DNA from: Ignavibacteria bacterium
GTDB taxonomy: Bacteria > Bacteroidota > Ignavibacteria > Ignavibacteriales > SURF-24
Reading direction: 5' to 3'
NCBI GenBank assembly: GCA_025612375.1
Contig: JAAXKN010000019.1
Location: forward strand, 1-64,000
DNA length: 64,000 bases
A model generated the notes under the pieces. It had not been told where the DNA came from, did no database searches, and saw nothing but the letters and a program-made list of their open reading frames with translations. Positions 1-64,000 of this stretch are shown piece by piece. The first letter of the stretch is position 1. Each line of letters begins with the position of its first letter. A program made the position numbers and the translations under genes.

Positions 1-307
1 TTATAAACATTACGTGGTGCCCTCCCGGCTGAAACTTAAAGCTGGAGTTGGCCCCTACTATTACTATTTTTGCCGGGCGCATTCCCATCATGTCCCCCTG
101 CTTGTAGGTCTCGTGCACCTCTACTTTTTGCGCCAGGTTCGACCTGGCCTCATATAACGTGTCGGGCTTACCGGTGTGATTAATAATTTCAAAGTAAAGG
201 GCTGTATTCATGTCCTTTGCCCCCGGCCTGATCCAGGCATCCTTAATCTCAATGCCGTTCTGCTGCATAAAAGGCAGCGCCATAATCAGCATGACAAATA
301 TATACAA
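1..307 (-). CDS. PCu(A)C-family periplasmic copper chaperone, 3' end outside window
   Basis: This is a partial gene: 102 codons are visible before it runs off the left edge. The product should be a periplasmic Cu(I) metallochaperone that supplies copper, usually to the CuA site of cytochrome oxidase. The copper-binding signature H-X10-M-X21-H-X-M is complete and exactly spaced: His65, Met76, His98, Met100. The N-terminus (FVMLIMALPF) looks like a short signal peptide, followed by the family's usual DAWIRP segment at residues 23-28. The start is a TTG at 307, chosen because AGGAGG (313-318) lies five bases upstream; no ATG is as well placed. It follows the Sco gene by 33 bases on the same strand, and Sco and PCu(A)C work together in CuA assembly in other bacteria. 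The family call is firm; the exact start is slightly less so. Confidence 0.85.
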   Translation of the reverse strand, partial: MYIFVMLIMALPFMQQNGIEIKDAWIRPGAKDMNTALYFEIINHTGKPDTLYEARSNLAQKVEVHETYKQGDMMGMRPAKIVIVGANSSFKFQPGGHHVMFI

Positions 308-340
308 CTGAACCTCCTCTGCTTTGAGAAAAAATTACTT

Positions 341-937
341 CTAGTCGGCAAGAGCTTTTATGTCTTTCATTACTTCTTCAACGTTAACATTACTTCCTTT
401 GTATTCCTGCCTTACCTTCCCTTCTTTATCCATAAGTGTTATTCTGTCTGTGTGTACAAAAAAGTAGGACGGCTCTCCCGTTTCCGAATAAGTGGTGTCC
501 CCTGCAATTGCCACATAATGGAGCTGCTTTTTAAGAGAGTCTATCTCACCGGGCCTTCCGGTTAAGAAAATCCAGTTCTTCATGTCAATTTCCCTGACAT
601 CTGCATATTCTTTTAAGACCGAAGGCTTGTCCCTCAACGGGTCAAAGCTTATCGAGACAAACGACACGCCGCTAAGGTCTTCTTTTTTTGCCTCCTGCTG
701 AATGCGCTCCATATTATTTGTAATGAGGGGGCATATGTCGGGGCAGTGCGTAAAAATGAGCCCGAGGACAACAACCTTTCCCTTCACGTTCGCCGGGAAA
801 GTGGCTCTCGTGCTGTCCTGCGTTAAAAGATCATATTTTGCGCCTGAAAGGTCGTCTTTTACCGGCAGCTTGTCCTTGCATCCGAAGAGAATGAGCGCAG
901 GAAATGCCAGTGTCAGAAACTTATAATAGATCTTCAT
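341..937 (-). CDS. Sco1/SenC-family lipoprotein (copper delivery / thiol-disulfide)
   Basis: This 198-residue Sco-family protein has a thioredoxin fold and binds copper in cytochrome c oxidase CuA assembly. The N-terminus is a lipoprotein signal ending in LFGC, with Cys20 as the lipidated residue, so it should be membrane-anchored on the periplasmic side. The copper/redox motif CPDICP gives Cys65 and Cys69, and the conserved distal histidine is His162 (FFVHTD), so all three copper ligands are present. Length is normal for the family. It lies between the PPK2 gene, which ends four bases upstream, and the PCu(A)C gene downstream, so a polycistronic transcript is likely. A role in copper trafficking is inferred from the intact ligands and the PCu(A)C neighbour; some Sco proteins act mainly in thiol redox defence. 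Confidence 0.9.
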   Translation of the reverse strand: MKIYYKFLTLAFPALILFGCKDKLPVKDDLSGAKYDLLTQDSTRATFPANVKGKVVVLGLIFTHCPDICPLITNNMERIQQEAKKEDLSGVSFVSISFDPLRDKPSVLKEYADVREIDMKNWIFLTGRPGEIDSLKKQLHYVAIAGDTTYSETGEPSYFFVHTDRITLMDKEGKVRQEYKGSNVNVEEVMKDIKALAD

Positions 938-941
938 AAAA

Positions 942-1802
942 TTATTCTTTGGATAGTTTTTCTTTTAGCCTGCCCAGAGCTTCAAGCTGCTTTCCTTTTA
1001 CCTTCGGAAATGAGATATCCATTGAACTCATGGTCTTTACTATAACTTCCGAAATTGCAAGGTGGGCAAACCATTTCTTATCGCCCGGAATAATGTACCA
1101 CGGCGCATATTCTGTACTGGTTTCAGATATTGCATCTTCGTAGCACTTCTGGTAATCGTCCCAGTATTCCCGCTCGGCAATGTCCTCTTCAGTAATCTTC
1201 CAGTTTTTTGCCGGGTCCTCTATTCTCTTAAAGAACCTTTTCTTCTGTTCATCTTTGGATATGTTAAGAAAGAATTTAACGACGTATGTGCCGGTTTCAT
1301 ACAAGTAGCGCTCGAAATCGTTGATCTGGCGGAAGCGCATCTTCCATATATTGTCCTTTAAGACCCATTCGGGGAGCCTTTCGCTTTTTACCAGATCGTG
1401 CACCCTTACAATTAAGACCTCTTCATAATGCGAGCGGTTAAAGATCCCGATCCTCCCCTTTTCAGGCAGGGCTTTGCTTATCCTCCACAGGAACCCGTGA
1501 TCAAGCTCTTCTTTTGATGGCTGCTTAAAACTAAAGACCTGTGTGCCCTGCGGGTTAAGACCCGTCATGACGTGCTTAATTGCCGAGTCCTTGCCGCCTC
1601 CGTCCATTGCCTGAAATACAAGAAGAAGCGAATACCTGTCCTGCGCAAAAAGCTTAGCCTGCAGATCATCCATTTGGGTAATATTGTCTGCAAGCTTTTC
1701 CCCGGCGTCTTCTTTGGATTTGTAGCCGCCTGTATCGTTTGTTTTATGATCCTTCAGTTTTACCTGAGAGTCCGGCTTGACAAGAAACTGTTCAATATCC
1801 AT
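942..1802 (-). CDS. ppk2: Polyphosphate kinase 2 family (polyP:nucleotide phosphotransferase)
   Basis: This 286-residue single-domain PPK2 uses inorganic polyphosphate to phosphorylate AMP and/or ADP (or the reverse reaction) in the cytoplasm. The P-loop MDGGGKDS is at residues 66-73. The lid and Walker B region with IFNRSHYEE is near 120-128, followed by the basic VRVH segment typical of PPK2. The length fits the single-domain class. I cannot tell AMP from ADP specificity by eye. The start at 1802 is an ATG. It lies 29 bases after the aldo/keto reductase gene and four bases before Sco, all on the minus strand, so these genes are probably co-transcribed even though their functions look unrelated. 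Confidence 0.9.
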   Translation of the reverse strand: MDIEQFLVKPDSQVKLKDHKTNDTGGYKSKEDAGEKLADNITQMDDLQAKLFAQDRYSLLLVFQAMDGGGKDSAIKHVMTGLNPQGTQVFSFKQPSKEELDHGFLWRISKALPEKGRIGIFNRSHYEEVLIVRVHDLVKSERLPEWVLKDNIWKMRFRQINDFERYLYETGTYVVKFFLNISKDEQKKRFFKRIEDPAKNWKITEEDIAEREYWDDYQKCYEDAISETSTEYAPWYIIPGDKKWFAHLAISEVIVKTMSSMDISFPKVKGKQLEALGRLKEKLSKE

Positions 1803-1831
1803 ATCTTTACCGCCTTTTTATGATGGGAACC

Positions 1832-3322
1832 TCAATCCTTTAATTCATCTTTCCAGAAATCCCCTGCCTTAAGGGCGTAGGATGTTTCAATTGAGCCGAT
1901 GACGTCATCCACATACTTCTGGGTCCTCATACCGACCAGTGTGCTTGTTACATTAGGAAGAGAGTTTATCATTAAGATTGCCTTCTGCGAAAGTGAAAGG
2001 TCGTCTGCACTTCCGTTCAGATAGGGAGCAATCATCTCATGGACTTTCCTGTTTTTGCTGTTGGATTCTTTTGCAAAAATGCTTTCCATAGAATCAAGTA
2101 CAATATTTACCGTTGTAGCGTAATAGTTCAGCTTTGAGATCACATCCTCTTCGCTGTCGTAATGCTTATAGATCTCGTTAATTGCATAGTTCGCCCGCGG
2201 AATAAAAAACTGCTTCTTTATCTCAATAAACTGGTTTGCGCTTTCAAACTTTCCGAAGGTGTTCTCAAGAACAGAGGCAAGCGACATCGATTCAATTATG
2301 GTCTGCTTATCCTTGGCCTCAATGCTAAGATCGGTTACATAGGAAGCCTTAATGCTGTCTTCCTGTTTTTTTAAGTCCCCAATAAGCTGATTGATCTCAG
2401 GCACTGTCCTGTCCTCCTTTACGCTGAAATCTGCAAGTCTTACAATCTTATTCCCCTTGATGGCGTTTAACGGGCGGTTTACAAGCACTCCCAGGTCGTT
2501 TTCAGAAGCAAGCTCCAGGAAAGTTTTCTTCCCTTTTTCCTGGTTTAAGTTTTCGGCACCCCCTTTTTCCAGCAGGTTTAAGGGCAGCTGGACAACAGAA
2601 AAATGGTTCTCGGGTGAAATTTCCTTCGAGAGCCTCAGCACTTCCTCTAGTGAAGTAAAGCTTCTTTTGTCATTCTCCTCACCGAAAGAGTTTGAGGAAA
2701 TCCCGTAATGTAGTATTCTGCCTTTAGCTACTTCTTCTTCCAGATAGATAAAGGCATTCTTAATCCTTCTGTAATATTCCTCTCTTAACTTCTCTACATC
2801 CCTCGTTCCGGTATACATTAGGAAATACTCGGGGTTGTGCAGAAGATAGACGTCAATGTACCCGAGTTTTAATCTTTCAAGTGAAGCAGTTATCTGATCC
2901 TGAAGAAATTCAGGATGAATGCAGTGCCAGAGGTCGGGAGCGCACCTTACAACTTCAGGGTACGGTGTGCCAAGTGTTTCCCTTTCCTTGGCAATTTCCT
3001 GGTTTTCTCCCTGAATGTAGCCCCCCTTGGATACAATTACCACCTCGTCACGCTCCAGCCCCTCGTTTTCCATAAGGCCGTTTACGACGTTGCCTACAAG
3101 AATTTCACTCCCCCCGTCGGAATAGTTTGAGGATGTGTCCACCAGGTTAATCCCGTTTGTTAAGGCATAGGCGAGTGTTTTTGCGTGTTCCTGTATCCTG
3201 TAGTCAACCCTGTAGGTGCCGAAACCGCAAATGGAGACCTGATAACCCGTTTTCCCCAGCCTTTTATACTTAATATTTGAATACTTTTCAGAAAACTTAT
3301 ATGTTTTTTCTAATGTCGACAT
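1832..3322 (-). CDS. Aldo/keto reductase with long C-terminal extension
   Basis: The product has 496 residues. The first 330 or so form an aldo/keto reductase TIM barrel that reduces carbonyls with NAD(P)H in the cytoplasm. The catalytic tetrad can be read: Asp62, Tyr67, Lys99 and His162 (in VYLLHNPE). The typical motif VDTSSNYSDGGSE is at 61-73. The barrel ends near the second conserved segment, INSLPNVTSTLVGM, close to the C-terminus, so roughly 150 residues are inserted between the sixth strand and this NADPH-binding segment. Ordinary AKRs have 280-340 residues, so this is a long variant. The substrate cannot be predicted. It heads the minus-strand run AKR-PPK2-Sco-PCu(A)C. Confidence 0.85.
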   Translation of the reverse strand: MSTLEKTYKFSEKYSNIKYKRLGKTGYQVSICGFGTYRVDYRIQEHAKTLAYALTNGINLVDTSSNYSDGGSEILVGNVVNGLMENEGLERDEVVIVSKGGYIQGENQEIAKERETLGTPYPEVVRCAPDLWHCIHPEFLQDQITASLERLKLGYIDVYLLHNPEYFLMYTGTRDVEKLREEYYRRIKNAFIYLEEEVAKGRILHYGISSNSFGEENDKRSFTSLEEVLRLSKEISPENHFSVVQLPLNLLEKGGAENLNQEKGKKTFLELASENDLGVLVNRPLNAIKGNKIVRLADFSVKEDRTVPEINQLIGDLKKQEDSIKASYVTDLSIEAKDKQTIIESMSLASVLENTFGKFESANQFIEIKKQFFIPRANYAINEIYKHYDSEEDVISKLNYYATTVNIVLDSMESIFAKESNSKNRKVHEMIAPYLNGSADDLSLSQKAILMINSLPNVTSTLVGMRTQKYVDDVIGSIETSYALKAGDFWKDELKD

Positions 3323-3505
3323 AAATATCCCTCTTGATTTCCGGATAATAATAAAAAAGCCTGCCTGTCCGGTCAGGTAATTAACATAATAAACGTAAGG
3401 CTTATAATTTAAAGATTAAATAAAAAAAACTCTAAATCCAATAATGCGAAATTTTGGGCCCCATTTTTGTATACTTTAGCGCTTTTTTTTGATTCTGAAT
3501 CTTTT

Positions 3506-3513
3506 TATATTTG
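3506..3513 (+). promoter_or_regulatory. Bacteroidota-type -7 element upstream of the small basic protein
   Basis: TATATTTG matches the TAnnTTTG -7 box of Bacteroidota housekeeping promoters. It would start transcription about 20 bases before the ribosome binding site GGAG (3530-3533) of the gene at 3540. A TTTG occurs 14 bases upstream, which is too close for a standard -33 box, so only the -7 element is supported. Confidence 0.45.
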
Positions 3514-3539
3514 TGAAAATAAATTCAATGGAGTAAAAG

Positions 3540-3704
3540 ATGGCTAAAACCCAAACCTTTGGCGACAAGGCGAAAAACAAGAATAAGTCTACCGGAGTTA
3601 ATGTTAAGGTTATTAAGGCAATCAAGTCTGAAGAAGGCAGCACAAAATTCCAGGAAAAGTTTGTCCGTCTTGATGACGTTAACAAAGTAACCGACATAAA
3701 GTAA
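3540..3704 (+). CDS. Small basic hypothetical protein (54 aa)
   Basis: ATG at 3540 opens a 54-codon frame ending at TAA 3702-3704. The protein begins MAKTQTFGDKAKNKNK and is rich in lysine, with no signal peptide or membrane segment. The gene has a complete setting: a TAnnTTTG -7 box, a GGAG ribosome binding site six bases upstream, and an intrinsic terminator 25 bases downstream (3730-3752). It is therefore very probably a real monocistronic gene, although it is easily missed because of its size. I do not recognise the family. The high charge would suit a nucleic-acid- or ribosome-associated protein, but that is only a guess. Confidence 0.75.
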   Translation: MAKTQTFGDKAKNKNKSTGVNVKVIKAIKSEEGSTKFQEKFVRLDDVNKVTDIK

Positions 3705-3729
3705 TTTTTAAATAGACTTACTTTGAAAG

Positions 3730-3752
3730 AGCGGTTTTCTACCGCTTTTTTT
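3730..3752 (+). terminator. Intrinsic terminator of the 54-aa gene
   Basis: AGCGGT (3730-3735) and ACCGCT (3741-3746) form a six-base-pair stem with a TTTCT loop, followed by a run of seven T. Confidence 0.85.
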
Positions 3753-3765
3753 ATGTAAAAAATTA

Positions 3766-3802
3766 AAGCCGCCTTAAGACTCATGGTCTTAAAAGGCGGC
3801 TT
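3766..3802. terminator. Hairpin between convergent genes (bidirectional terminator)
   Basis: AAGCCGCCTT...AAGAC pairs with GTCTT...AAGGCGGCTT around a TCATG loop. On the minus strand the stem is followed by AATTTTTT, so it should end transcription of the Nfu gene; on the plus strand it backs up the terminator at 3730. Confidence 0.75.
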
Positions 3803-3832
3803 CTTAATTTTTAGCCTGTCCTTAGAAAAAAA

Positions 3833-4378
3833 TCAGCCCGGGATAACCTCAATTGCCGGGTTAATCTCCCTTTTAAGCAGGTTTTCAATTGCATTCAGTG
3901 TACCGCTTATTGCGCTCGGGCAGCTTCCGCATGCACCCTGGTAGCGGATGCGCAGCATATAACCATCTATTCCAAGAACCTCCAGCCCTCCGCCGTCACC
4001 GGCCAAGGCAGGGCGTACCCTCTGGTCCAGAAAAGAATTAATTTGCCTTAAAAGCTCACTTTCCTCTTCTTTTCCTAAAGGCTCCGGCTCTTTTTCTTCG
4101 GGAAGCAGTGTTTTATCGAAACCCTGTATAAATTTAATGAAAGGCATCTGTATTTTACCCCAGTCAACAGCAGGATTTTTTTCAACAGTGACAAACTTGT
4201 CCATGTAAAACACAGATTCCACCCCATCTATATCAAAAATACCCTTAGCCAGGGGGTCTGACTGGGCTTCTTCTTTATTCTTAAAGTGTCTTGTCTCACT
4301 CTTAAGCAGTTTTTCGCTTAGAATGAATTTCAGAGCCTGGGGATTCGGCGTTAAATCCACATCCTGAACTCTTAGCAT
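3833..4378 (-). CDS. Nfu-type iron-sulfur cluster carrier (NifU C-terminal domain)
   Basis: This 181-residue protein has an N-terminal Nfu domain (about 1-90, beginning RVQDVDLTPNPQALKF) joined by an acidic linker (95-110) to a NifU C-terminal domain (113-180). The cluster ligands are Cys150 and Cys153 in ACGSCPSA. Two such domains dimerise to hold a bridging 4Fe-4S cluster, which is passed to apo-proteins in the cytoplasm. The architecture is that of mitochondrial/bacterial Nfu rather than the three-domain NifU scaffold. No other Fe-S assembly gene is nearby, so it acts with a system encoded elsewhere. The ATG at 4378 is preceded by GGAGG (TTGGAGGAAAC on the minus strand). Confidence 0.9.
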   Translation of the reverse strand: MLRVQDVDLTPNPQALKFILSEKLLKSETRHFKNKEEAQSDPLAKGIFDIDGVESVFYMDKFVTVEKNPAVDWGKIQMPFIKFIQGFDKTLLPEEKEPEPLGKEEESELLRQINSFLDQRVRPALAGDGGGLEVLGIDGYMLRIRYQGACGSCPSAISGTLNAIENLLKREINPAIEVIPG

Positions 4379-4502
4379 GTTTCCTCCAATTATATTCTTT
4401 TTTTCAGCAAAACCCGGTTTTGCATTTCAAAGTTCAAAAGCTAACCCTATTTTATCAAAAATTTGCCCCTAAATCAATGGTAAAAGTCAACTTGCGTCAC
4501 AC

Positions 4503-5192
4503 TTAGGAGCGCCTTAAACGCCTGTTATTGACAATAAGCACAAATTCCCCCTTTAGCTGCTTCTTTTCTGCAGCTTCCAGCACCTGTGAAACCGTGCCGC
4601 GGTAGAATTTTTCATTCTTCATTGTAATGTCATACGCAAGCGCAACTCTGACCGATGGGCCGAAGGCTTTCAAAACGTCAGAAAGAAGAGACCTCAGGCG
4701 ATATGGGGTATCCATAATTACAATTACCTCGTTAATCCCTTTAAGCCTCAAAAGTTCACCCCGCCTTTCATCTTTTTTGGGTGAAAGCCAGCCGTAGAAG
4801 TAGAACTTTTCAAAATCAAACCCTGAGGCCGTTAAGGCCGGAAGAAGCGAATTTGCCCCGGGAACAGGTACAACCTCAATTTTCTGGCTGATGCAGAGGT
4901 CAACTAACAGGTGCCCCGGATCTGAAAACAGGGGCGTTCCGCAGTCTGAAATTAAAGCCGCCGACTCACCCTGGAGAATTCTAAGCAGAATGTCGTTAGC
5001 CACTTCGTTTTCATTGTGCTCATTTAGCGAAATCAGCTCTTTTTCTATTTTGTACTGCGAAAGGAGCCTTCTGGCTTCCTTGAACTCTTCGCAGATGATG
5101 AAATCTGCTTCTTTCAGGATGTTTAATGCCCTGAGAGTAATGTCATCATAGTTGCCGATGGGAGTGGAAACGAGGTAAAGTTTGTTATCCAT
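4503..5192 (-). CDS. rsmI: 16S rRNA (cytidine-2'-O)-methyltransferase, RsmI family
   Basis: This 229-residue tetrapyrrole-methylase-fold protein is of the RsmI type, which methylates the 2'-O of C1402 in 16S rRNA using SAM. Motifs seen: VSTPIGNYDDIT at 8-19, SDCGTPLFSDPG at 82-93 and VPVPGANS at 108-115, all characteristic of the family. It is shorter than the usual 270-290 residues because the C-terminal domain ends soon after the methylase fold, at a basic NNRRLRRS tail. The 84-residue gene upstream ends ten bases before the start, so the two are probably in one transcript. The family call is secure; exact rRNA specificity is inferred from homology. Confidence 0.85.
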   Translation of the reverse strand: MDNKLYLVSTPIGNYDDITLRALNILKEADFIICEEFKEARRLLSQYKIEKELISLNEHNENEVANDILLRILQGESAALISDCGTPLFSDPGHLLVDLCISQKIEVVPVPGANSLLPALTASGFDFEKFYFYGWLSPKKDERRGELLRLKGINEVIVIMDTPYRLRSLLSDVLKAFGPSVRVALAYDITMKNEKFYRGTVSQVLEAAEKKQLKGEFVLIVNNRRLRRS

Positions 5193-5202
5193 AAAATCTG
5201 AT

Positions 5203-5457
5203 CTATTTTATCTTATGTGGAGGGACAAATCCCCTGTAGGTGTCGAACTTTGAGTTATAAAGCACAATATTCATGTTTTCATCCCGGAGTGCCCCGCCGC
5301 TGGGATAGAGGTAAAAGTTTGAAATTGTGCCTGTCTTTTCCTCTGCAAGGCGGCCCTGTTCTGTATAAAATCTAACCTTGTAATACCCGAGCTCATATGT
5401 CCCGGCTTTCATCTGCTCAAGCAGGTGTTCTTCAGAATAAATAAAAATGTCGTTCAT
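5203..5457 (-). CDS. Conserved-looking hypothetical protein (84 aa)
   Basis: This 84-residue soluble protein starts MNDIFIYSEEHLLEQMKAG and has no signal peptide or transmembrane segment. I do not recognise a family. The predicted pattern is an N-terminal helix followed by beta strands (YYKVRFYTEQ, TISNFYLYP, NIVLYNS), a small alpha-beta protein. It lies between proS and rsmI on the same strand, ten bases from rsmI, which supports its being real and translated with rsmI. Confidence 0.6.
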   Translation of the reverse strand: MNDIFIYSEEHLLEQMKAGTYELGYYKVRFYTEQGRLAEEKTGTISNFYLYPSGGALRDENMNIVLYNSKFDTYRGFVPPHKIK

Positions 5458-5498
5458 CTAGGCTAAATAAGCTAAAGGTTCAAAAGGTGTAAGTCCTG

Positions 5499-5528
5499 GG
5501 GCATGAAGAAATTTCTTTCTTCATGCCC
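5499..5528 (-). terminator. Perfect 13-bp hairpin after proS
   Basis: GGGCATGAAGAAA (5499-5511) pairs perfectly with 5516-5528; on the minus strand the loop is GAAA. No T-run follows on the minus strand, so it may be a Rho-type pause or mRNA-stabilising hairpin rather than a classic terminator. Confidence 0.55.
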
Positions 5529-5533
5529 GCATT

Positions 5534-7219
5534 CTAAATTAATTCTTTCAATTTATTATAAAGCTTGTCAATTTCAATTGTAAAGCGTTCCCCTGTCTTC
5601 CTGACCTTTACTTCAACCTTGTTTTCCTTCAGGTTCTTGTCGCCTACAATTACCTGGACCGGGAGGCCCAAAAGGTCCGCATCATTGAACTTAAAGCCCG
5701 CCTGTGCATCAACCCTGTCGTCAAATAAAACGTCATAACCCATATCCATAAGGTCATTATAGATCTTATTTGAGGCGTCAATGACTTCCTGCTTTTTCAT
5801 ATTAAGTCCCATTAAATGGAACTGGTATGGGGCAAGTGTATTATCCCAGATAATTCCCTTTTCATCATTATGCTGCTCAATATAGCAGGCGATAACCCTT
5901 TCGACGCCGATGCCGTAGCTGCCCATGATGATCGGGTTTACTTTTCCCTGCTCATCCAGGAATGTGGCTCCCATAGCCTCGGAATATCTTGTGCCGAGCT
6001 TGAAGATGTGCCCAAGCTCAATTGCCTTAAAGACGTCCAGTTTCTCGCCGCACCTTGTACAGACTTCACCTGCCTGAACGGTTCTTAAATCAAAGTATTC
6101 CACAGTAGGGACATCACGCATCAAATCAATTCCGCCAATGTGGTAGTCGTTTTTGTTTGCGCCGCTATAGAGGTTATTGCCGTCTTTTAAGCGCAGGTCC
6201 GCAATAATTCTTCCCTTAAAGCCGATGGGGCCGATCGAACCTGCATCAGCTCCTGTAATTTCCTTTAATTCATCGGGATGCCCCGGTCTTAATGTTCCCG
6301 GGAGCACACTTCCAAGCTTGGTTTCATTTACTTCGTCGTTTCCAAGCATTAGAACCAGTACAGGTTCATCGTTATGAATATAAACTCTCGACTTTGCGCA
6401 CTGTGTTTCGTTGATCTTAAGGAACTCACAGAGCTCATCAATAGATTTAACTTTTGGAGTTGAGATTTCCTCTACTGCAAATGAAGTTGTAAACCTTGGA
6501 GCGCCGTCCACAACGGAAGTTGCAACCTCAACGTTAGCTGCGTAGCCGCAATGTTCGCAGTGTGCTACTGTGTCTTCACCGGCCTCCGACTTAACCATGA
6601 ACTCTTCAGAGCGGTTGCCTCCCATGGCGCCGCTTGATGCACCGACTACAAAGTACTTAAGGTCGCAGCGGCCGAAAATCTTTCTATATGCCTTGTCGTG
6701 CTGTGCGTATGACTTATCCAGGTTTTCCCATGAAGTATCGAATGAATAAGCATCTTTCATTAAAAACTGACGGCCGCGTATTACGCCGCTTTTAGGGCGC
6801 GGTTCATTCCTGAACTTTGTCTGTATCTGATACCAGATCTGCGGCATGTCTTTATAAGATTTAACTACCCCTTTGGCGTGGTATGTCATAATTTCCTCGT
6901 GTGTCGGGGCCAGGACGTAATCCCTGTTCTTAATGTGGAACATCGTGTCTCCGAATGCCTCAACGCGGTTTGTCTCTTCCCAGATCTCTTTCGGGTTTAA
7001 TGCCGGAAGGTGGAACTCCTGTCCGCCTATGGCGTCCATCTCCTCACGGATGATCTCAACCACTTTCTTTACAACGGTATAACCCAGCGGAAGGAATGAA
7101 TAAATTCCTGCTGAAAGCATGCGCACCATGCCGGTTCGCAGCATAAGAATATGACTTGGAATTATTGCGTCAGTCGGGACCTCTTTCAAGGTCGGTATAA
7201 ATGCTTTGCTTAACTTCAT
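5534..7219 (-). CDS. proS: Prolyl-tRNA synthetase
   Basis: This 561-residue class II aminoacyl-tRNA synthetase charges tRNA-Pro in the cytoplasm. Class II motif 2 is seen in FRNEPRPKSGVIRGRQF near residue 137, and motif 3 in GSYGIGVER near residue 437. The insertion between them (about 220-390) is the bacterial-type editing domain that hydrolyses Ala-tRNA-Pro; Cys pairs (CEHC, CTRC) flank it. A C-terminal anticodon-binding domain follows from about 460. Length and order are those of the bacterial (prokaryote-like) ProS class. Start ATG at 7219. Confidence 0.97.
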   Translation of the reverse strand: MKLSKAFIPTLKEVPTDAIIPSHILMLRTGMVRMLSAGIYSFLPLGYTVVKKVVEIIREEMDAIGGQEFHLPALNPKEIWEETNRVEAFGDTMFHIKNRDYVLAPTHEEIMTYHAKGVVKSYKDMPQIWYQIQTKFRNEPRPKSGVIRGRQFLMKDAYSFDTSWENLDKSYAQHDKAYRKIFGRCDLKYFVVGASSGAMGGNRSEEFMVKSEAGEDTVAHCEHCGYAANVEVATSVVDGAPRFTTSFAVEEISTPKVKSIDELCEFLKINETQCAKSRVYIHNDEPVLVLMLGNDEVNETKLGSVLPGTLRPGHPDELKEITGADAGSIGPIGFKGRIIADLRLKDGNNLYSGANKNDYHIGGIDLMRDVPTVEYFDLRTVQAGEVCTRCGEKLDVFKAIELGHIFKLGTRYSEAMGATFLDEQGKVNPIIMGSYGIGVERVIACYIEQHNDEKGIIWDNTLAPYQFHLMGLNMKKQEVIDASNKIYNDLMDMGYDVLFDDRVDAQAGFKFNDADLLGLPVQVIVGDKNLKENKVEVKVRKTGERFTIEIDKLYNKLKELI

Positions 7220-7322
7220 AGTTTTATAAAATTAATTGGTAATAACTCTGTTTAGTACAATAGACAAAGATAATGAATTGAAGGGGCTAAATCAAAAAAT
7301 AGTAGGAATTTGGGTCGTAAAT

Positions 7323-7350
7323 GTAGGGGCGCACCGCCATGCGCCCCTGC
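7323..7350. repeat. REP-like palindrome (GTAGGGGCGCA hairpin)
   Basis: GTAGGGGCGCA (7323-7333) and TGCGCCCCTGC (7340-7350) form an 11-bp stem with one wobble and a CCGCCA loop in the proS/U32 gap. From memory, GTAGGGGCG palindromes of this kind are dispersed intergenic repeats in several bacterial phyla. I see only one copy here, so repeat status is inferred; a terminator for the U32 gene is the alternative. Confidence 0.5.
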
Positions 7351-7367
7351 AGAATAATTTTCAGTAT

Positions 7368-8576
7368 CTAACGTGCCGCAACGACTTTATAAACCATATC
7401 CTTGGGACGTATGATTTCTGCGCATTCAAATGTGACTTCGTCGCCTTTTTGGGCTTCAGTTACCGGGACCTCATTATTTACCATGTTCGGGAGCTTCAGT
7501 TCAACAACGCCTGTAGTCTGCCCTATTACAAGGAGATCCTCACCCACTGAAATATTGCCTGTTTCCAGCTTTATGTGCGCAATGCCGGTTTTCTTGTAGT
7601 AGTTTATAACTTTGCCTACATATTCTTTCTTGGTTGTTGCTATGCTCCCGTAAATATTTGCATACTCGGCCGAACTTGGAACATCAAAATAAAACCCTGA
7701 GGAAAATCCCCTGTTATAGACCTTCTCCAGCTCGTGGAGCATATCTTTTTTTATTTCATCTGTCAGACCACCCTCAAAATAGAGGTCTATTGCCTTCCTG
7801 TAGATGGAAACCGTCCTGGCAACGTATTCGGGACTCCTTTTCCGTCCTTCAATTTTGAATGAGTCAATCCCTGCCTCAATTAACATGTCTATATATTCTA
7901 TGGAGCACAGGTCCTTTGGCGACATCACGTAATCTTCTCCTAAGACCATCGATTTACCGATCTGCCCGTCAATTACCTCGTACTCCCTGCGGCATGGCTG
8001 TATGCATTCACCGCGGTTTGCGCTTTTGCCGAAAAGGTGGTGGCTCATAAAGCACCTTCCGCTTACTGCAATGCACATCGCTCCGTGTATGAAAGCTTCA
8101 ATTTCAAGGTCTGTATTTGCCCTGACCTTCTTTATCTCTTCCAGGGAGCACTCGCGTGCCATGACAATCCTGCGTGCTCCCAGGGACTTAAACAGGTTTG
8201 CCGAGGCAGAATTTGAAATGGAAGCCTGTGTGGAGACGCAGAAAGGCATATCGTGCTCCCGGCATTTTTCAACCAGAGCCAGGTCCCAGCATATTATCAT
8301 ATCCACGCCGGCTTTTTTTGCCGCCGGAATGATCTCATCTAATTCCCCTACTTCCTCTTCAAAAATGATGGTGTTCAGTGTCAGATAGCTCTTAACCCCG
8401 TGCTCTTTGCAGAATGATACAATTTCAGGCAAGCCCTCAAGCGTAAAGTTCTTGGCTTTTGCCCTCATATTCAGCTTTTCAATGCCGAAATAAACCGCGT
8501 CTGCCCCGCTTTCTACGGCTGTAGTGAGCATTGTCCAGTCGCCTGCCGGAGCCATTAGTTCAGGTTTCTTCATCAA
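7368..8576 (-). CDS. Peptidase U32-family protein (TrhP/YegQ-like)
   Basis: This 402-residue U32-family protein has a TIM-barrel core beginning ELMAPAGDW. Close relatives of this length (E. coli TrhP/YegQ, Bacillus TrhP2) take part in 5-hydroxyuridine formation at tRNA position 34, and other U32 members act in ubiquinone or rRNA hydroxylation. Cysteines Cys168, Cys175, Cys191 and Cys224 have roughly the spacing of the four that bind 4Fe-4S in UbiU-type U32 proteins. The U32 signature segment EAFIHGAMCIAVSGRCFMS is at 160-178. A C-terminal beta-domain (330-400) matches the TrhP type. Peptidase activity is unlikely. The protein may start at the second Met (8573). Confidence 0.8.
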   Translation of the reverse strand: MMKKPELMAPAGDWTMLTTAVESGADAVYFGIEKLNMRAKAKNFTLEGLPEIVSFCKEHGVKSYLTLNTIIFEEEVGELDEIIPAAKKAGVDMIICWDLALVEKCREHDMPFCVSTQASISNSASANLFKSLGARRIVMARECSLEEIKKVRANTDLEIEAFIHGAMCIAVSGRCFMSHHLFGKSANRGECIQPCRREYEVIDGQIGKSMVLGEDYVMSPKDLCSIEYIDMLIEAGIDSFKIEGRKRSPEYVARTVSIYRKAIDLYFEGGLTDEIKKDMLHELEKVYNRGFSSGFYFDVPSSAEYANIYGSIATTKKEYVGKVINYYKKTGIAHIKLETGNISVGEDLLVIGQTTGVVELKLPNMVNNEVPVTEAQKGDEVTFECAEIIRPKDMVYKVVAAR

Positions 8577-8683
8577 TAATTTGCTTTCTTGATAGTTTTT
8601 GAGTTTGTAATGGATACAAACATAAGAGCTTTTGAGGAAAATTAACAGTCAGTAATTAGGAAATAAGAAAAGAAATTAGGAGG

Positions 8684-8724
8684 GGAAAAAAGGAGGCGGA
8701 GCTTTTTGAAGCGTGCTCCGCCTC
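8684..8724 (-). terminator. Intrinsic terminator of the GH10-like gene
   Basis: GAGGCGGAGC (8693-8702 in plus-strand terms) pairs with GCTCCGCCTC (8715-8724). On the minus strand the stem is followed by CTTTTTTCC. Confidence 0.85.
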
Positions 8725-8733
8725 TTTAATTAA

Positions 8734-10227
8734 CTACTTAAGGCTCAGAGTAGTGGTGCTTTTTTCACTTTCATTGAACAGGCGGTCAAGCGCTGTAACT
8801 ACATATATATACTTTGTGCCGTTACCGGGCTTAATAGGGTCTTTATATTTTGCCTTCTTTGCGGAAATGACGTTAAGAAGGAACTTCGGGTTATCCAGGT
8901 TTATCTCGTCCTTATCCGTAAAGCGGTAGACAGCGTAGTAGCTTGCGGTCTCACCGTCACTTGCAGCCTTGGGAGCTGTCCATTCAAGCGTTGCTCCCGT
9001 TGAATCCCCTTTAACCGTGAGGTTTTCCGGTGCAAGGGGAGGCGTAGTTTCCTTCCACGGCATTACAGGCGGAAGAGCCGGGTACTTATAGAAATTATTC
9101 TTTAATGTGTCTGCAAAGCCCGAGAAATTTTCTGTCAAAGACTTTGAGCTGAAGAAGACTTCTCCCTGAACGTTAGGCGTTGTGCGGTTTAAGTTTATTT
9201 GATCCTCAAGCTCGGTCTTCTTTCCCTTGTAATTATGCGAAGCCATCTGGCTTGAATACTGCCCTATGTAAAGGTGCATATCCTTGGTTACAGAAGCCCA
9301 CCATGGAAGGAGCTTTGCATAATCTGCCTTTGCGTGGCCTATTTCCCAGTAAAGCTGCGGGTTCATATAGTCCAGGCTCTTATTCTTGATCCATGTCAGG
9401 GGGTCGCAGTAAAGTATGCTGTAGGATTCAAAGCCGTTTGTGCCGGCATATTTATTCTCAACAATACCGAATGGGCTTATGCCGAACTTAACCCTGGGCT
9501 TTACAACCTTAATTGTGTCGTAAATACTTGCCATAAGGCTGTTAATATTGTCCCTTCTCCAGTCATCAACATTGGTAAAGCTGCCATGGTATTTGGCATA
9601 TGTAACTGAATCCTCCTTTGAAACTTTGGGCCCGTAGGGGTAGAAGTAGTCGTCAAAATGAATTCCGTCCACGTCATAGCGCCTGAGGACATCGGAAACA
9701 ATTGAAAGCACATAGTTTTTAACTTCAGGAAGCCCCGGATCCAGCATCTTGTAATCCTTAAATGTCAGAAGCCAGTCGGGGTGAAGAACCGATACGTGGT
9801 TACTTGAGGCCTGGTAGTCGCCGATTGTTTTAACTGCCCTGTAAGGGTTGAACCAGGCGTGGAGCTCCATGCCTCTGGCGTGGGCTTCACTTATTGCAAA
9901 CTGAAGGGGATCGAAAAAAGGCTCGGGTGCTTTACCCTGGGCTCCCGTAAGCCAGTACGACCACGGTTCAATTTTAGACTGATAAAGGGCGTCGCACTCA
10001 GTCCTGATCTGGAATACAACGGCGTTAACGCCGGATGCTTTAAGCTTATCCATAATTGAAACAAGCTCTGCTATCTGCTCTCCTGGAGTCGCATTTCTGT
10101 TTGTAGGCCAGTCAATATTAGCTACTGTAGCTACCCAGGCGCCTCTGAATTCCCTTTTGGGCGGATTTGCCTGTGCAAAAAGCCCAGTGAAAGCGAAGGC
10201 TAAAAGAATAAGAGTAAGTTTTTTCAT
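8734..10227 (-). CDS. Secreted GH10-like (GHL10/YddW-type) glycosyl hydrolase with FN3 domain
   Basis: The 497-residue product starts at the ATG at 10227, where a clear signal peptide begins (MKKLTLILLAFAFTGLFAQ). GGGAAA lies nine bases upstream, so the longer in-frame extension to 10290 is unlikely. The body (25-390) is the GHL10/DUF187 family TIM barrel, starting REFRGAWVATVANIDWP and containing HAWFNPYRA, a distant GH10 relative in many Bacteroidota. The last 100 residues form a fibronectin type III domain (PENLTVKGD...YVVTALDRLFN). It has no T9SS sorting domain, so it is probably periplasmic or released by another route. Substrate unknown; some relatives act on peptidoglycan or surface glycans. 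Confidence 0.85.
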   Translation of the reverse strand: MKKLTLILLAFAFTGLFAQANPPKREFRGAWVATVANIDWPTNRNATPGEQIAELVSIMDKLKASGVNAVVFQIRTECDALYQSKIEPWSYWLTGAQGKAPEPFFDPLQFAISEAHARGMELHAWFNPYRAVKTIGDYQASSNHVSVLHPDWLLTFKDYKMLDPGLPEVKNYVLSIVSDVLRRYDVDGIHFDDYFYPYGPKVSKEDSVTYAKYHGSFTNVDDWRRDNINSLMASIYDTIKVVKPRVKFGISPFGIVENKYAGTNGFESYSILYCDPLTWIKNKSLDYMNPQLYWEIGHAKADYAKLLPWWASVTKDMHLYIGQYSSQMASHNYKGKKTELEDQINLNRTTPNVQGEVFFSSKSLTENFSGFADTLKNNFYKYPALPPVMPWKETTPPLAPENLTVKGDSTGATLEWTAPKAASDGETASYYAVYRFTDKDEINLDNPKFLLNVISAKKAKYKDPIKPGNGTKYIYVVTALDRLFNESEKSTTTLSLK

Positions 10228-10287
10228 GAAGTTCATTTCCCGATGATGAATAAAAAGTTGAATAAAACTTCGCAATAAAGTTTCGTA

Positions 10288-10295
10288 CAAAGGTA
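10288..10295 (-). promoter_or_regulatory. Possible -7 box for the GH10-like gene
   Basis: On the minus strand this reads TACCTTTG, an exact TAnnTTTG match about 60 bases upstream of the ATG at 10227. No convincing -33 TTG was found at the right distance. Confidence 0.35.
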
Positions 10296-10381
10296 AGGAC
10301 TTTGAAAGAAAAAGTCACAGGGCTTTTTTGACAAAAATATTTCTGTGTCATATTTTGTTAAAACAAAATTTGGGAGTGAAA

Positions 10382-10678
10382 ATGAAAATCCTTGCTCTGG
10401 AAGTTGAAAATGCCGGAATTGGAAAGGACCGGTTTCAGCCCTTCCTTCAGGAAGAGGCCCGGAAGGTATGGGAGCTGTACCAGAATGGTACCATTCGTGA
10501 ACTTTATTTCAGAACGGAAACGGATGCTGCCGTGCTTGTTCTTGAATCTGATAGTATAGAAGAAGCCCGGGAGGTACTCTCCGCACTTCCCTTGGTAAGA
10601 GAAAACCTGATCCAATTCCAGCTTATAGCCTTAAAGCCTTACCCGGGCTTTAAGAGGCTCTTTAAGCAGGAGGCTTAA
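10382..10678 (+). CDS. Small dimeric alpha-beta-barrel protein (muconolactone isomerase/YCII-like)
   Basis: The 98-residue cytosolic protein starts at ATG 10382, with GGGAGTG immediately upstream as ribosome binding site; an in-frame upstream ATG at 10328 lacks one. The sequence has the pattern of a ferredoxin-like dimeric barrel: strand, long helix (EEARKVWELYQNG), strands IRELYF and AAVLVLES, helix EEAREVLSALP, strand FQLIALKPYPGF. Families of this type include muconolactone delta-isomerase-like and YCII-like proteins. No catalytic residue can be named and no pathway partner is adjacent. It is divergent from the GH10-like gene. Confidence 0.7.
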   Translation: MKILALEVENAGIGKDRFQPFLQEEARKVWELYQNGTIRELYFRTETDAAVLVLESDSIEEAREVLSALPLVRENLIQFQLIALKPYPGFKRLFKQEA

Positions 10679-10762
10679 TTCGTGGAAATTTGAATATATT
10701 TCACTAAATTAAACTTCAGCAAACCCTGGCTTTTCTTTCACATACTAACTTCAGGCAGATAA

Positions 10763-11818
10763 ATGAAAAGAAAGTATATCATCATTATTTCCCTCGTGCT
10801 TATTGTTGCAGTCTATATCGTCTATAAGGCTTTCTTCAACCATGAAAAAGTTCAGACCGTACCAGTTACCAAAGGCAATCTTGTAACTTTAATCTATGCT
10901 ACCGGCACAGTAACGGCCGATTCCGTTGCCACACTCCGCTCGGAAGCCGGAGGAATAGTAAAATATATAATCGGGAAAGAAGGGATGTTTGTAAAAAAAG
11001 GTACTGTCCTTTTGCGGACCGACAGAAGCGACCAGGAGCTGAGGCTGAGGGATGCTGAAAACCAGATTGAGACGGCAGAGCTGGACCTTAAAGCCAAAGA
11101 ACGTGACCTTAATAGAAAGGAAAGCCTCTACAAAACTAACAGCATTACAAAAAAAGATTACGAGGACGCCAGACAAAATTACGACCTGGCCCGTGTGAGC
11201 CTGAACCAAAGGAGGCTCGCTTTGGATATAGCCCGCCAGAACCTCACAAAAACCGTCGTTACGGCGCCTTTTTCAGGCGTGCTTGTAAACGTCAGGGTAA
11301 ACCTTGGCGATAATCTTACGCCGAACGCCGAGTGCTTTGAAATTATGGCTCCAAATTCCATTGTCGTTCAGGGAGAGGTCGACGAGCAGGACCTGGGCAG
11401 GATAGGCTCCGGCATGCCGGCTGTTGTGGCCTTTGACGCTTATCCCAATGAGAAATATGAAGGTGTTCTTCAGAGGATTGTGCCCAGAACGGATGAGGCC
11501 ACAAAAACCTCCAGGGTCTATATAAAACTTAAACAGTCACCCGAAAAGCTGAATCTCGGCATGACGGCTACAATTAACATCAAGGCCGGTGAAAAACAAA
11601 ACGCCCTTCTTCTGCCCAGGACGGCAATTCTTGAGGAGAACCGCAGCCGCTACGTCTTTAAGATTGAAGGCGAGCGCCTGAAGAAAATTCAGCTTAATAC
11701 GGGGACTTTGGACGGAAGGTTTGCCGACGTCTCGGAAAGCGGACTTCCGGAAGGGACGAGGATTGTGGACCAGCCTAAAGGAAGCTATACCGATAACATG
11801 AGAGTTGATGTAAATTAA
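10763..11818 (+). CDS. MacA/HlyD-type periplasmic adaptor of ABC exporter
   Basis: The 351-residue membrane fusion protein has an N-terminal membrane anchor (IIIISLVLIVAVYIVYKAFF, residues 5-24). A biotinyl-lipoyl half-domain (SEAGGIVKYIIGKEGMFVKKG), a coiled-coil hairpin (about 90-160, rich in Glu/Lys/Leu) and the second lipoyl half (VTAPFSGVLVNVRVNLGD) follow. A beta-barrel and a membrane-proximal domain complete it. It would bridge an inner-membrane ABC exporter to an outer-membrane channel. The permease gene follows after one base, so the two are co-transcribed. Cargo unknown: peptides, lipids or antibiotics are all possible for MacAB-like systems. Confidence 0.9.
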   Translation: MKRKYIIIISLVLIVAVYIVYKAFFNHEKVQTVPVTKGNLVTLIYATGTVTADSVATLRSEAGGIVKYIIGKEGMFVKKGTVLLRTDRSDQELRLRDAENQIETAELDLKAKERDLNRKESLYKTNSITKKDYEDARQNYDLARVSLNQRRLALDIARQNLTKTVVTAPFSGVLVNVRVNLGDNLTPNAECFEIMAPNSIVVQGEVDEQDLGRIGSGMPAVVAFDAYPNEKYEGVLQRIVPRTDEATKTSRVYIKLKQSPEKLNLGMTATINIKAGEKQNALLLPRTAILEENRSRYVFKIEGERLKKIQLNTGTLDGRFADVSESGLPEGTRIVDQPKGSYTDNMRVDVN

Positions 11819-11819
11819 A

Positions 11820-13106
11820 ATGACCCGGCGGCTTAAAATAGCGTCAAAGCTACGTTTTGTGATATCTATCGCCTTAAGGCACCTTGAGGCAAAGAAAAAG
11901 CAGACCGTGCTCGTTATAACCGGCGTTGCAACGGGCGCCATGGTAATGATCATTACATTTGCACTTACTAAAGGAATAATCTCCGACATTCAAAGCAAAA
12001 TTATTGAGATCTCCCCTCTTGTCACAATTAAGGGGGAAAAGCTTGAGGGAAAAGAACACCTCCTCTTAAAATCCTCCCCCGGAGGAAAAGATCAGTTTTT
12101 TATTTCAAGCAGAATAATCCCCGATGAAAAAAAAGAAATAAAATCTTTCCGCCAGGTCATTTCAATTGCCGATGCCATAGGTGAAATTGACGCCGTGGCT
12201 CCTTTTGTTGAAACCCGCGGTGTCTTAAGGGAAAGAACGCTTACCCGGACGGCCATAATTAAAGGCATTATCCCCGAAAGGGAGAAGGGAATTGCAAGCC
12301 TTGAAAAGAATGTGAAAACAGGAAGCCTGGATGAGCTGAACTATACAAAAAACGGAATTCTCCTCGGCTCCGGAATGGCAAAGAAGCTTAAGGCGGATTA
12401 TCACGACTTAATTCAGCTTGCAGGGGAAAACGGCGAAATTTATATACTCAGAGTAGCCGGTATTTTTTCGAGCGGATTCAGCGCAACCGATGACAACCTG
12501 GCATACGTAAACCTGAGGCTCGCGCAGTCGATTAATGGATTTTCTGACAATGTGGTCTCGGGAATCGGAATGCACACGACTTCCCTTTCTGTTGTAAATG
12601 ACGTTGCCCGCCGTTTGGAATCTCTTACGGGCTATAAGGCTGAGACATGGGAGGAGGCCAATCTGAACCTCCTTACTCTCTTTAAGCGCAACAACAACAT
12701 AACGCTCTTCCTCGTAATATTTGTTTTTATCGTCGCGGGCTTCGGAATTGCAAACGTGCTTATTACGATTGTCCTGCAGAAACAGAAGGATATTGCAATA
12801 ATGAAGTCTATGGGCGTTGACCGCACCACGATAAAACTGGTATTCCTTTCTGAAGGGATGATATTCGGAATTACGGGCGCCGTGCTTGGAATGACTGCCG
12901 GGCACTTCCTTACAAACTTTATCGCCTCGCTACCAATTTCATACGGCGAAAGCGCGGTTGTAAGGGGAGATCATATAGCAATGGTTGAGACTTTTTCTTC
13001 ATACGTAATTGTTGCCCTTTTTTCAGTTATTGTAAGCGCCCTTTCAAGCTACATCCCATCGAGGCGTGCGGCAAACCTTAAACCTGTGGAAATCTTAAGA
13101 GCGTGA
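11820..13106 (+). CDS. ABC exporter permease, MacB/FtsX type (first of two)
   Basis: The 428-residue permease has one N-terminal transmembrane helix after the short cytoplasmic segment (HLEAKKKQTVLVITGVATGAM), a large periplasmic MacB-PCD domain (about 50-290) and three C-terminal FtsX transmembrane helices (300-425). It ends in the usual PSRRAANLKPVEILRA. In LolCDE/MacB-like type VII ABC systems such permeases transmit ATPase motion to periplasmic substrates (mechanotransmission). A second, similar permease follows, suggesting a heterodimeric transporter. The start ATG lies one base after the adaptor stop codon. Confidence 0.9.
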   Translation: MTRRLKIASKLRFVISIALRHLEAKKKQTVLVITGVATGAMVMIITFALTKGIISDIQSKIIEISPLVTIKGEKLEGKEHLLLKSSPGGKDQFFISSRIIPDEKKEIKSFRQVISIADAIGEIDAVAPFVETRGVLRERTLTRTAIIKGIIPEREKGIASLEKNVKTGSLDELNYTKNGILLGSGMAKKLKADYHDLIQLAGENGEIYILRVAGIFSSGFSATDDNLAYVNLRLAQSINGFSDNVVSGIGMHTTSLSVVNDVARRLESLTGYKAETWEEANLNLLTLFKRNNNITLFLVIFVFIVAGFGIANVLITIVLQKQKDIAIMKSMGVDRTTIKLVFLSEGMIFGITGAVLGMTAGHFLTNFIASLPISYGESAVVRGDHIAMVETFSSYVIVALFSVIVSALSSYIPSRRAANLKPVEILRA

Positions 13107-13139
13107 AGTCAATTAAAAATTAAAAAGTATAAGAAACTT

Positions 13140-14408
13140 TTGAAAGTTAATTACCAGATATTGAATATTGCCTTAAGGCAGCTTACTTCCAGGAAGCGCC
13201 AGACACTTTTAACCATATCCGGCATTGGTGTGGGTGTTATGGTGCTTATCTCAGCTGTATCTTTAATGGACGGGCTTTTAAGCAGCTTTATAGATAAGAT
13301 TGTAAACATTGCGCCTCACGTTGTGGTCTCAGGCGAAAAGATGACTTCACTTGTAAGCGACACCCTATGGCAGGCTGAGAAAGGAACGGCAATAAACCTC
13401 ATTAAAAATGTTGAACGCCAGGATGAGGAGATAATTAAAAACTATAAGCGCGTTGAAGCTTTAATTAAGTCAGACGCACAGGTGAGCGTTACATCGCCCG
13501 TAGTGAATGTGACTGTAATTGCAAAGTTCGGCACAATTACGCAGCCCCTGGAAATTTTCGGCATCAATCCCCGATCTCAGGATGAAATAGTAAAGTTCAG
13601 CCAGAATATGACCCAGGGGAGATTCACCGAACTTGAAAAAACGCCCGACGGACTTATGCTTGGCACAACGGCAGCCAAAGACTTCGGCCTTCGCCTTGGT
13701 GACAAGCTCCAGTTTGTATCAAACCTCGGCAAGACTTTCCAGGTGAGGGTTGTTGGAATTTATTCAACCGGCATAAACGACATTGATAACAACGCATACG
13801 TAAATTTGCGTGTAGCGCAGAACATCGCAGGCTACCGCCCCGATGAGGTAAGCCAGATATATTTAAGGGTAAACGACTTAAAGCGCGATTACGCTGTTGC
13901 ACGCACAATTGAAAAAGAAACAAACTACAAGTCAAAGACGTGGGAAGAGATCTCATCAAGCGTAATATCACTTTACAAGATGATATCGATGATGGTTTAC
14001 TTCCTCGTGTTTTTTGTAATACTTGTTGCAGGTTTCGGAGTAGCCAATGTGCTGATAACAAACGTGCTGGAAAAGTACAGGGATATAGCAATACTGAAAT
14101 CCATAGGATATAAGAAAAAAGAAATTACGGTAATTTATATACTGCAGGGAACGCTGGTTGCAATAATTGGGGCTGCCATAGGGTGTCTTCTGGGATACAT
14201 CTTAATACTCATAATGGGTTCCATACAGATTACCCCGTCCGAGTCAAACACCTCCATGCGGAGCGACCGTCTTCAGATGGGAAAAAGCCCCTGGTACTTT
14301 GTGCTTGCATCGCTATTTGCATTTGTAGTAAGCCTTATTGCATCCATCGGCCCCGCCCGCGGAGCCGCCCGTGTAAACCCTGTGGAAATTTTAAGAGGTG
14401 AAAGATAA
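13140..14408 (+). CDS. ABC exporter permease, MacB/FtsX type (second of two)
   Basis: The 422-residue paralogue of the preceding permease has the same order: TM helix 1 (QTLLTISGIGVGVMVLISAV), a periplasmic MacB-like domain, and three FtsX helices ending GPARGAARVNPVEILRGER. The likely start is TTG at 13140; no strong ribosome binding site is visible, so the start is uncertain. The 33-base gap from the first permease fits one operon. The matching ATP-binding subunit does not follow directly but lies at 19654-20367, beyond two unrelated genes. Confidence 0.88.
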   Translation: MKVNYQILNIALRQLTSRKRQTLLTISGIGVGVMVLISAVSLMDGLLSSFIDKIVNIAPHVVVSGEKMTSLVSDTLWQAEKGTAINLIKNVERQDEEIIKNYKRVEALIKSDAQVSVTSPVVNVTVIAKFGTITQPLEIFGINPRSQDEIVKFSQNMTQGRFTELEKTPDGLMLGTTAAKDFGLRLGDKLQFVSNLGKTFQVRVVGIYSTGINDIDNNAYVNLRVAQNIAGYRPDEVSQIYLRVNDLKRDYAVARTIEKETNYKSKTWEEISSSVISLYKMISMMVYFLVFFVILVAGFGVANVLITNVLEKYRDIAILKSIGYKKKEITVIYILQGTLVAIIGAAIGCLLGYILILIMGSIQITPSESNTSMRSDRLQMGKSPWYFVLASLFAFVVSLIASIGPARGAARVNPVEILRGER

Positions 14409-15103
14409 ATAATTTTTTAAATACTATGGAAGGCAGATATGGTATGTTGATTTAAAAAATAAATTCCTTAAACTTTATATTCTTGTGAAGCTGAATTTTG
14501 TATTTACATAAAAACTTTAACGACTCATATTTCGAAATATTTTCCCTGCATTCGCTTTTAATTTTCTACGCTCTCCTTAGAGTGTATTTCCTCACACCTT
14601 GGACGCATAATGCTGCAATCTGCTCCTGAATAACCAGTAAATAGGTAATTAATTATCAAAATCTAAATTATTTTAGATCCAAGTCTTGACTTTTAAAAAT
14701 AAGCAAGATAACTTTCTTTCTGTATAGATTATATAAGGCTCCCCAATTTAGTGCCAAATGAAAACAGAAGCCATACATACTGCGATACTTATTCCACTCT
14801 CCAAAGCGTCCAAACATCCCTATTCATTTCAGAATAATTCTAGGTCCGAAAACACAGTCAGCGTCCATAAAGAGAATGTGAACAGAACAGCTTTAGACAT
14901 CAGTGACAAAGAAAAAGAGCATTCTTTTAGAATAGACCCAGTCTATCCTGGCAAGACTGTGCTTTAACGGCTGAATAATCAGACTCCTTTGAAAAATACG
15001 TATGCCCCCGTATTTACTTTAAGCTTAGAGGAGTATAACTTAAGAGAGTTAAGCCATTAGTAATTATATTCTTTTTCTCTCTCGAAACATTCAGGGCTTA
15101 GAA
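14409..15103. other. AT-rich intergenic stretch between exporter and lipoprotein genes
   Basis: This 695-base stretch has no convincing gene. A 69-codon frame at 14758-14967 lacks a ribosome binding site and recognisable composition. A small AT palindrome, ATCTAAA-TTAT-TTTAGAT, lies near 14662-14680. The last 40 bases hold the leader of the next gene. The stretch is more AT-rich than the exporter genes to its left. Confidence 0.5.
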
Positions 15104-16150
15104 ATGAAAAGAACATTCATCAGCCTTTCTTTCCTCATTTTAATTTCTCAGGCATTCTCATGCAAAGGAGATCCAGTATCCCCCATAGAAGAAAGACCGG
15201 GCAGGCGTGACTACGAGTGGAGTGTGGATACTATAAAGAGCACAATGCTCAGCCTCATAAATATCTGGGGCAGCAGACCAAGCGATGTATGGGTGGTAGG
15301 AAACAACGGGGACTTTGGAAAGAGACTCATGCACTTTGACGGGGTTTCCTGGTATCAGAGAGGCTGGTGGAGCATGTATTCATGGAGTATCTTCGGTTTT
15401 GGGACCAAAGACGCATATATGGGCGGATATGGAATATGGCACTTTGATGGATTCCAGTGGGAAAAGCAGTTTGAACCCAGGCTTGACAGTCTCACGACCA
15501 GTGGCGGGGTGATGATAACAGACATAAGAGGAAACAGCCCGAATGACCTCTGGGCCGTCGGCTTCAGCAGTGACTTTGCTGAGACAAACTATGGAGCTAT
15601 TTATCACAAGTATGCCGATGGGTGGAAAGAGAAAATGGTCCTGAGCAGGAAGAATATTGACCTGTATGAAATACACCCGACAGGAGAAGGCAGTAAATGC
15701 CTTATTTATGCCACAAAGTTCACTTATCATCCTTTTTCTGACAGTATGGCTATCTATGAATATGACGGGAATAAAAGCTTGAAAGAAATTGCTGTAGGTT
15801 CAGATCACAGCAGAAATTCTGAATGTTTTATCTACAGAATTCAGGGCAAACTGTTAGTTGAAATGAAAGGAATGGTTTATGAGTACTACAAAGGGCAGTA
15901 TAAAGAATTCATTTCAATAAAAGCTCTAAATAACGGATCTATTATGGGAGGCAGAAATATAAATGATATGTTCATCTGGCAGAGAGAGGGCCTGGCTCAT
16001 TATAACGGCACAGATACGCAGATCATCTTCAAACTTAAAGATGACATTTGGCTGCACGGCCGTGTGATAGCTTTTGAAAAGGAGATCTTTTTTATGGGCT
16101 CTGATCAAAAAGGAGATTACTACCTTGTGAAAGGAAAACTGAAGGATTAA
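15104..16150 (+). CDS. Lipoprotein with W-rich beta-propeller-like repeats
   Basis: The 348-residue protein has a signal peptide and a cysteine (ILISQAFSCKG, Cys20) consistent with a lipoprotein. Recurrent W/F-DG-x-x-W units (HFDGVSWYQ, HFDGFQWEK) and repeated motifs such as SRPSDVWVVG and SPNDLWAVG suggest a beta-propeller of 40-50-residue blades. Proteins of this kind in Bacteroidota are usually unannotated cell-surface or periplasmic proteins. I see no enzyme motif. It sits alone between long intergenic regions, inside the stretch separating the ABC exporter permeases from their ATPase. Confidence 0.7.
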   Translation: MKRTFISLSFLILISQAFSCKGDPVSPIEERPGRRDYEWSVDTIKSTMLSLINIWGSRPSDVWVVGNNGDFGKRLMHFDGVSWYQRGWWSMYSWSIFGFGTKDAYMGGYGIWHFDGFQWEKQFEPRLDSLTTSGGVMITDIRGNSPNDLWAVGFSSDFAETNYGAIYHKYADGWKEKMVLSRKNIDLYEIHPTGEGSKCLIYATKFTYHPFSDSMAIYEYDGNKSLKEIAVGSDHSRNSECFIYRIQGKLLVEMKGMVYEYYKGQYKEFISIKALNNGSIMGGRNINDMFIWQREGLAHYNGTDTQIIFKLKDDIWLHGRVIAFEKEIFFMGSDQKGDYYLVKGKLKD

Positions 16151-16185
16151 AACATATGAGAAGCTATAGCTCAGAAGAAATTCAA

Positions 16186-16277
16186 GGGACAGTGTTGGCG
16201 CACTGCCCCCTGGGTTAAATAGTCCACCTAAAGGCTCGCTACCTTAATAATCCTGCTATCTCGGCAGGACCGGGGGC
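16186..16277 (+). ncRNA. Structured intergenic element (possible RNA), function unknown
   Basis: Several nested hairpins can be drawn here. CAGTG-TTGGCG-CACTG (about 16190-16205) forms one. A perfect TCCTGC / GCAGGA hairpin (16251-16256 with 16264-16269) forms another. An outer pairing of GCCCCC (16205-16210) with GGGGGC (16272-16277) would enclose the second. The element is far more GC-rich than its surroundings and sits about 50 bases before the start of the large T9SS protein. It could be a leader RNA, a terminator of the lipoprotein gene (though no T-run follows) or a mobile palindromic repeat. I do not recognise a known riboswitch core. Confidence 0.4.
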
Positions 16278-16330
16278 TATTTATGTTTAAAATAACACTT
16301 ATTTACACAAATTACTAATTGGGAGGAGAA

Positions 16331-19300
16331 ATGAAAAGTTATTTCCTTAAAGCCGGTTCAGATAAGATACTTTTGATCTTATTCTTGTTGCTGATTTCTT
16401 TCTCGGTTTCATTTCCTCAGGAAAGTACCAAGACATACGATGTTACAAATAGGAATCTGATTCAAAAATATTTGTACCCTGATGGGCAGTGCAGTTTTTT
16501 TGATGGTTTTCCATTTGACTATGGTGTCTACATTGGTAGTTCTACTGAAGCCAAAACTATTCGCCGCTCAATATGTGAATTTCCAATTAATTTTCCGGCA
16601 GGTGCTTATGTAACTAATGTGGAGTTTATTTATAAAAACGATGTTTCATACGCTTCAAATTTCAGGTTGTACTATATTCCTGACATAGGAAGCAGCTTAA
16701 AATATGCCGATCTGTGGGCAATGACTGAAGCAAGCGGAGTAACAGAACTTGACTTTTTTGTTGGAACCTCAGCTCGTACTGTTGAAATGAGTATAACTAA
16801 ATTGCGGGACTTTGTTAATAATGCAATTGAATCGGGAAAAACCAAAATTTATCTCGGTTTAAGAGCTGCTAATGAAAACGAATCCACAACTGCAAGCTCC
16901 TTCGAAAAGTTGCAGTTAAGGTATACTTATGAAATAGGAACAAAATATACAATTAAGAACAGTAACGGTATAGGTAAGATCGACCTCAGTATTAACAACG
17001 GTCCTTTTTCTGAAGTACCTGGTGATACCGTAATTAGAAAAAAGATTGGAACAGTCATTAAATTAAGGGCAAAGGAAGAACAGTTTGATGGTACTCACTA
17101 CTGGGTTTGGAATCAGGACCCCAATACAGTACAATCTACGAAAAGTTATTGGTCCAAAGACAATAAATTAAATATAATTACATTTGGAAATATTGAAGTT
17201 CAAGATGCCGCAAATGAAAATGAATTTTATGTGACTTACACTGCCCAACTATGGAAAAAATATGTAATCAACCGAGTAGACAAAACAGAATTCGACGGAA
17301 ACTTTCAGACAAATGATCTAACCCGTGTGGTAGAAGGAAACAGCCTAAATATCCCGTATTCAGAAACTCTTACAAAAACAACAGGGACCTATGACTTTGC
17401 AGGATGGGAAGATGGAGAAGGTTCATTAAGAACACCAACTGACAATGCAACTTATACTGCCCTTTATAAAATTCCTAATAAATCAAATGCTTCAACAGCC
17501 TTCTCAAGCTCAAGCCAGCGGAAATTTATCCGTACTCCTGACGGCAGCCTTCACATGGTTTATGAAAGCATGGGTTACGTCTGGTATGAAAGGAGCAGTA
17601 ATGAGGGCGCTTCTTGGGAGATGATGAATGATGGAAAACCTATAAGTGGTTCCGGGGGAAAGTCCCCATCCATAGATTATGCTGACCTAAACGGCTACGG
17701 CTACATAGGTATTGTATTCCAGGAAGGAAGTGATATCAGGTACTGCTCGGTAGAATACAGCAAGAATGAGAGTAGTACCATATTTTATCCTTTAAGTTAT
17801 CCTGAAAATCCAATTTTCAATGATCTTTCGGAAGGTGAAGCAATGCCTGTTATAGCTTTCGGAAAGATCCCCTATGGAGAGTTCCTGGTTGTATGGAAGG
17901 ATAACAGGAACAATTATGACGGGCAGGAGGACGGCTTCTATGGTGCATACTGCAGCCATGACGGGAATTATATTTATTACATGAACTATATAGAAGGCAT
18001 TAACAGCGGAACTAAATCACTTCATCCATGCCTTGTATCCAACAAGCTGGACAACAATACATTCCACCTTGCATGGGAAGATAATATTTCGGATGTAGCA
18101 GGGCAGAAGTCAGGTTCGATCAGCTACGCAAGGCTTTCTGTCAGCCAGGGAGTGCCTCAGGGAATAATATGTAACAAATATAATGCAAATATATCCAATG
18201 GAAGCGGACTAATAAAAAACTCAATGCCCTCTATGATAGTAGGATCTGACAATAATAACGGAGTCAGGTTAGCCTGGATTGGCGATAATAACCAGGGACA
18301 GTGGAGTGACGTCTTTAGGGGAATGTTCTCTGATGGGACGTGGAACCCTAGGTTCTGGAAGTTTGGAAGCCGCGTTATTTCCCAGAGCCTGAACCTGGGA
18401 AGTGACGGATATTTTCTTACATTCAGTGAATTCTACTACTACAATGTATGCCAGAACCGCTTTACGGACAGCCGGACGCTGTCGAATATCTATACTCTTA
18501 ATACCACAGGACGTAATGTTCAGCTGAACAATGATGCCGGCGGAACTTCAAGAAAGATGTTCGTCATGAGCTTCAACAATACTGCGGGTTCTCTTCCTTT
18601 AAGCTTCACAAAGTCAAATTCCATCGGGAGCTATTACGGACTGTACAAGGAAAATTCCACGCAGACATCAGGCAGAAGCATTGTCCTGAGGTCAGACAGC
18701 CTCTCTGAGTTTTATTTTTCACTTCAGGACATGTCTATTGACGAAAAGCCTGTTAAATTCATGGACGTAAGTGACACGCTTAGAATTACTGATGTAAATG
18801 GCCTGAATAAATACATGACGACTGAGCCTTTTACGCTTACTGATAATTCTAAATTCTTATTTAATTTAAATTACGGAGTGACCGAATCATCCGCGGCGTT
18901 AAAGGCTCTGGGAAAAGATGGAAGCATTTCCTATACGCTAGATCTCATAGATGCGGAAGGAAGAGTTCTTCAGAGCTTTAATAAAATCAATCTTTCAAAA
19001 GACCAGTTTATTAAGAATAAGCAGAGCTCATTCCAGGTAAACCCGAAAGGAATTGGAAACAAGACAGTCAGAATGAGGCTCAGGACTGAAGTAAACTTAG
19101 ATGCTGAATGTTTTCTTGTCGACAGCCACAGCGTTCCTGATGAGAGTGGCACTATGTACAAGGCTGCAGAAATAGAAAAGATTGACTATAGCGGAGAGAA
19201 AGTTGTAAAGGAATATGCCATCAGCCGTAACTACCCCAACCCATTCAACCCTTCCACAGTTATAGATTATCAGGTTCCTAAGACATCAAAAGTCACACTC

Positions 19301-19471
19301 AAGATTTTTGACATGCTAGGACAGGAAGTCGCAACTCTTGTAAATGAGGTTAAGGAGACAGGAAGGTATGAGGTGGAATTCAATGCTTCAAGCCTGCCTT
19401 CAGGGACCTATATATATGAGATCCGGGCCAATGACTTCGTTAAGAGCGGCAAGATGATGCTTCTCAAGTGA
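16331..19471 (+). CDS. Large T9SS-secreted surface protein with InlB-like repeat
   Basis: The start is ATG 16331, with GGGAGGAG four bases upstream; the earlier in-frame TTG (16319) is less likely. The 1046-residue product has a signal peptide (LLLISFSVSFPQ), an N-terminal beta-rich domain, an InlB/Listeria-Bacteroides-type repeat (near 300-375, FAGWEDGEG...YTALYK) and a long sialidase/propeller-like middle (380-820, including HMVYESMGYVWYERSS). It ends in a T9SS type A sorting domain (ISRNYPNPFNPST... to KSGKMMLLK). It should be exported across the outer membrane and cell-surface attached. Function unknown; an adhesin-like or carbohydrate-binding role is possible. The first half of the gene is markedly AT-rich compared with flanking genes. 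Confidence 0.8.
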   Translation: MKSYFLKAGSDKILLILFLLLISFSVSFPQESTKTYDVTNRNLIQKYLYPDGQCSFFDGFPFDYGVYIGSSTEAKTIRRSICEFPINFPAGAYVTNVEFIYKNDVSYASNFRLYYIPDIGSSLKYADLWAMTEASGVTELDFFVGTSARTVEMSITKLRDFVNNAIESGKTKIYLGLRAANENESTTASSFEKLQLRYTYEIGTKYTIKNSNGIGKIDLSINNGPFSEVPGDTVIRKKIGTVIKLRAKEEQFDGTHYWVWNQDPNTVQSTKSYWSKDNKLNIITFGNIEVQDAANENEFYVTYTAQLWKKYVINRVDKTEFDGNFQTNDLTRVVEGNSLNIPYSETLTKTTGTYDFAGWEDGEGSLRTPTDNATYTALYKIPNKSNASTAFSSSSQRKFIRTPDGSLHMVYESMGYVWYERSSNEGASWEMMNDGKPISGSGGKSPSIDYADLNGYGYIGIVFQEGSDIRYCSVEYSKNESSTIFYPLSYPENPIFNDLSEGEAMPVIAFGKIPYGEFLVVWKDNRNNYDGQEDGFYGAYCSHDGNYIYYMNYIEGINSGTKSLHPCLVSNKLDNNTFHLAWEDNISDVAGQKSGSISYARLSVSQGVPQGIICNKYNANISNGSGLIKNSMPSMIVGSDNNNGVRLAWIGDNNQGQWSDVFRGMFSDGTWNPRFWKFGSRVISQSLNLGSDGYFLTFSEFYYYNVCQNRFTDSRTLSNIYTLNTTGRNVQLNNDAGGTSRKMFVMSFNNTAGSLPLSFTKSNSIGSYYGLYKENSTQTSGRSIVLRSDSLSEFYFSLQDMSIDEKPVKFMDVSDTLRITDVNGLNKYMTTEPFTLTDNSKFLFNLNYGVTESSAALKALGKDGSISYTLDLIDAEGRVLQSFNKINLSKDQFIKNKQSSFQVNPKGIGNKTVRMRLRTEVNLDAECFLVDSHSVPDESGTMYKAAEIEKIDYSGEKVVKEYAISRNYPNPFNPSTVIDYQVPKTSKVTLKIFDMLGQEVATLVNEVKETGRYEVEFNASSLPSGTYIYEIRANDFVKSGKMMLLK

Positions 19472-19494
19472 TAGATTGAAACAACAATAAAAGA

Positions 19495-19523
19495 ACCGGA
19501 GGCGGGTAATGCCTGCCTCCGGT
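19495..19523 (+). terminator. Hairpin after the T9SS protein gene
   Basis: ACCGGAGGC (19495-19503) pairs with GCCTCCGGT (19515-19523). No T-run follows, so termination is plausible but not certain. Confidence 0.5.
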
Positions 19524-19577
19524 CGGCAAAACAGGAATATTTACTCTAACTTTTTAGTATTCAATTCTAAAACTTAA

Positions 19578-19607
19578 TTGACATTTCTTTGCTTTTATTT
19601 CTATCTT
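19578..19607 (+). promoter_or_regulatory. Possible promoter of the ABC ATPase gene
   Basis: TTGACA (19578-19583) and TATCTT (19602-19607) are separated by 18 bases, 47 bases upstream of the ATPase ATG. It would allow the ATPase to be transcribed separately from its permeases. The -10 matches only four of six positions. Confidence 0.4.
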
Positions 19608-19653
19608 TTAACCATGTTGTATTATAATTTATATTAACTGAAGTCAAATAAAA

Positions 19654-20367
19654 ATGTATAACACAATAATCCGTTTTGAACACGTCTCAAGAACGCTGGT
19701 CTCAAAGTCCAATGGCACCGAGGTGGATACAACCATACTTCCCGACCTGTCCTTTGAGATTGAAAAAGGTGAATTTACAGCAATTACGGGTCCCTCGGGC
19801 TCCGGTAAAACCACAATGCTTTACCTCATGGGAGGCCTGGACAAACCGACCTCAGGAAAAGTGTTTCTTGAAGATCTTGAGATATCCTCAATGAATGAAG
19901 ATGAGCTCTCCGAAGTACGAAACGCAAAGATGGGTTTTGTCTATCAGTTTCATTTTCTTCTTCCCGAATTCTCGGCTTTAGAGAACGTTATGATGCCCAT
20001 GATTGCGCGCGGCAAATATTCTTCCGCGCAGGCAAAGAAAAAAGCCACTGAGCTTTTAAGCGGCGTAGGGCTTTCGGATAAGCTCCAAAGCCGCCCCAAC
20101 CAACTCTCGGGAGGCCAGCAGCAGAGGGTTGCTATAGCGCGCGCCCTTGCAAACGACCCTTTGGTCCTCCTTACAGACGAGCCGACTGGAAACCTCGACT
20201 CAAAAAACTCCGCCATGGTATTTGACCTATTCAAAGAATTAAACGAAAAGCACAAGCAGACAATCATAGTAGTAACGCACGACGAAACCTTTGCCGAACG
20301 CACGCAAAGAATCATTCACATACTGGACGGCAAAATCCACAGCGACACACGCCTGAAAGATCATTAA
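19654..20367 (+). CDS. ABC transporter ATP-binding protein (LolD/MacB-type)
   Basis: This 237-residue ATPase powers MacB/LolCDE-type exporters from the cytoplasmic side. Walker [10 protein letters not shown] is at 46-54, signature LSGGQQQR at 151-158, and Walker B VLLTDEP with catalytic Glu177; the H-loop His is in VVTHDET. It belongs to the same subfamily as ATPases that pair with FtsX-type permeases, and the permeases at 11820-14408 lack their own ATPase. The simplest reading is therefore that it is their partner, now 5.2 kb away with its own promoter. An alternative is that it serves another permease outside the window. Confidence 0.92.
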
Positions 20368-20410
20368 CGCTGCAGACCAAATGGAAAATGTAATGGAAAT
20401 GTACATATCC

Positions 20411-20565
20411 GTTGTATTGAAATGCCGCGGTCAGCGGCATAGTGTTGATAGCCCGGCGGTGACCAAATTCGCCGTGGCGAATGTAGGAACCCCGGGAAAA
20501 TGATCGCAAACAATCCACGCGCGCCGCGGCCAGCCGCGCCACGTTCCCATTCGATAAGGAACGGG
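20411..20565. repeat. Cluster of GC-rich palindromes (intergenic repeat element)
   Basis: In 150 bases there are several hairpins: ATGCCGC/GCGGCAT, ATTCGCC/GGCGAAT, CCCGGG, a GCGCCGCGGC...GCCGCG arm pair, and GTTCC/GGAAC. The density and GC content are unlike the surrounding DNA. Open frames across it are low-complexity and look spurious. It resembles the REP/MITE-like dispersed elements of environmental Bacteroidota and relatives. I see one copy in this window, so repeat status rests on its appearance. Confidence 0.55.
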
Positions 20566-20568
20566 CAC

Positions 20569-20601
20569 AAAAAAAGCCCAAAATTTTCATTTTGAGCTTT
20601 T
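20569..20601. terminator. Bidirectional intrinsic terminator
   Basis: On the minus strand GCTCAAAAT-GAAA-ATTTTGGGC is followed by TTTTTTT; on the plus strand the same stem is followed by TTTTTT. It serves the convergent ATPase and PPIase genes. Confidence 0.85.
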
Positions 20602-20629
20602 TTGAAATATTAAATATTCGGGCTGAAGT

Positions 20630-22459
20630 TTACGGATTGTAATTCTTCATCTTCTTAAACTGCTTGAACCACTCGAACCATGGGGCTGTGTATGGCACTG
20701 CCGCAATCCTTCCGCCAAAACCCAGGTAGCGCGATGTGAACATCTGTATGGTCGTTACGTTCAGGTTCTTTAAGGCTCCGTCATTTATCTTTACCCCATA
20801 CTTCTGTGCCAGCTTTACCGTGTAGCCGTCAAATGCATCGGTCAGCTTTTTATTGAAAAGATCATCTTTGTACTGATCCTTCAATTCTTCAAAAGGCTTC
20901 GAAAGAGAATCCCTCTTTTCCTTTCTGTCAATAAGCTTAAAAATTGAATACCCGTTTCCAAGCTGCATGGGACCGTAAACTTCCCCAACTTTCATCTTGG
21001 CAGCCGTTTTGCCTAACTCACCATACATATTTATCGGGAAAAATCCGTATTCACCGCCTTTATTCTTTGTCGCTTCCCTCTTGTTGTAGATCTTGGCCAG
21101 ATCACGGAAATCCTTGCCCGCTTTAAGTTCGTTTAATATGGTTTCAATTTCCCCTAAGTCCTTTGTGAATATCTCAATTACATTTACCTCGGGAACGGGG
21201 GCTCCGCTGTTGAGCTTGTTGTAGTATTCCTGAACTTCTTCGTCACTTACCTTGGCTGAATCCAGGAACTTGTTCCTCAGAATCTGGCTTATGTAATTCT
21301 CCTTCCAGAGCTTCATATCGCTTTTTACTTCAGGCATGTTCTGAAGCCCTCTTCTGTAGCCTTCCCTGGAAAGGATCTCCTGCGAAATATAGTCATTTAG
21401 GTACGTTCTCAGCTTTCCAACAACTTTTTCATATGTGGGCTCTTTTACAGTAAAGCCGTCAGTAACGAAACTGTAAAGGAAATCCCTGAGCGATACTGAC
21501 TTATCCTTAAAATGAATGAGTGCCATATTAAGCGAGTCGCGCCCGAATTGGCTTATCATTTTAGAGACGTCGCGTTCATCCAGGTTCACGTTTGAATTCT
21601 TAAATTCAGGACGCTTTGCCTTCTCGATCAGAAGGGCTGCGGATTTCCCGACCACATTCCAGAACAAGGGCCCGCTTGTCGTTACTTCGGCCTTAGGCAT
21701 AAATTCATTAAGAAAAGCCGTTTCAAGCTTTTTTGCCTTACGCTGCTTAATAATGTCACGCGCCTTTTTTGTGGTTTCATCTGCCTTTTTATTATTAAAG
21801 ACAACTTCTTCCTTGTTCTTTAATTTGAAAATGAACCAGCCGTTTTCTGTCCTTAAGGGCTGCGATATATTCCCCACTTTCATTGCATAGAGCGAGTCTT
21901 CAATCCGTTCATCTTCCATCTGTCCGTATGTTATTGCCAGGGGCAGCTCCTGGTCCTTGTATTCAGGCCTTGTGTGCAGAAGTGAGTCGAATGAGGCACC
22001 CTTCTTTAATGCGGCATAAATATTAAATATTTCTGAAGAATCCCCGGAGCTGATAATGTTTGCGCTAAGCTTAAAGCCTGTTCTGAAAGTGCCTTTAATT
22101 AACTCCTCACCGCTTATCTTAATTTTATTTTCCACTTCCTGCTTGTAAAGGGCGTCTTTTACATAAAGCTTCTCAATCGACTTCATGGAATATTTTATTA
22201 TCTCTGTTGTGTCCATCCCTAAGCGCGCGGCTTCCTGCGCCCAGAGCTTCTCGGCAACAAGCGAATAAAGGAATTCATATTTAAGAGAATCAATTAAATC
22301 CTGATTCTTACTGATATGCGGCATCAGCTCATAGCGCGTTCTGTATTCATTGGCGCTGATTTTCTCCTTGCCCGCCGTGGCAATAACTTTTTCTTTTTCC
22401 TGAGCTGAAATAAACTGGCTTAAAGAAATGATAAGGACTAAAATATATAGCTTTTTCAT
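20630..22459 (-). CDS. Periplasmic peptidyl-prolyl isomerase, SurA/PpiC-like
   Basis: The 609-residue protein has a signal peptide (MKKLYILVLIISLSQFISAQ). It contains a SurA-like N-terminal helical chaperone region, a degenerate first parvulin domain (about 125-215, ending NGWFIFKLKNKEE) and a recognisable second parvulin domain (about 425-520, with GGEYGFFPINMYGEL and NGYSIFKLIDRKE). These proteins fold outer-membrane beta-barrel and secreted proteins in the periplasm, which suits an organism with many TonB receptors and T9SS cargoes. Its own terminator and about 190 bases of upstream non-coding DNA suggest a single-gene unit. Confidence 0.85.
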   Translation of the reverse strand: MKKLYILVLIISLSQFISAQEKEKVIATAGKEKISANEYRTRYELMPHISKNQDLIDSLKYEFLYSLVAEKLWAQEAARLGMDTTEIIKYSMKSIEKLYVKDALYKQEVENKIKISGEELIKGTFRTGFKLSANIISSGDSSEIFNIYAALKKGASFDSLLHTRPEYKDQELPLAITYGQMEDERIEDSLYAMKVGNISQPLRTENGWFIFKLKNKEEVVFNNKKADETTKKARDIIKQRKAKKLETAFLNEFMPKAEVTTSGPLFWNVVGKSAALLIEKAKRPEFKNSNVNLDERDVSKMISQFGRDSLNMALIHFKDKSVSLRDFLYSFVTDGFTVKEPTYEKVVGKLRTYLNDYISQEILSREGYRRGLQNMPEVKSDMKLWKENYISQILRNKFLDSAKVSDEEVQEYYNKLNSGAPVPEVNVIEIFTKDLGEIETILNELKAGKDFRDLAKIYNKREATKNKGGEYGFFPINMYGELGKTAAKMKVGEVYGPMQLGNGYSIFKLIDRKEKRDSLSKPFEELKDQYKDDLFNKKLTDAFDGYTVKLAQKYGVKINDGALKNLNVTTIQMFTSRYLGFGGRIAAVPYTAPWFEWFKQFKKMKNYNP

Positions 22460-22589
22460 AGATATCCTGGCCTGTGGAATCTTGTTTGAAATACACTGAA
22501 AATAGATTTATTTGTTCTGCCTATTATCGGAATAAAAATGTTACTTCTTTACCCGGGCAGTAAATATATTCAATTTTATGCTGATATTA

Positions 22590-22626
22590 AAAATATAAAA
22601 CCCTCAGGAAAAACTATCCTGAGGGT
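22590..22626 (-). terminator. Intrinsic terminator of the GH3/PA14 gene
   Basis: CCCTCAGGA (22601-22609) pairs with TCCTGAGGG (22617-22625); on the minus strand it is followed by TTTTATATTTTTAA. Confidence 0.85.
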
Positions 22627-22651
22627 AAGAATTCTTTTACTATTTATATAC

Positions 22652-25171
22652 TCAAATTGAAAATGAGCCTGTAAGCCTGATGTCTTCAGAGGAAGATCCA
22701 ACAAGAACTTCAAACTTGCCCGGCTCCATTACCCAGCTCTTCTTTGCGGGATCAAAATACGACATTGCGTTTTTGTCCAGCGTGAAGCTGACCGTCTTCT
22801 TCTCTCCGGGTTTGAGGTAAACCTTCTTAAAGCCTTTGAGCTCCTTCATGGGGCGGTCAATTGAAGATTCCACGTCTCTTAAGTAAAGCTGTGCAACTTC
22901 GCCACCCATAACTTTGCCCGTATTCTGAATGCTGAAGCTGACCTGAACTTTACCGTCTTTATCTGCAGGGGAGACTTTTATGTCGCTGTACTTAAAGTCA
23001 GTGTATGAAAGCCCAAAGCCAAACGGGAAAAGAGGCTTAATGTTATTCTTCTCAAAATGGCGGTAGCCTACATAAATTCCGTCTGAATAATAAGTAACGC
23101 TGTCCTGTGACTTATATGTATTGTAGGCCGAGCAGTCTTCCCATTTGTGCGGGAATGTAACAGGTAGTTTTCCTGACGGGTTATATTTACCTGTAAGCAC
23201 GTCCACTATGGCATCCGACATCAGTTCGCCGCCAAACCAGGTCTCAAAAACTCCCTGAACGTCATTAAGCCACTGGTCCATAAGCACCGGGCTTCCCGAG
23301 GTAAGAACAACAACGACATTCTTGTTTGCTTTTGCTACTTCTTTTATGAGCTCATCCTGTCCGTCCGGAAGTACAAGGTTATCCCTGTCGCGCCCTTCAG
23401 TCTCTACATTGAAATTTGTGCCGGCAAAAATGAGTGCCGCGTCTGAATTCTTTGCGGCGTTTATTGCCTGCTCAAGAAGTTTTCCTTCGGGCTGCTTCCA
23501 TCCCAGGCGTGCTGCAGCGCCGCCGCCATTTTCGTAGAATTCCATGCGCAACTTGTAATACTTTCCTGCCTCAAGCGTAGCTTTTGCATATATGGAAGTT
23601 AATGCATGGTCCGTCCAGTCCTCGGCAAGCTTCTGGTCGTTTAGATAAAACCTCGCACCGTCATCCGTAGCGAAGTCGAAAATGTAATCTCCTGACTTTG
23701 CAACTTTAACATAGCCCGTCCACCTGACTGAAAACTTGTCTTTCTGGAAACCTTCCTTCGGACCCCCGTCGCCATAGTCAAAGTTTATTTCCTTATCAAC
23801 TCTTGTAAAGGCTGGTGTGCCCGATAAATCCATGTTGCTGAAATATTCCCCTTTTAGCCCGTGCTCTTTTCCCGACTCGTCTGTAAAAAGGAAGTCAGAG
23901 GAAATCGGGTTTGTATCGCCCGAGGTTTCAACACCTTTGGCAAAGTTTATTTTTACCTTCTTGCCTAAAGCCTTCTCCAAAGCTTCAAGCGGGCTTACAG
24001 AAGTAAGGGGACTTACCATTGAGCTTCCGCCTCCCCCGGTTCTTAAAGTCTTGGCATTTGGGCCGATTACTGCAATGGACTTAATGTTCTTCAGGTTCAG
24101 AGGAAGAATGTTGTTGCTGTTCTTAAGAAGTACAATTCCGGCTCTTTCGGTTTCATATGCCGCCTGACGGTTTTCTTTTGTTCCTAAGAGGCTCTTATCT
24201 TCCTTGCCCGGGTTTTCAAAAAGCCCCAGCTTGAATATTACTCTTAAAATCCTTGTAACCTTGTCGTCAATTACTGATTCTTTGATTGTACCGTTCTTAA
24301 CGGCTTCCATAAGTGTCTTTTGGTTGAGATACTCTCCTGTAGGCATTTCAAGATCCAGGCCTCCCTGTGCAACGGGAATGGATGAGTGTACTGCCCCCCA
24401 GTCACTCATAACAAGCCAGTTAAAGCCCCACTGCTTCTTCAGCATGTCCAGAAGGAGATAGTCGTTTTCGCTTGCAAAGTGCCCGTTTACCTTGTTGTAT
24501 GCGCACATAACTGCCCAGACGTCGGCATCCTGAACGGCAGCCTTGAATGCAGGAAGATAGATTTCATTAAGCGCTCTTTCGTCAACCTTTACGTCTACAA
24601 ACATGCGCTGAAATTCCTGGTTGTTGCATGCAAAGTGCTTTACAGTTGCGGCAACGTTTTCCTTCTGCACACCTTTAATGTAAGGAACTGTCATTTGTGT
24701 GGTAAGAAAAGGATCTTCCCCGAAACTTTCAAAGTTACGTCCTCCCTGTGGAATGCGCGCAATATTGACGCAGGGGCCTAAAATCACGTGGCGCCCCTTG
24801 GATTTTACTTCACGCCCTATTGCCTGCCCGATTTTTCCGATCAGCTCCGGCTCCCAGGTTGCACCCATTGCAATTCCTGAAGGAAAAGCGGTTGACTTTT
24901 CCCATCTTACGCCTAAGGGGCCGTCGGACATTTTAAGTTCAGGAATCCCAAGCCTTTCAATAGGCTTTGTTGCAAAGCCTGTTCCGCCCAAAAGATCAAT
25001 CTTTTCTTCCAGAGTCATTCTCTTAAGCAGGTCACCTACCCTCTCCTCAATCGGGAGTTTTGGATTTTTATAAGGTGCTTTGCCTTCCGGCATCTTACTT
25101 CCCATGAATATTACTGCAATAAATGCTAATAGTGGTAATATTTTAATTTTACCGTAAAAATGAAGCTTCAT
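22652..25171 (-). CDS. GH3 beta-glucosidase with PA14 domain
   Basis: The 839-residue secreted or periplasmic enzyme has an N-terminal signal/anchor segment (ILPLLAFIAVIFMG). The GH3 N-terminal barrel (about 35-320) carries nucleophile Asp257 in VMSDWGA and the KHF substrate-site motif at 178-180. The GH3 C-terminal domain is interrupted by a PA14 module (about 438-565, GLKGEYFSN...RLGWKQPEG). A fibronectin-like C-terminal domain ends near SSSEDIRLTGSF. GH3 enzymes of this build remove terminal beta-glucosyl (or related) residues; the PA14 insertion shapes the active site and favours beta-glucosidase activity on oligosaccharides. It lacks a T9SS sorting domain, so a periplasmic location is likely. 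Confidence 0.92.
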   Translation of the reverse strand: MKLHFYGKIKILPLLAFIAVIFMGSKMPEGKAPYKNPKLPIEERVGDLLKRMTLEEKIDLLGGTGFATKPIERLGIPELKMSDGPLGVRWEKSTAFPSGIAMGATWEPELIGKIGQAIGREVKSKGRHVILGPCVNIARIPQGGRNFESFGEDPFLTTQMTVPYIKGVQKENVAATVKHFACNNQEFQRMFVDVKVDERALNEIYLPAFKAAVQDADVWAVMCAYNKVNGHFASENDYLLLDMLKKQWGFNWLVMSDWGAVHSSIPVAQGGLDLEMPTGEYLNQKTLMEAVKNGTIKESVIDDKVTRILRVIFKLGLFENPGKEDKSLLGTKENRQAAYETERAGIVLLKNSNNILPLNLKNIKSIAVIGPNAKTLRTGGGGSSMVSPLTSVSPLEALEKALGKKVKINFAKGVETSGDTNPISSDFLFTDESGKEHGLKGEYFSNMDLSGTPAFTRVDKEINFDYGDGGPKEGFQKDKFSVRWTGYVKVAKSGDYIFDFATDDGARFYLNDQKLAEDWTDHALTSIYAKATLEAGKYYKLRMEFYENGGGAAARLGWKQPEGKLLEQAINAAKNSDAALIFAGTNFNVETEGRDRDNLVLPDGQDELIKEVAKANKNVVVVLTSGSPVLMDQWLNDVQGVFETWFGGELMSDAIVDVLTGKYNPSGKLPVTFPHKWEDCSAYNTYKSQDSVTYYSDGIYVGYRHFEKNNIKPLFPFGFGLSYTDFKYSDIKVSPADKDGKVQVSFSIQNTGKVMGGEVAQLYLRDVESSIDRPMKELKGFKKVYLKPGEKKTVSFTLDKNAMSYFDPAKKSWVMEPGKFEVLVGSSSEDIRLTGSFSI

Positions 25172-25259
25172 TTTTTATTCCTTAGTTGTTTATAGTTAGT
25201 TGGTGTTACCCTTTTTATCTCCTTTCAAGCCCTGAACTCTTTTCAGTGGCTTTGACCTT

Positions 25260-27167
25260 TTATTTCCTGCTGAACATTAAAATTGTAGCTGCAAATTCGG
25301 CGTTGCACCAGGATAGAGGTGAAGCCGGGCTGCAGTCCGACTGATTTAAGTAAATCCTTTCAGGCATAAGCCCGTATGAGTTGGCGTTACTGATCATCCA
25401 GTCTATATGCATTTTTGCAGCGTCTTTACTTCCGTATAAAATCTGGTACTGCGCTGAGGCGGGAGTTGTAAAAAAGAACAGGTCGCTTCCGTAGCCGCTT
25501 AAGCCCGGATCGGGAGCCTCAAAGTACTGCACGCCGCCGCCGGCCTTAACGTTGTTCTTCTGTATAAAATCATTTGTTTTTCTAACCATATCGTTATCCG
25601 GAAATCCCCACAATACCCCAAAGTTCATTGAGGTGTCCCAGAGGAATAATGTGTCTTTGGATGGCTCTGTAATGCTTACGTTTCCTTCAGACTTTCTTCC
25701 GAATGACCTCACGTCAGCAAGTATCTCCCTTTTCCTGTCAAACATCTTTATAAGTGAAGACGCGATTTTTTCAGATGCGGCTTTATATGCTTCTGACTTT
25801 TCCCTGTCACCCTGCAGACCGGCAAATTCCGACGCCGTCTTAAGTGCCGCGGAGCTTGTCATATTGGTTGAAGGCAGGTACCCCGTCCACTCCACAATCC
25901 CTCCTTCAAAAAGAAGGCCCTTTTTGTCTATGTGGCTTACAAGAAAGTCTGCCAGTTCATAGATAAAATCCTTTTCTGAAAGCCACTTTCCGGTCAATTT
26001 ATGGTATTCATTTATCAGCTGAATTAAATACCCGTTAGCATCCCACTCCGGCTCGTCATAACGGGCTCCGCTTCCGGCGTCTACTGCTTTTGTATATGCG
26101 TCATATCGCGCAAAGAATTCACCTTTGGATTTCTTTGGTATTTCAGGATTCATCCAGAATTTAATTACGCTTTCGGCTTCTTCTGTGTGACCTGTAAGAA
26201 GGAAAACCCTGGCTGCCATCATGGCGTCTCTCGGGTAAAGCTGCGGCATGTTGTTTGTTACAAACTGCCCTGTTATGTCGGCTGGAATCATGCCGTTTAA
26301 GTTTGCGGACTTAACGGCGTATAAATTTCTTTTGTAGAATTCCAGATACTTTTCACCTTCGGCACCGCTAAACTGGGGCATTTTGCCTTTTTTAAGCCAC
26401 TTCGTCCAGTACTCAGAGGCTGTCTTCTTAAGATCCGCCTCATCCTTAAGAGACTTTATTTTTTCTTTTGCCTCCTCAGTGCTTCCGGCGGCAACGGTTA
26501 TTACTTCAAGCAGTTCCTTGTTTTTAACCTGGCCGTATATTGAAATTGTGGAGTCACTTACTTCAAGTATGTGTCTGGAAAACTTTGGTGCAACGGCTAT
26601 TACAGTCCCGTTTGACCACACGGCATAGGCAGTGTTTCCTTCCTTCCTAAGCGAGGTAAGCGTGGTCCTGCGGTCTGTTATTATGCTTTTTCTTAAAAGC
26701 ATTTCAAACTTCTGTGCGTGTGAAGCTCCGGCGCCTTCAACTTCCAGGGATAAAATGACCGCGTCTTTAGGGTGCACAAAGCAGCGAACCTTTGTAACCT
26801 TGCCCCCTTCGGTTGCTGCGCGCGTAAGCGTAGTAAAAAAATTCTCCATGCCGATAGATTTGCTGTTATTCTTGTGAAGCCGCATGCGTCCCGGGGCTTC
26901 ATCGGTAAGTGTAAATGAGGTGGATGCAATGTAGTCAGCCGTATAATCCTTATAGTAGAAGTGCTGAAGGCCTCTGAGCTTCGAGATGGCGCTTATCCTG
27001 TCGTCATCTGAATATACGGCGCAAACCTGCCCGTTACCCAGTATGGAGCTCCCTTTCCATGGGCGGTCTGTGGCTTTAAGCGTATCTGTGCCGGCAGTTA
27101 AAAATGTAGACATAGAGACTAACAGGAAACTTAATTTTGTTATAAAACAGGCGGACCTCTTTAACAT
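25260..27167 (-). CDS. Secreted six-hairpin (alpha/alpha)6 glycosidase, GH15-like
   Basis: The 635-residue protein has a signal peptide (LSFLLVSMSTFLTAG). An N-terminal beta-sandwich (about 25-245) precedes an (alpha/alpha)6 barrel (260-635) with the glucoamylase-type motif YPRDAMMAARVF and a second motif DEPEWDANGYLIQL, carrying acidic residues where GH15-type enzymes have theirs. This domain pair is the GH15/glucoamylase clan arrangement, but the sequence is distant, so I stop at GH15-like. It lies between a GH3 and an esterase on the same strand, with about 90-base gaps, and probably helps trim oligosaccharides. GH63/GH37 relationship cannot be excluded. Confidence 0.7.
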   Translation of the reverse strand: MLKRSACFITKLSFLLVSMSTFLTAGTDTLKATDRPWKGSSILGNGQVCAVYSDDDRISAISKLRGLQHFYYKDYTADYIASTSFTLTDEAPGRMRLHKNNSKSIGMENFFTTLTRAATEGGKVTKVRCFVHPKDAVILSLEVEGAGASHAQKFEMLLRKSIITDRRTTLTSLRKEGNTAYAVWSNGTVIAVAPKFSRHILEVSDSTISIYGQVKNKELLEVITVAAGSTEEAKEKIKSLKDEADLKKTASEYWTKWLKKGKMPQFSGAEGEKYLEFYKRNLYAVKSANLNGMIPADITGQFVTNNMPQLYPRDAMMAARVFLLTGHTEEAESVIKFWMNPEIPKKSKGEFFARYDAYTKAVDAGSGARYDEPEWDANGYLIQLINEYHKLTGKWLSEKDFIYELADFLVSHIDKKGLLFEGGIVEWTGYLPSTNMTSSAALKTASEFAGLQGDREKSEAYKAASEKIASSLIKMFDRKREILADVRSFGRKSEGNVSITEPSKDTLFLWDTSMNFGVLWGFPDNDMVRKTNDFIQKNNVKAGGGVQYFEAPDPGLSGYGSDLFFFTTPASAQYQILYGSKDAAKMHIDWMISNANSYGLMPERIYLNQSDCSPASPLSWCNAEFAATILMFSRK

Positions 27168-27210
27168 CTGGAATTATCCTCCCCGGTAATATTAAATAAG
27201 AATAAAAGGA

Positions 27211-27252
27211 AAAAACGGACTGAAAGGCCGCGCTTAAGCGCGGCCTTTCAGT
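27211..27252 (-). terminator. Very strong intrinsic terminator of the esterase gene
   Basis: A 15-bp perfect stem (27219-27233 with 27238-27252) with a TTAA loop; on the minus strand it is followed by CCGTTTTTT. Confidence 0.9.
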
Positions 27253-27253
27253 T

Positions 27254-28003
27254 TCAGTCATAATGGTTATTGGTTTGTTTTAACATCCACTCATAAAGCT
27301 TAGGATTGTTGTAGGTCTCGGTCCAGGAGTCGTGCCCGGCATCGGGATATACGGTAAACTGAATGTTTCCTCCGCATTTTTTGAGCGCGTTTACTAGTTC
27401 TTCGGATTTATCAAAAGGTACCGAGCGGTCCTTCTTCCCGTGGAATGTCCAGATGGGAAGGTGCTTCAGGCTGCAGACCGTAGAAACGTTACCCCAGCCG
27501 CATATGGGCGCAATGGCTGCAAACCTGTCGGGATAAGTTTCTGCCATTTTCCACGTTGCGTAGCCTCCCATGCTGAGGCCCGTAACGTAGAGCCTCGCGG
27601 GATCAATTTCGTATTTATCCTGAATCTCATTTATAAGTGAGTCAAGCGTGCCGATGGACCACATCTGGTCCTCGGGGCACTGCGGTGAAACAAGAATAAA
27701 AGGAAAGTCCTTCCCCTGTTCAACAAGTTTCGGGGGCCCGTGCCTTTTAACAATATTTATATCAGAACCCCTTTCACCTGCCCCATGCAGGAAAAGTACT
27801 AAAGGCCACTTCTTTTCATCTTTGCCGTAATCCTGCGGTAGATAAAGAAGGTAATCGGTTGAAACCCTGGTCTTGACTAATTTTGATAAATGCTTGATCT
27901 GCTGGCGGGAAGTTTTCATATCAGTTGTCTCCTTTGTGGCAGAGCAGCCAGTAAAGAAGTTCATGCCGGCTAAAAATAACCCTGCAATTATTAGTTTCTT
28001 CAT
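27254..28003 (-). CDS. Alpha/beta-hydrolase lipoprotein (esterase/peptidase, COG4099-like)
   Basis: The 249-residue protein is a lipoprotein by its signal (GMNFFTGCSATK, Cys20). Alpha/beta-hydrolase features: oxyanion segment LFLHGAGERG, nucleophile elbow GLSMGGYATW, acid within WTFHGKKDRSVP and catalytic His in DAGHDSW. This is the predicted peptidase/carbohydrate esterase type often placed in glycan-utilisation loci, where it removes acetyl or feruloyl side groups. Here it lies among GH3 and GH15-like genes, supporting a deacylating role, but the substrate is inferred only from context. Confidence 0.85.
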   Translation of the reverse strand: MKKLIIAGLFLAGMNFFTGCSATKETTDMKTSRQQIKHLSKLVKTRVSTDYLLYLPQDYGKDEKKWPLVLFLHGAGERGSDINIVKRHGPPKLVEQGKDFPFILVSPQCPEDQMWSIGTLDSLINEIQDKYEIDPARLYVTGLSMGGYATWKMAETYPDRFAAIAPICGWGNVSTVCSLKHLPIWTFHGKKDRSVPFDKSEELVNALKKCGGNIQFTVYPDAGHDSWTETYNNPKLYEWMLKQTNNHYD

Positions 28004-28309
28004 AAGGGCTAATCCTTAATTGCATTGTAAAATGTGCCATAAATGTGTTCCCCTGAAAAAGTTTAAAAATCCTGGTTCTGCTGAAATCTGCCTTTTTTAG
28101 TAAATATCTGTAATATTGCAGAATAAAATTATGTCAAAATTTTTCAGTAAAACCGCACCTTTTCTTTTCTGGAACACTCGGAAAAAGAGCATAAATTACT
28201 TCCTTTTTCACCCGGGAAGCAATTTACAAATTTGTTTAAATAAAGAATCCCCCTCCGTATTTTACTGAAACGTTTCAGTATGGAGGGGGAAATCAGATTG
28301 ACCTGTGAC
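28004..28309. other. Intergenic region with operator-bearing hairpin
   Basis: This 306-base region lies between two minus-strand genes. Its left part is AT-rich and should hold the promoter of the esterase gene; I cannot pick a clear -7/-33 pair. Its right part holds the hairpin at 28249-28289. There is no gene in it. Confidence 0.5.
28249..28289 (-). terminator. Terminator whose stem tip is a LacI-like palindrome
   Basis: CCCCCTCC (28249-28256) pairs with GGAGGGGG (28282-28289). Between them is the 18-bp perfect palindrome TACTGAAACGTTTCAGTA (28263-28280). The outer stem fits a terminator of the GH3 gene. The palindrome has the AAACGTTT centre of LacI/CcpA-family operators, so the site may also regulate the esterase gene downstream. 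Confidence 0.6.
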
Positions 28310-30148
28310 TTATTTCTTCGTCACTTTTTTATCATAATGTAACCCAAAACCGTATTTGAAAAGGGGATCGTAATTCTTGTCCCCGATGTTTATCGGAACC
28401 TGCGACATTGTCTTCGGCCATGAGTGTGTCAGCTTGCCTGTAAAGTTATAGTCTCCGAAGAGCACGTCTGCTATTCCCTGCCCCTCAGTTCCCGGCAGCC
28501 AGGCTGCCACGAAAGCATCTGTATACTTTAAGACCGGGTCAATTATTAGTGGCCTTCCTGAAAAGAGCACTACAACTACCGGAATACCGGCTTTTTTAAC
28601 CTGTTCAATTGCCTTTATGTCTTCAGGATTCAGACTGAGGTCGCTTGTATCGCCAAGCATTTCTGCATAGGGGTTTTCACCTACAACCACAACACCCAGG
28701 TCGGCTCCTTCGGCGCCTGAACCGTCTTTGGAGAAAGTAACGTTTGTCGAAGGAACGGTATTCTTTATTGCCTGAAGTACAGTTGTGCCGCCTGTTGTAA
28801 CGTCACCTAACTGCCCCTGCCAGCTTATTGTCCAGCCGCCGCACTGCATTCCTATATCACCAGCGCCTCTTCCGGAAACGTGTATTCTCTTTAAGTTCTT
28901 TGAAATTGGAAGCGTATTGTTCGAGTTCTTAAGAAGAACAAGCGACTGCCTTACGCATTCGCGGGCAACTTCCCTGTGCTCTTTGGAGCCTATCTTTGCC
29001 GTTAAAGCCTTGTCTGTGTAAGGATGATTGAACAGATCCATGTCGAATTTAACCTTAAGAATTCTTCTTACGGCGTCATCAATTCTTGCAACAGGAACTT
29101 TTCCTTCCTGAACCAGCTCTTTTAAGTCTTTAATGAATTCTTTGTAGTTGTTCTTTTTCTGTGAGCCGTTCGGTATCATTATCATATCCAGCCCGGCATT
29201 GATTGAAAGCTCAACGTCCTCCTTGAAGTCCGGAGAAATCTGGTCAATTGCTGCCCAGTCTGAAACGAGGAATCCCTTAAAGCCAAGCTCTTTTTTCAGA
29301 ACGTCGGTAAGGAGGTACTTGTGCTGGTGCATCTTAACGCCGTTCCAGCTGCTGTAGGAAACCATTATTGTTGTAACTCCGGCCTTTATGGCCTCAGCAT
29401 AACCGGGGAGGAAGAGTTTGCGGAATGTCTTTTCGTCGCAGACTGTATTTCCCTGATCTTTTCCGTTCATCGTTCCGCCGTCACCGGCAAAGTGCTTTGC
29501 GCATGCAAGGATTGAACTTCCGTCTGAAAGTTTCTTGCCCTGCAATCCAAGTACTGAAGCCCTCGACATGGTTTTTGTAATTTCAGGAGTCTCGCCAAAG
29601 CCTTCGTATGTGCGTCCCCACTTTTCGTTCCTCGGAACGGCAACGCACGGGGCAAATGTCCAGTCGATTCCTGTTCCAGCGATCTCTTCGGCAATTACAT
29701 GATTGGCTTTTTCAACCAGACCAGGGTTATTTGTTGCACCCAGGCCCACGTTGTGAGGAAATATTACTGCACCTTTAACATTATTGTGGCCGTGAACGCC
29801 GTCAATTCCGTATATCATCGGTATCTTAAGGCGGCTCTGCAGTGCATATGACTGGTATTTGTCGTAAACATTGGCCCAGCCTTCGGGTGAAATGTCCTTA
29901 GGTTCCGAGTTTCCGCCGCTTAACATCGATCCCAAAGCAAGTGTCTTAATATCTTCCAGGTCATCAAGGGCATCCATGTCAACCTGTGTCATCTGTCCGA
30001 TCTTTTCATCTAAAGTCATTATAGAGAGCAGAGAATCCACTTTCACCAGTGTTTTCTGCTTTTTTACCTTCGGAGTGCCTCCGGTAAACAAAAATAAAGC
30101 AAGTAGTGGAACAGCAAGAAGTACTATTCCTTTTGATCTTTTCATCAT
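28310..30148 (-). CDS. GH3 beta-glucosidase / exo-1,3-1,4-glucanase type
   Basis: The 612-residue GH3 has a signal peptide ([15 protein letters not shown]) and the two-domain barley exoglucanase (ExoI)/ExoP arrangement without PA14 or FN3. Nucleophile Asp297 is in GFLVSDWAA, and KHFAGDGGT is at 218-226. The C-terminal domain carries the usual acid/base region ([11 protein letters not shown], with Glu in [10 protein letters not shown]). Enzymes of this subgroup remove glucose from the non-reducing ends of beta-1,3, beta-1,4 or mixed-linkage glucans. It is followed upstream on the same strand by a close paralogue (30230-32032), indicating tandem duplication. Confidence 0.92.
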
Positions 30149-30229
30149 TACCTCATTAGAATAGATAGTTTATTAGTTAATATTAGAACAAAAAAATGTC
30201 TGAACTATAAATGTCTTAACCAAAGATCC

Positions 30230-32032
30230 TTAAAAAGAAAGGCCAAAGCCGTATTCAAATAAAGGCTCATAGGTCTTGTCGCCGGCGTTAATCGGAATCT
30301 GTGTCATCGCTTGGGGCCAGCTGTGTGAAAGCTTGCCCGTGGGTTTGTAGTCCCCGAAAAGAATGTCTGCAACGCCCTGCCCCTCACTCCCCGGCAGCCA
30401 GGCTGCCATAAAGGCGTCTGTTTTATTAATAATGTCGCTTATTATCATGGGCCTTCCTGAGACGAGTACAGTAACAACGGGAATGCCGGCGTTCTTAAGG
30501 TTTGTAACTACTCTTATGTCTTCGGCTGAAAGCCTGAGGTCCGTGCGGTCGCCCCCGCCTTCAACATACGGAGTCTCGCCTATTACAGCAATTGCAAAGT
30601 CCATTCCCTGTGCGCCGGAACCGTCGGCTGAATAAGTAACCTTAGTTGCTGCTGAAACTGTATTCTTAATTGCCTGAAGAATTGTTGTGCCTGTTGTTAT
30701 GTTTCCGCTCTGCCCCTGCCAGCTTATTGTCCAGCCGCCGCACTGATTGCCGATGTCGTTGGCGTTTTTCCCGGCGACTATGATATTCTTCGCGCCTTTG
30801 GACAGCGGAAGCATATTGTTCAAGTTTTTTAACAATACCATTGATTCCCGGACGCACTGCCTGGCAACTTCCCTGTGGGCGTCTGAGCCAAAAGAAGCAA
30901 TTAAACTTTTATCCGTGTAGGGATTTTCAAACAGGTGCATCTGAAGTTTTACCCTTAAAATGCGCCTTACGGCATCGTCTACTCTTGCCATGGGAATCCT
31001 CCCTTCCTGAACCAGTTCCTTCATTGCAGTTATAAACTGTTTCCAGTTGCCGGGCTCCATTGCCATGTCAAGCCCTGCATTAATGGCTGTTGCCACCTGG
31101 GTTTTATAGTCTCCCGGCAGCTGTTCAATTCCGGCCCAGTCGGAAACGAGAAAACCCTTAAATCCCAGCTCATTTTTCAGAACGTCTGTAAGAAGGTACT
31201 TATGCGAGTGCATCTTAACGCCGTTCCAGCTGCTGAAAGAAACCATAATGGACCCCACACCGGCTTTAATGGCTGCAATGTAACCCGGAAGGTGCACTTT
31301 CCTTAAAGTTTCTTCATCTATAACGGTATTGCCCTGGTCGTGCCCGTCAGTTGTTCCGCCGTCGCCTACAAAATGCTTGGCGCAGGCAAGGACTGAGGCG
31401 GGGCTGTCAAACTCGCTTCCCTGAAATCCTTTAACTGCAGCCTCGGCCATCATTGCCTGGAGTTCCGGAGTCTCCCCGAAACCTTCGTATGTGCGCCCCC
31501 ACCTTTCGTTTCTTACTACTGCAATGCAGGGGGCAAAAGTCCAGTCTATGCCTGTAGCGGCAATCTCCTCGGCAGTTATTCTGGCTGCTTTTTCTACTAG
31601 GGATGGGTTACGCGTACAGCCAAGGGCAATGTTGTGAGGGAATATTACGGCACCTTTGACATTATTGTGCCCGTGAACCGCATCAACTCCATATATAAGA
31701 GGTATTTTTAGGCGCGTCTTAAGAGCGTACGTCTGGAAACCATCATACATATTTGCCCAGCCCGGGGCTGAGTTATCCTGCGGGGCGCTTCCACCTCCGC
31801 TTAGAATAGAGCCGATAAAATAGTCGCGCACATCTTCAGGTTTTACGGAAGCTCTTTCGGCCTGCGTCATCTGGCCGATTTTTTCTTCCAGCGTCATCTG
31901 AGAAAGCAGGTCCTCGACTTTCTTTTCAATTGATGTTGTTTCAGGCTGCATTGGGTTTTGCTCATCTTTTTTGCACGAAACGTTTAACAGACCAATAGAC
32001 AGGAACGACATTAAAAGGAATTTTTTCATCAT
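30230..32032 (-). CDS. GH3 beta-glucosidase lipoprotein, paralogue of its neighbour
   Basis: The 600-residue GH3 is closely similar to 28310-30148 along its whole length. The difference is the N-terminus, which is a lipoprotein signal (LLNVSC, Cys20) followed by a KKDEQNP tether. Nucleophile Asp298 is in FLVSDWAG, and the acid/base region is in [14 protein letters not shown]. Being lipidated, it should be tethered to a membrane while the paralogue is soluble, so the pair may divide periplasmic and membrane-bound trimming of beta-glucan oligosaccharides. The 81-base gap to the next gene fits co-transcription. Confidence 0.92.
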
Positions 32033-32092
32033 TAAATTAGTCCGGGTTACAGTGTTTAATTATTCAGGTGTTTGTATAAGAAGTTTTCAGTA

Positions 32093-32124
32093 GAAAAAAA
32101 GAACACGCCCTAAAAGGCGTGTTC
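32093..32124 (-). terminator. Intrinsic terminator of the ROK gene
   Basis: GAACACGCC (32101-32109) pairs with GGCGTGTTC (32116-32124); on the minus strand the stem is followed by TTTTTTTCTAC. Confidence 0.9.
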
Positions 32125-32139
32125 CTTAAAATTAATCGT

Positions 32140-33114
32140 TCAGCTTTTCTGAGTTTTCTCAAGTTCGTTCCAGATTAAAGCGCTTGCCCCTAAAACCGCG
32201 GTATTGCCTTTTGTAAGGGCCGATGGCAGAAGCTTAACCTTATTCTTGAATATGTTAAGCATATACTTTTCCATGTAGCGCTTTGTCGGTTCAAAAATGA
32301 GATCTCCCGAGGCGGCAAGGCCGCCAAAGAGAATTATGGCCTCGGGACTTGTGTGAGCTACTGCATCGGCGAGCTTTATGCCCAGGACTTTTCCCGTAAA
32401 CTCAAATGCCTCAAGTGCAAGCTTGTCCCCTTTTGCTGCGGCTTCATAAATCATTTTAGCCGTGAGGTCGTTAAAACTTACACCTCTAAGCTCACTTTCA
32501 ATCGTTGTGTCGCAAATGAGCTCGTAGACGGTTCTGCGGATTCCGCTTGCCGAGGCATAGGTCTCAAGGCATCCCTGCCTGCCGCAGCCGCAGTGCCGCC
32601 CCTCAGGGTCATAAATCGTGTGGCCTACTTCGCCGGCAAAACCGTCGTGGCCGTAAACAAGACTTCCGTTTACCACTATGCCGCTTCCAAGACCGGTCCC
32701 AAGCGTAATAACGATAAAATCCTTCATCCCCCTGGCCGCGCCGAACTGCATCTCACCTATTGCCGCGGCGTTAGCGTCATTTGTAATGGCTGAAGGAATG
32801 TCGTAATATTTTTTTACCATTTCGATTACGTTTACAGTCCCCCAGTTCAGGTTAGGGGGCTGTTCAACAGTTCCTTTATAATAATTGGCATTGGGAGCGC
32901 CAATGCCTATGCCTATAAAATTGCACTTCTCTGAAATCTTTGCAAAAGTTTCATTGACCGCCGGATAAAGCCTTGCAAAAAGCTTGTCGGCCTTTTCATT
33001 TGAACATGTGGGTATTGAGGACTCAATGAGGCAGTTGCCCTCTTTGTCTACAAAACCGAAAACCGTATTTGTCCCGCCAATATCAATCCCAAGAGTTACG
33101 TCAACTTTTGCCAT
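32140..33114 (-). CDS. ROK-family sugar kinase (glucokinase-like)
   Basis: The 324-residue cytoplasmic kinase has the ATP-binding segment GIDIGGTNT at 9-17, the catalytic Asp in ITNDANAAA, and the ROK zinc motif CGCGRQGCLE. No N-terminal helix-turn-helix is present, so it is an enzyme rather than a ROK repressor. Glucokinase is most likely since the surrounding enzymes release glucose, but mannose, fructose and N-acetylhexosamine kinases look alike. The MFS transporter gene ends four bases upstream, so the two form an uptake-and-phosphorylation pair on one transcript. Confidence 0.9.
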   Translation of the reverse strand: MAKVDVTLGIDIGGTNTVFGFVDKEGNCLIESSIPTCSNEKADKLFARLYPAVNETFAKISEKCNFIGIGIGAPNANYYKGTVEQPPNLNWGTVNVIEMVKKYYDIPSAITNDANAAAIGEMQFGAARGMKDFIVITLGTGLGSGIVVNGSLVYGHDGFAGEVGHTIYDPEGRHCGCGRQGCLETYASASGIRRTVYELICDTTIESELRGVSFNDLTAKMIYEAAAKGDKLALEAFEFTGKVLGIKLADAVAHTSPEAIILFGGLAASGDLIFEPTKRYMEKYMLNIFKNKVKLLPSALTKGNTAVLGASALIWNELEKTQKS

Positions 33115-33118
33115 ATTC

Positions 33119-34444
33119 TTAAGCCCTCTTTAAGTGGGAAGGAACGTGGCCTTTAAGTCCATAGTAAGCTATGAACAGGTAGCAGATTGCTGGCAGGAAG
33201 AATGCATGGTGAATGCCGATATTGTCAGCAAAGAAACCCTGCAAAAGAGGAATGAGCGCGCCGCCTACAATTGCCATGCAAAGAATGCCCGAGGCCTGTC
33301 CGGTATGCTTTCCGAGGCCGTCAATTGCAAGAGTGAAGATTGTCGGGAACATGATGGAATTGAAAAGACCTATTAAAAGAATTGACCACATTGCAACCTG
33401 CCCTGTTGTAATCATGGTAATTATAACCAAAGCAGAGGCAACAAAAGCATTAAATGCAAGTACTGCTCCCGGCTTAATCTTTCTCTGGACGGCTGAACCT
33501 ATAAAGCGCCCTATCATTGCGCCGCCCCAGTAAAATGAAACAAATTTTCCTGCCTGTGCTTCCGGAAGTCCTGCAACAAAAGGCTGTCCGAGATAGTTTA
33601 CTAAAAAGCTTCCTATTGAAACTTCAGCTCCTACGTAAACAAAAATTCCTATTGCGCCTAAGACCAGGTGCTTGTAGCCCCATGCACTTTCATGATTCTG
33701 ATCGAGGCTCTGGCCGCTTCCGTCTGCCGAACCTGCACTGGCGGCTTCAATTACAGGAAGCTTGAATATTGCAAATACGCCTGCTATCACGAACAAGGCT
33801 GCAGCCAGGCCTAAATAAGGCACCTGTACAGCGGCGGCTTCTGTTGCCTGATAAGCCGAAAGTTCTGCCGGGCTTAATTGGGCAATAGCATCGGCACTTT
33901 TAACTGCAACCGAAAGTATTAAAAGAGAACCAAAGAAAGGTGCTATTGTGGTGCCGAGAGAATTAAAAGCCTGTGTCAGGTTAAGACGGCTTGAAGCTGT
34001 CTCAGGCTTTCCAAGTATTGCAACGTAAGGGTTTGCAGCTACCTGAAGAAGTGTTATTCCGGCGGCAAGAATAAAAAGTGCCAGGAGGAACATTGGATAA
34101 GATCTGAGGCCGGCAGCAGGATAAAAGAACAGGCAGCCGATTCCTGCTGTTATTAAGCCTATAATAATTCCTTTTTTATAACCGATTTTTTCAACAAGGA
34201 TTCCTGAAGGCAGTGAAACAAGGAAATATGCCCCAAAGAAGCAGAACTGTATCAGCATTGCTTCAGTGTAGTTCAGTGAAAATACTGCTTTAAGGTGGGG
34301 AATGATGATGTCATTAAGACACGTCAGAAAACCCCACATGAAAAACAGTGAAGTTAATACAGTCAGAGCCGGTGTGTAATTAGCCTGAGGCTGGGGTACA
34401 GTCTTCAGGTTTTTAACGTCAATCGTGGAACTCGATACAGCCAT
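33119..34444 (-). CDS. MFS sugar transporter, FucP/GluP family
   Basis: The 441-residue inner-membrane protein has 12 predicted helices. The fucose/glucose-galactose permease family shows in [23 protein letters not shown] near 28-50 and in the repeated small-residue helices ([16 protein letters not shown], with the N-P motif). It should import a hexose by proton symport. The C-terminal half includes the [13 protein letters not shown]-type motif ([13 protein letters not shown]) typical of the family. It is followed four bases later by the ROK kinase. Glucose or mannose transport is inferred from context. Confidence 0.9.
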
Positions 34445-34553
34445 TATAATCTCCCTTTAAGATTGTTTTTTGCTTTTCGTATTCATTTTATTTATGTACT
34501 AATTAATATAAGCTTTTTTAAAAAGAAACTGCTTTAATATAAACTCTTTTACC

Positions 34554-36002
34554 CTAAATCACGGAATCCAGAATGTGCGGCCTTTCATTATACAGCTGGA
34601 TTATTAGCTCACCAAAAAGTGTATTCGCCCAGGCAAACCATTTTCTTGTAAATTTTGACGCATTATCTTTATTGAAAGACTCGTGCATAAAGCCTGTCTG
34701 AGCGTGTGTCGCCTTAAGCATCTTAAGGCAATAAAGAATTTCCCTGTCCTCCGGGCTGGTAAGAGCCCTCATGGTAATCCCCAGGGGCCAGATTTGATCC
34801 ATCCCGCAGTGCGGCCCTCCAATGCCTTCGCCAGCCGTACCTTTGAAGAAATATGGGTTATCTGCGCTTAGCACAAATGCCCTCGTATTTATATATAAGG
34901 GATCGTCTTTTTTCCTGTATCCCAAATACGGAATTGAAAGAAGGCTCGGAACGTTGGCGTCATCCATAAAAAGCCTGTTGCCGAATCCGTCTGCCTCGTA
35001 GCAGTAGAGGCTTCCATAGTTAAGGTGTTCCGCCTTTGCGTACATTTCAATTGCTTCACTTAACTCCGCTGAAAATGACCTGCATTCTTCGGCAAAAGCC
35101 CTGTCCTTAAGCTCTGTAGAAAATATTTCATAAAGCTGGTCTAAAGAAACAGCTGCAAACATGTTTGAAGGAATTAAAAACGGGTACATGCAGCAGTCAT
35201 CCGAAGGCCTGAACATGGAGTGTATCAGTCCCACCTTCTTTGTGGGATTTCCCCACCCGTTCATCGCCACGGTGTCATAAAGCGAGCTTGTAACCCTCTG
35301 GAAAGAATAAGGCCCGTTCCCTTTTTTACGCTGCTGCTCACGGAACGTCTTAACTATAAGCTTCATCGCCTGCTGCCACTTTGCATCAAAGATGGATGCG
35401 TCCCGGGAATTTTTCCAGTATCCGTACGAAAGACGTATGGGGTAGCACAAGGAATCAATTTCCCACTTCCTTTCGTGCAGCTCGGGCTTCATATCTGTCA
35501 GGTCCTTTGCCCATTCGCTTCCTGTCGGCCCGAAATTGAACGCATTGGCATAAGGATCCAGAAGTATGCACCTTGCCTGGCGGTTTATCAGCCCTGCAAT
35601 CATCTCTTTCAAAGGGGCGTCATCCTTAATTAAAGGCAGATAAGGCCATACCTGGGCCGATGAATCCCTTAGCCACATGGCATGTATGTCGCCTGTTATA
35701 ACAAATGTGTCAGGCTTACCCTCAAACCGGCCCGATTCCACCGTTGTATCCAGCGTATTGGGGAAACAGTTCTCAAAAAGCCAGGAGATTTCCCTGTCCT
35801 TAATTTTAGTCTTCAGGCTGGAAATTTTTTCCTCAACGGCTTCACTCCTGAATTTCCTTTCTTTTAGAGGAGGCCTTTTGCTTTCAAAGGAAAACTCTTC
35901 CTTGGAATAAGATTTCCCAATAAAAGGAAAGCTGAAGCCTGAGCTGCCAAGTGCCCCTGCTATTAAAGCTGTTTTTTTAATAAATTCCCGTCTTGTGGTC
36001 AT
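34554..36002 (-). CDS. GH125 exo-alpha-1,6-mannosidase, Tat-type signal
   Basis: The 482-residue protein belongs to GH125 (formerly DUF1237), metal-independent inverting exo-alpha-mannosidases with an (alpha/alpha)6 barrel. Recognised segments: FVITGDIHAMWLRDSSAQVWPY near 98-120, PYANAFN, and GIGGPHCGMDQIWPLGI towards the C-terminus. The N-terminus begins MTTRREFIKK followed by a hydrophobic stretch, a twin-arginine signal. The gene reads from the ATG at 36002. It is preceded by a sigma-54-like element (36051-36066) and a pair of inverted repeats, so it is probably induced by the regulator encoded divergently. A host- or yeast-type mannan, or mannosylated glycan, is the likely substrate. Confidence 0.92.
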   Translation of the reverse strand: MTTRREFIKKTALIAGALGSSGFSFPFIGKSYSKEEFSFESKRPPLKERKFRSEAVEEKISSLKTKIKDREISWLFENCFPNTLDTTVESGRFEGKPDTFVITGDIHAMWLRDSSAQVWPYLPLIKDDAPLKEMIAGLINRQARCILLDPYANAFNFGPTGSEWAKDLTDMKPELHERKWEIDSLCYPIRLSYGYWKNSRDASIFDAKWQQAMKLIVKTFREQQRKKGNGPYSFQRVTSSLYDTVAMNGWGNPTKKVGLIHSMFRPSDDCCMYPFLIPSNMFAAVSLDQLYEIFSTELKDRAFAEECRSFSAELSEAIEMYAKAEHLNYGSLYCYEADGFGNRLFMDDANVPSLLSIPYLGYRKKDDPLYINTRAFVLSADNPYFFKGTAGEGIGGPHCGMDQIWPLGITMRALTSPEDREILYCLKMLKATHAQTGFMHESFNKDNASKFTRKWFAWANTLFGELIIQLYNERPHILDSVI

Positions 36003-36050
36003 TACGAACCCGTCTTTTACTCAAGATATATATTTCCCAACTGGGTGTTG

Positions 36051-36066
36051 GTCAAATATTATGCCT
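36051..36066 (-). promoter_or_regulatory. Sigma-54-like -24/-12 element of GH125
   Basis: On the minus strand this reads AGGCATAATATTTGAC: GG, ten bases, then GA. It has the GGYAY -24 box of sigma-54 promoters but TGA instead of TGC at -12, like the two other elements in this window. The expected start of transcription is about 38 bases before the ATG at 36002. Confidence 0.6.
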
Positions 36067-36140
36067 TAGTTAAAATAAGCTGTGGGAGCCTGAAGTGCAT
36101 ACTGATTTGCAGGGTTTTATCCCCTCAGCTGATAAAGGGC

Positions 36141-36155
36141 TTATTATTTTAATAA
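36141..36155. promoter_or_regulatory. Inverted repeat TTATTA-N3-TAATAA (proximal site for GH125)
   Basis: TTATTATTTTAATAA is a perfect inverted repeat with a TTT spacer. Its near edge is 76 bases from the -24 GG of the GH125 promoter, exactly as at the symporter gene. Candidate binding site for the sigma-54 response regulator at 39239. Confidence 0.6.
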
Positions 36156-36161
36156 GGAGTA

Positions 36162-36176
36162 TTATTAAATTGATAA
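36162..36176. promoter_or_regulatory. Inverted repeat, one mismatch (distal site for GH125)
   Basis: TTATTAAATTGATAA matches the same pattern with one changed base in the right arm. Its centre is 21 bases from the first site, two helical turns. Confidence 0.5.
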
Positions 36177-36323
36177 TTTCAGCGCTTTTTGAGCCCTTTA
36201 AGGGCGGAAGATCACGGCGCTAATTAATTTCCCCCTTTCTTACGATTATACGTGGAAAGTTTGCAAATTTAATTAAATTTGGTGAGCTGATTTTTCAGGC
36301 AGATAACTTTAATTCATTATTTT

Positions 36324-37670
36324 TTGAATTACAAATCAATAAAGAATCGCTTCGTGAAATTTGAAAAGCTGTTTTATGTAATTATTAGCGCCGTACTGGT
36401 TGTCGCTTTTATTCTTATAGGCTACGTTTCATCGCCGCTCATATTTCAGGCCCGCGACGGCTCGCAGGCTAAGAAGATCTATTATGTGGACCATATTTCC
36501 TCTGCACTCGGGAAAGTAATAGGCAAATTTAACGAAAAGTACAAAAACCAGATCGAGGTTGTGCCCATTAACCTCCCTTTTGAAAAATTCAGCACAAATG
36601 AACGCAAGGAGCTCTTAACCCGCTTCCTCCGCAGCAAAAGTGACAGAATAGACATATTTGCAGTTGACCAGATCTGGGTCCCCCGTTTTGTAAAATGGGG
36701 CATACCGCTCGAAAAATATATCTCTCCGGTTCAGAGGGGAAACCTTCTGGGCTACGCAATGCAGTCCTGTTACTATAATAATGAACTTATTGCAGTCCCC
36801 TTATATATAGATATAGCTCTTATGTATTACAGGGACGACCTCCTGAGAAACCTCCCCTGCTATGAGGAAATTAAATCCAAACTCAAATCCTCAATAACAT
36901 GGGACGATTTTATAGCACTTAAGGATAAGCTCCCCGGCGGGGCAAAGCCATACTTCGTTTTTCAGGCCGATGATTACGAGGGACTCATATGCAGCTTTAT
37001 GGAAATGCTTGCCGGACAGGGAGGATCAATCGTCTCAGGAGACTCTATAAAATTAAATACTCCTGAGGCCGTTATGGCGGCACGGCTTCTGACTGACCTG
37101 GTACACAAATACCATGTTTCCCCGGCTGAAGTCTCCAACCTGAAGGAAAATCCGAGCTACAAATATTTTATCGATAATAACTGCATCTTTTTGCGCGGCT
37201 GGCCCGGGTTCTTAAGGGACTATAAGGATGAGATGAGCCGCAAATTTATCTATAGCAATCTTAAAGCGGTTCCAACACCCCACTTTGCAGGGCATAAACC
37301 TGTCTCGGTCTACGGGGGGTGGAATCTTATGATTTCAAAATACTCTTCCAGAATACCAGAATCGGTTGTCTTCATCAATTACCTTATGAGCCCCGAGGCG
37401 CAAAAAATGCTCTATGAAGAGGGGGGATATCTGCCTATAAACACAAAATTGTATGGCGATAAGGAATTCCTGAAGTCCCACAAAGAACTGAATAATTACA
37501 GGAAAATGCTGGACCGTGGAATCCACAGGCCTTTTCTCGAACACTATACGAGCATTTCTGATATTCTCTCTTACTATCTTAATCTTGCCATCCAGAATAA
37601 AATGCCCATTGAAGAGGCGCTGAATAAGGCAACAGAAAAAATTAATTCAAAAAGCATTCTGCTCAAGTGA
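36324..37670 (+). CDS. Membrane-tethered ABC-type solute-binding protein (sensor component)
   Basis: The 448-residue family 1 extracellular solute-binding protein (MalE/UgpB fold) carries an uncleaved-looking N-terminal helix (FYVIISAVLVVAFILIGYVSS, residues 17-37) without a lipobox or obvious signal peptidase site. It would stay anchored with its binding domain in the periplasm. Fold landmarks: IDIFAVDQIWVPRFVKWG, VPLYIDIALMYYRDD, and SVYGGWNLMISKYS. No permease gene is near; instead a histidine kinase and a response regulator follow, so a sensing rather than transport role is inferred. The start is TTG 36324 (GTG 36357 is an alternative); neither has a strong ribosome binding site. Ligand probably an oligosaccharide. 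Confidence 0.85.
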   Translation: MNYKSIKNRFVKFEKLFYVIISAVLVVAFILIGYVSSPLIFQARDGSQAKKIYYVDHISSALGKVIGKFNEKYKNQIEVVPINLPFEKFSTNERKELLTRFLRSKSDRIDIFAVDQIWVPRFVKWGIPLEKYISPVQRGNLLGYAMQSCYYNNELIAVPLYIDIALMYYRDDLLRNLPCYEEIKSKLKSSITWDDFIALKDKLPGGAKPYFVFQADDYEGLICSFMEMLAGQGGSIVSGDSIKLNTPEAVMAARLLTDLVHKYHVSPAEVSNLKENPSYKYFIDNNCIFLRGWPGFLRDYKDEMSRKFIYSNLKAVPTPHFAGHKPVSVYGGWNLMISKYSSRIPESVVFINYLMSPEAQKMLYEEGGYLPINTKLYGDKEFLKSHKELNNYRKMLDRGIHRPFLEHYTSISDILSYYLNLAIQNKMPIEEALNKATEKINSKSILLK

Positions 37671-37697
37671 TGAATAGATATGAAGTGATGAATATAT

Positions 37698-39170
37698 ATG
37701 AGTAAAGTAAAATTGCTGGAAAAATTTAAGGAATACCATTTCGAGTTCAGACACCTGACGGTGCTGTTTATTATTCTGTTTGCCTTTCAGCTTATTCTCT
37801 CGTTCATTAATAAATCCTCAATTAACGGATTTCTGTCGAATACACAGAAGTGGTATCAGAAGGATTCAGCCGAAAAACTGGCAAACCTCACTACTACATC
37901 TTTCGAACTGCTCCTGGAAAGCATCAACCCGAAGGAAAATCTGGACGAGGATGAAATCAGCAGGATAACACAGTCTTTCGACATTATATTCAGCCAGCAG
38001 GTCCTTCAGCATAATATTGAAGAAATCTGTGTTATAGTAAATAAGGGTAAGCAAGTCTATGCCATTGATGACGGGAAGGTGCTCTTCTCCTTCCTGTTTA
38101 AGAATTCAGACCCTCCGGCCTCAAAAATTTCACATAAAGAGGCAATTGCAATGTATGACAGTGCAAAAGAAGAACTGGTGTCAAAAGAACAGATCTACAG
38201 CACTGTAACCGATAAGCAGACTTTTAATACATTTGTCCCTTTTGTCCTGAGGGGTGAGGTAATAGGAGCACTGTATATAAAGAATACGCCCGACTTTTCA
38301 CTTATTACAAACCAGATCATCTCGAGCTTTGATGAGACGTCTGTAATCTATCTTTCCCTTATTTTACTAGGACTTCTGGCAATGTACTTTATATCTTCTT
38401 ACACAGTCAGGGAAAGGGATGAGGCGCAGAAACTCCTCTTTGAGGCGCACGAAACGAACCTTAAAAAACAGATTAACTACGAAAAAGAGCTCCTCTTCAC
38501 AAAGAGGATATACCATACACACCATAAGGCCGAAAAGGTAATGGGATTTATTAAGGATGACCTCAGGCAGCTGAGCCCCGACAATACAAGCGATATCAAA
38601 TACAGGGTCTCCAAGTACTCAAATTTTGTCTCCCGTGTTATCTATGACATGAAATGGTACGATCCCCCGGTGCAGACCATTAGAAACCAGCTCTTCCGGA
38701 CAAAATTAAATGAGGTTGTAAGGTTTATTGTGGACAATATATTCCTCCGCACCTCCACGCGTTCAAATGCTTTCGACTTTAAGCTGGAGCTGGATGAGAA
38801 TCTGCCCGTTATCGGGATAAATGAGTTCGTTGTCTGGGAAATACTTGAACCCTTAATGCAGAACTCGGTTGAGCACGGGGGAAGTGAATTTATAACAATT
38901 ACAGTTACTACCCGGTTCGACAGCCAGTTAAATAAAATTACGCTTGTTATTTCCGATGATGGCCAGGGTATACAGCCCGACCTCCTGGAGGTAAACAAAA
39001 ACGGTGTTAAAAAATTATTCCAGGAAAACGTTACCAGCAAAGTCTCCGAACTCCAGAACTCGGGCTACGGATGCTACATCGCTTACGAAATGTCAAGGCG
39101 CTGCGGCTGGGAAATAGACGCTGAAAACCTGGAAAAAGGGTGCAGGTTTATTATTACTATAAAGGCTTAA
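37698..39170 (+). CDS. Sensor histidine kinase with periplasmic sensor domain
   Basis: The 490-residue kinase has a first transmembrane helix at about 18-39 (LTVLFIILFAFQLILSFI), a periplasmic domain of about 170 residues, a second helix near 213-232 (LSLILLGLLAMYFIS), a coiled-coil linker and a C-terminal HATPase. ATP-binding motifs: N-box LMQNSVEHGG, G1 SDDGQGI and G2 GYGCYIAYEMSRRCG. The dimerisation region holds YHTHHKAEKVMGF, where a phosphorylated His is likely; it is not the standard HExxTP box. It begins 27 bases after the tethered binding protein and 68 before the response regulator. The likely path is ligand-bound binding protein to kinase to regulator. Confidence 0.88.
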   Translation: MSKVKLLEKFKEYHFEFRHLTVLFIILFAFQLILSFINKSSINGFLSNTQKWYQKDSAEKLANLTTTSFELLLESINPKENLDEDEISRITQSFDIIFSQQVLQHNIEEICVIVNKGKQVYAIDDGKVLFSFLFKNSDPPASKISHKEAIAMYDSAKEELVSKEQIYSTVTDKQTFNTFVPFVLRGEVIGALYIKNTPDFSLITNQIISSFDETSVIYLSLILLGLLAMYFISSYTVRERDEAQKLLFEAHETNLKKQINYEKELLFTKRIYHTHHKAEKVMGFIKDDLRQLSPDNTSDIKYRVSKYSNFVSRVIYDMKWYDPPVQTIRNQLFRTKLNEVVRFIVDNIFLRTSTRSNAFDFKLELDENLPVIGINEFVVWEILEPLMQNSVEHGGSEFITITVTTRFDSQLNKITLVISDDGQGIQPDLLEVNKNGVKKLFQENVTSKVSELQNSGYGCYIAYEMSRRCGWEIDAENLEKGCRFIITIKA

Positions 39171-39238
39171 TAAAATAAGAGTTAACTTGACGCGTTGACT
39201 GCATATATATAATAGATATAAAATCAGGAAAAATTCAC

Positions 39239-40699
39239 ATGCTATCCAGTTCTTTGATTCGCGTTCTGCTCATAGAAGACGAGGATTTTGACGTCCGCAG
39301 GGTGCAAAATACAGTAAAACCGTTTGAGGAAAAGATCCATATTTCCAAAATTGTCTCAAACGGTAAAGATGCCCTTGAAATACTGCACGACAAAAGGGAA
39401 AAATATCACGTCGTTATTATGGATTTCCAGATAGCTGGCGGACTTATGGGGGAGGCCCTGATACAGAAGATCAAGGAGATTGACTCTTCAATCCAGATCA
39501 TTGTTATCACTAAAATGACAATTAACCTTACCGACTTTAACTTTGCAAATAAACTTCTGAAGGCCGGCGCCTTCTGGTACTGCACCAAATACCCGGGCGA
39601 TATCGAGGAATATATCTACCAGCCTACTGACTTCGTTATCAGCATCTTTAATGCTTTTGAAAAGTGCCTCTTGGAAAGAGAAAGGGATAAATCCAACCTC
39701 AAACTAAAAAGAACCATTGAGGACATACTGGCACAGAAGAAAATTATAGGCGAATCCGTCTTAATGACCCGCCTTAAGGAAGACGTATTAAAATACTCGC
39801 AGAGCAACGTAAACATTCTCATCAAAGGGGCCTCCGGTACTGGAAAGGAGATCATTGCTTTTAACCTGCATTACAACAGCCCCCGCCGTTTTGAGAACTT
39901 TGTGCCCATTAACTGCGGAAGCCTTCCTAATGACCTCATTGAAAGTGAACTTTTTGGCTATGAAAAAGGCGCCTTTACAGGGGCAGATAAGAAAAAACCG
40001 GGACTCTTTGAAATTGCCAATAACGGTACGGTCTTTCTGGATGAAATAACAGAGCTCCCGCTTTCAGCCCAGGTGAAGCTTTTAAGGGTTATACAGGAAG
40101 GAGAGCTTGAAAAACTTGGCAGGACTGAAAAAATTAAGGTCAATGTGAGGATAATTGCCGCCACAAACCGTAATATTGAAGAAGAGGTGAGGGCTAAACG
40201 CTTCAGGGAGGACCTTTACTACAGGCTGAACGTCGTCCCGATCTCTGTGCCCCCTCTCAAGCAGAGGAAAAGCGATATCCACCTTCTTATAGACCATTTT
40301 ATGAATAAAATGAGTATTGATATGGGTAAGGAGAAGCCTCAAATTGACCAGAGCGCCTGGGAAATACTTATTGATTACGACTGGCCGGGAAATATACGTG
40401 AACTCATAAACGTTGTACAAAGATTTTTCTTCAGCGACGAAAAGATGATAACTTACCTCCAGGCAAAGCTTGTAATAGGAAGCTTCGACCTGCATGAGCA
40501 GTCTTCAGGAAGCCTTAATGGTATTGAATTCTTTACTGAAGGTGAGGTTATCCCCTTAAAGCAGATGGAAAAAATGGTGAGGGAGAAATATTTCATATTT
40601 GTCAGGGAAAACTCCTCTTCTGATACAGAAGCGGCAAAAAAGCTGGGGCTGGCTCCCCCGAACTATTACAGGATGGCTAAAGAGCTCGGCCTGAAGTAG
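39239..40699 (+). CDS. Sigma-54-dependent response regulator (NtrC family)
   Basis: The 486-residue regulator has a receiver domain (1-125, phospho-acceptor Asp62 in VVIMDFQ and acidic pair in LLIEDED). It has a sigma-54 AAA+ domain (160-400; Walker A GASGTGKE 197-204, GAFTGA loop 244-249) and a short C-terminal segment with an Fis-like helix-turn-helix (DTEAAKKLGLAPPNYYRMAKELGL). The intact GAFTGA means it can activate sigma-54 RNA polymerase. It is the last gene of the binding-protein/kinase/regulator set and is followed by a hairpin (40727-40754). Its probable targets are the sigma-54-like promoters of GH125, GH2 and the SSS symporter around it. Confidence 0.93.
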   Translation: MLSSSLIRVLLIEDEDFDVRRVQNTVKPFEEKIHISKIVSNGKDALEILHDKREKYHVVIMDFQIAGGLMGEALIQKIKEIDSSIQIIVITKMTINLTDFNFANKLLKAGAFWYCTKYPGDIEEYIYQPTDFVISIFNAFEKCLLERERDKSNLKLKRTIEDILAQKKIIGESVLMTRLKEDVLKYSQSNVNILIKGASGTGKEIIAFNLHYNSPRRFENFVPINCGSLPNDLIESELFGYEKGAFTGADKKKPGLFEIANNGTVFLDEITELPLSAQVKLLRVIQEGELEKLGRTEKIKVNVRIIAATNRNIEEEVRAKRFREDLYYRLNVVPISVPPLKQRKSDIHLLIDHFMNKMSIDMGKEKPQIDQSAWEILIDYDWPGNIRELINVVQRFFFSDEKMITYLQAKLVIGSFDLHEQSSGSLNGIEFFTEGEVIPLKQMEKMVREKYFIFVRENSSSDTEAAKKLGLAPPNYYRMAKELGLK

Positions 40700-40726
40700 C
40701 ACCATCTGCAGGATACCAGTTTATTA

Positions 40727-40754
40727 GCTGCGGGAAAGGCTCCTTTCCTGCGGC
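40727..40754 (+). terminator. Hairpin after the response regulator gene
   Basis: GCTGCGGGAAAG (40727-40738) pairs with CTTTCCTGCGGC (40743-40754) around a GCTC loop. It is followed by ATTATTATTTT, a weak T-tract that overlaps the inverted repeat of the GH2 gene. Confidence 0.65.
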
Positions 40755-40755
40755 A

Positions 40756-40770
40756 TTATTATTTTAATAA
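40756..40770. promoter_or_regulatory. Inverted repeat TTATTA-N3-TAATAA upstream of GH2
   Basis: TTATTATTTTAATAA, a perfect repeat extended by one pair on each side. Its near edge is 96 bases from the -24 GG of the GH2 promoter, the position the distal site has at the other two promoters. No proximal partner was found. Confidence 0.6.
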
Positions 40771-40864
40771 TTCCTTCGTTCCCCATTACCCCGTCAAATA
40801 CTCCCAAAATTGGAAAAGCCGCATTAATGCCTGAAATCTACTCTTTTATTCATTCAAATATTTC

Positions 40865-40880
40865 TGGTACTATTCTTGAA
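40865..40880 (+). promoter_or_regulatory. Sigma-54-like -24/-12 element of GH2
   Basis: TGGTACTATTCTTGAA: GG, ten bases, GA. Transcription should start about 35-40 bases before the start codon. Confidence 0.6.
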
Positions 40881-40932
40881 CAATGACACCCGGGACCTGA
40901 CGGATTTATAAATTTTATCTGGAAAAATGTTA

Positions 40933-43269
40933 ATGAAAAAGATATGGCTGCTTTATTCTGCGGCATGCTTGTTTTTATCCCCTGCACAATTCACACTTGC
41001 ACAGACAGCTACACTTGAAGCTACACTGTCCTTAAAAAAAATAGATGGCATTAGTATCCCGTTTCAGAACGAAATGCCCGTCCCCTCGTTCGAAAAGCAG
41101 GACCGCATGGTAATAAATCTTTCCGGAAACTGGAAAAAACAAAGATTCCAGGCCTCCGACTTCACAACGCTAAGTAAAAGAGATGCATCAGGTTATAATA
41201 ACCTTGTTTCCGAGGCTATGAACCGCTTTAAGGCGGACTTTGACGACAGCGCCTGGCCCGTTAAAAATATCCCGTCTGTTGAAAATACAATGAAACCTTA
41301 CCCTAACGTGCCTGAAAACTACGAGGACGGGGTCTGGTACCGCTATAAGTTTACGGCTGGAGACTCACTGAAAGGAAAGTTTGTAAAACTCATCTTCCAT
41401 GCTGTAAATTATGTGGCCGACGTCTGGCTTAACGGCAGTTACCTGGGTTACCATGAGGGAGGCTATACCCCCTTTGCATTCGATGTTACTTCAAAACTCC
41501 TCATGGGAGGGGAAAATACAATTGCCGTAAGGGTGGATAACCCCGCCTGGGGTACAAGAAACGATATAGTCCCGTTTTATAAAGTCGACTGGTTTAATTA
41601 TACGGGAATTATCGGCGACGTGTACCTGGAAGCCACAAACCCGGTAACCATCATGAGAGGCGACGTGCTCCCGCTGGACGTAAACGGGAACATTCAGGCC
41701 ACAGTTACTCTATTTAATAAAGATACGCTTGATAAAAACATCAGCCTTTCGCTTGACATTTTTAATGCCCAGGTAAATGAAGCAAACGTTGCAAGCGAAA
41801 AGGCAAAAGACCTCGTGGGAGCACTGGTTGAGGCCGCGGGAGCATCCGCTTCCCAAATTCTAATCCCCGGAGATTCGGCAAAGGTCTTCCGTACCACGCT
41901 GAATATTGCGAGCCCAAGGCTCTGGAGCCCGAAAGAGCCGAACCTGTATATACTGAAAGTTACATTAAAGGATAAAGACAAAATAGTTGACGAGTTTTAC
42001 ACACAGTTCGGCATCAGAACCGTTCAGACTGCGGGAAGTAAACTCCTCTTGAACGGCAAAACTGCATTCTTTACCGGCGTTGCCCGCCACGAGGATCACC
42101 CTCAGTACGGCCGGAGCATACCCAAAAACATAATTTATTCCGATATGCTGAAGGTAAAAGGCGTAAATGCAAACATGCTCCGTACGGCACACTACCCCAA
42201 TAACCTTTATACATACCTTATCTCTGACCGCCTTGGTATAAGCATAGTAGAGGAAATCCCGGTATGGTGGTTCGATACCCCTACGGACTGGTATAATCAG
42301 AACAGCTTAAGACATATCCATGAACAGATGTTCAGGGAAATGGTCTTTAAGGACTTTAACCGCCCTTCAATTTTATTCTGGAGCACTTCAAACGAATCCA
42401 AGGACGTCGACGGACGCAAACTCTTTGAACTCAGGATAAAACAGGAAAAAAATAATTTGTACCCCGACGGAAGGCTTATTACACAGTCTGCTGCGGCAGA
42501 CCGCCCGGGCCCCGGGGACCCCTCGCAGGCACCGTGCGACATTGCGGGCTGGACTATGTACTTTGGTATTTTCCACGGGAGCACGTATTACGACGGGACA
42601 CTGAACTTCCTTAATAACGCAAAGATAAGCTTCCCTAATAAACCTATACTGGATACGGAGTTCGGATACTGGTCGGGTGAATCGGGCTACAGCACCAGCA
42701 CGCAGGTGACGGTCTTTAATGAAACTTTCAGGGCATTTAAGGAGCACGCTTCTCTGAAATCTGACGGGACAGTTAACCCTGACGGATCGCTTGCCGGCGT
42801 TACATGGTGGTGCATCTTTGACTGGTATTCCTGCCAGCAGATCTCGAGTAACGGCTTCCAGAGCATGGGGCTTTACTCAATGGACCGCCAGACCGCTAAA
42901 CCGGTCGCAGCTACGCTTAAAAATGCTTATGCTCCTTACTTTAATTTGGGCGGAACTGCAACTGGCGTCGAAAATAGAAATGGGAGCACTGAGGAAGTCC
43001 GGAACTACAGCCTGGAGCAGAACTACCCGAACCCGTTTAATCCTGAAACCGTAATTTCTTTCCATGTGCCCTTTACCTCAAGAGTCCGCCTTAAACTCTT
43101 CGATTCACTGGGACGCGAAATTGCCACACTTTTAGATGAAGAAAAGGCCGGAGGCTCCTATAGCATAAAACTCAGCTCATATGCGCTTGGGCTTTCCAGC
43201 GGCGTTTATTTCTACCGCCTGGATTCTGGCGGCTTTGTTAAAACCTGCAAGATGTTACTCCTTAAATAG
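40933..43269 (+). CDS. GH2 glycosidase with T9SS sorting domain
   Basis: The 778-residue secreted enzyme starts at the second ATG (40933), which has GGAAAA at normal spacing and begins the signal peptide; the ATG at 40927 is an alternative. Residues below count from 40927. It has a GH2 sugar-binding domain (62-240, DVWLNGSYLGYHEGGY), an Ig-like domain (245-365) and a barrel with acid/base Glu490 in WSTSNES and nucleophile Glu578 in ILDTEFG. It ends in a T9SS sorting domain (LEQNYPNPFNPE... to KTCKMLLLK). GH2 covers beta-galactosidase, beta-mannosidase and beta-glucuronidase; I cannot choose. A sigma-54-like promoter and one inverted repeat lie upstream, tying it to the neighbouring sensor system. 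Confidence 0.88.
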   Translation: MKKIWLLYSAACLFLSPAQFTLAQTATLEATLSLKKIDGISIPFQNEMPVPSFEKQDRMVINLSGNWKKQRFQASDFTTLSKRDASGYNNLVSEAMNRFKADFDDSAWPVKNIPSVENTMKPYPNVPENYEDGVWYRYKFTAGDSLKGKFVKLIFHAVNYVADVWLNGSYLGYHEGGYTPFAFDVTSKLLMGGENTIAVRVDNPAWGTRNDIVPFYKVDWFNYTGIIGDVYLEATNPVTIMRGDVLPLDVNGNIQATVTLFNKDTLDKNISLSLDIFNAQVNEANVASEKAKDLVGALVEAAGASASQILIPGDSAKVFRTTLNIASPRLWSPKEPNLYILKVTLKDKDKIVDEFYTQFGIRTVQTAGSKLLLNGKTAFFTGVARHEDHPQYGRSIPKNIIYSDMLKVKGVNANMLRTAHYPNNLYTYLISDRLGISIVEEIPVWWFDTPTDWYNQNSLRHIHEQMFREMVFKDFNRPSILFWSTSNESKDVDGRKLFELRIKQEKNNLYPDGRLITQSAAADRPGPGDPSQAPCDIAGWTMYFGIFHGSTYYDGTLNFLNNAKISFPNKPILDTEFGYWSGESGYSTSTQVTVFNETFRAFKEHASLKSDGTVNPDGSLAGVTWWCIFDWYSCQQISSNGFQSMGLYSMDRQTAKPVAATLKNAYAPYFNLGGTATGVENRNGSTEEVRNYSLEQNYPNPFNPETVISFHVPFTSRVRLKLFDSLGREIATLLDEEKAGGSYSIKLSSYALGLSSGVYFYRLDSGGFVKTCKMLLLK

Positions 43270-43282
43270 GCCTCACAGAGAA

Positions 43283-43314
43283 CTCCCGGGGGCAGAAGCT
43301 CTGCCTCCGGGGAG
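43283..43314 (+). terminator. Hairpin after GH2
   Basis: CTCCC...GGGCAGA pairs with TCTGCC...GGGGAG in an imperfect stem. No T-run follows. Confidence 0.5.
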
Positions 43315-43320
43315 GCCTGA

Positions 43321-43335
43321 TTATTAAAATAATAA
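43321..43335. promoter_or_regulatory. Inverted repeat, distal site of the symporter promoter
   Basis: TTATTAAAATAATAA, perfect repeat with an AAA spacer, i.e. the opposite orientation of its neighbour. Its near edge is 98 bases from the -24 GG. Confidence 0.6.
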
Positions 43336-43342
43336 GCCTAAA

Positions 43343-43357
43343 TTATTATTTTAATAA
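43343..43357. promoter_or_regulatory. Inverted repeat, proximal site of the symporter promoter
   Basis: TTATTATTTTAATAA, perfect and extended by two pairs each side. Its near edge is 76 bases from the -24 GG, and its centre is 22 bases from the distal site. Confidence 0.6.
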
Positions 43358-43431
43358 TTAAAACCACTCCCCTTTTATCCCCTTACTCCTAAATTCCTTT
43401 TAATTCATGGCATTAGTACCCCTTTTTTCTC

Positions 43432-43447
43432 TGGCATTGTTTATGAG
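43432..43447 (+). promoter_or_regulatory. Sigma-54-like -24/-12 element of the symporter gene
   Basis: TGGCATTGTTTATGAG: GG, ten bases, GA. Transcription from here would begin near 43458, which suits translation from GTG 43476 better than from TTG 43464. Confidence 0.55.
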
Positions 43448-43463
43448 AAGACAAACATAATAA

Positions 43464-45110
43464 TTGTGGGATATTGTGTTTAGCAGTTTTACTTTACTTG
43501 ATGGCATAATACTGGTCGCCTACTTAATTGTAGTTTTAAGTTTTGGCTTCTATTACTCGCGCAGGCAGGCGAAAAATCCTTCGGATTATTTCCTCTCTGG
43601 AAGATCTATGGGCTGGATTACAGTAGGTATGTCAATTTTTGCCACAAACATTTCGAGCGAACATTTTATCGGTCTGGCTGGTTCAGGTGCCGCAAGGGGC
43701 CTGGCTGTCGGACAGTTTGAAATAATGGCTATTTTCATCCTTCTTATTCTGGGTTGGTTCATTTCACCGGTCTACATAAAATCGGGTGTAAACACAATGC
43801 CGGAATTCCTGGAGAAGCGTTTTGACAAAAGAAGCCGTAAATTTTTTGCCGCCTTATCTATAATATTATATATATTCACAAAAATATCGGTCACACTTTT
43901 TGCCGGCGGCATCCTGTTCTACAAGATTTTCGGAATTAACATATATGCCTCGGCCATAATAATTGTGCTTATTACGGGTATTTACAGCGTAATCGGCGGC
44001 GCTACGGCTGTAATGAAAAACCACATATTCCAGACCGTTATGCTGATACTGGGCGCCGTAATGCTCACGGTCTTCGGCCTTATGGAAGTCGGCGGTTTTC
44101 ATGGCCTCCAGCAGAAGCTGCCGGGAAACTATTTCAGCCTCTTTAAGCCTATGAGCGACCCGGATTTCCCCTGGACGGGTATTATATTCGGAGCCCCGAT
44201 AGTTGCATTCTGGTATTGGTGTACAGACCAGTACATCGTTCAGCGTGTTCTATCCTCCAAAAGCATCGAAGATGCAAGACGCGGCTCAATCCTGGCTGCA
44301 TGCTTTAAGATTACCCCGATTTTTATTTTAGTTCTGCCCGGACTTATTGCCGTAGCCCTCTTTCCTGAAATTAACGGCGACGACGCCTACCCGACACTCC
44401 TTGCAAGCAATATACTTCCTATGGGAATCAAAGGCTTTGTCCTTGCCGGACTTCTTTCGGCTATAATGTCCTCTCTTGCAAGTGTTTTTAACGTTACGGC
44501 TACCATTTTTACAAACGATTTTTACAGGACCAGGCATCCCGAGGCCTCAGACAGAAAACTCGTCCTTGTAGGGCGCCTCTCTACCATGGTTACAATTGTA
44601 GCTGCAATACTCTGCGTCCCGCTTGTCAGGGTTATTAACTCACAGGTTTACCTCTATCTCCAGAACATACAGTCCCTTGTTGCACCTCCTGTTACGGCTG
44701 TATTCCTGGCAGGCATACTGAGCCGCAAGGTTACTGCAAGAGGAGCACTTTGGACACTCATAATCGGAGAAATGATAGGAATGAGTAAACTCGTGCTCGA
44801 TATGATGATTTCAATGGATATGGTTCATAATACATTCCTTCTTGGCATTGCACAGATAAGCTTCCTGCATTTTACTATCATGCTCTTCATTGTCTGTGTG
44901 TTTGTAATTGTTCTTGTCAGCTATATCCCGGAGGACGCTGAGATGCCGGGAATAAACAAAGTCTCTTACTATTTCTCGGACAGCATTAAGAATGTTAATT
45001 ACGATGGTTCCCAGACTGGCGCTCTTGCAGGCAACAGGATAAACCTGATGTTCTCGCTCGTCATCTTGATTGTCGTTTTCATCTTCAGCTTCTGGGGGAT
45101 TTTCTTTTGA
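43464..45110 (+). CDS. Sodium/solute symporter family (SglT-like sugar symporter)
   Basis: The 548-residue inner-membrane protein of the SSS family has about 14 transmembrane helices (LLDGIILVAYLIVVLSFGFYY first; IINLMFSLVILIVV-type helix last). The family core shows in DYFLSGRSMGWITVGMSIFATNISSEHFIGLAGSG, which bears the sodium-site helix. The long loops and GTAGAAY-like segments fit SglT/vSGLT relatives that carry sugars. Two starts are possible: TTG 43464 or GTG 43476; the promoter position favours the latter. Its two inverted repeats and sigma-54-like promoter link it to the sensor operon. Sugar import is inferred from the setting. Confidence 0.88.
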   Translation: MWDIVFSSFTLLDGIILVAYLIVVLSFGFYYSRRQAKNPSDYFLSGRSMGWITVGMSIFATNISSEHFIGLAGSGAARGLAVGQFEIMAIFILLILGWFISPVYIKSGVNTMPEFLEKRFDKRSRKFFAALSIILYIFTKISVTLFAGGILFYKIFGINIYASAIIIVLITGIYSVIGGATAVMKNHIFQTVMLILGAVMLTVFGLMEVGGFHGLQQKLPGNYFSLFKPMSDPDFPWTGIIFGAPIVAFWYWCTDQYIVQRVLSSKSIEDARRGSILAACFKITPIFILVLPGLIAVALFPEINGDDAYPTLLASNILPMGIKGFVLAGLLSAIMSSLASVFNVTATIFTNDFYRTRHPEASDRKLVLVGRLSTMVTIVAAILCVPLVRVINSQVYLYLQNIQSLVAPPVTAVFLAGILSRKVTARGALWTLIIGEMIGMSKLVLDMMISMDMVHNTFLLGIAQISFLHFTIMLFIVCVFVIVLVSYIPEDAEMPGINKVSYYFSDSIKNVNYDGSQTGALAGNRINLMFSLVILIVVFIFSFWGIFF

Positions 45111-45179
45111 TCAATAAATAAGATGTTCTTTAGGTTAACTCATAATTCATTATTTCAAAACAAGGAGAGGTAAAGTGCT

Positions 45180-47717
45180 ATGAAAAAGCATTTTTTACGT
45201 TTATTTATTCTCTTGTCCCTTGCCTGTCCCTTTACACTAAAGGCGCAGGTATTTGTTATCGATAACTTCGATAACGCCATCAAGGACTCGCTTTATATTA
45301 ACAATATCGAAAGCGGTTCCACGATGACACAGGCGCTTAGTACTACTGACAAACATGGCGGTACAGCGGCACTTGATTTCAAGGCTACTGTTGCCAACCT
45401 TCATACCTGGGGAAGTTATGCCCAGTTGATCCGCGCCAGAAAACCGGGTGCACCGTTCTTTAACTTCCAGGGCAGCGACTCTCTCAGCCTCTGGATCAAG
45501 GTTGTTAAAGCTCCAACTCATCCTGAAAGCGTCGTCTTCAGAATCCACCTGGGCGACAGACAGGACACAACCGGCAACTTGGAAGAATATGTGTATGAAA
45601 ATGCAACAATTTTAGATGCTGCCAGCGGCTGGGTTAACCTGAAAGTGCCACTAAAAGAAATTGACAGTAAGGAAAGAACAGTAGCTCCTGGCGACTCAGG
45701 ATTTGTTATCATTCCATCCAGCTGGAATCCTCCTCCGATTAACGACGGGAAGCTCGATCTTACTCATATATCACAGTACAATATTTCTTTTATTACTTCC
45801 GGCGCAATTGAAGATTCAATTGAAGTATTATATGATGATTTTGAACGCTCGGGCCTCAAACCTATTCCTTTTGTCGCCTTTAACGGCAAGGTTGTCAGCG
45901 GCGATATGACAATGGGTGCCTGGGGTAACAGTACCTCGGCTGTAGTTGACCCCGAGGGCGGCTCAGTGGCAGGAAAGGCTGCCATTAAATGGACACTCGA
46001 TCCTCAGACCTGGGATAATGGCGCTCACGGCTGGTGCGGCATTTATTTCGATTTCTCCGAAAGAAATATGGGCGGAAACTGGAAATATGTCGACACAATG
46101 AAATTAAGAGTAAAAATCCCGGCTGAATATAATGATGACCTGAGAATTCAGTTCGACGACGCAGCTAAGGGCAACATCAAATATGTCTTTAAGAAAGCTG
46201 ATTACAATTGGGATGGCACCTGGAAAACATTGAAAATGCCATTACAGGGCGGAGCTCATGATGGCTCAGCTACAACATTTGATTCTACAAGGGTCAATAA
46301 ATTTGAAATTATTGATGAAACAGGATCTGTAAAACCATGTGTTATTTATGTTGAAGACGTCTGGATGGGCAACCCTTCATTTGACGTAATTGCACCTGAG
46401 GCTCCCAAGGACCTCCAGGCTACAACTTCTACAGATTATACTAATATTATCGGCTGGACAGATGTTCCGGGCGAAGCAAATGAAACATACAATGTTTACT
46501 GCAGCTTAAAACCGATAACAGATGTAACTTCTTACGGCGTTGAACTCGTTAAAGGTAAAATTCCTCACGGAACAGGTACCGTTACTCACCTCCTGCGTAC
46601 CCCGCTCGAAGATGGCAGTGTCAGCTATTATTATGCTGTTACTTGTACAGATGCCAGCGGCAACGTAAGCAAGATTGCTTCAACTGCAAGTGCAACTTCA
46701 AACAGTGCAAAAGGCGTTCCGACTATCGCTCTTGGAACCCCGGTCGACTTTAAGGCTGATGGTAAGATTACTGAGTTCACTAATCTCTTTACTACTCTCG
46801 GCTATAAGCCGATCAGCATAAAGAAAACTGAAGGTACCGGCTTTGTTCCTGCTAACCAGAAATGGGATAGCGATGCCGATATTTCTGCCAAGGTTTATAT
46901 GGCAATGGACGACAATAACCTCTACATAGCTTTTGACGTTACTGACGACTATGTCGATGGCATGACAGCTGCTGATACTTATAAGAGAGATTGCCCGGAT
47001 CTTTTTATCGGTCTTTATGACTTCCGCGGTGCTGCTCATACGGCATTCGGCAGAGGCGTTACACCTGACTACCAGATCAGATTTAACCAGACCAAGATCA
47101 GATTCGATAATCCAACCTTAGACAGCCTTTACGCTCCAGGTGAAAATTACTACTGGGCAGAAAAAACAGCAGGCGGCGGCTATATAGTTGAAGCTAAGAT
47201 TCCTTTTACTGAAATACAGACAAGACGCCATACAGTTTCGGGCGCAGATTCATTGTTCAAGCCGGTCGAAGGCATGAAAATTCCAATCGACTTCGCTTTG
47301 AATGATGCAGACGCTACAGGCGAAAGAGAAGGTATCCTTACCTATTCTCCAAACAACGAAGACAAATCATACCAGGATGTTACAAGATGGATTTATACCT
47401 GGGTTGGCAAGAAATCAGTTGTCGGCGTTGAAAATGAAAAGAATACAACCGTTAAATCTTATTCATTATCACAGAACTATCCTAATCCGTTCAACCCGTC
47501 AACTACTATCAGGTATTCAATTCCTCAGGCAGGAAGGGTTACTCTGAAAGTATTTAACGTCCTCGGTAAGGAAATCTCAACTCTGGTTAACGAAGAAAAG
47601 AACCAGGGCAGCTATGAAGTTAAATTCGACGCTTCACAGCTCGCCAGCGGTATCTACTTCTACCAGATCGAAAGCGGCTCGTTCAGACAGGTTAATAAAA
47701 TGTTACTGCTTAAGTAA
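45180..47717 (+). CDS. T9SS-secreted carbohydrate-binding protein (CBM9/DOMON-like)
   Basis: The 845-residue protein has a signal peptide (LFILLSLACPFTLKAQ), two galactose-binding-like beta-sandwich domains (about 20-225 and 230-400), an FN3 domain (410-510, PKDLQATTS...ASGNVSKIAST), a CBM9/DOMON-type domain (about 515-755, VYMAMDDNNLYIAFDVTDDY) and a T9SS sorting domain (LSQNYPNPFNPST... to RQVNKMLLLK). No catalytic domain is recognisable, so it should capture polysaccharide at the cell surface, a functional counterpart of SusE/F-type proteins. A strong terminator follows (47741-47773). The ribosome binding site GGAGAGG supports ATG 45180. Confidence 0.85.
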   Translation: MKKHFLRLFILLSLACPFTLKAQVFVIDNFDNAIKDSLYINNIESGSTMTQALSTTDKHGGTAALDFKATVANLHTWGSYAQLIRARKPGAPFFNFQGSDSLSLWIKVVKAPTHPESVVFRIHLGDRQDTTGNLEEYVYENATILDAASGWVNLKVPLKEIDSKERTVAPGDSGFVIIPSSWNPPPINDGKLDLTHISQYNISFITSGAIEDSIEVLYDDFERSGLKPIPFVAFNGKVVSGDMTMGAWGNSTSAVVDPEGGSVAGKAAIKWTLDPQTWDNGAHGWCGIYFDFSERNMGGNWKYVDTMKLRVKIPAEYNDDLRIQFDDAAKGNIKYVFKKADYNWDGTWKTLKMPLQGGAHDGSATTFDSTRVNKFEIIDETGSVKPCVIYVEDVWMGNPSFDVIAPEAPKDLQATTSTDYTNIIGWTDVPGEANETYNVYCSLKPITDVTSYGVELVKGKIPHGTGTVTHLLRTPLEDGSVSYYYAVTCTDASGNVSKIASTASATSNSAKGVPTIALGTPVDFKADGKITEFTNLFTTLGYKPISIKKTEGTGFVPANQKWDSDADISAKVYMAMDDNNLYIAFDVTDDYVDGMTAADTYKRDCPDLFIGLYDFRGAAHTAFGRGVTPDYQIRFNQTKIRFDNPTLDSLYAPGENYYWAEKTAGGGYIVEAKIPFTEIQTRRHTVSGADSLFKPVEGMKIPIDFALNDADATGEREGILTYSPNNEDKSYQDVTRWIYTWVGKKSVVGVENEKNTTVKSYSLSQNYPNPFNPSTTIRYSIPQAGRVTLKVFNVLGKEISTLVNEEKNQGSYEVKFDASQLASGIYFYQIESGSFRQVNKMLLLK

Positions 47718-47740
47718 CAGTTTCACGTAATCACTCGGGC

Positions 47741-47773
47741 GGCGCAGGCCCAAAAGACCTGCGCCCCTTTTTT
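47741..47773 (+). terminator. Intrinsic terminator after the CBM9-type gene
   Basis: GGCGCAGG (47741-47748) pairs with CCTGCGCC (47758-47765), followed by CCTTTTTT. Confidence 0.9.
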
Positions 47774-47853
47774 CAATCACAGCAGAAATACAAATGAATT
47801 TTAGAGTAAACCACAATTATGATTGTGCAAAAATGCTTGGGGAGGTTAAGAAT

Positions 47854-50586
47854 TTGAAAACTCCTAGAAATACTTATGCTTTTGTTTTAAGTATGTTGCT
47901 GTTCATGTTTTTTATGAGTGCGGCTTCCTTTGCCGGAACCACGGGGAAAATCTCAGGAAAAGTGGTGGATTCCGAAACTGGGGAACCTATCGTAGGCGCC
48001 AATATTGTCCTGGAAGGCACTTACCTCGGTGCCGCAGCTGATATGAACGGCTATTATTATATAAATAATATCCCTCCGGGAAAATATACTATTGTAGCAA
48101 GCAGTATAGGCTATCAGAAAACAATTGTCCAGGATGTAATAGTTAAGATAGATCTTACTACCAAAATTGACATTAAGCTTTCCTCTACTTCAATAAATAT
48201 TGGCCGCGAAGTTGTCGTAAGGGCTGAACGCCCGCTGGTTCAGAAAGACCTTACATCCAATACGGCTACGGTTTCTTCCGAAGATATTAAAATGATGCCT
48301 GTTGAAAGTATTGGACAGGTTGTTAATTTGCAGGCCGGCGTCGTCGGCGGACACTTTAGAGGCGGCCGCTCTAACGAAGTTGCTTACCTCGTCGACGGTG
48401 TCTCCGTTACTGATGCTTTCAATAACTCAATGGGCGTTGAAATTGAAAATACTTCCGTAAGACAGATGGAGGTTATTTCCGGTACGTTCAACGCTGAATA
48501 CGGACAGGCTATGTCGGGCGTCGTTAACATTGTTACTCAGGACGGCTCCCAGAACTACGAGGGATCTGCCTCGGCTTACGTTGGAAATTACGTTACTTCA
48601 CATAAAGATTTGTTCCATAACCTCGATAAAATGGACAGAGTGGCCTCCCAGAACCTCCAGTTCAGCTTCTCGGGACCTGTTCCCTACCTCAAAGGACTGA
48701 CGTTCTTTACTACGGGCCGCTATTTTAACGACGAAGGTTATCTCTACGGACAGAGGGTCTATAATGTAACTGACGATGCTCCCCTTCCGGTACAGGTATT
48801 CGACGGCACTAAGACCACTACGGAATATGTAATGAGGAACACCGGCGACGGCAGCTACGTCCCGATGAACCCCAACAAAAAATATTCTTTTAACGGCAAG
48901 CTGACCTATACTCTTCCCGGCTTTAAGTTCAGCTACAGCTTGTTCTGGGATGATAACTATAACAAATACTACAATCATTCATTTTTCCAGACTCCTGACG
49001 GTATTAAAAAACACTACCGCAATAATACCATTAATACCTTTCAGGCTACACACGTAATTTCTCAGAGCACTTTCCAGACCCTGCAGCTCTCGACAAATTA
49101 CCATAACTATTACGGATACCTTTATGCCGATCCCTTTGATTCAAGATATGTAAACCCAACACAGGGCCTGCCTATCACGAATTATACTTTCCGCTCAGGC
49201 GGCAATGAAGGCGACCGCTATGAAAGATATACACGCACCAATATCCTTAAGTGGACACTTGCAAGCCAGGTATCCAAAGAACATAAGATCGGTGCAGGTA
49301 TTGAAGCCAGAATGCATAAGATGTTTAACCATAGCATGTCTATAATCAATTTAACTGAGGATGTTCCCGATACAGCTTCTCATATTGACGGCAAGACAAT
49401 CTTTACACTCGGCTACATGAACTACGGCACTTCTTCAGACAGGGGCTATAATACCGGATACACCAAGAAACCTTTTGAAGTTTCTGCCTACATACAGGAT
49501 AAGATGGAATACGATATCATGATCATCAATGCGGGCGTAAGATTTGAATACTTCGATGCCAATGCAAGCATGCCGGCTGACTGGAAAAATCCGAGAAATA
49601 ACCCTCTCTATCCGGGAGCCGGACTTATGACAAAGTCAAAACCAAAGTTCCAGATTAGCCCGCGCCTGGGAGCCTCTTTCCCAATCAGCGACAAGGGTGC
49701 AATCCACTTCTCGTACGGTCACTTTTTCCAGATGCCGAACTTTGAAAACCTGTATTATAACTCTGACTATATCGTCAGCCCGACTACGGGCCTGAGCTCA
49801 ATTACAGGTAACCCTGATCTTAAGGGACAGAAAACTGTAATGTATGAAATCGGACTTCAGCAGGTGCTCTTCCCGAACGTTGCATTCGACCTGACAGTTT
49901 ACTACAGGGATATAAGAGACTTGCTCGGTATGGAAATTATTAAAACTTACGAAGGCTTCCGCTATGCAAAATACATCAATCAGGACTACGGCAACGTACG
50001 CGGATTTATTGTAACTCTTGAGAAGATGTTCAGCGACTATTTCGGAGCCAAGATAGACTATACCTACCAGATCGCTGAGGGTAACTCTTCTGACCCGACA
50101 TCTGTATTTAACAACAACCAGACAGATCCTCCTATTGCAACTCCCAAGAGGGTTGTGCCTCTGGACTGGGATCAGAGATCAACTCTTAACCTCACTCTGA
50201 ACGTTGGCAATATGGGCGACTGGTCTGTCGGTCTTATCTGCAGCTACGGTACAGGTATGCCTTATACAGAAGATCCTTTATACGTCAACGGCCTCATATT
50301 CAACAATATGGGTATAAAGCCTTCAACATATAATGTGGACTTAAGAGCTGAGAAAAACTTCAACGTGGCCGGATTAAACATCAATACATTCCTCCTGGTT
50401 TATAACCTTCTCGACATAAAGAATCAGTATGGTGTTTACGGCTCTACTGGAACAGCCACTTCGGACTTAAATACAAAAAGAGCAGTACCGATTGTCGGTT
50501 TGAATACTATTGAAGACATGATTAATAATCCTACAATGTATTCGACTCCAAGACAGATACGTCTTGGCCTGTCGGTGGGATTTTAG
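47854..50586 (+). CDS. TonB-dependent outer-membrane receptor with carboxypeptidase-like domain
   Basis: The start is TTG 47854, chosen because GGAGG lies eight bases upstream and a signal peptide begins there (NTYAFVLSMLLFMFF); an in-frame ATG at 47794 has no such site. The 910-residue product has an N-terminal carboxypeptidase-regulatory-like domain (about 30-115, ISGKVVDSETGEPIVGANIV), a plug (about 125-240, SNTATVSSEDIKMMPV, ending VVNIVTQDGS) and a 22-strand barrel ending in Phe. It imports oligosaccharides across the outer membrane using TonB. No SusD gene is adjacent; instead a large secreted protein and PorV follow. Confidence 0.92.
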   Translation: MKTPRNTYAFVLSMLLFMFFMSAASFAGTTGKISGKVVDSETGEPIVGANIVLEGTYLGAAADMNGYYYINNIPPGKYTIVASSIGYQKTIVQDVIVKIDLTTKIDIKLSSTSINIGREVVVRAERPLVQKDLTSNTATVSSEDIKMMPVESIGQVVNLQAGVVGGHFRGGRSNEVAYLVDGVSVTDAFNNSMGVEIENTSVRQMEVISGTFNAEYGQAMSGVVNIVTQDGSQNYEGSASAYVGNYVTSHKDLFHNLDKMDRVASQNLQFSFSGPVPYLKGLTFFTTGRYFNDEGYLYGQRVYNVTDDAPLPVQVFDGTKTTTEYVMRNTGDGSYVPMNPNKKYSFNGKLTYTLPGFKFSYSLFWDDNYNKYYNHSFFQTPDGIKKHYRNNTINTFQATHVISQSTFQTLQLSTNYHNYYGYLYADPFDSRYVNPTQGLPITNYTFRSGGNEGDRYERYTRTNILKWTLASQVSKEHKIGAGIEARMHKMFNHSMSIINLTEDVPDTASHIDGKTIFTLGYMNYGTSSDRGYNTGYTKKPFEVSAYIQDKMEYDIMIINAGVRFEYFDANASMPADWKNPRNNPLYPGAGLMTKSKPKFQISPRLGASFPISDKGAIHFSYGHFFQMPNFENLYYNSDYIVSPTTGLSSITGNPDLKGQKTVMYEIGLQQVLFPNVAFDLTVYYRDIRDLLGMEIIKTYEGFRYAKYINQDYGNVRGFIVTLEKMFSDYFGAKIDYTYQIAEGNSSDPTSVFNNNQTDPPIATPKRVVPLDWDQRSTLNLTLNVGNMGDWSVGLICSYGTGMPYTEDPLYVNGLIFNNMGIKPSTYNVDLRAEKNFNVAGLNINTFLLVYNLLDIKNQYGVYGSTGTATSDLNTKRAVPIVGLNTIEDMINNPTMYSTPRQIRLGLSVGF

Positions 50587-50599
50587 GAGAATACCGGAG

Positions 50600-53500
50600 A
50601 TGAAAATGACAAAAAAACTACTATACACTTTGGCATTGCTGCTCGTTTCACAGGTGGCTTTTGCACAAAACGGCATCGATCAGATGATGAAATACCGCAG
50701 CGAACCCAAAGGCAACATTCAGTACCGCAAAGAAGGGGTCCTGCAGGGAAATCTGGTCAGAACTTTGTTCCAGAACCAGGGTGAGGTAGGCCACTGGCCG
50801 AATTCACCTTCAGGCGAATGGCCCAAAGGAAGCGGTATCGATAACCTCGACGGCGTTAGCGTTCTGGTGGCAACCGAAATAAGTACACCGGATGCCCCGA
50901 ATAAGCTCAGCCATCCCCTGCAGACCGCTTACAGGGAGTGGATGGACAGTGACCCTGTAACAGGTGACCTTTGGGGATTTGAACCTGTACCGGGATATTT
51001 CTATGAGTCCCCTACGGGAAACACAGATTCAACTTCAAAGTCTCCTGCCATCAGCTCCAACCAGGCTACCTGGCCCCTCAAATGGCCAAGAGCCCTGCCG
51101 GTTGAAAATCCTGAAGAATGGGATGGATACTGGTATGGATACTTCGGCCGCGGCGTTAAAAATGCCGACGAGGAGACTTTCTTTGTAATGGACGATTCTA
51201 AAGACGGCGAATGGAAAAGACCCCCTTATAACTTCTACCCTATTGCCTCCGACCACGACCGTGGCGGCATTGGCCTCAGAGTTGAAGTTCGCGGCTTCCA
51301 GTGGTCGCACGTTCTGGCCGAAGATATTATCTTCTGGCATTATGATATAGTTAATATTTCTGACAATAATTACGAAAAGACTTACTTCGGATTTTATACC
51401 GATATTGGCTCGGGCGGTCAGAACAGTTCCGATGATAACGCATATTACGATAAAAAGCTGGATATCGCTTACGGTTGGGATGCACTCGGACAGCTCACCA
51501 ACGGTAAGAAGATAGGCTACTACGGTTACGCTTACCTTGAAAGCCCGGGCAACTCTTTTGACGGAACCGACAACGATGAGGACGGCCTTATTGATGAAAG
51601 ACGCGACAACGGCCCGGGAGAACTTGTAAACGGACCGATCGGTATCTTTGGCGCTCCTAAGCTCCACTGGTCAGGCGACGAAAACGGCGACTGGCTCGGC
51701 TATGTTGACGCAAACGGCAACGGCAAGTGGGATAAAGATGAGCCCCTTAATGATGACGTGGGTAAAGACGGACTCGGCCCATTTGACGTGGACTATAAGG
51801 GTCCCGACGAAGGCGAAGGCGACGGAATGCCTACAGACGGTGAACCTCATTTCGGCAAGACAGATAAGAATGAATCAGACCAGATCGGTCTTACTGCTCT
51901 TTCAATCTATGTGCTTGGCGACGGCGGCGTAGGCGGCGGCTGGCCTAAAGACGACGAGCAGATGTGGAAGAAAATGAGCTCCGGTACATTCGATACCGAA
52001 ATCCAGAAAAAGAATATCAGTATGGTCTTTGCTTCAGGTCCCTTCCCTCTTAAACAGGCACTGAGAGAAAGATTCTCTATGGCTCTTGTTTTCGGCAGCG
52101 ACTTAGAAGACCTGATCTTCAACAAGGAAACGGTTCAGCAGATCTATAACGCTAACTATAACTTCTCTAAGCCTCCTTTGAAGCCGCACGTAACTGCAGT
52201 TGCCGGCGACGGAAAAGTGTTCCTCTTCTGGGACAGCAAGGCTGAGGAATCACGCGACCCGTTCCTGGGATATGAAAAGGGTAAACCGGAATTAGGCTAT
52301 AAGAAAGACTTCGAAGGTTACATGATCTATAGAAGTACTGAACCTGAATTCCAGGATATCAAGACTATAACTGACTCAAAAGGCGCTCCTAAATACTGGA
52401 AGCCGATTGCTCAGTTCGACCTTATTGACAGCGTTAAAGGTCCCGACCCTGTTGGAATTAACGGCGCTTCTTTCTGGAGAGGCGACAATAACGGCCTCCA
52501 GCACTCATTCGTGGATACAGACGTTAAAAACGGCATAAAATACTATTACGCCGTGGTTTCATACGATATGGGTGACCCGAAATTCGGCACCAAGGGCCTG
52601 CAGCCTACTGAGTGTACAAAGATCATTGCTCAGGACTTTGCCGGAAACGTTAACTTCGTGGACGTTAACTGCGCTGTTTTAACTCCAAATGCTCCGGTGG
52701 CCGGATATACACCTCCGCAGATAGTCGGCAACCTTAAGAAAGTTTCCGAGGGCGTCGGTACCGGTAGAATGTCTGTGGACGTCCTTAGCCCTAACAGCAT
52801 TAAGGACAACGTCAGCTATAAGGTTAGGTTTAATTCAACAGGCTTAATGCCGAAATACACTACAAGCTCATTTGATATCATTAGAACAGAAGGCAGCCAG
52901 ACAGATACAATAGTTGTCGGACAGGATACTTCACACATCGGTCAGGGAAAATCAAGCCTTCCTTTTGACGGCATGACCGTGAGTGTCGAAAACGACAGCA
53001 TCTCTATCGTAGATTCACTTACTAACTGGCTTGTTGGTAAAAGTAATCTCCTTAGAGCTTACGCAGACAGGAATCTGCAGTATGGCGTTAAATGGCCTAA
53101 TGATTACCAGCTTGAGTTCCTTCCCGGCAAAACCGTGCCGTCATTAAGCGCAACTTACCCCAACAATCAGGGGATGAACGTGAACTTTATAGCTACAAAT
53201 ATCGCAACAGGTGATACCGTTCCTGTTATCGTATTTGACCTGGACGACAACGGTGAATTCAATGTGGGTGATGAATTCGCCATAGTTGAATTTGCCGATA
53301 AGAACAAAAACGGCAAGAAAGAATTCAGCGAGCGTAACTTCGCATGGCACTTTACTTACAGGCCGCTTTTCGGCGACCCTGTTGAGCCTCAGGCAGGAGA
53401 TAAATTCATCCTTTCTACCAGCAAGCCCTTTAAACAGGGAGACGCCTTTACATTTACAACAAAGGCTTCTACTGTCGACAATGCGCTGGCCCAGAATCAG

Positions 53501-53815
53501 CTTGATAGAATTTCCGTTGTGCCTAACCCTTATATAAGTGCAGCTGAATGGGAGCCTAAAACACTCAACCAGTTCGGCCGCGGCGACAGAAGAATTGAAT
53601 TCATTCACCTGCCGGCTAAGTGCACCATCAGGATTTATACTATCGCTGGTGCCCTGGTTAAAACACTGCAGAAGGATTCTGCCCCAAGCGACGGCTCCGT
53701 TTTCTGGAACCTGGTTTCTGAGGACGGTATGGATATAGCCTATGGCCTTTATATCTATCACGTCGATGCACCCGGAATCGGTGAGCATATCGGTAAATTC
53801 GCGGTAATTAAATAG
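50600..53815 (+). CDS. Large secreted surface protein with Asp-rich Ca-binding segments
   Basis: The 1071-residue product has a signal peptide (LLYTLALLLVSQVAFAQ). The start is ATG 50600 or 50606, fourteen to twenty bases after the TonB receptor stop, with a GGAG just upstream. The middle has aspartate/glycine-rich EF-hand or thrombospondin-3-like stretches (DNDEDGLIDERRDNG, VDANGNGKWDKDEP, DLDDNGEFNVGDEF, DKNKNGKKEFSE), which suggest calcium binding. The C-terminus is FlgD-Ig-like (VPNPYISAAEWEPKT... to HIGKFAVIK) rather than the usual NYPNPFNP form. It probably assembles with the receptor, but no enzymatic motif is visible. Confidence 0.8.
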   Translation: MKMTKKLLYTLALLLVSQVAFAQNGIDQMMKYRSEPKGNIQYRKEGVLQGNLVRTLFQNQGEVGHWPNSPSGEWPKGSGIDNLDGVSVLVATEISTPDAPNKLSHPLQTAYREWMDSDPVTGDLWGFEPVPGYFYESPTGNTDSTSKSPAISSNQATWPLKWPRALPVENPEEWDGYWYGYFGRGVKNADEETFFVMDDSKDGEWKRPPYNFYPIASDHDRGGIGLRVEVRGFQWSHVLAEDIIFWHYDIVNISDNNYEKTYFGFYTDIGSGGQNSSDDNAYYDKKLDIAYGWDALGQLTNGKKIGYYGYAYLESPGNSFDGTDNDEDGLIDERRDNGPGELVNGPIGIFGAPKLHWSGDENGDWLGYVDANGNGKWDKDEPLNDDVGKDGLGPFDVDYKGPDEGEGDGMPTDGEPHFGKTDKNESDQIGLTALSIYVLGDGGVGGGWPKDDEQMWKKMSSGTFDTEIQKKNISMVFASGPFPLKQALRERFSMALVFGSDLEDLIFNKETVQQIYNANYNFSKPPLKPHVTAVAGDGKVFLFWDSKAEESRDPFLGYEKGKPELGYKKDFEGYMIYRSTEPEFQDIKTITDSKGAPKYWKPIAQFDLIDSVKGPDPVGINGASFWRGDNNGLQHSFVDTDVKNGIKYYYAVVSYDMGDPKFGTKGLQPTECTKIIAQDFAGNVNFVDVNCAVLTPNAPVAGYTPPQIVGNLKKVSEGVGTGRMSVDVLSPNSIKDNVSYKVRFNSTGLMPKYTTSSFDIIRTEGSQTDTIVVGQDTSHIGQGKSSLPFDGMTVSVENDSISIVDSLTNWLVGKSNLLRAYADRNLQYGVKWPNDYQLEFLPGKTVPSLSATYPNNQGMNVNFIATNIATGDTVPVIVFDLDDNGEFNVGDEFAIVEFADKNKNGKKEFSERNFAWHFTYRPLFGDPVEPQAGDKFILSTSKPFKQGDAFTFTTKASTVDNALAQNQLDRISVVPNPYISAAEWEPKTLNQFGRGDRRIEFIHLPAKCTIRIYTIAGALVKTLQKDSAPSDGSVFWNLVSEDGMDIAYGLYIYHVDAPGIGEHIGKFAVIK

Positions 53816-53828
53816 AGGTCGAAATAAA

Positions 53829-54842
53829 ATGAAAAAAATATATATATTTATCGTACTTGTGCTTTTTGCAACGCTCGAAATATCTGCGCAGACCTATGTG
53901 GCCGACGTTTCGAAAAAAGGTACCACTGCGGCTCCCTTCCTTTCTATAGGACAGGGAGCAAAGGCGGCTTCAATGGGCAGCGCATTTGTTGCAGTTGCAG
54001 ACGATCCGAGTGCAATGTACTGGAATCCTTCAGGCCTTGCAAACCTCAGCGGCGTAAACGTACTGTTTGACCATACTGAATGGTTTGCGGGTATCAGATT
54101 CAACTATGTCGGTATTACTTACAGCCTGGGCGACTTTGGAAACATCGGCGCCAGCTTTACCGCTTCCGACATAGGCGAAATGAATGTAACAACAATCAAC
54201 GAGCCGGAAGGTACCGGCGAAGTCTTTAAGGTTAATGACGTTGCCTTCAGTGTTGCATACGCCCTTAAGCTTACGGATAATTTTTCAATAGGCATTAACC
54301 CCAAATTCATCAGCCAGTCGATCTGGAGAATGAACGCTACGGGTATCGCTCTCGATATGGGCGTCCAGTACGTGACACCTTTTGACGGCGCCGTTCTTGC
54401 TATGTCTATTGCAAATTTCGGTTCCAGAATGCAGCTGACCGGTAACTCGGCTCTCAAGGTTATACAAATGGGTACTAACGACAAGGTGCCTGCATACCTT
54501 CAGACTGAAGAATGGGCCCTGCCGCTGAACTTCAGGGTCGGTATCGCTTATCAGCCCCTGAAAACCCAGATGCATAAGCTGACTCTGGCTGTCGATGCAA
54601 TGCATCCTAACGACAACTACGAAAGCGTTAACGCTGGCGCTGAATATCTCTTCAACGACTTCGTGGCTTTCCGCGGCGGCTATAATTCCCTCTTCCTGAA
54701 AGATTCCGAACAGTCCTTTACTTTGGGCTTCGGCCTTAAACAGCAGATACTGGGCAACATAGCTGTAAAACTGGACTATGCTTTCGAGAAGTTCGGACGC
54801 CTGAATAATATTCAGAAATTTACTCTGGGTATTAATTTCTAA
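53829..54842 (+). CDS. PorV/PorQ-family outer-membrane protein
   Basis: The 337-residue beta-barrel protein has a signal peptide (IYIFIVLVLFATLEISAQ) and the family hallmark near residues 36-72: FLSIGQGAKAASMGSAFVAVADDPSAMYWNPSGLA. PorV acts as the shuttle that carries T9SS cargo to the attachment complex; this family also includes FadL-like small-molecule channels. Its position as the last gene after the receptor and the large surface protein suggests a dedicated outer-membrane partner of that protein, an inference from gene order. AGAGG at 53813 supports the start, and a terminator follows (54918-54942). Confidence 0.85.
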   Translation: MKKIYIFIVLVLFATLEISAQTYVADVSKKGTTAAPFLSIGQGAKAASMGSAFVAVADDPSAMYWNPSGLANLSGVNVLFDHTEWFAGIRFNYVGITYSLGDFGNIGASFTASDIGEMNVTTINEPEGTGEVFKVNDVAFSVAYALKLTDNFSIGINPKFISQSIWRMNATGIALDMGVQYVTPFDGAVLAMSIANFGSRMQLTGNSALKVIQMGTNDKVPAYLQTEEWALPLNFRVGIAYQPLKTQMHKLTLAVDAMHPNDNYESVNAGAEYLFNDFVAFRGGYNSLFLKDSEQSFTLGFGLKQQILGNIAVKLDYAFEKFGRLNNIQKFTLGINF

Positions 54843-54917
54843 TGCGGCTAAAGCCAAAAGTAGTTGCGTTACTGTTTTTTCAAACCGCTCTTTTGAGTAA
54901 AGTTGTTCATGTGAATC

Positions 54918-54942
54918 AGGTGGGGCATTTGCCCCACCTTTC
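54918..54942 (+). terminator. Intrinsic terminator after the PorV-type gene
   Basis: AGGTGGGGC (54918-54926) pairs with GCCCCACCT (54931-54939) around ATTT, followed by TTCTAAAACTTT. Confidence 0.75.
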
Positions 54943-55049
54943 TAAAACTTTCTTTGCCTCTGCTAAAGCCGACAGCTTCTTCCTTTGTGGTGCCTCTACT
55001 GCTTAAATTCTATATGCTTTCCTATTAAATAAACATCTTTGGTGTCAAA

Positions 55050-56876
55050 ATGAATATAAGAAAACCATTTACTTCAATATTTAACTTTATTATTGCATCT
55101 ATTATGCTTACGTCACTTCCTGCCTCGGCTAAAACTTACAAGGGGGCTGAGTACAGGACCAAGGAGGCATATACATACGGAAGATTTGAGGTCCGTATGA
55201 AGTCATTTGAGAAGGACGGCCTTCTGGCTTCTTTCTTTACGTACCACGAAATCCAGACTACTGCCGACTGGAATGAAATAGACCTCGAAATCATGGGGCG
55301 CTTCAGCAATAACGTCCAGTTTAATGCAATAACTTCAGGACAGACCAACCACGTGCGCTCAAATTATGTGGAATTCAACCCCTCGCTCGACTTCCATACA
55401 TACGCTTTCGAATGGACGCCGCAGTACGTAAGCTGGTTCGTTGACGGAACTGAGGTTTACAGGCAGACAGGCTCGCACGTCCAGACCATGAATAAAGCAC
55501 AAAAGATTATGATGAACGTCTGGAACCCTGCATACCCAAACTGGGCGGGCGTGCTTAATCCGGCGGCGCTTCCGGCATTTGCATACTACGACTGGGTAAG
55601 CTACTATGCCTATACACCGGGCTCGGGCAGCTACGGAACAGGCAACAACTTCTCGCTTAAATGGAAGGACGACTTTAACTCATGGGACCAGTCGCGCTGG
55701 GAGAAGGCAACTCACACGTGGGATGGAAATAACTGCGACTTTATAACTGACAACGCCGTAATTAAAGACGGCATGCTTATTCTCTGCATTACAGACAGCT
55801 ACCATACGGGCTATACCGATAAGAATACACCCCAGCCCCTCTGGGCCAGACTTGAAGGAAACAAAATTATAGTAAAGTTTTCTGAGGAGGTCGAAAAGAC
55901 CAGCGCTGAATCAGCTTCCAACTATACTTCTGCGGGGCTTACTGTAAGCAGTGCACAACTACTCGAAGACCGCAAAACTGTTGAACTTTCTTTGGGTAGT
56001 TCCGACGCTTCAGTCCAGTCAATAACAGTTGCTAACGTTAAGGACAGGTCCACTGATGCCAACACACTTTTACCCAGAACAATCTCACTCATAAAACAGA
56101 CGCCATTAAGCTTCCCTATAAAAATCAACACTGGCGGAGGAGCTGTTAGCGGATTCCTTGCAGACCAGGAATGGAAGGAAACCTCTGAATACGGATATCA
56201 GGACGGAAGCGTGGATCCTGCTTATCCGCCAACTGGAACTTCAGAGGTCTATAAAAATGCATTGAAAGGGATGGTTTCCTACAAGGTCCGCGTGCCCGAA
56301 GGAAAGTATAACGTAAAACTGATGCTGATGGAGAATTACTTTACTCAGGCGAGCAAAAGAGTTTTTGATGTTTATGTTGAGAATGAAGGACAAGCCTTAA
56401 ACCTGGACTTATATTCTTTAGCCGGAATTAACAGGACTTATGAAAAGGTTTTCAATAGCATCAGTGTCACCGACGGGGTGCTGGACATTTATTTTGCCGC
56501 CAAAACGGATATGGCACAGCTGTACGGACTTGTAGTTGAAAAGGCCTCAACAGATGTCGGGGGAAACAATTTAGAGGAAAGTAACGCAGGGAAACCTGAA
56601 AGCTTTAGTCTTCAGCAGAATTATCCTAATCCCTTTAACGGAATGACAAAAATCAGATTTTCACTTCCCGCCAAAGACAACGTGACTTTTGACGTCTACG
56701 ACCTCCTGGGAAACCTGGTCTATAGAGAGGATCTTGGCCTCAGGGCAAATGGCAGTAATGAGTATCTGTGGAAGGCAGTCCACATGAACGGTAAACCCCT
56801 TTCTTCCGGGGTTTACCTTTATTCAGTTAAGGGAACCGGATACGCTCTTTATAAGAAAATGATACTTCTAAATTAA
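55050..56876 (+). CDS. Circularly permuted GH16 beta-glucanase with malectin-like and T9SS domains
   Basis: The 608-residue secreted enzyme has a signal peptide (about 1-27). A GH16 catalytic jelly-roll follows with the retaining motif NEIDLE: nucleophile Glu76, Asp78, acid/base Glu80. The order is unusual: the mature protein begins with the segment TYKGAEYRTKEAYTYGRFEV that lies in the middle of a Bacillus lichenase. The lichenase N-terminal strands (FNSWDQSRWEKATHTW, DGMLILCIT) come at 209-247. This is the order of the Fibrobacter 1,3-1,4-beta-glucanase, a known natural permutant. An Ig-like domain (265-350), a malectin-like domain (365-505) and a T9SS sorting domain follow. Mixed-linkage or laminarin-type glucan is likely. 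Confidence 0.9.
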   Translation: MNIRKPFTSIFNFIIASIMLTSLPASAKTYKGAEYRTKEAYTYGRFEVRMKSFEKDGLLASFFTYHEIQTTADWNEIDLEIMGRFSNNVQFNAITSGQTNHVRSNYVEFNPSLDFHTYAFEWTPQYVSWFVDGTEVYRQTGSHVQTMNKAQKIMMNVWNPAYPNWAGVLNPAALPAFAYYDWVSYYAYTPGSGSYGTGNNFSLKWKDDFNSWDQSRWEKATHTWDGNNCDFITDNAVIKDGMLILCITDSYHTGYTDKNTPQPLWARLEGNKIIVKFSEEVEKTSAESASNYTSAGLTVSSAQLLEDRKTVELSLGSSDASVQSITVANVKDRSTDANTLLPRTISLIKQTPLSFPIKINTGGGAVSGFLADQEWKETSEYGYQDGSVDPAYPPTGTSEVYKNALKGMVSYKVRVPEGKYNVKLMLMENYFTQASKRVFDVYVENEGQALNLDLYSLAGINRTYEKVFNSISVTDGVLDIYFAAKTDMAQLYGLVVEKASTDVGGNNLEESNAGKPESFSLQQNYPNPFNGMTKIRFSLPAKDNVTFDVYDLLGNLVYREDLGLRANGSNEYLWKAVHMNGKPLSSGVYLYSVKGTGYALYKKMILLN

Positions 56877-56892
56877 ACGTCGAACGTTGAAC

Positions 56893-57999
56893 CTAAAACT
56901 CCCCCCACACTATCACCGCCTTTATCTCATCAGGGGAATGTTTTTTCATCACGTTCTCAAAGTTTTCATATTTCACCTTGTGGGTTATTAACTGGCTTAG
57001 TTCCCCGGGCCACCTGGTGTTGGCACTGACTAAATCGTCTATTGCCATTTGGTAGTGATGTATGCTTGCATTCACGCTTCCTAAGATGACATGATTCATC
57101 AGCACCATCTGCCGCATAATCCTGCTTCCAAGAACTGAAACCGGGCGGTCCCCGCCCGGAATTCCTGTAAGCACATAAACGCCGTTAATACCCAGAACGT
57201 CCATTAGCTCAAACTCCAGCTTTGCAATTCCCGTTGCCTCTGCAATGATATCCATCGGACGGTAAGTCTCGTCAATTTTTGTGGTCTCAACTTTACGGCC
57301 GTCTATATACTTTCCGCCAATTGCCTTTAGAAGAGCGGGCCTGTGAGTGTTTTCATCAACAATGTCAAGCCCGTAGACATTTGCGCCCCTGAGTGTGAGT
57401 ATAAAAGAGGCCAGGAGCCCTATAGGGCCCAGTCCTGCTACAAGCGCATTCTTCCCCTTGATCCAGTCTGTAACGTCCTTCTCCGGAAGCCTGGAGGCCT
57501 GAATAAGAAGCAGTTCATCGATTGCCTTTTCAACTACAGACATAGGCTCGGTAAGAACTCCGATATGCCTGATCTCACCGGGCACCTTAACAATAAATTC
57601 CTCATCGTCAACAACAAATTCTGCCTGGTATCCGTCGAGCTCTTTAATTCCCCTTTCTTTATACTTTCCCGTGTAGCACATGTCGCTTCTTCCATGCAGG
57701 CAGGGATAACACTCCCGGCACGGCCGGCGCACCATAAAAAGGGCGTAGTCGCCTTGCCTGACGGAACTGACCGAGCTCCCGCATTCAACTACACGCCCAA
57801 GCATCTCATGGCCTATTATAAGCCTGCTCTGACCTTCCGGGGCGTCCGCCCTCCCGCCCGAGACTTCTTCACGGTCCGTGCCGCAGATGCCGACGTTTAG
57901 GACCTGAAGCCTGACCTCGTGGGGATTTGTGATTTTAGGCTCCGGGACGTCAATTAGTTCCGGATCCCCTTTGCCTGGTGTTATTGCTATTGCTTTCAT
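56893..57999 (-). CDS. Zinc-dependent glucose dehydrogenase (MDR family)
   Basis: The 368-residue medium-chain dehydrogenase is of the archaeal/GDH type, oxidising aldoses to lactones with NAD(P)+ in the cytoplasm. Catalytic-zinc ligands: Cys39 (in GICGTD) and His64-Glu65 (IIGHEM). A structural zinc site has Cys94, Cys97, Cys100 and Cys108. The nucleotide-binding fold begins at LVAGLGPIGLLASF, followed by the dinucleotide-binding strand VYGLDI. It converges with the GH16 gene (16 bases between stops) and follows the GH15 gene by nine bases on the same strand, so glucose released by GH15 may be oxidised by it. Confidence 0.88.
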   Translation of the reverse strand: MKAIAITPGKGDPELIDVPEPKITNPHEVRLQVLNVGICGTDREEVSGGRADAPEGQSRLIIGHEMLGRVVECGSSVSSVRQGDYALFMVRRPCRECYPCLHGRSDMCYTGKYKERGIKELDGYQAEFVVDDEEFIVKVPGEIRHIGVLTEPMSVVEKAIDELLLIQASRLPEKDVTDWIKGKNALVAGLGPIGLLASFILTLRGANVYGLDIVDENTHRPALLKAIGGKYIDGRKVETTKIDETYRPMDIIAEATGIAKLEFELMDVLGINGVYVLTGIPGGDRPVSVLGSRIMRQMVLMNHVILGSVNASIHHYQMAIDDLVSANTRWPGELSQLITHKVKYENFENVMKKHSPDEIKAVIVWGEF

Positions 58000-58008
58000 A
58001 GGTAATGC

Positions 58009-59835
58009 TTAATAATGGTTCGGATTCTGTTTGTTCCTCTGGTCGTTAAGCTGGCTGTTCAGGTTTAGTGCCGCACTAATGAGCCCGAGGTGTGTAAATG
58101 CCTGCGGAAAATTCCCAAGGTGCTCCGCCTGAAAGCCCAGCTGTTCGGCATAAAGCCCGAGGTGGTTGGCGTAGCCTATCATCTTTTCAAAATAAAGCCT
58201 TGCCTTCTGAAGGTCACCCGCCCTCGAGAGGCATTCGATGTACCAGAATGTGCACATGGAAAACGTCCCTTCCCCGCTTTTAAGCCCGTCCGGGGCGGCT
58301 TCTGTATGCCTGTAGCGGAAGACGAGTGAATCTGAAACGAGTTCCTTTTCAATTTCCTTCAGCGTGGAAAGCCACATCGGATCCTTGGAGCTTATAAATC
58401 TCATAAGAGGCATGAGCAGTGCCGCGGCGTCAACCGTATCGGCGCCCTTGTACTGCACAAAAGCTTTCAGCTTGTCGCTCCAGAAATCTGTAAAAATGCT
58501 GTTGAATATCTTGTCCCTTTCCTCCACCCAGCGCCCGGACAAGGGAAAAGACCTCATGCGGGCCAGTTTTATCGCGCGGTCGAAGGCAACCCAGCACATG
58601 AGCCTGGAATAAAGGAAATGCCTCTTGCCTCCCCTGACCTCCCAGATCCCCTCGTCCTTCTTCTGCCAGTTGTCAGAGAGCCAGTTGATCTGACTGACCA
58701 GGTCGTTCCAGAAATTGTATGATATCGGCTCGCCGTACTTGTTGAAAAGGTACACTGAATCCATGAGCTCGCCGTAAATATCAAGCTGCACCTGCTTATA
58801 TGCGTTGTTGCCGATTCTGACGGGGGAGGACTTTTTGTATCCTACCAGGTTATGAAGTATCTTTTCATCCGGCGTGTTTTCACCCGCAATTGTATGCATG
58901 AGGCCCAGGTAGCCCGCGTTGCCGATGTCCTGGCACTCCTTTTCAACCCACTTCATAAATGCGCCGGCTTCCTTGGTGTAACCCAGGTTGATCAGTGTGT
59001 ATATCGTAAATGAGGCATCACGTATCCACGTGTAGCGGTAGTCCCAGTTCCTTTCACCCCCGATTGCCTCCGGCAGGCTGAATGTGGGCGAGGCAACAAG
59101 AGAACCGTAGCGGCAGCTCGTCATGAGCTTCAAAACCAGCGTGGAACGGTTGACAATTTCCTGCCATCGCCCCGTATATTTGGATTCGGCAATCCAGTCC
59201 TTCCAGTAGTTCATTGTCTCATAAAGGTTTTCTGTAATGAACTGCCCTAAGTCGCCTATCTCTATGGCCCCTTTTCTAACAAACTGCAGTATGAAATCGG
59301 CAGTCTCTCCCGTCCTGAGCGTAAATTGGGCATGCCCGTCGCCGTTTTGAATTTTCATCGGGACAGTGCTTAAAAGCCTGAGGACCGTATTATCCTCCCC
59401 CTGGCTTCGGAAGACTATGGTGTTCTTGCTTATTTCTGCCTTGTGCTCAGATCGGGCGTAGTTAAACCTCGGGCTGCATTTCATTGTAAACGACAGCTCC
59501 CCTCTTACCGCGGTTACTCTCCTTATGAGGATATGCCCCTTGAAGAGCTCTTCTATGGGCATGAAGTCCGTAATCTCACCAACGCCGTCAAAAGACAAAA
59601 AACGGGTCAGAAGGACATTGGTATCGGGTATGTAAAGCTGCTTGTTTTTTACGTTGTCCAGCTGGGGATTTATGGAAAAACTTCCTCCTTTTTCGGCATC
59701 CAGCATGGCCGCAAATACGCTCGGGGAATCAAAGTCAGGAAAGCACATAAAATCAATTGAGCCGTTAAGTCCAACCAGGGCAACTGTATTTAGGTCTCCA
59801 ATGATCCCATAGTTTTCAATCGGTTGATAATTCAT
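58009..59835 (-). CDS. GH15-family glucoamylase/trehalase-type enzyme
   Basis: The 608-residue protein starts at ATG 59835 (MNYQPIENYG...), since AAAGGA lies ten bases upstream; an earlier GTG frame start would place this site inside the gene. The first 230 residues form the N-terminal beta-sandwich (YGIIGDLNTVALVGLNGSIDFMCFP). The (alpha/alpha)6 barrel follows with NWDYRYTWIRDASFTIYTL, the general acid in FMKWVEKE, and the C-terminal acidic segment ASP-rich EGTFSMCTFWYIE, as in GH15. No signal peptide, so it is cytoplasmic. GH15 enzymes of this kind act on starch-type oligosaccharides or trehalose. The neighbouring genes are a glycosyltransferase-like protein and a glucose dehydrogenase. Confidence 0.9.
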   Translation of the reverse strand: MNYQPIENYGIIGDLNTVALVGLNGSIDFMCFPDFDSPSVFAAMLDAEKGGSFSINPQLDNVKNKQLYIPDTNVLLTRFLSFDGVGEITDFMPIEELFKGHILIRRVTAVRGELSFTMKCSPRFNYARSEHKAEISKNTIVFRSQGEDNTVLRLLSTVPMKIQNGDGHAQFTLRTGETADFILQFVRKGAIEIGDLGQFITENLYETMNYWKDWIAESKYTGRWQEIVNRSTLVLKLMTSCRYGSLVASPTFSLPEAIGGERNWDYRYTWIRDASFTIYTLINLGYTKEAGAFMKWVEKECQDIGNAGYLGLMHTIAGENTPDEKILHNLVGYKKSSPVRIGNNAYKQVQLDIYGELMDSVYLFNKYGEPISYNFWNDLVSQINWLSDNWQKKDEGIWEVRGGKRHFLYSRLMCWVAFDRAIKLARMRSFPLSGRWVEERDKIFNSIFTDFWSDKLKAFVQYKGADTVDAAALLMPLMRFISSKDPMWLSTLKEIEKELVSDSLVFRYRHTEAAPDGLKSGEGTFSMCTFWYIECLSRAGDLQKARLYFEKMIGYANHLGLYAEQLGFQAEHLGNFPQAFTHLGLISAALNLNSQLNDQRNKQNPNHY

Positions 59836-59863
59836 AATCACATTATCCTTTAACACCTGTTAC

Positions 59864-60892
59864 TCAGTTCTTTTCAGTCTTCCTGTTCCCTTCCAGAAGT
59901 TTTACCTTAATCGGGCCCTTAATATGGTAGCTCCTGCTTTTCTTTTTCAACGAGTTTGCAAACGATGGATGCCCTCCCGGCCTGAGCAGCCAGAACAGGG
60001 TTTTATAATGGCAAAGTATCCTCTCCATAAGCCAGGCCGGTGCGGCAAATGAAAGCCTGAGAGGAAAGAACCTCCGGCCGCCTCTGAAGCACCCGAGAAA
60101 TGCAATCGTAACGGCACTTATTATCACTGCCGCACAATAAAATAAAAATGCTCGCGTTCCGAAGAAGAACTGCAGCAGAATACCCATGGGAATTAAAAGC
60201 AGAAATATGCATGGCCTGAGGCTGAAGCTGAAATTTTTATACGTCTCCCTGAAGCACTTCATGCACCATTCATTGAACGGCGGAGAGTTCTTTTGAATGA
60301 GAAAGTCGAGCGCAAAGCAGACTTTCGCCTGGTGCATGATGAACTGCCTCGTAATGTCTTCTGTCTGATCGAAAGCCTTGTCCTTACGGCTGCAGAACTT
60401 GTGGAATGTGGAACTTAAAAATCCAATGGTCTCAGGAGAGTCCCCTCCGGGGAAAATGGTACGGTTGATGAGTATTCCGGCAGATTCAACCTGGCTCCAC
60501 CAGTTGAGGGGAAAAAGGTAGTTCTGCGGGCGTACAAGCTCAAAATGCTCCAGAAGCTCGCACATACGGAGAACGTCATCCGGCGTATACCTGACTTTTT
60601 CCGAGGCGGCTATAATTTTCTGGCCGCCCGCAAGGGCCGCTCCCGTATAAATGCTGTTTACATAAGTGCTCGCAGAGCGATACCTGGAATCTATTTTGAC
60701 GTGCCTGCAGAGGTTGAACCATGCACCCTCGTGAGCGGCATAGACTTCAAGCGGCGAACCGTCCACAACTATTACATCGCATCCGGCAGAGTTAAGCAGG
60801 GCCAGGTAATCGGAAATTTCCTGTATATCAGCTCCCTGGGGAACTGCCCTCTGAATGGTGAAAATATAAGTGCAATGCTTTCTCTGCCCCAT
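59864..60892 (-). CDS. Glycosyltransferase family 2-like membrane protein
   Basis: The 342-residue protein has an N-terminal GT-A-like domain (about 1-200: VIVVDGSPLEVY, then KIIAASEKVRYTPDDVLRM) and two or three hydrophobic helices at 225-270 (PCIFLLLIPMGILLQFFF, FLFYCAAVIISAVTIAF), with a basic C-terminal tail. The DxD is not obvious; the EKVRYTPDD region is where it would be expected. It ends 28 bases before the GH15 start. The combination of such a transferase with GH15 and glucose dehydrogenase recurs in other bacteria in my recollection, but the glycan made is unknown. Confidence 0.6.
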   Translation of the reverse strand: MGQRKHCTYIFTIQRAVPQGADIQEISDYLALLNSAGCDVIVVDGSPLEVYAAHEGAWFNLCRHVKIDSRYRSASTYVNSIYTGAALAGGQKIIAASEKVRYTPDDVLRMCELLEHFELVRPQNYLFPLNWWSQVESAGILINRTIFPGGDSPETIGFLSSTFHKFCSRKDKAFDQTEDITRQFIMHQAKVCFALDFLIQKNSPPFNEWCMKCFRETYKNFSFSLRPCIFLLLIPMGILLQFFFGTRAFLFYCAAVIISAVTIAFLGCFRGGRRFFPLRLSFAAPAWLMERILCHYKTLFWLLRPGGHPSFANSLKKKSRSYHIKGPIKVKLLEGNRKTEKN

Positions 60893-61104
60893 ATAAAACC
60901 CGCCAGAAGCCTTTATAATGTCGTAATATCAATACCCATATAATTATATAATAGTAAATTCAGCTATTTCGGCAAGTCATACAAAATTACAGTGCTCCAA
61001 AGCAACAGCCTGTTTTGAAATTTTCCATGGAAGAGGCCGCCTATTTGAATTGTAATTAACTGAAATTATTGAAAATATAGATTAACAAACTTTTAAGGTG
61101 CAAT

Positions 61105-61293
61105 ATGAAAGCAGAAAACATAAAAGAAAAAGCTTTAAGGCAGTTCCTCCAGGTGCCGGAGCCGCCCGAACCGGGGCCCGAGCCGCAGCCAGAGCCCGAG
61201 CCGCCGGCGCCTGAGACTATACCCGATCCCTCTCCATACCCCGAACCCGGCCCTAACCCGGGTCCTGAGCCATCTCCCAATCCTCAGGCATAA
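61105..61293 (+). CDS. Small proline/glutamate-rich protein (62 aa)
   Basis: ATG 61105 has AAGGTG five bases upstream. After a helical N-terminus (MKAENIKEKALRQFLQVP), residues 20-62 are nearly all Pro, Glu, Gly and Ser in loose P-E-P and P-N-P units. There is no signal peptide, so export is uncertain. The complementary strand has a Gly-rich frame, which I take as a shadow. Function unknown; it might be an extended spacer-like or anchoring peptide. It stands alone before the LacI operator region. Confidence 0.55.
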   Translation: MKAENIKEKALRQFLQVPEPPEPGPEPQPEPEPPAPETIPDPSPYPEPGPNPGPEPSPNPQA

Positions 61294-61360
61294 ATAGCCG
61301 GGTAAAACTTGGGCCTAAGGCAGGGAATAAATTTTTTCCGGATATTTCTGAAAAAAGCAC

Positions 61361-61389
61361 TTGACATATTCAAGCTTTCAGATTATTTT
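61361..61389 (+). promoter_or_regulatory. Sigma-70-type promoter upstream of the LacI gene
   Basis: TTGACA (61361-61366) and TATTTT (61384-61389) with a 17-base spacer. The first operator begins seven bases after the -10, so a bound repressor would block initiation. Confidence 0.65.
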
Positions 61390-61396
61390 GACATCA

Positions 61397-61422
61397 GGGT
61401 TGCACAAACGTTTGTGCAACCC
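61397..61422. promoter_or_regulatory. Perfect LacI-family operator 1
   Basis: A 26-bp perfect palindrome with the 20-bp core TTGCACAAACGTTTGTGCAA. The centre AAACGTTT is typical of LacI-family sites. It overlaps the expected transcription start of the promoter at 61361. Confidence 0.85.
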
Positions 61423-61440
61423 CGGTAATTTACCGGTTTT
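61422..61440 (+). terminator. CCGGTAA hairpin with T-run (possible attenuator)
   Basis: CCGGTAA (61422-61428) and TTACCGG (61430-61436) pair around a single base in linear terms, in practice a short hairpin, followed by TTTT. It lies just downstream of operator 1 and would end or pause transcription soon after initiation. Confidence 0.35.
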
Positions 61441-61637
61441 ATGTTTGTTCTTCATACTGTGGCTGAAGAAAGCAGCATTCGTAAATGGACGGAAGTAAAG
61501 GCTCTTTTTATATCCTGAAAACGTTAAAAACCTTTGTTTTTGCCGAAAAAAGGCTTTCTTGAGCAATTTCCCCCTCTTTTAATGTTAATTTGAGAAATTT
61601 GATTCTGAATAATTGCTGAGGACTTGACTGATCTGAA

Positions 61638-61659
61638 TTTGCACAAACGTTTGTGCAAA
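61638..61659. promoter_or_regulatory. Perfect LacI-family operator 2
   Basis: A 22-bp palindrome with the same 20-bp core as operator 1, 63 bases before the LacI start codon and 239 bp from operator 1 centre to centre. Looping between the two is possible. Confidence 0.85.
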
Positions 61660-61721
61660 ACCCGTTTGAAAGTAATTTCTGGAAGATTTTTTCAACATAA
61701 TTTAATTGAGAGCTGCCTATA

Positions 61722-62744
61722 ATGCTTGTTACATTGAATGACATTGCGCTGAAATCGGGCGTTTCTATTACTACTGTCTCCCGTGTCCTTAATAATAAAC
61801 ACGAGAAATACCGCATCAGTACGGAAACCAAGAAAAATGTGCTCAAAGCAGCCAAGGACCTCAAATACCGCCCAAATGAACTCGCTCGCGGGCTCAGACT
61901 TAAAAAAACCCATACCGTAGGACTAGTGGTACCCGACATTTCAAACCCCTTCTTTGCTTACATCACTCACACGATCCAATCCTATATGTACCAGTTGGGC
62001 TACAGTCTTATTATATGTGTTACTAATGAAAATATTGAAACCGAAATCAGGCAGATAGACCTCCTGAGAAGCAAGGGCGTCGATGGCTATATCATCATGC
62101 CCGTTGGCCAGAAGGCAGATCATCTGCAGGAACTCTTAAGTTATAATAAACCTCTTGTTCTTCTTGACCGCTGCCTTGAAGATATGAACGCTAACGCAGT
62201 GGTCGTGGATAACTATGCCGGAGCTTATAAGGCTACTGAACATTTAATTGAGAACGGACACAGGCGTATTGCCATTGTCCAGGGCTTGCTGAATACCTAT
62301 ACAAATAACGCACGCCTGAATGGATACAAGGATGCCCTTAAGGACCATAATATACCCATTCAGGAACGCTACATTGTGGGTAACGACTTCAGGAAGGAAA
62401 ACGGATACATTGAGACTAAACTGCTCTTAAGTTTAACCGATCCCCCGTCTGCAATATTCACGACGAGCGACCTGATTACTTTAGGAGCAATGCAGGCGAT
62501 CTTCGAAGAAAAATGCACAATCCCCGACGACATTTCTATAGTTGCCTTCGACGATATCGACTTTGCCCCTTACCTGGTCTCCCCGCTTACGGTTATCAGA
62601 CAGCCCAAGGAACTCATGGGTGAAGTAGCTGTCAAACTCCTTAACGAGGAGATGAAAGCAAAAGGCAAAAAAGATAAAAAGAGAATCGTGCTGATGCCGG
62701 AACTGGTTGTCAGAAAATCAGTGCGTAATATCCTGAGTAATTGA
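61722..62744 (+). CDS. LacI-family transcriptional regulator
   Basis: The 340-residue regulator has an N-terminal LacI helix-turn-helix (residues 3-25, TLNDIALKSGVSITTVSRVLNN) with the hinge LARGLRLKK, and a C-terminal periplasmic-binding-protein-like domain (60-335, VGLVVPDISNPFFAYI, DSLL-type dimer interface) that binds a sugar effector. Two identical perfect palindromes upstream suggest that it represses its own transcription. The solute-binding lipoprotein gene that starts 302 bases downstream is a likely additional target. Effector unknown. Confidence 0.93.
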   Translation: MLVTLNDIALKSGVSITTVSRVLNNKHEKYRISTETKKNVLKAAKDLKYRPNELARGLRLKKTHTVGLVVPDISNPFFAYITHTIQSYMYQLGYSLIICVTNENIETEIRQIDLLRSKGVDGYIIMPVGQKADHLQELLSYNKPLVLLDRCLEDMNANAVVVDNYAGAYKATEHLIENGHRRIAIVQGLLNTYTNNARLNGYKDALKDHNIPIQERYIVGNDFRKENGYIETKLLLSLTDPPSAIFTTSDLITLGAMQAIFEEKCTIPDDISIVAFDDIDFAPYLVSPLTVIRQPKELMGEVAVKLLNEEMKAKGKKDKKRIVLMPELVVRKSVRNILSN

Positions 62745-63046
<302 letters not shown>

Positions 63047-64000
63047 TTGAAAGCAGTATTAAAAAAGATTGTTCTCTTAACAATCGCATCATTATTATTC
63101 TTCAGCTGCGGAAATAAACAGCAGCAATCCTCAGGCAAGACTGTCGTGGTTTTCTGGCACAGCTTTGTCTCCTCCACCGTCCCCGCCCTGAACGAACTGA
63201 TTGCACGCTTCGAAAAAGAACATCCCAATATTGAAATAAAAGCCCAGTATGTGCCAACGGGCGACGCTCTCATCCAGAAGCTCGTTACAGCCATACAGAG
63301 CAAAAGCGCTCCCGATATCTCCTGGATACATTCCGACTTTATGGAGGACCTCGTAAAGGCCGATGCAATCTATAAGATCCGGGACTTCAGCGAGGGCAAA
63401 AACGGCATCTCAAAAGAGGATATGGCCGACATATATCCTTCTTTACTGCAGTATGCATCCTGGCGCGGTACACTCTACAGCATGCCCATGGAAGCCACCA
63501 ACCTGGCGCTCCTTTATAACAAGGATATGTTCCAAAAGGCCGGCTTGGATCCGAACCACCCTCCCAGGGACTGGAATGAGCTCCACGAATACGCAAAGAA
63601 ACTTACACTTGATATAAATGGCGACGGTAAAAACGACCAGACCGGCATGTTCCTGCCTGTTTATCCTGCCGCGGGACCCTTAAGCGCCTGGATGGTTTGG
63701 CAGTGGCTTCCTTACCTATGGCAGGCAGGCGGAGACGTTATTACAAACGATCAGTCAAAAGTTCTTTATAATGACCCCGCGGGAGTGCAGGCACTTAAAC
63801 TCTGGCAGGACATGTACAATGAACTCCACCTCAGCACTTTTACATCAGACTACGACGTTGCCTTTGCCTCAAGACACCTGGCCATGGCAATGGACGGCCC
63901 CTGGAACCTTCCCCGTTATAACGATATTCTTAAAAACCTTAACTGGGCTTTTGCACCGCTTCCTGCGGGTCCCAACAAGCAGGCAACAATTGTAGGCGGC
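63047..64000 (+). CDS. Sugar ABC transporter solute-binding lipoprotein, 3' end outside window
   Basis: This partial gene shows 318 codons and then leaves the window. It encodes a family 1 extracellular solute-binding protein of the MalE/UgpB fold. The signal LLFFSCGN has lipidated Cys21. Landmarks are VVFWHSFVSSTVPALNELI, PDISWIHSDFMEDL, MPMEATNLALLYNKD and DGPWNLPRY. The start is TTG 63047 with AAGGGG eight bases upstream. It is a typical binding protein of a sugar importer; permease genes would be expected to follow outside the window. The adjacent LacI regulator supports a sugar ligand. Confidence 0.88.
   Translation, partial: MKAVLKKIVLLTIASLLFFSCGNKQQQSSGKTVVVFWHSFVSSTVPALNELIARFEKEHPNIEIKAQYVPTGDALIQKLVTAIQSKSAPDISWIHSDFMEDLVKADAIYKIRDFSEGKNGISKEDMADIYPSLLQYASWRGTLYSMPMEATNLALLYNKDMFQKAGLDPNHPPRDWNELHEYAKKLTLDINGDGKNDQTGMFLPVYPAAGPLSAWMVWQWLPYLWQAGGDVITNDQSKVLYNDPAGVQALKLWQDMYNELHLSTFTSDYDVAFASRHLAMAMDGPWNLPRYNDILKNLNWAFAPLPAGPNKQATIVGG

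Follow-up and report, generated by a model that had tools for sequence, protein, structure and literature searches.

In the 64,000-nucleotide stretch of Ignavibacteria DNA analysed here (the window), one gene encodes a GH16 domain that the sequence comparison and the predicted model confirm as a natural circular permutant of the Fibrobacter type. As the best overall explanation, the gene product is very probably a secreted cell-surface endo-β-glucanase of the licheninase type (GH16_21-like), built on a naturally permuted jelly roll. The Fibrobacter glucanase is the textbook natural circular permutation and is usually viewed as a single case. Our results suggest that the permuted kind is far more widespread, and they place the window enzyme in a separate clade, with its own fixed domain and operon setting.

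The protein consists of a signal peptide, the permuted GH16 domain, an Ig-like (Big_5-like) domain, a malectin (CBM57-like) domain and a T9SS sorting tail (Table 1). When the ORF was compared with Pfam, a single GH16 stretch was observed, residues 26–161 matching profile positions 25–160 of 175, and PF00722 scored 105.1 bits (cut-off 22). The malectin domain was also clear as a sequence match (PF11721, 60.7 bits, cut-off 23), its binding being predicted. Big_5 (PF13205) stayed below the Pfam cut-off in the ORF (13.4 vs 23.6 bits, E 0.13), and the corresponding region folds as an all-beta domain in the predicted model. The tail matched TIGR04183 with 33.5 bits (cut-off 23), and the same genome carries SprA (2360 aa; SprA_N 178.9 bits); a sorting domain over its cut-off together with a T9SS gene marks the protein as a predicted T9SS substrate. 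The NCBIfam BglS model gave E 7e-47 across its second half, below its cut-off. A match of this kind, under the cut-off and limited to the second half, is expected of a permuted chain.

Table 1. Features of the permuted GH16 gene and of its operon (positions in the window)
Feature	Position	Strand	Remarks
Permuted GH16 ORF	55050..56876	+	608 aa, ATG start, uninterrupted
Predicted Sec signal peptide	55050..55127	+	residues 1–26 (MNIRK...LPASA), from sequence reading
Circularly permuted GH16 domain	55128..55805	+	residues 27–252; catalytic E76, D78, E80 (EXDXE)
Junction	55599..55664	+	residues 184–205; linker YYAYTPGSGSYGTGNNFSLKW (YTPGSGS...), from ancestral C-terminal strand to ancestral N-terminal strands
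Ig-like domain	55857..56054	+	residues 270–335; Big_5 below cut-off, all-beta in model
Malectin domain	56124..56507	+	residues 359–486; PF11721 and match to human malectin 9ikp
T9SS type A C-terminal sorting domain	56622..56864	+	residues 525–605; TIGR04183
PorV/PorQ-family outer-membrane protein	53829..54842	+	conserved immediate upstream neighbour of permuted GH16
1069-aa protein	50606..53815	+	signal peptide, conserved ~100-aa C-terminal tail, without Pfam family; middle gene of TonB receptor/PorV module
TonB-dependent receptor	47794..50586	+	CarboxypepD_reg and plug
CBM9-like protein with T9SS tail	45180..47717	+	
Sodium:solute (sugar) symporter	43464..45110	+	
GH2 glycosidase with T9SS tail	40927..43269	+	orthologues adjoin permuted GH16 at five other loci (L018, L024, L109, L110, L120)
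Likely sensor/regulator set	36324..40699	+	solute-binding protein, histidine kinase, sigma-54 response regulator

When the protein was searched against the PDB with phmmer, the top match was the Fibrobacter succinogenes glucanase, which aligned with residues 26–252 in a single collinear stretch (E 3.8e-51); the permutant entries, including 1MVE and 3AXD, gave E values of about 1e-50. In contrast, the normal-order Bacillus lichenases aligned only with residues ~24–186. The domain profile was also cut into two halves, and the order of the halves was read for every GH16 in all fetched loci. Among the 201 GH16 stretches, which include some loci fetched twice, 177 were permuted, 13 were normal and 11 had no detectable N-half; intermediates with N-terminal strands at both ends were absent. 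In the window ORF, the only N-terminal half that the test detected lies behind the C-terminal half, and there was no second GH16 domain or half-domain. The ancestral N-terminal strands thus follow the ancestral C-terminus, and their original place holds no copy.

The AlphaFold model of the window protein (pLDDT 96.4, pTM 0.92) superposed on the Fibrobacter permutant (1ZM1/1MVE) with Z of 33.5–34.4 over 226–229 residues (rmsd 1.4–1.7), and on the engineered permutants 1CPN/1CPM with Z of 31 over the full length. For the normal-order Bacillus lichenases, Z was 19 over only ~160 residues. As sequence and predicted model together show, the chain begins with the strand KGAEYRT, passes the catalytic strand with EXDXE and reaches the ancestral C-terminus, from where the YTPG-type linker leads to the ancestral N-terminal strands. 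An earlier note, made by a model from the letters, had proposed this order and a Fibrobacter-type permutant outside Fibrobacter. Both were borne out by the collinear alignment, by the position of the N-half and by the structural match. The superposition on 1MVE that it had called for did not reveal the usual strand order, and a second complete GH16 domain, named there as a refutation, was looked for in the ORF and not found. Its malectin and sorting domains held as well; its Ig-like domain stood as a beta domain of the model, under the Pfam cut-off.

Like the F. succinogenes 1,3-1,4-β-D-glucanase (1MVE, 1ZM1, 3AXD), the window enzyme shows the permuted order, the same cut point, the jelly roll and E-x-D-x-E. 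The two differ in that identity is ~39%, M154 and H222 stand in the window for R137 and W203, the E85 position is absent, and the Ig-like, malectin and T9SS domains are missing from the solved (truncated) Fibrobacter enzyme. The Bacillus lichenases (GH16_21; 1GBG, 1MAC, 3O5S) share the fold and the active-site motif, and probably the chemistry, but they have the normal strand order, and their alignment with the window domain covers only its first 160 residues. In the engineered permutants, derived from a Bacillus hybrid glucanase, the cut lies at the corresponding position (residue 59); unlike the window protein, they are laboratory-made and have no accessory domains.

When residues were compared across the permuted members, E76, D78 and E80 were invariant, and F63, W74, W158, W165 and W217 were retained in all or nearly all of them. 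GH16_21 is distinguished by EXDXE without the β-bulge, Phe at −1 and Trp at +1 (PMC6827312); the window sequence has E76-I-D78-L-E80, F63 and the conserved W158/W165. β-1,3-1,4-glucan, probably from plants, is the likely substrate. The enzyme would cut its β-1,4 bonds by retaining catalysis, with E76 as the proposed nucleophile and E80 as the proposed acid/base. In favour of this, Melioribacter roseus, a cultured member of Ignavibacteriales, hydrolyses lichenan (PMC3534657). The two substitutions M154 and H222 lie near the substrate and were counted against this explanation. The other glycosidase of the operon belongs to GH2, a family not typical of β-glucosidases, and the polymer met in nature may therefore carry decorations or be another one.

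It is unlikely that the enzyme is a permuted GH16 whose main activity is another one (laminarinase, xyloglucanase or fungal-wall glucanase), since over the whole domain its similarity is to strict licheninases, its EXDXE, F63 and W158/W165 are as in GH16_21 (PMC6827312), and it matches BglS as described above. Such an activity would fit the GH2 of the operon and the GH125 α-mannosidase gene at 34554–36002 (− strand), which may bear on the natural substrate; GH125 relatives also adjoin permuted GH16 at three other loci (L038, L039, L040) and would suit a mannan-rich substrate.

The domain was present at E < 1e-90 in 42 of 294 sampled genomes of the window's class, with a clear gap between these matches and ordinary GH16 (E > 1e-22). 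Because the same domain occurs end to end in ~40 genomes of the same class at that level, a chance match is excluded. In the phylum-wide sample, tens of genomes matched over the full domain, mostly in proteins of ~610 aa with the same architecture. A scan of named genomes gave 515 relatives, a count in which strand order plays no part. The best 80 of these include isolates of Cellvibrio, Sorangium cellulosum, Algibacter, Tamlana and Portibacter, and also Fibrobacter, Chitinispirillaceae, Caldithrix, Neomarinimicrobiota and Spirochaetes MAGs. A match occurred in 116/167 Fibrobacterota genomes and in 32/100 genomes of the Cellvibrio family. The permuted GH16 itself was found in Bacteroidota, Cellvibrio, Sorangium, Calditrichota, Fidelibacterota, Spirochaetota and Fibrobacterota, i.e., in at least seven phyla, and is no Fibrobacter speciality. 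In the open-access literature, we found no description of a permuted GH16 outside Fibrobacter, which is weak evidence of absence; the GH16 subfamily paper does not mention the permutation (PMC6827312).

Carriage by mobile elements was also considered. Relatives of the gene were found neither in viral contigs nor in phage records, and viral or phage carriage was rejected on that ground. No plasmid match covered more than 38% of the query, and several lay only on the malectin/tail part; among the plasmid matches listed, those to GH16 stop near residue 185–207, and in five fetched plasmid loci an N-half after the C-half was undetected. Plasmid carriage was rejected on the partial coverage and the undetected permuted order.

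Several genomes carry more than one GH16. In many Fibrobacterota genomes, a further permuted GH16 is present as a paralogue of greater divergence (profile E about 1e-54; loci L162 and L163 and second-copy matches), and adjacent permuted pairs, i.e., tandem paralogues, occur in Cellvibrio relatives and Polyangiaceae-like genomes (11 loci). The Sorangium cellulosum So ce26 isolate has a permuted and a normal-order lichenase-type GH16 in one genome. On a contig from the window's phylum (L038; G280:C420:4500-16000), a permuted and a normal-order GH16 lie ~8 kb apart with a GH125 homologue near; the permuted one has a ~300-aa N-terminal extension in place of the Ig-like and malectin domains.

A full-domain tree was built from 68 permuted and 15 normal rows, with the normal-order domains rotated into register. 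All permuted rows formed one group (99/99, 100% of bootstraps). Since rotation could bias this tree, it was repeated with the half that both orders leave uninterrupted, so that no signal could stem from rotation, and the permuted domains still formed one group (79/83, 77% of bootstraps). A single old permutation event is hence favoured by the sequences, though not proven, and so is common descent with the Fibrobacter permutant through one permuted family. The full-domain result, together with the YTPG-type linker and cut point common to both clades described below, makes it improbable that the window clade and the Fibrobacter/Cellvibrio clade each acquired the permutation independently, by convergence at the same loop, even though that site, which is residue 59 in the Bacillus hybrid, tolerates cutting in 1CPM/1CPN (PMC2395249) and the C-half tree unites the permuted domains in only 77% of bootstraps.

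The permuted group, for which we favour a single origin, consists of two clades. The window clade comprises Ignavibacteria-like genomes, Caldithrix and Neomarinimicrobiota (support 84/86), and the other comprises Fibrobacter, Cellvibrio, Sorangium and Flavobacteria (98/85). The permuted enzymes of Cellvibrio, Sorangium, Algibacter and Portibacter are natural permutants of the same family as the window's, but they belong to the other clade, have Fibrobacter-like residues, are shorter (about 260–540 aa) and stand outside the 600-aa architecture. In the Fibrobacter-containing clade, R137 (F. succinogenes numbering) was present in 108/113 members and W203 in 105/113; at these positions, the window clade has M (45/45) and H (42/45), and it lacks the three features R137, W203 and the E85 position that are common in the other clade. 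Because M and H are common in normal-order relatives, and given the tree, the enzyme of the window seems to lie nearer the ancestral state and is no Fibrobacter import.

A direct and fairly recent transfer from (or to) Fibrobacterota is very improbable and was rejected by the tree and the AU tests. When the window clade and Fibrobacterota were forced into an exclusive group, the tree was 54 log units worse (AU p=0.01), and a narrower Fibrobacterota set gave p=0.003. The low identity, the clade-specific M154 and H222, the absent E85 position and the frequency of the gene in the window's own class also speak against it; the top PDB match is the Fibrobacter enzyme, yet this is the sole natural permutant among the solved structures listed. 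Errors of assembly or gene calling can be dismissed, and so can an internal duplication mimicking permutation, as tens of independent genomes share the order and length, the ORF has no second half-domain, and in none of the 201 GH16 stretches is the C-terminal half flanked by N-terminal halves on either side. The earlier note had suggested shared ancestry or transfer with Fibrobacterota and had implied that the permutant is rare outside Fibrobacter. The tree it had asked for gave a single permuted group with the window and Fibrobacter in different clades: homology through one permuted family was upheld, a special link or recent exchange was not supported, and the rarity is not real, the family spanning seven named phyla. 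As a separate observation, the permuted GH16 of a Bacteroidales MAG from horse faeces (L121) falls within Fibrobacter, which probably reflects a recent transfer (or mis-binning).

Normal order is general across GH16, and the direction is therefore taken as normal to permuted. The permuted gene would have arisen when, once in an ancestor, a lichenase gene of normal order was duplicated and truncated; it would then have spread by descent and transfer through several phyla in two main clades. The window copy would come from the clade typical of its own class, fixed as permuted GH16, Ig-like domain, malectin domain and T9SS tail.

The permuted GH16 is the last gene of a SusD-less PUL-like operon. 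Of the 51 locus rows that show the 600-aa architecture, 40 have a PorV-family homologue upstream of the permuted GH16; with duplicate fetches removed by hand, the count is about 32 of 43 distinct loci of the window clade (clade I), some of the remaining loci ending at contig ends or having short flanks. At other permuted loci, the count was 0/126. The GH16-linked PorV proteins are 38–65% identical to the window's, as compared with 24–44% for paralogues within its own genome. GH2, symporter or response-regulator homologues recur at other permuted GH16 loci. The SusD profiles PF07980 and PF14322 were unmatched in the locus and in the whole genome, while control profiles did match; the SusD beside SusC of a canonical SusCD PUL is thus missing. 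Like a canonical SusC/SusD locus, the window has clustered surface glycosidases, a TonB receptor, an inner-membrane sugar transporter and a regulator, but the 1069-aa protein and the PorV-family protein are found in SusD's place. No tRNA or Rfam RNA was found in the 64-kb window, and counts of promoter-like and terminator-like signals near the gene were about those of shuffled sequence and were not used. Convergent with the operon, at 56893–60892 (− strand), are a glucose dehydrogenase, a GH15/trehalase-like gene and a 342-aa ORF without a Pfam match.

The domain order, predicted fold, catalytic residues, sorting tail and gene order point to a likely T9SS-anchored mixed-linkage β-glucanase feeding a TonB receptor. 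The enzyme would leave the cell by Sec and then T9SS and be anchored at the surface, where the malectin domain would bind glucan. The oligosaccharides released would be imported by the TonB receptor module next to the gene and by the sodium symporter.

The genome itself holds about eleven more copies of the three-gene module, in which a TonB receptor, a 700–1200-aa secreted protein and a PorV-family protein follow in this order; the secreted protein bears a conserved C-terminal tail, and several copies adjoin carbohydrate enzymes (GH94, GH88, GH99, GH106, GHL10 and a putative glucoamylase). In a paddy-soil study, susCD genes were scarce in Ignavibacteriales CAZyme clusters (PMC10576277), and one SusCDE operon has been reported for Melioribacter roseus (PMC3534657). 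The module may be a local substitute for SusCD, which we regard as a lead and not a result. We give roughly even chances to the larger reading that a single ancient lichenase permutation founded a large family that now spans at least seven phyla and falls into two clades, told apart by their active-site signatures, and that one of these clades is, in the window's class, the fixed partner of a SusD-less uptake module that has about a dozen copies in the window's own genome and replaces SusC/SusD.

A broad family of apparently single origin, with coexisting normal-order relatives, makes the evolution of natural permutants testable with real outgroups, and the genomes that hold both orders (So ce26 and the L038 contig) are good starting points for the origin of permutants by duplication and truncation. 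The family also offers a broad choice of permuted lichenases to those who work on the enzymes. For Ignavibacteria-like bacteria, the SusD-less module is a candidate answer to the question of how glycans are taken up.
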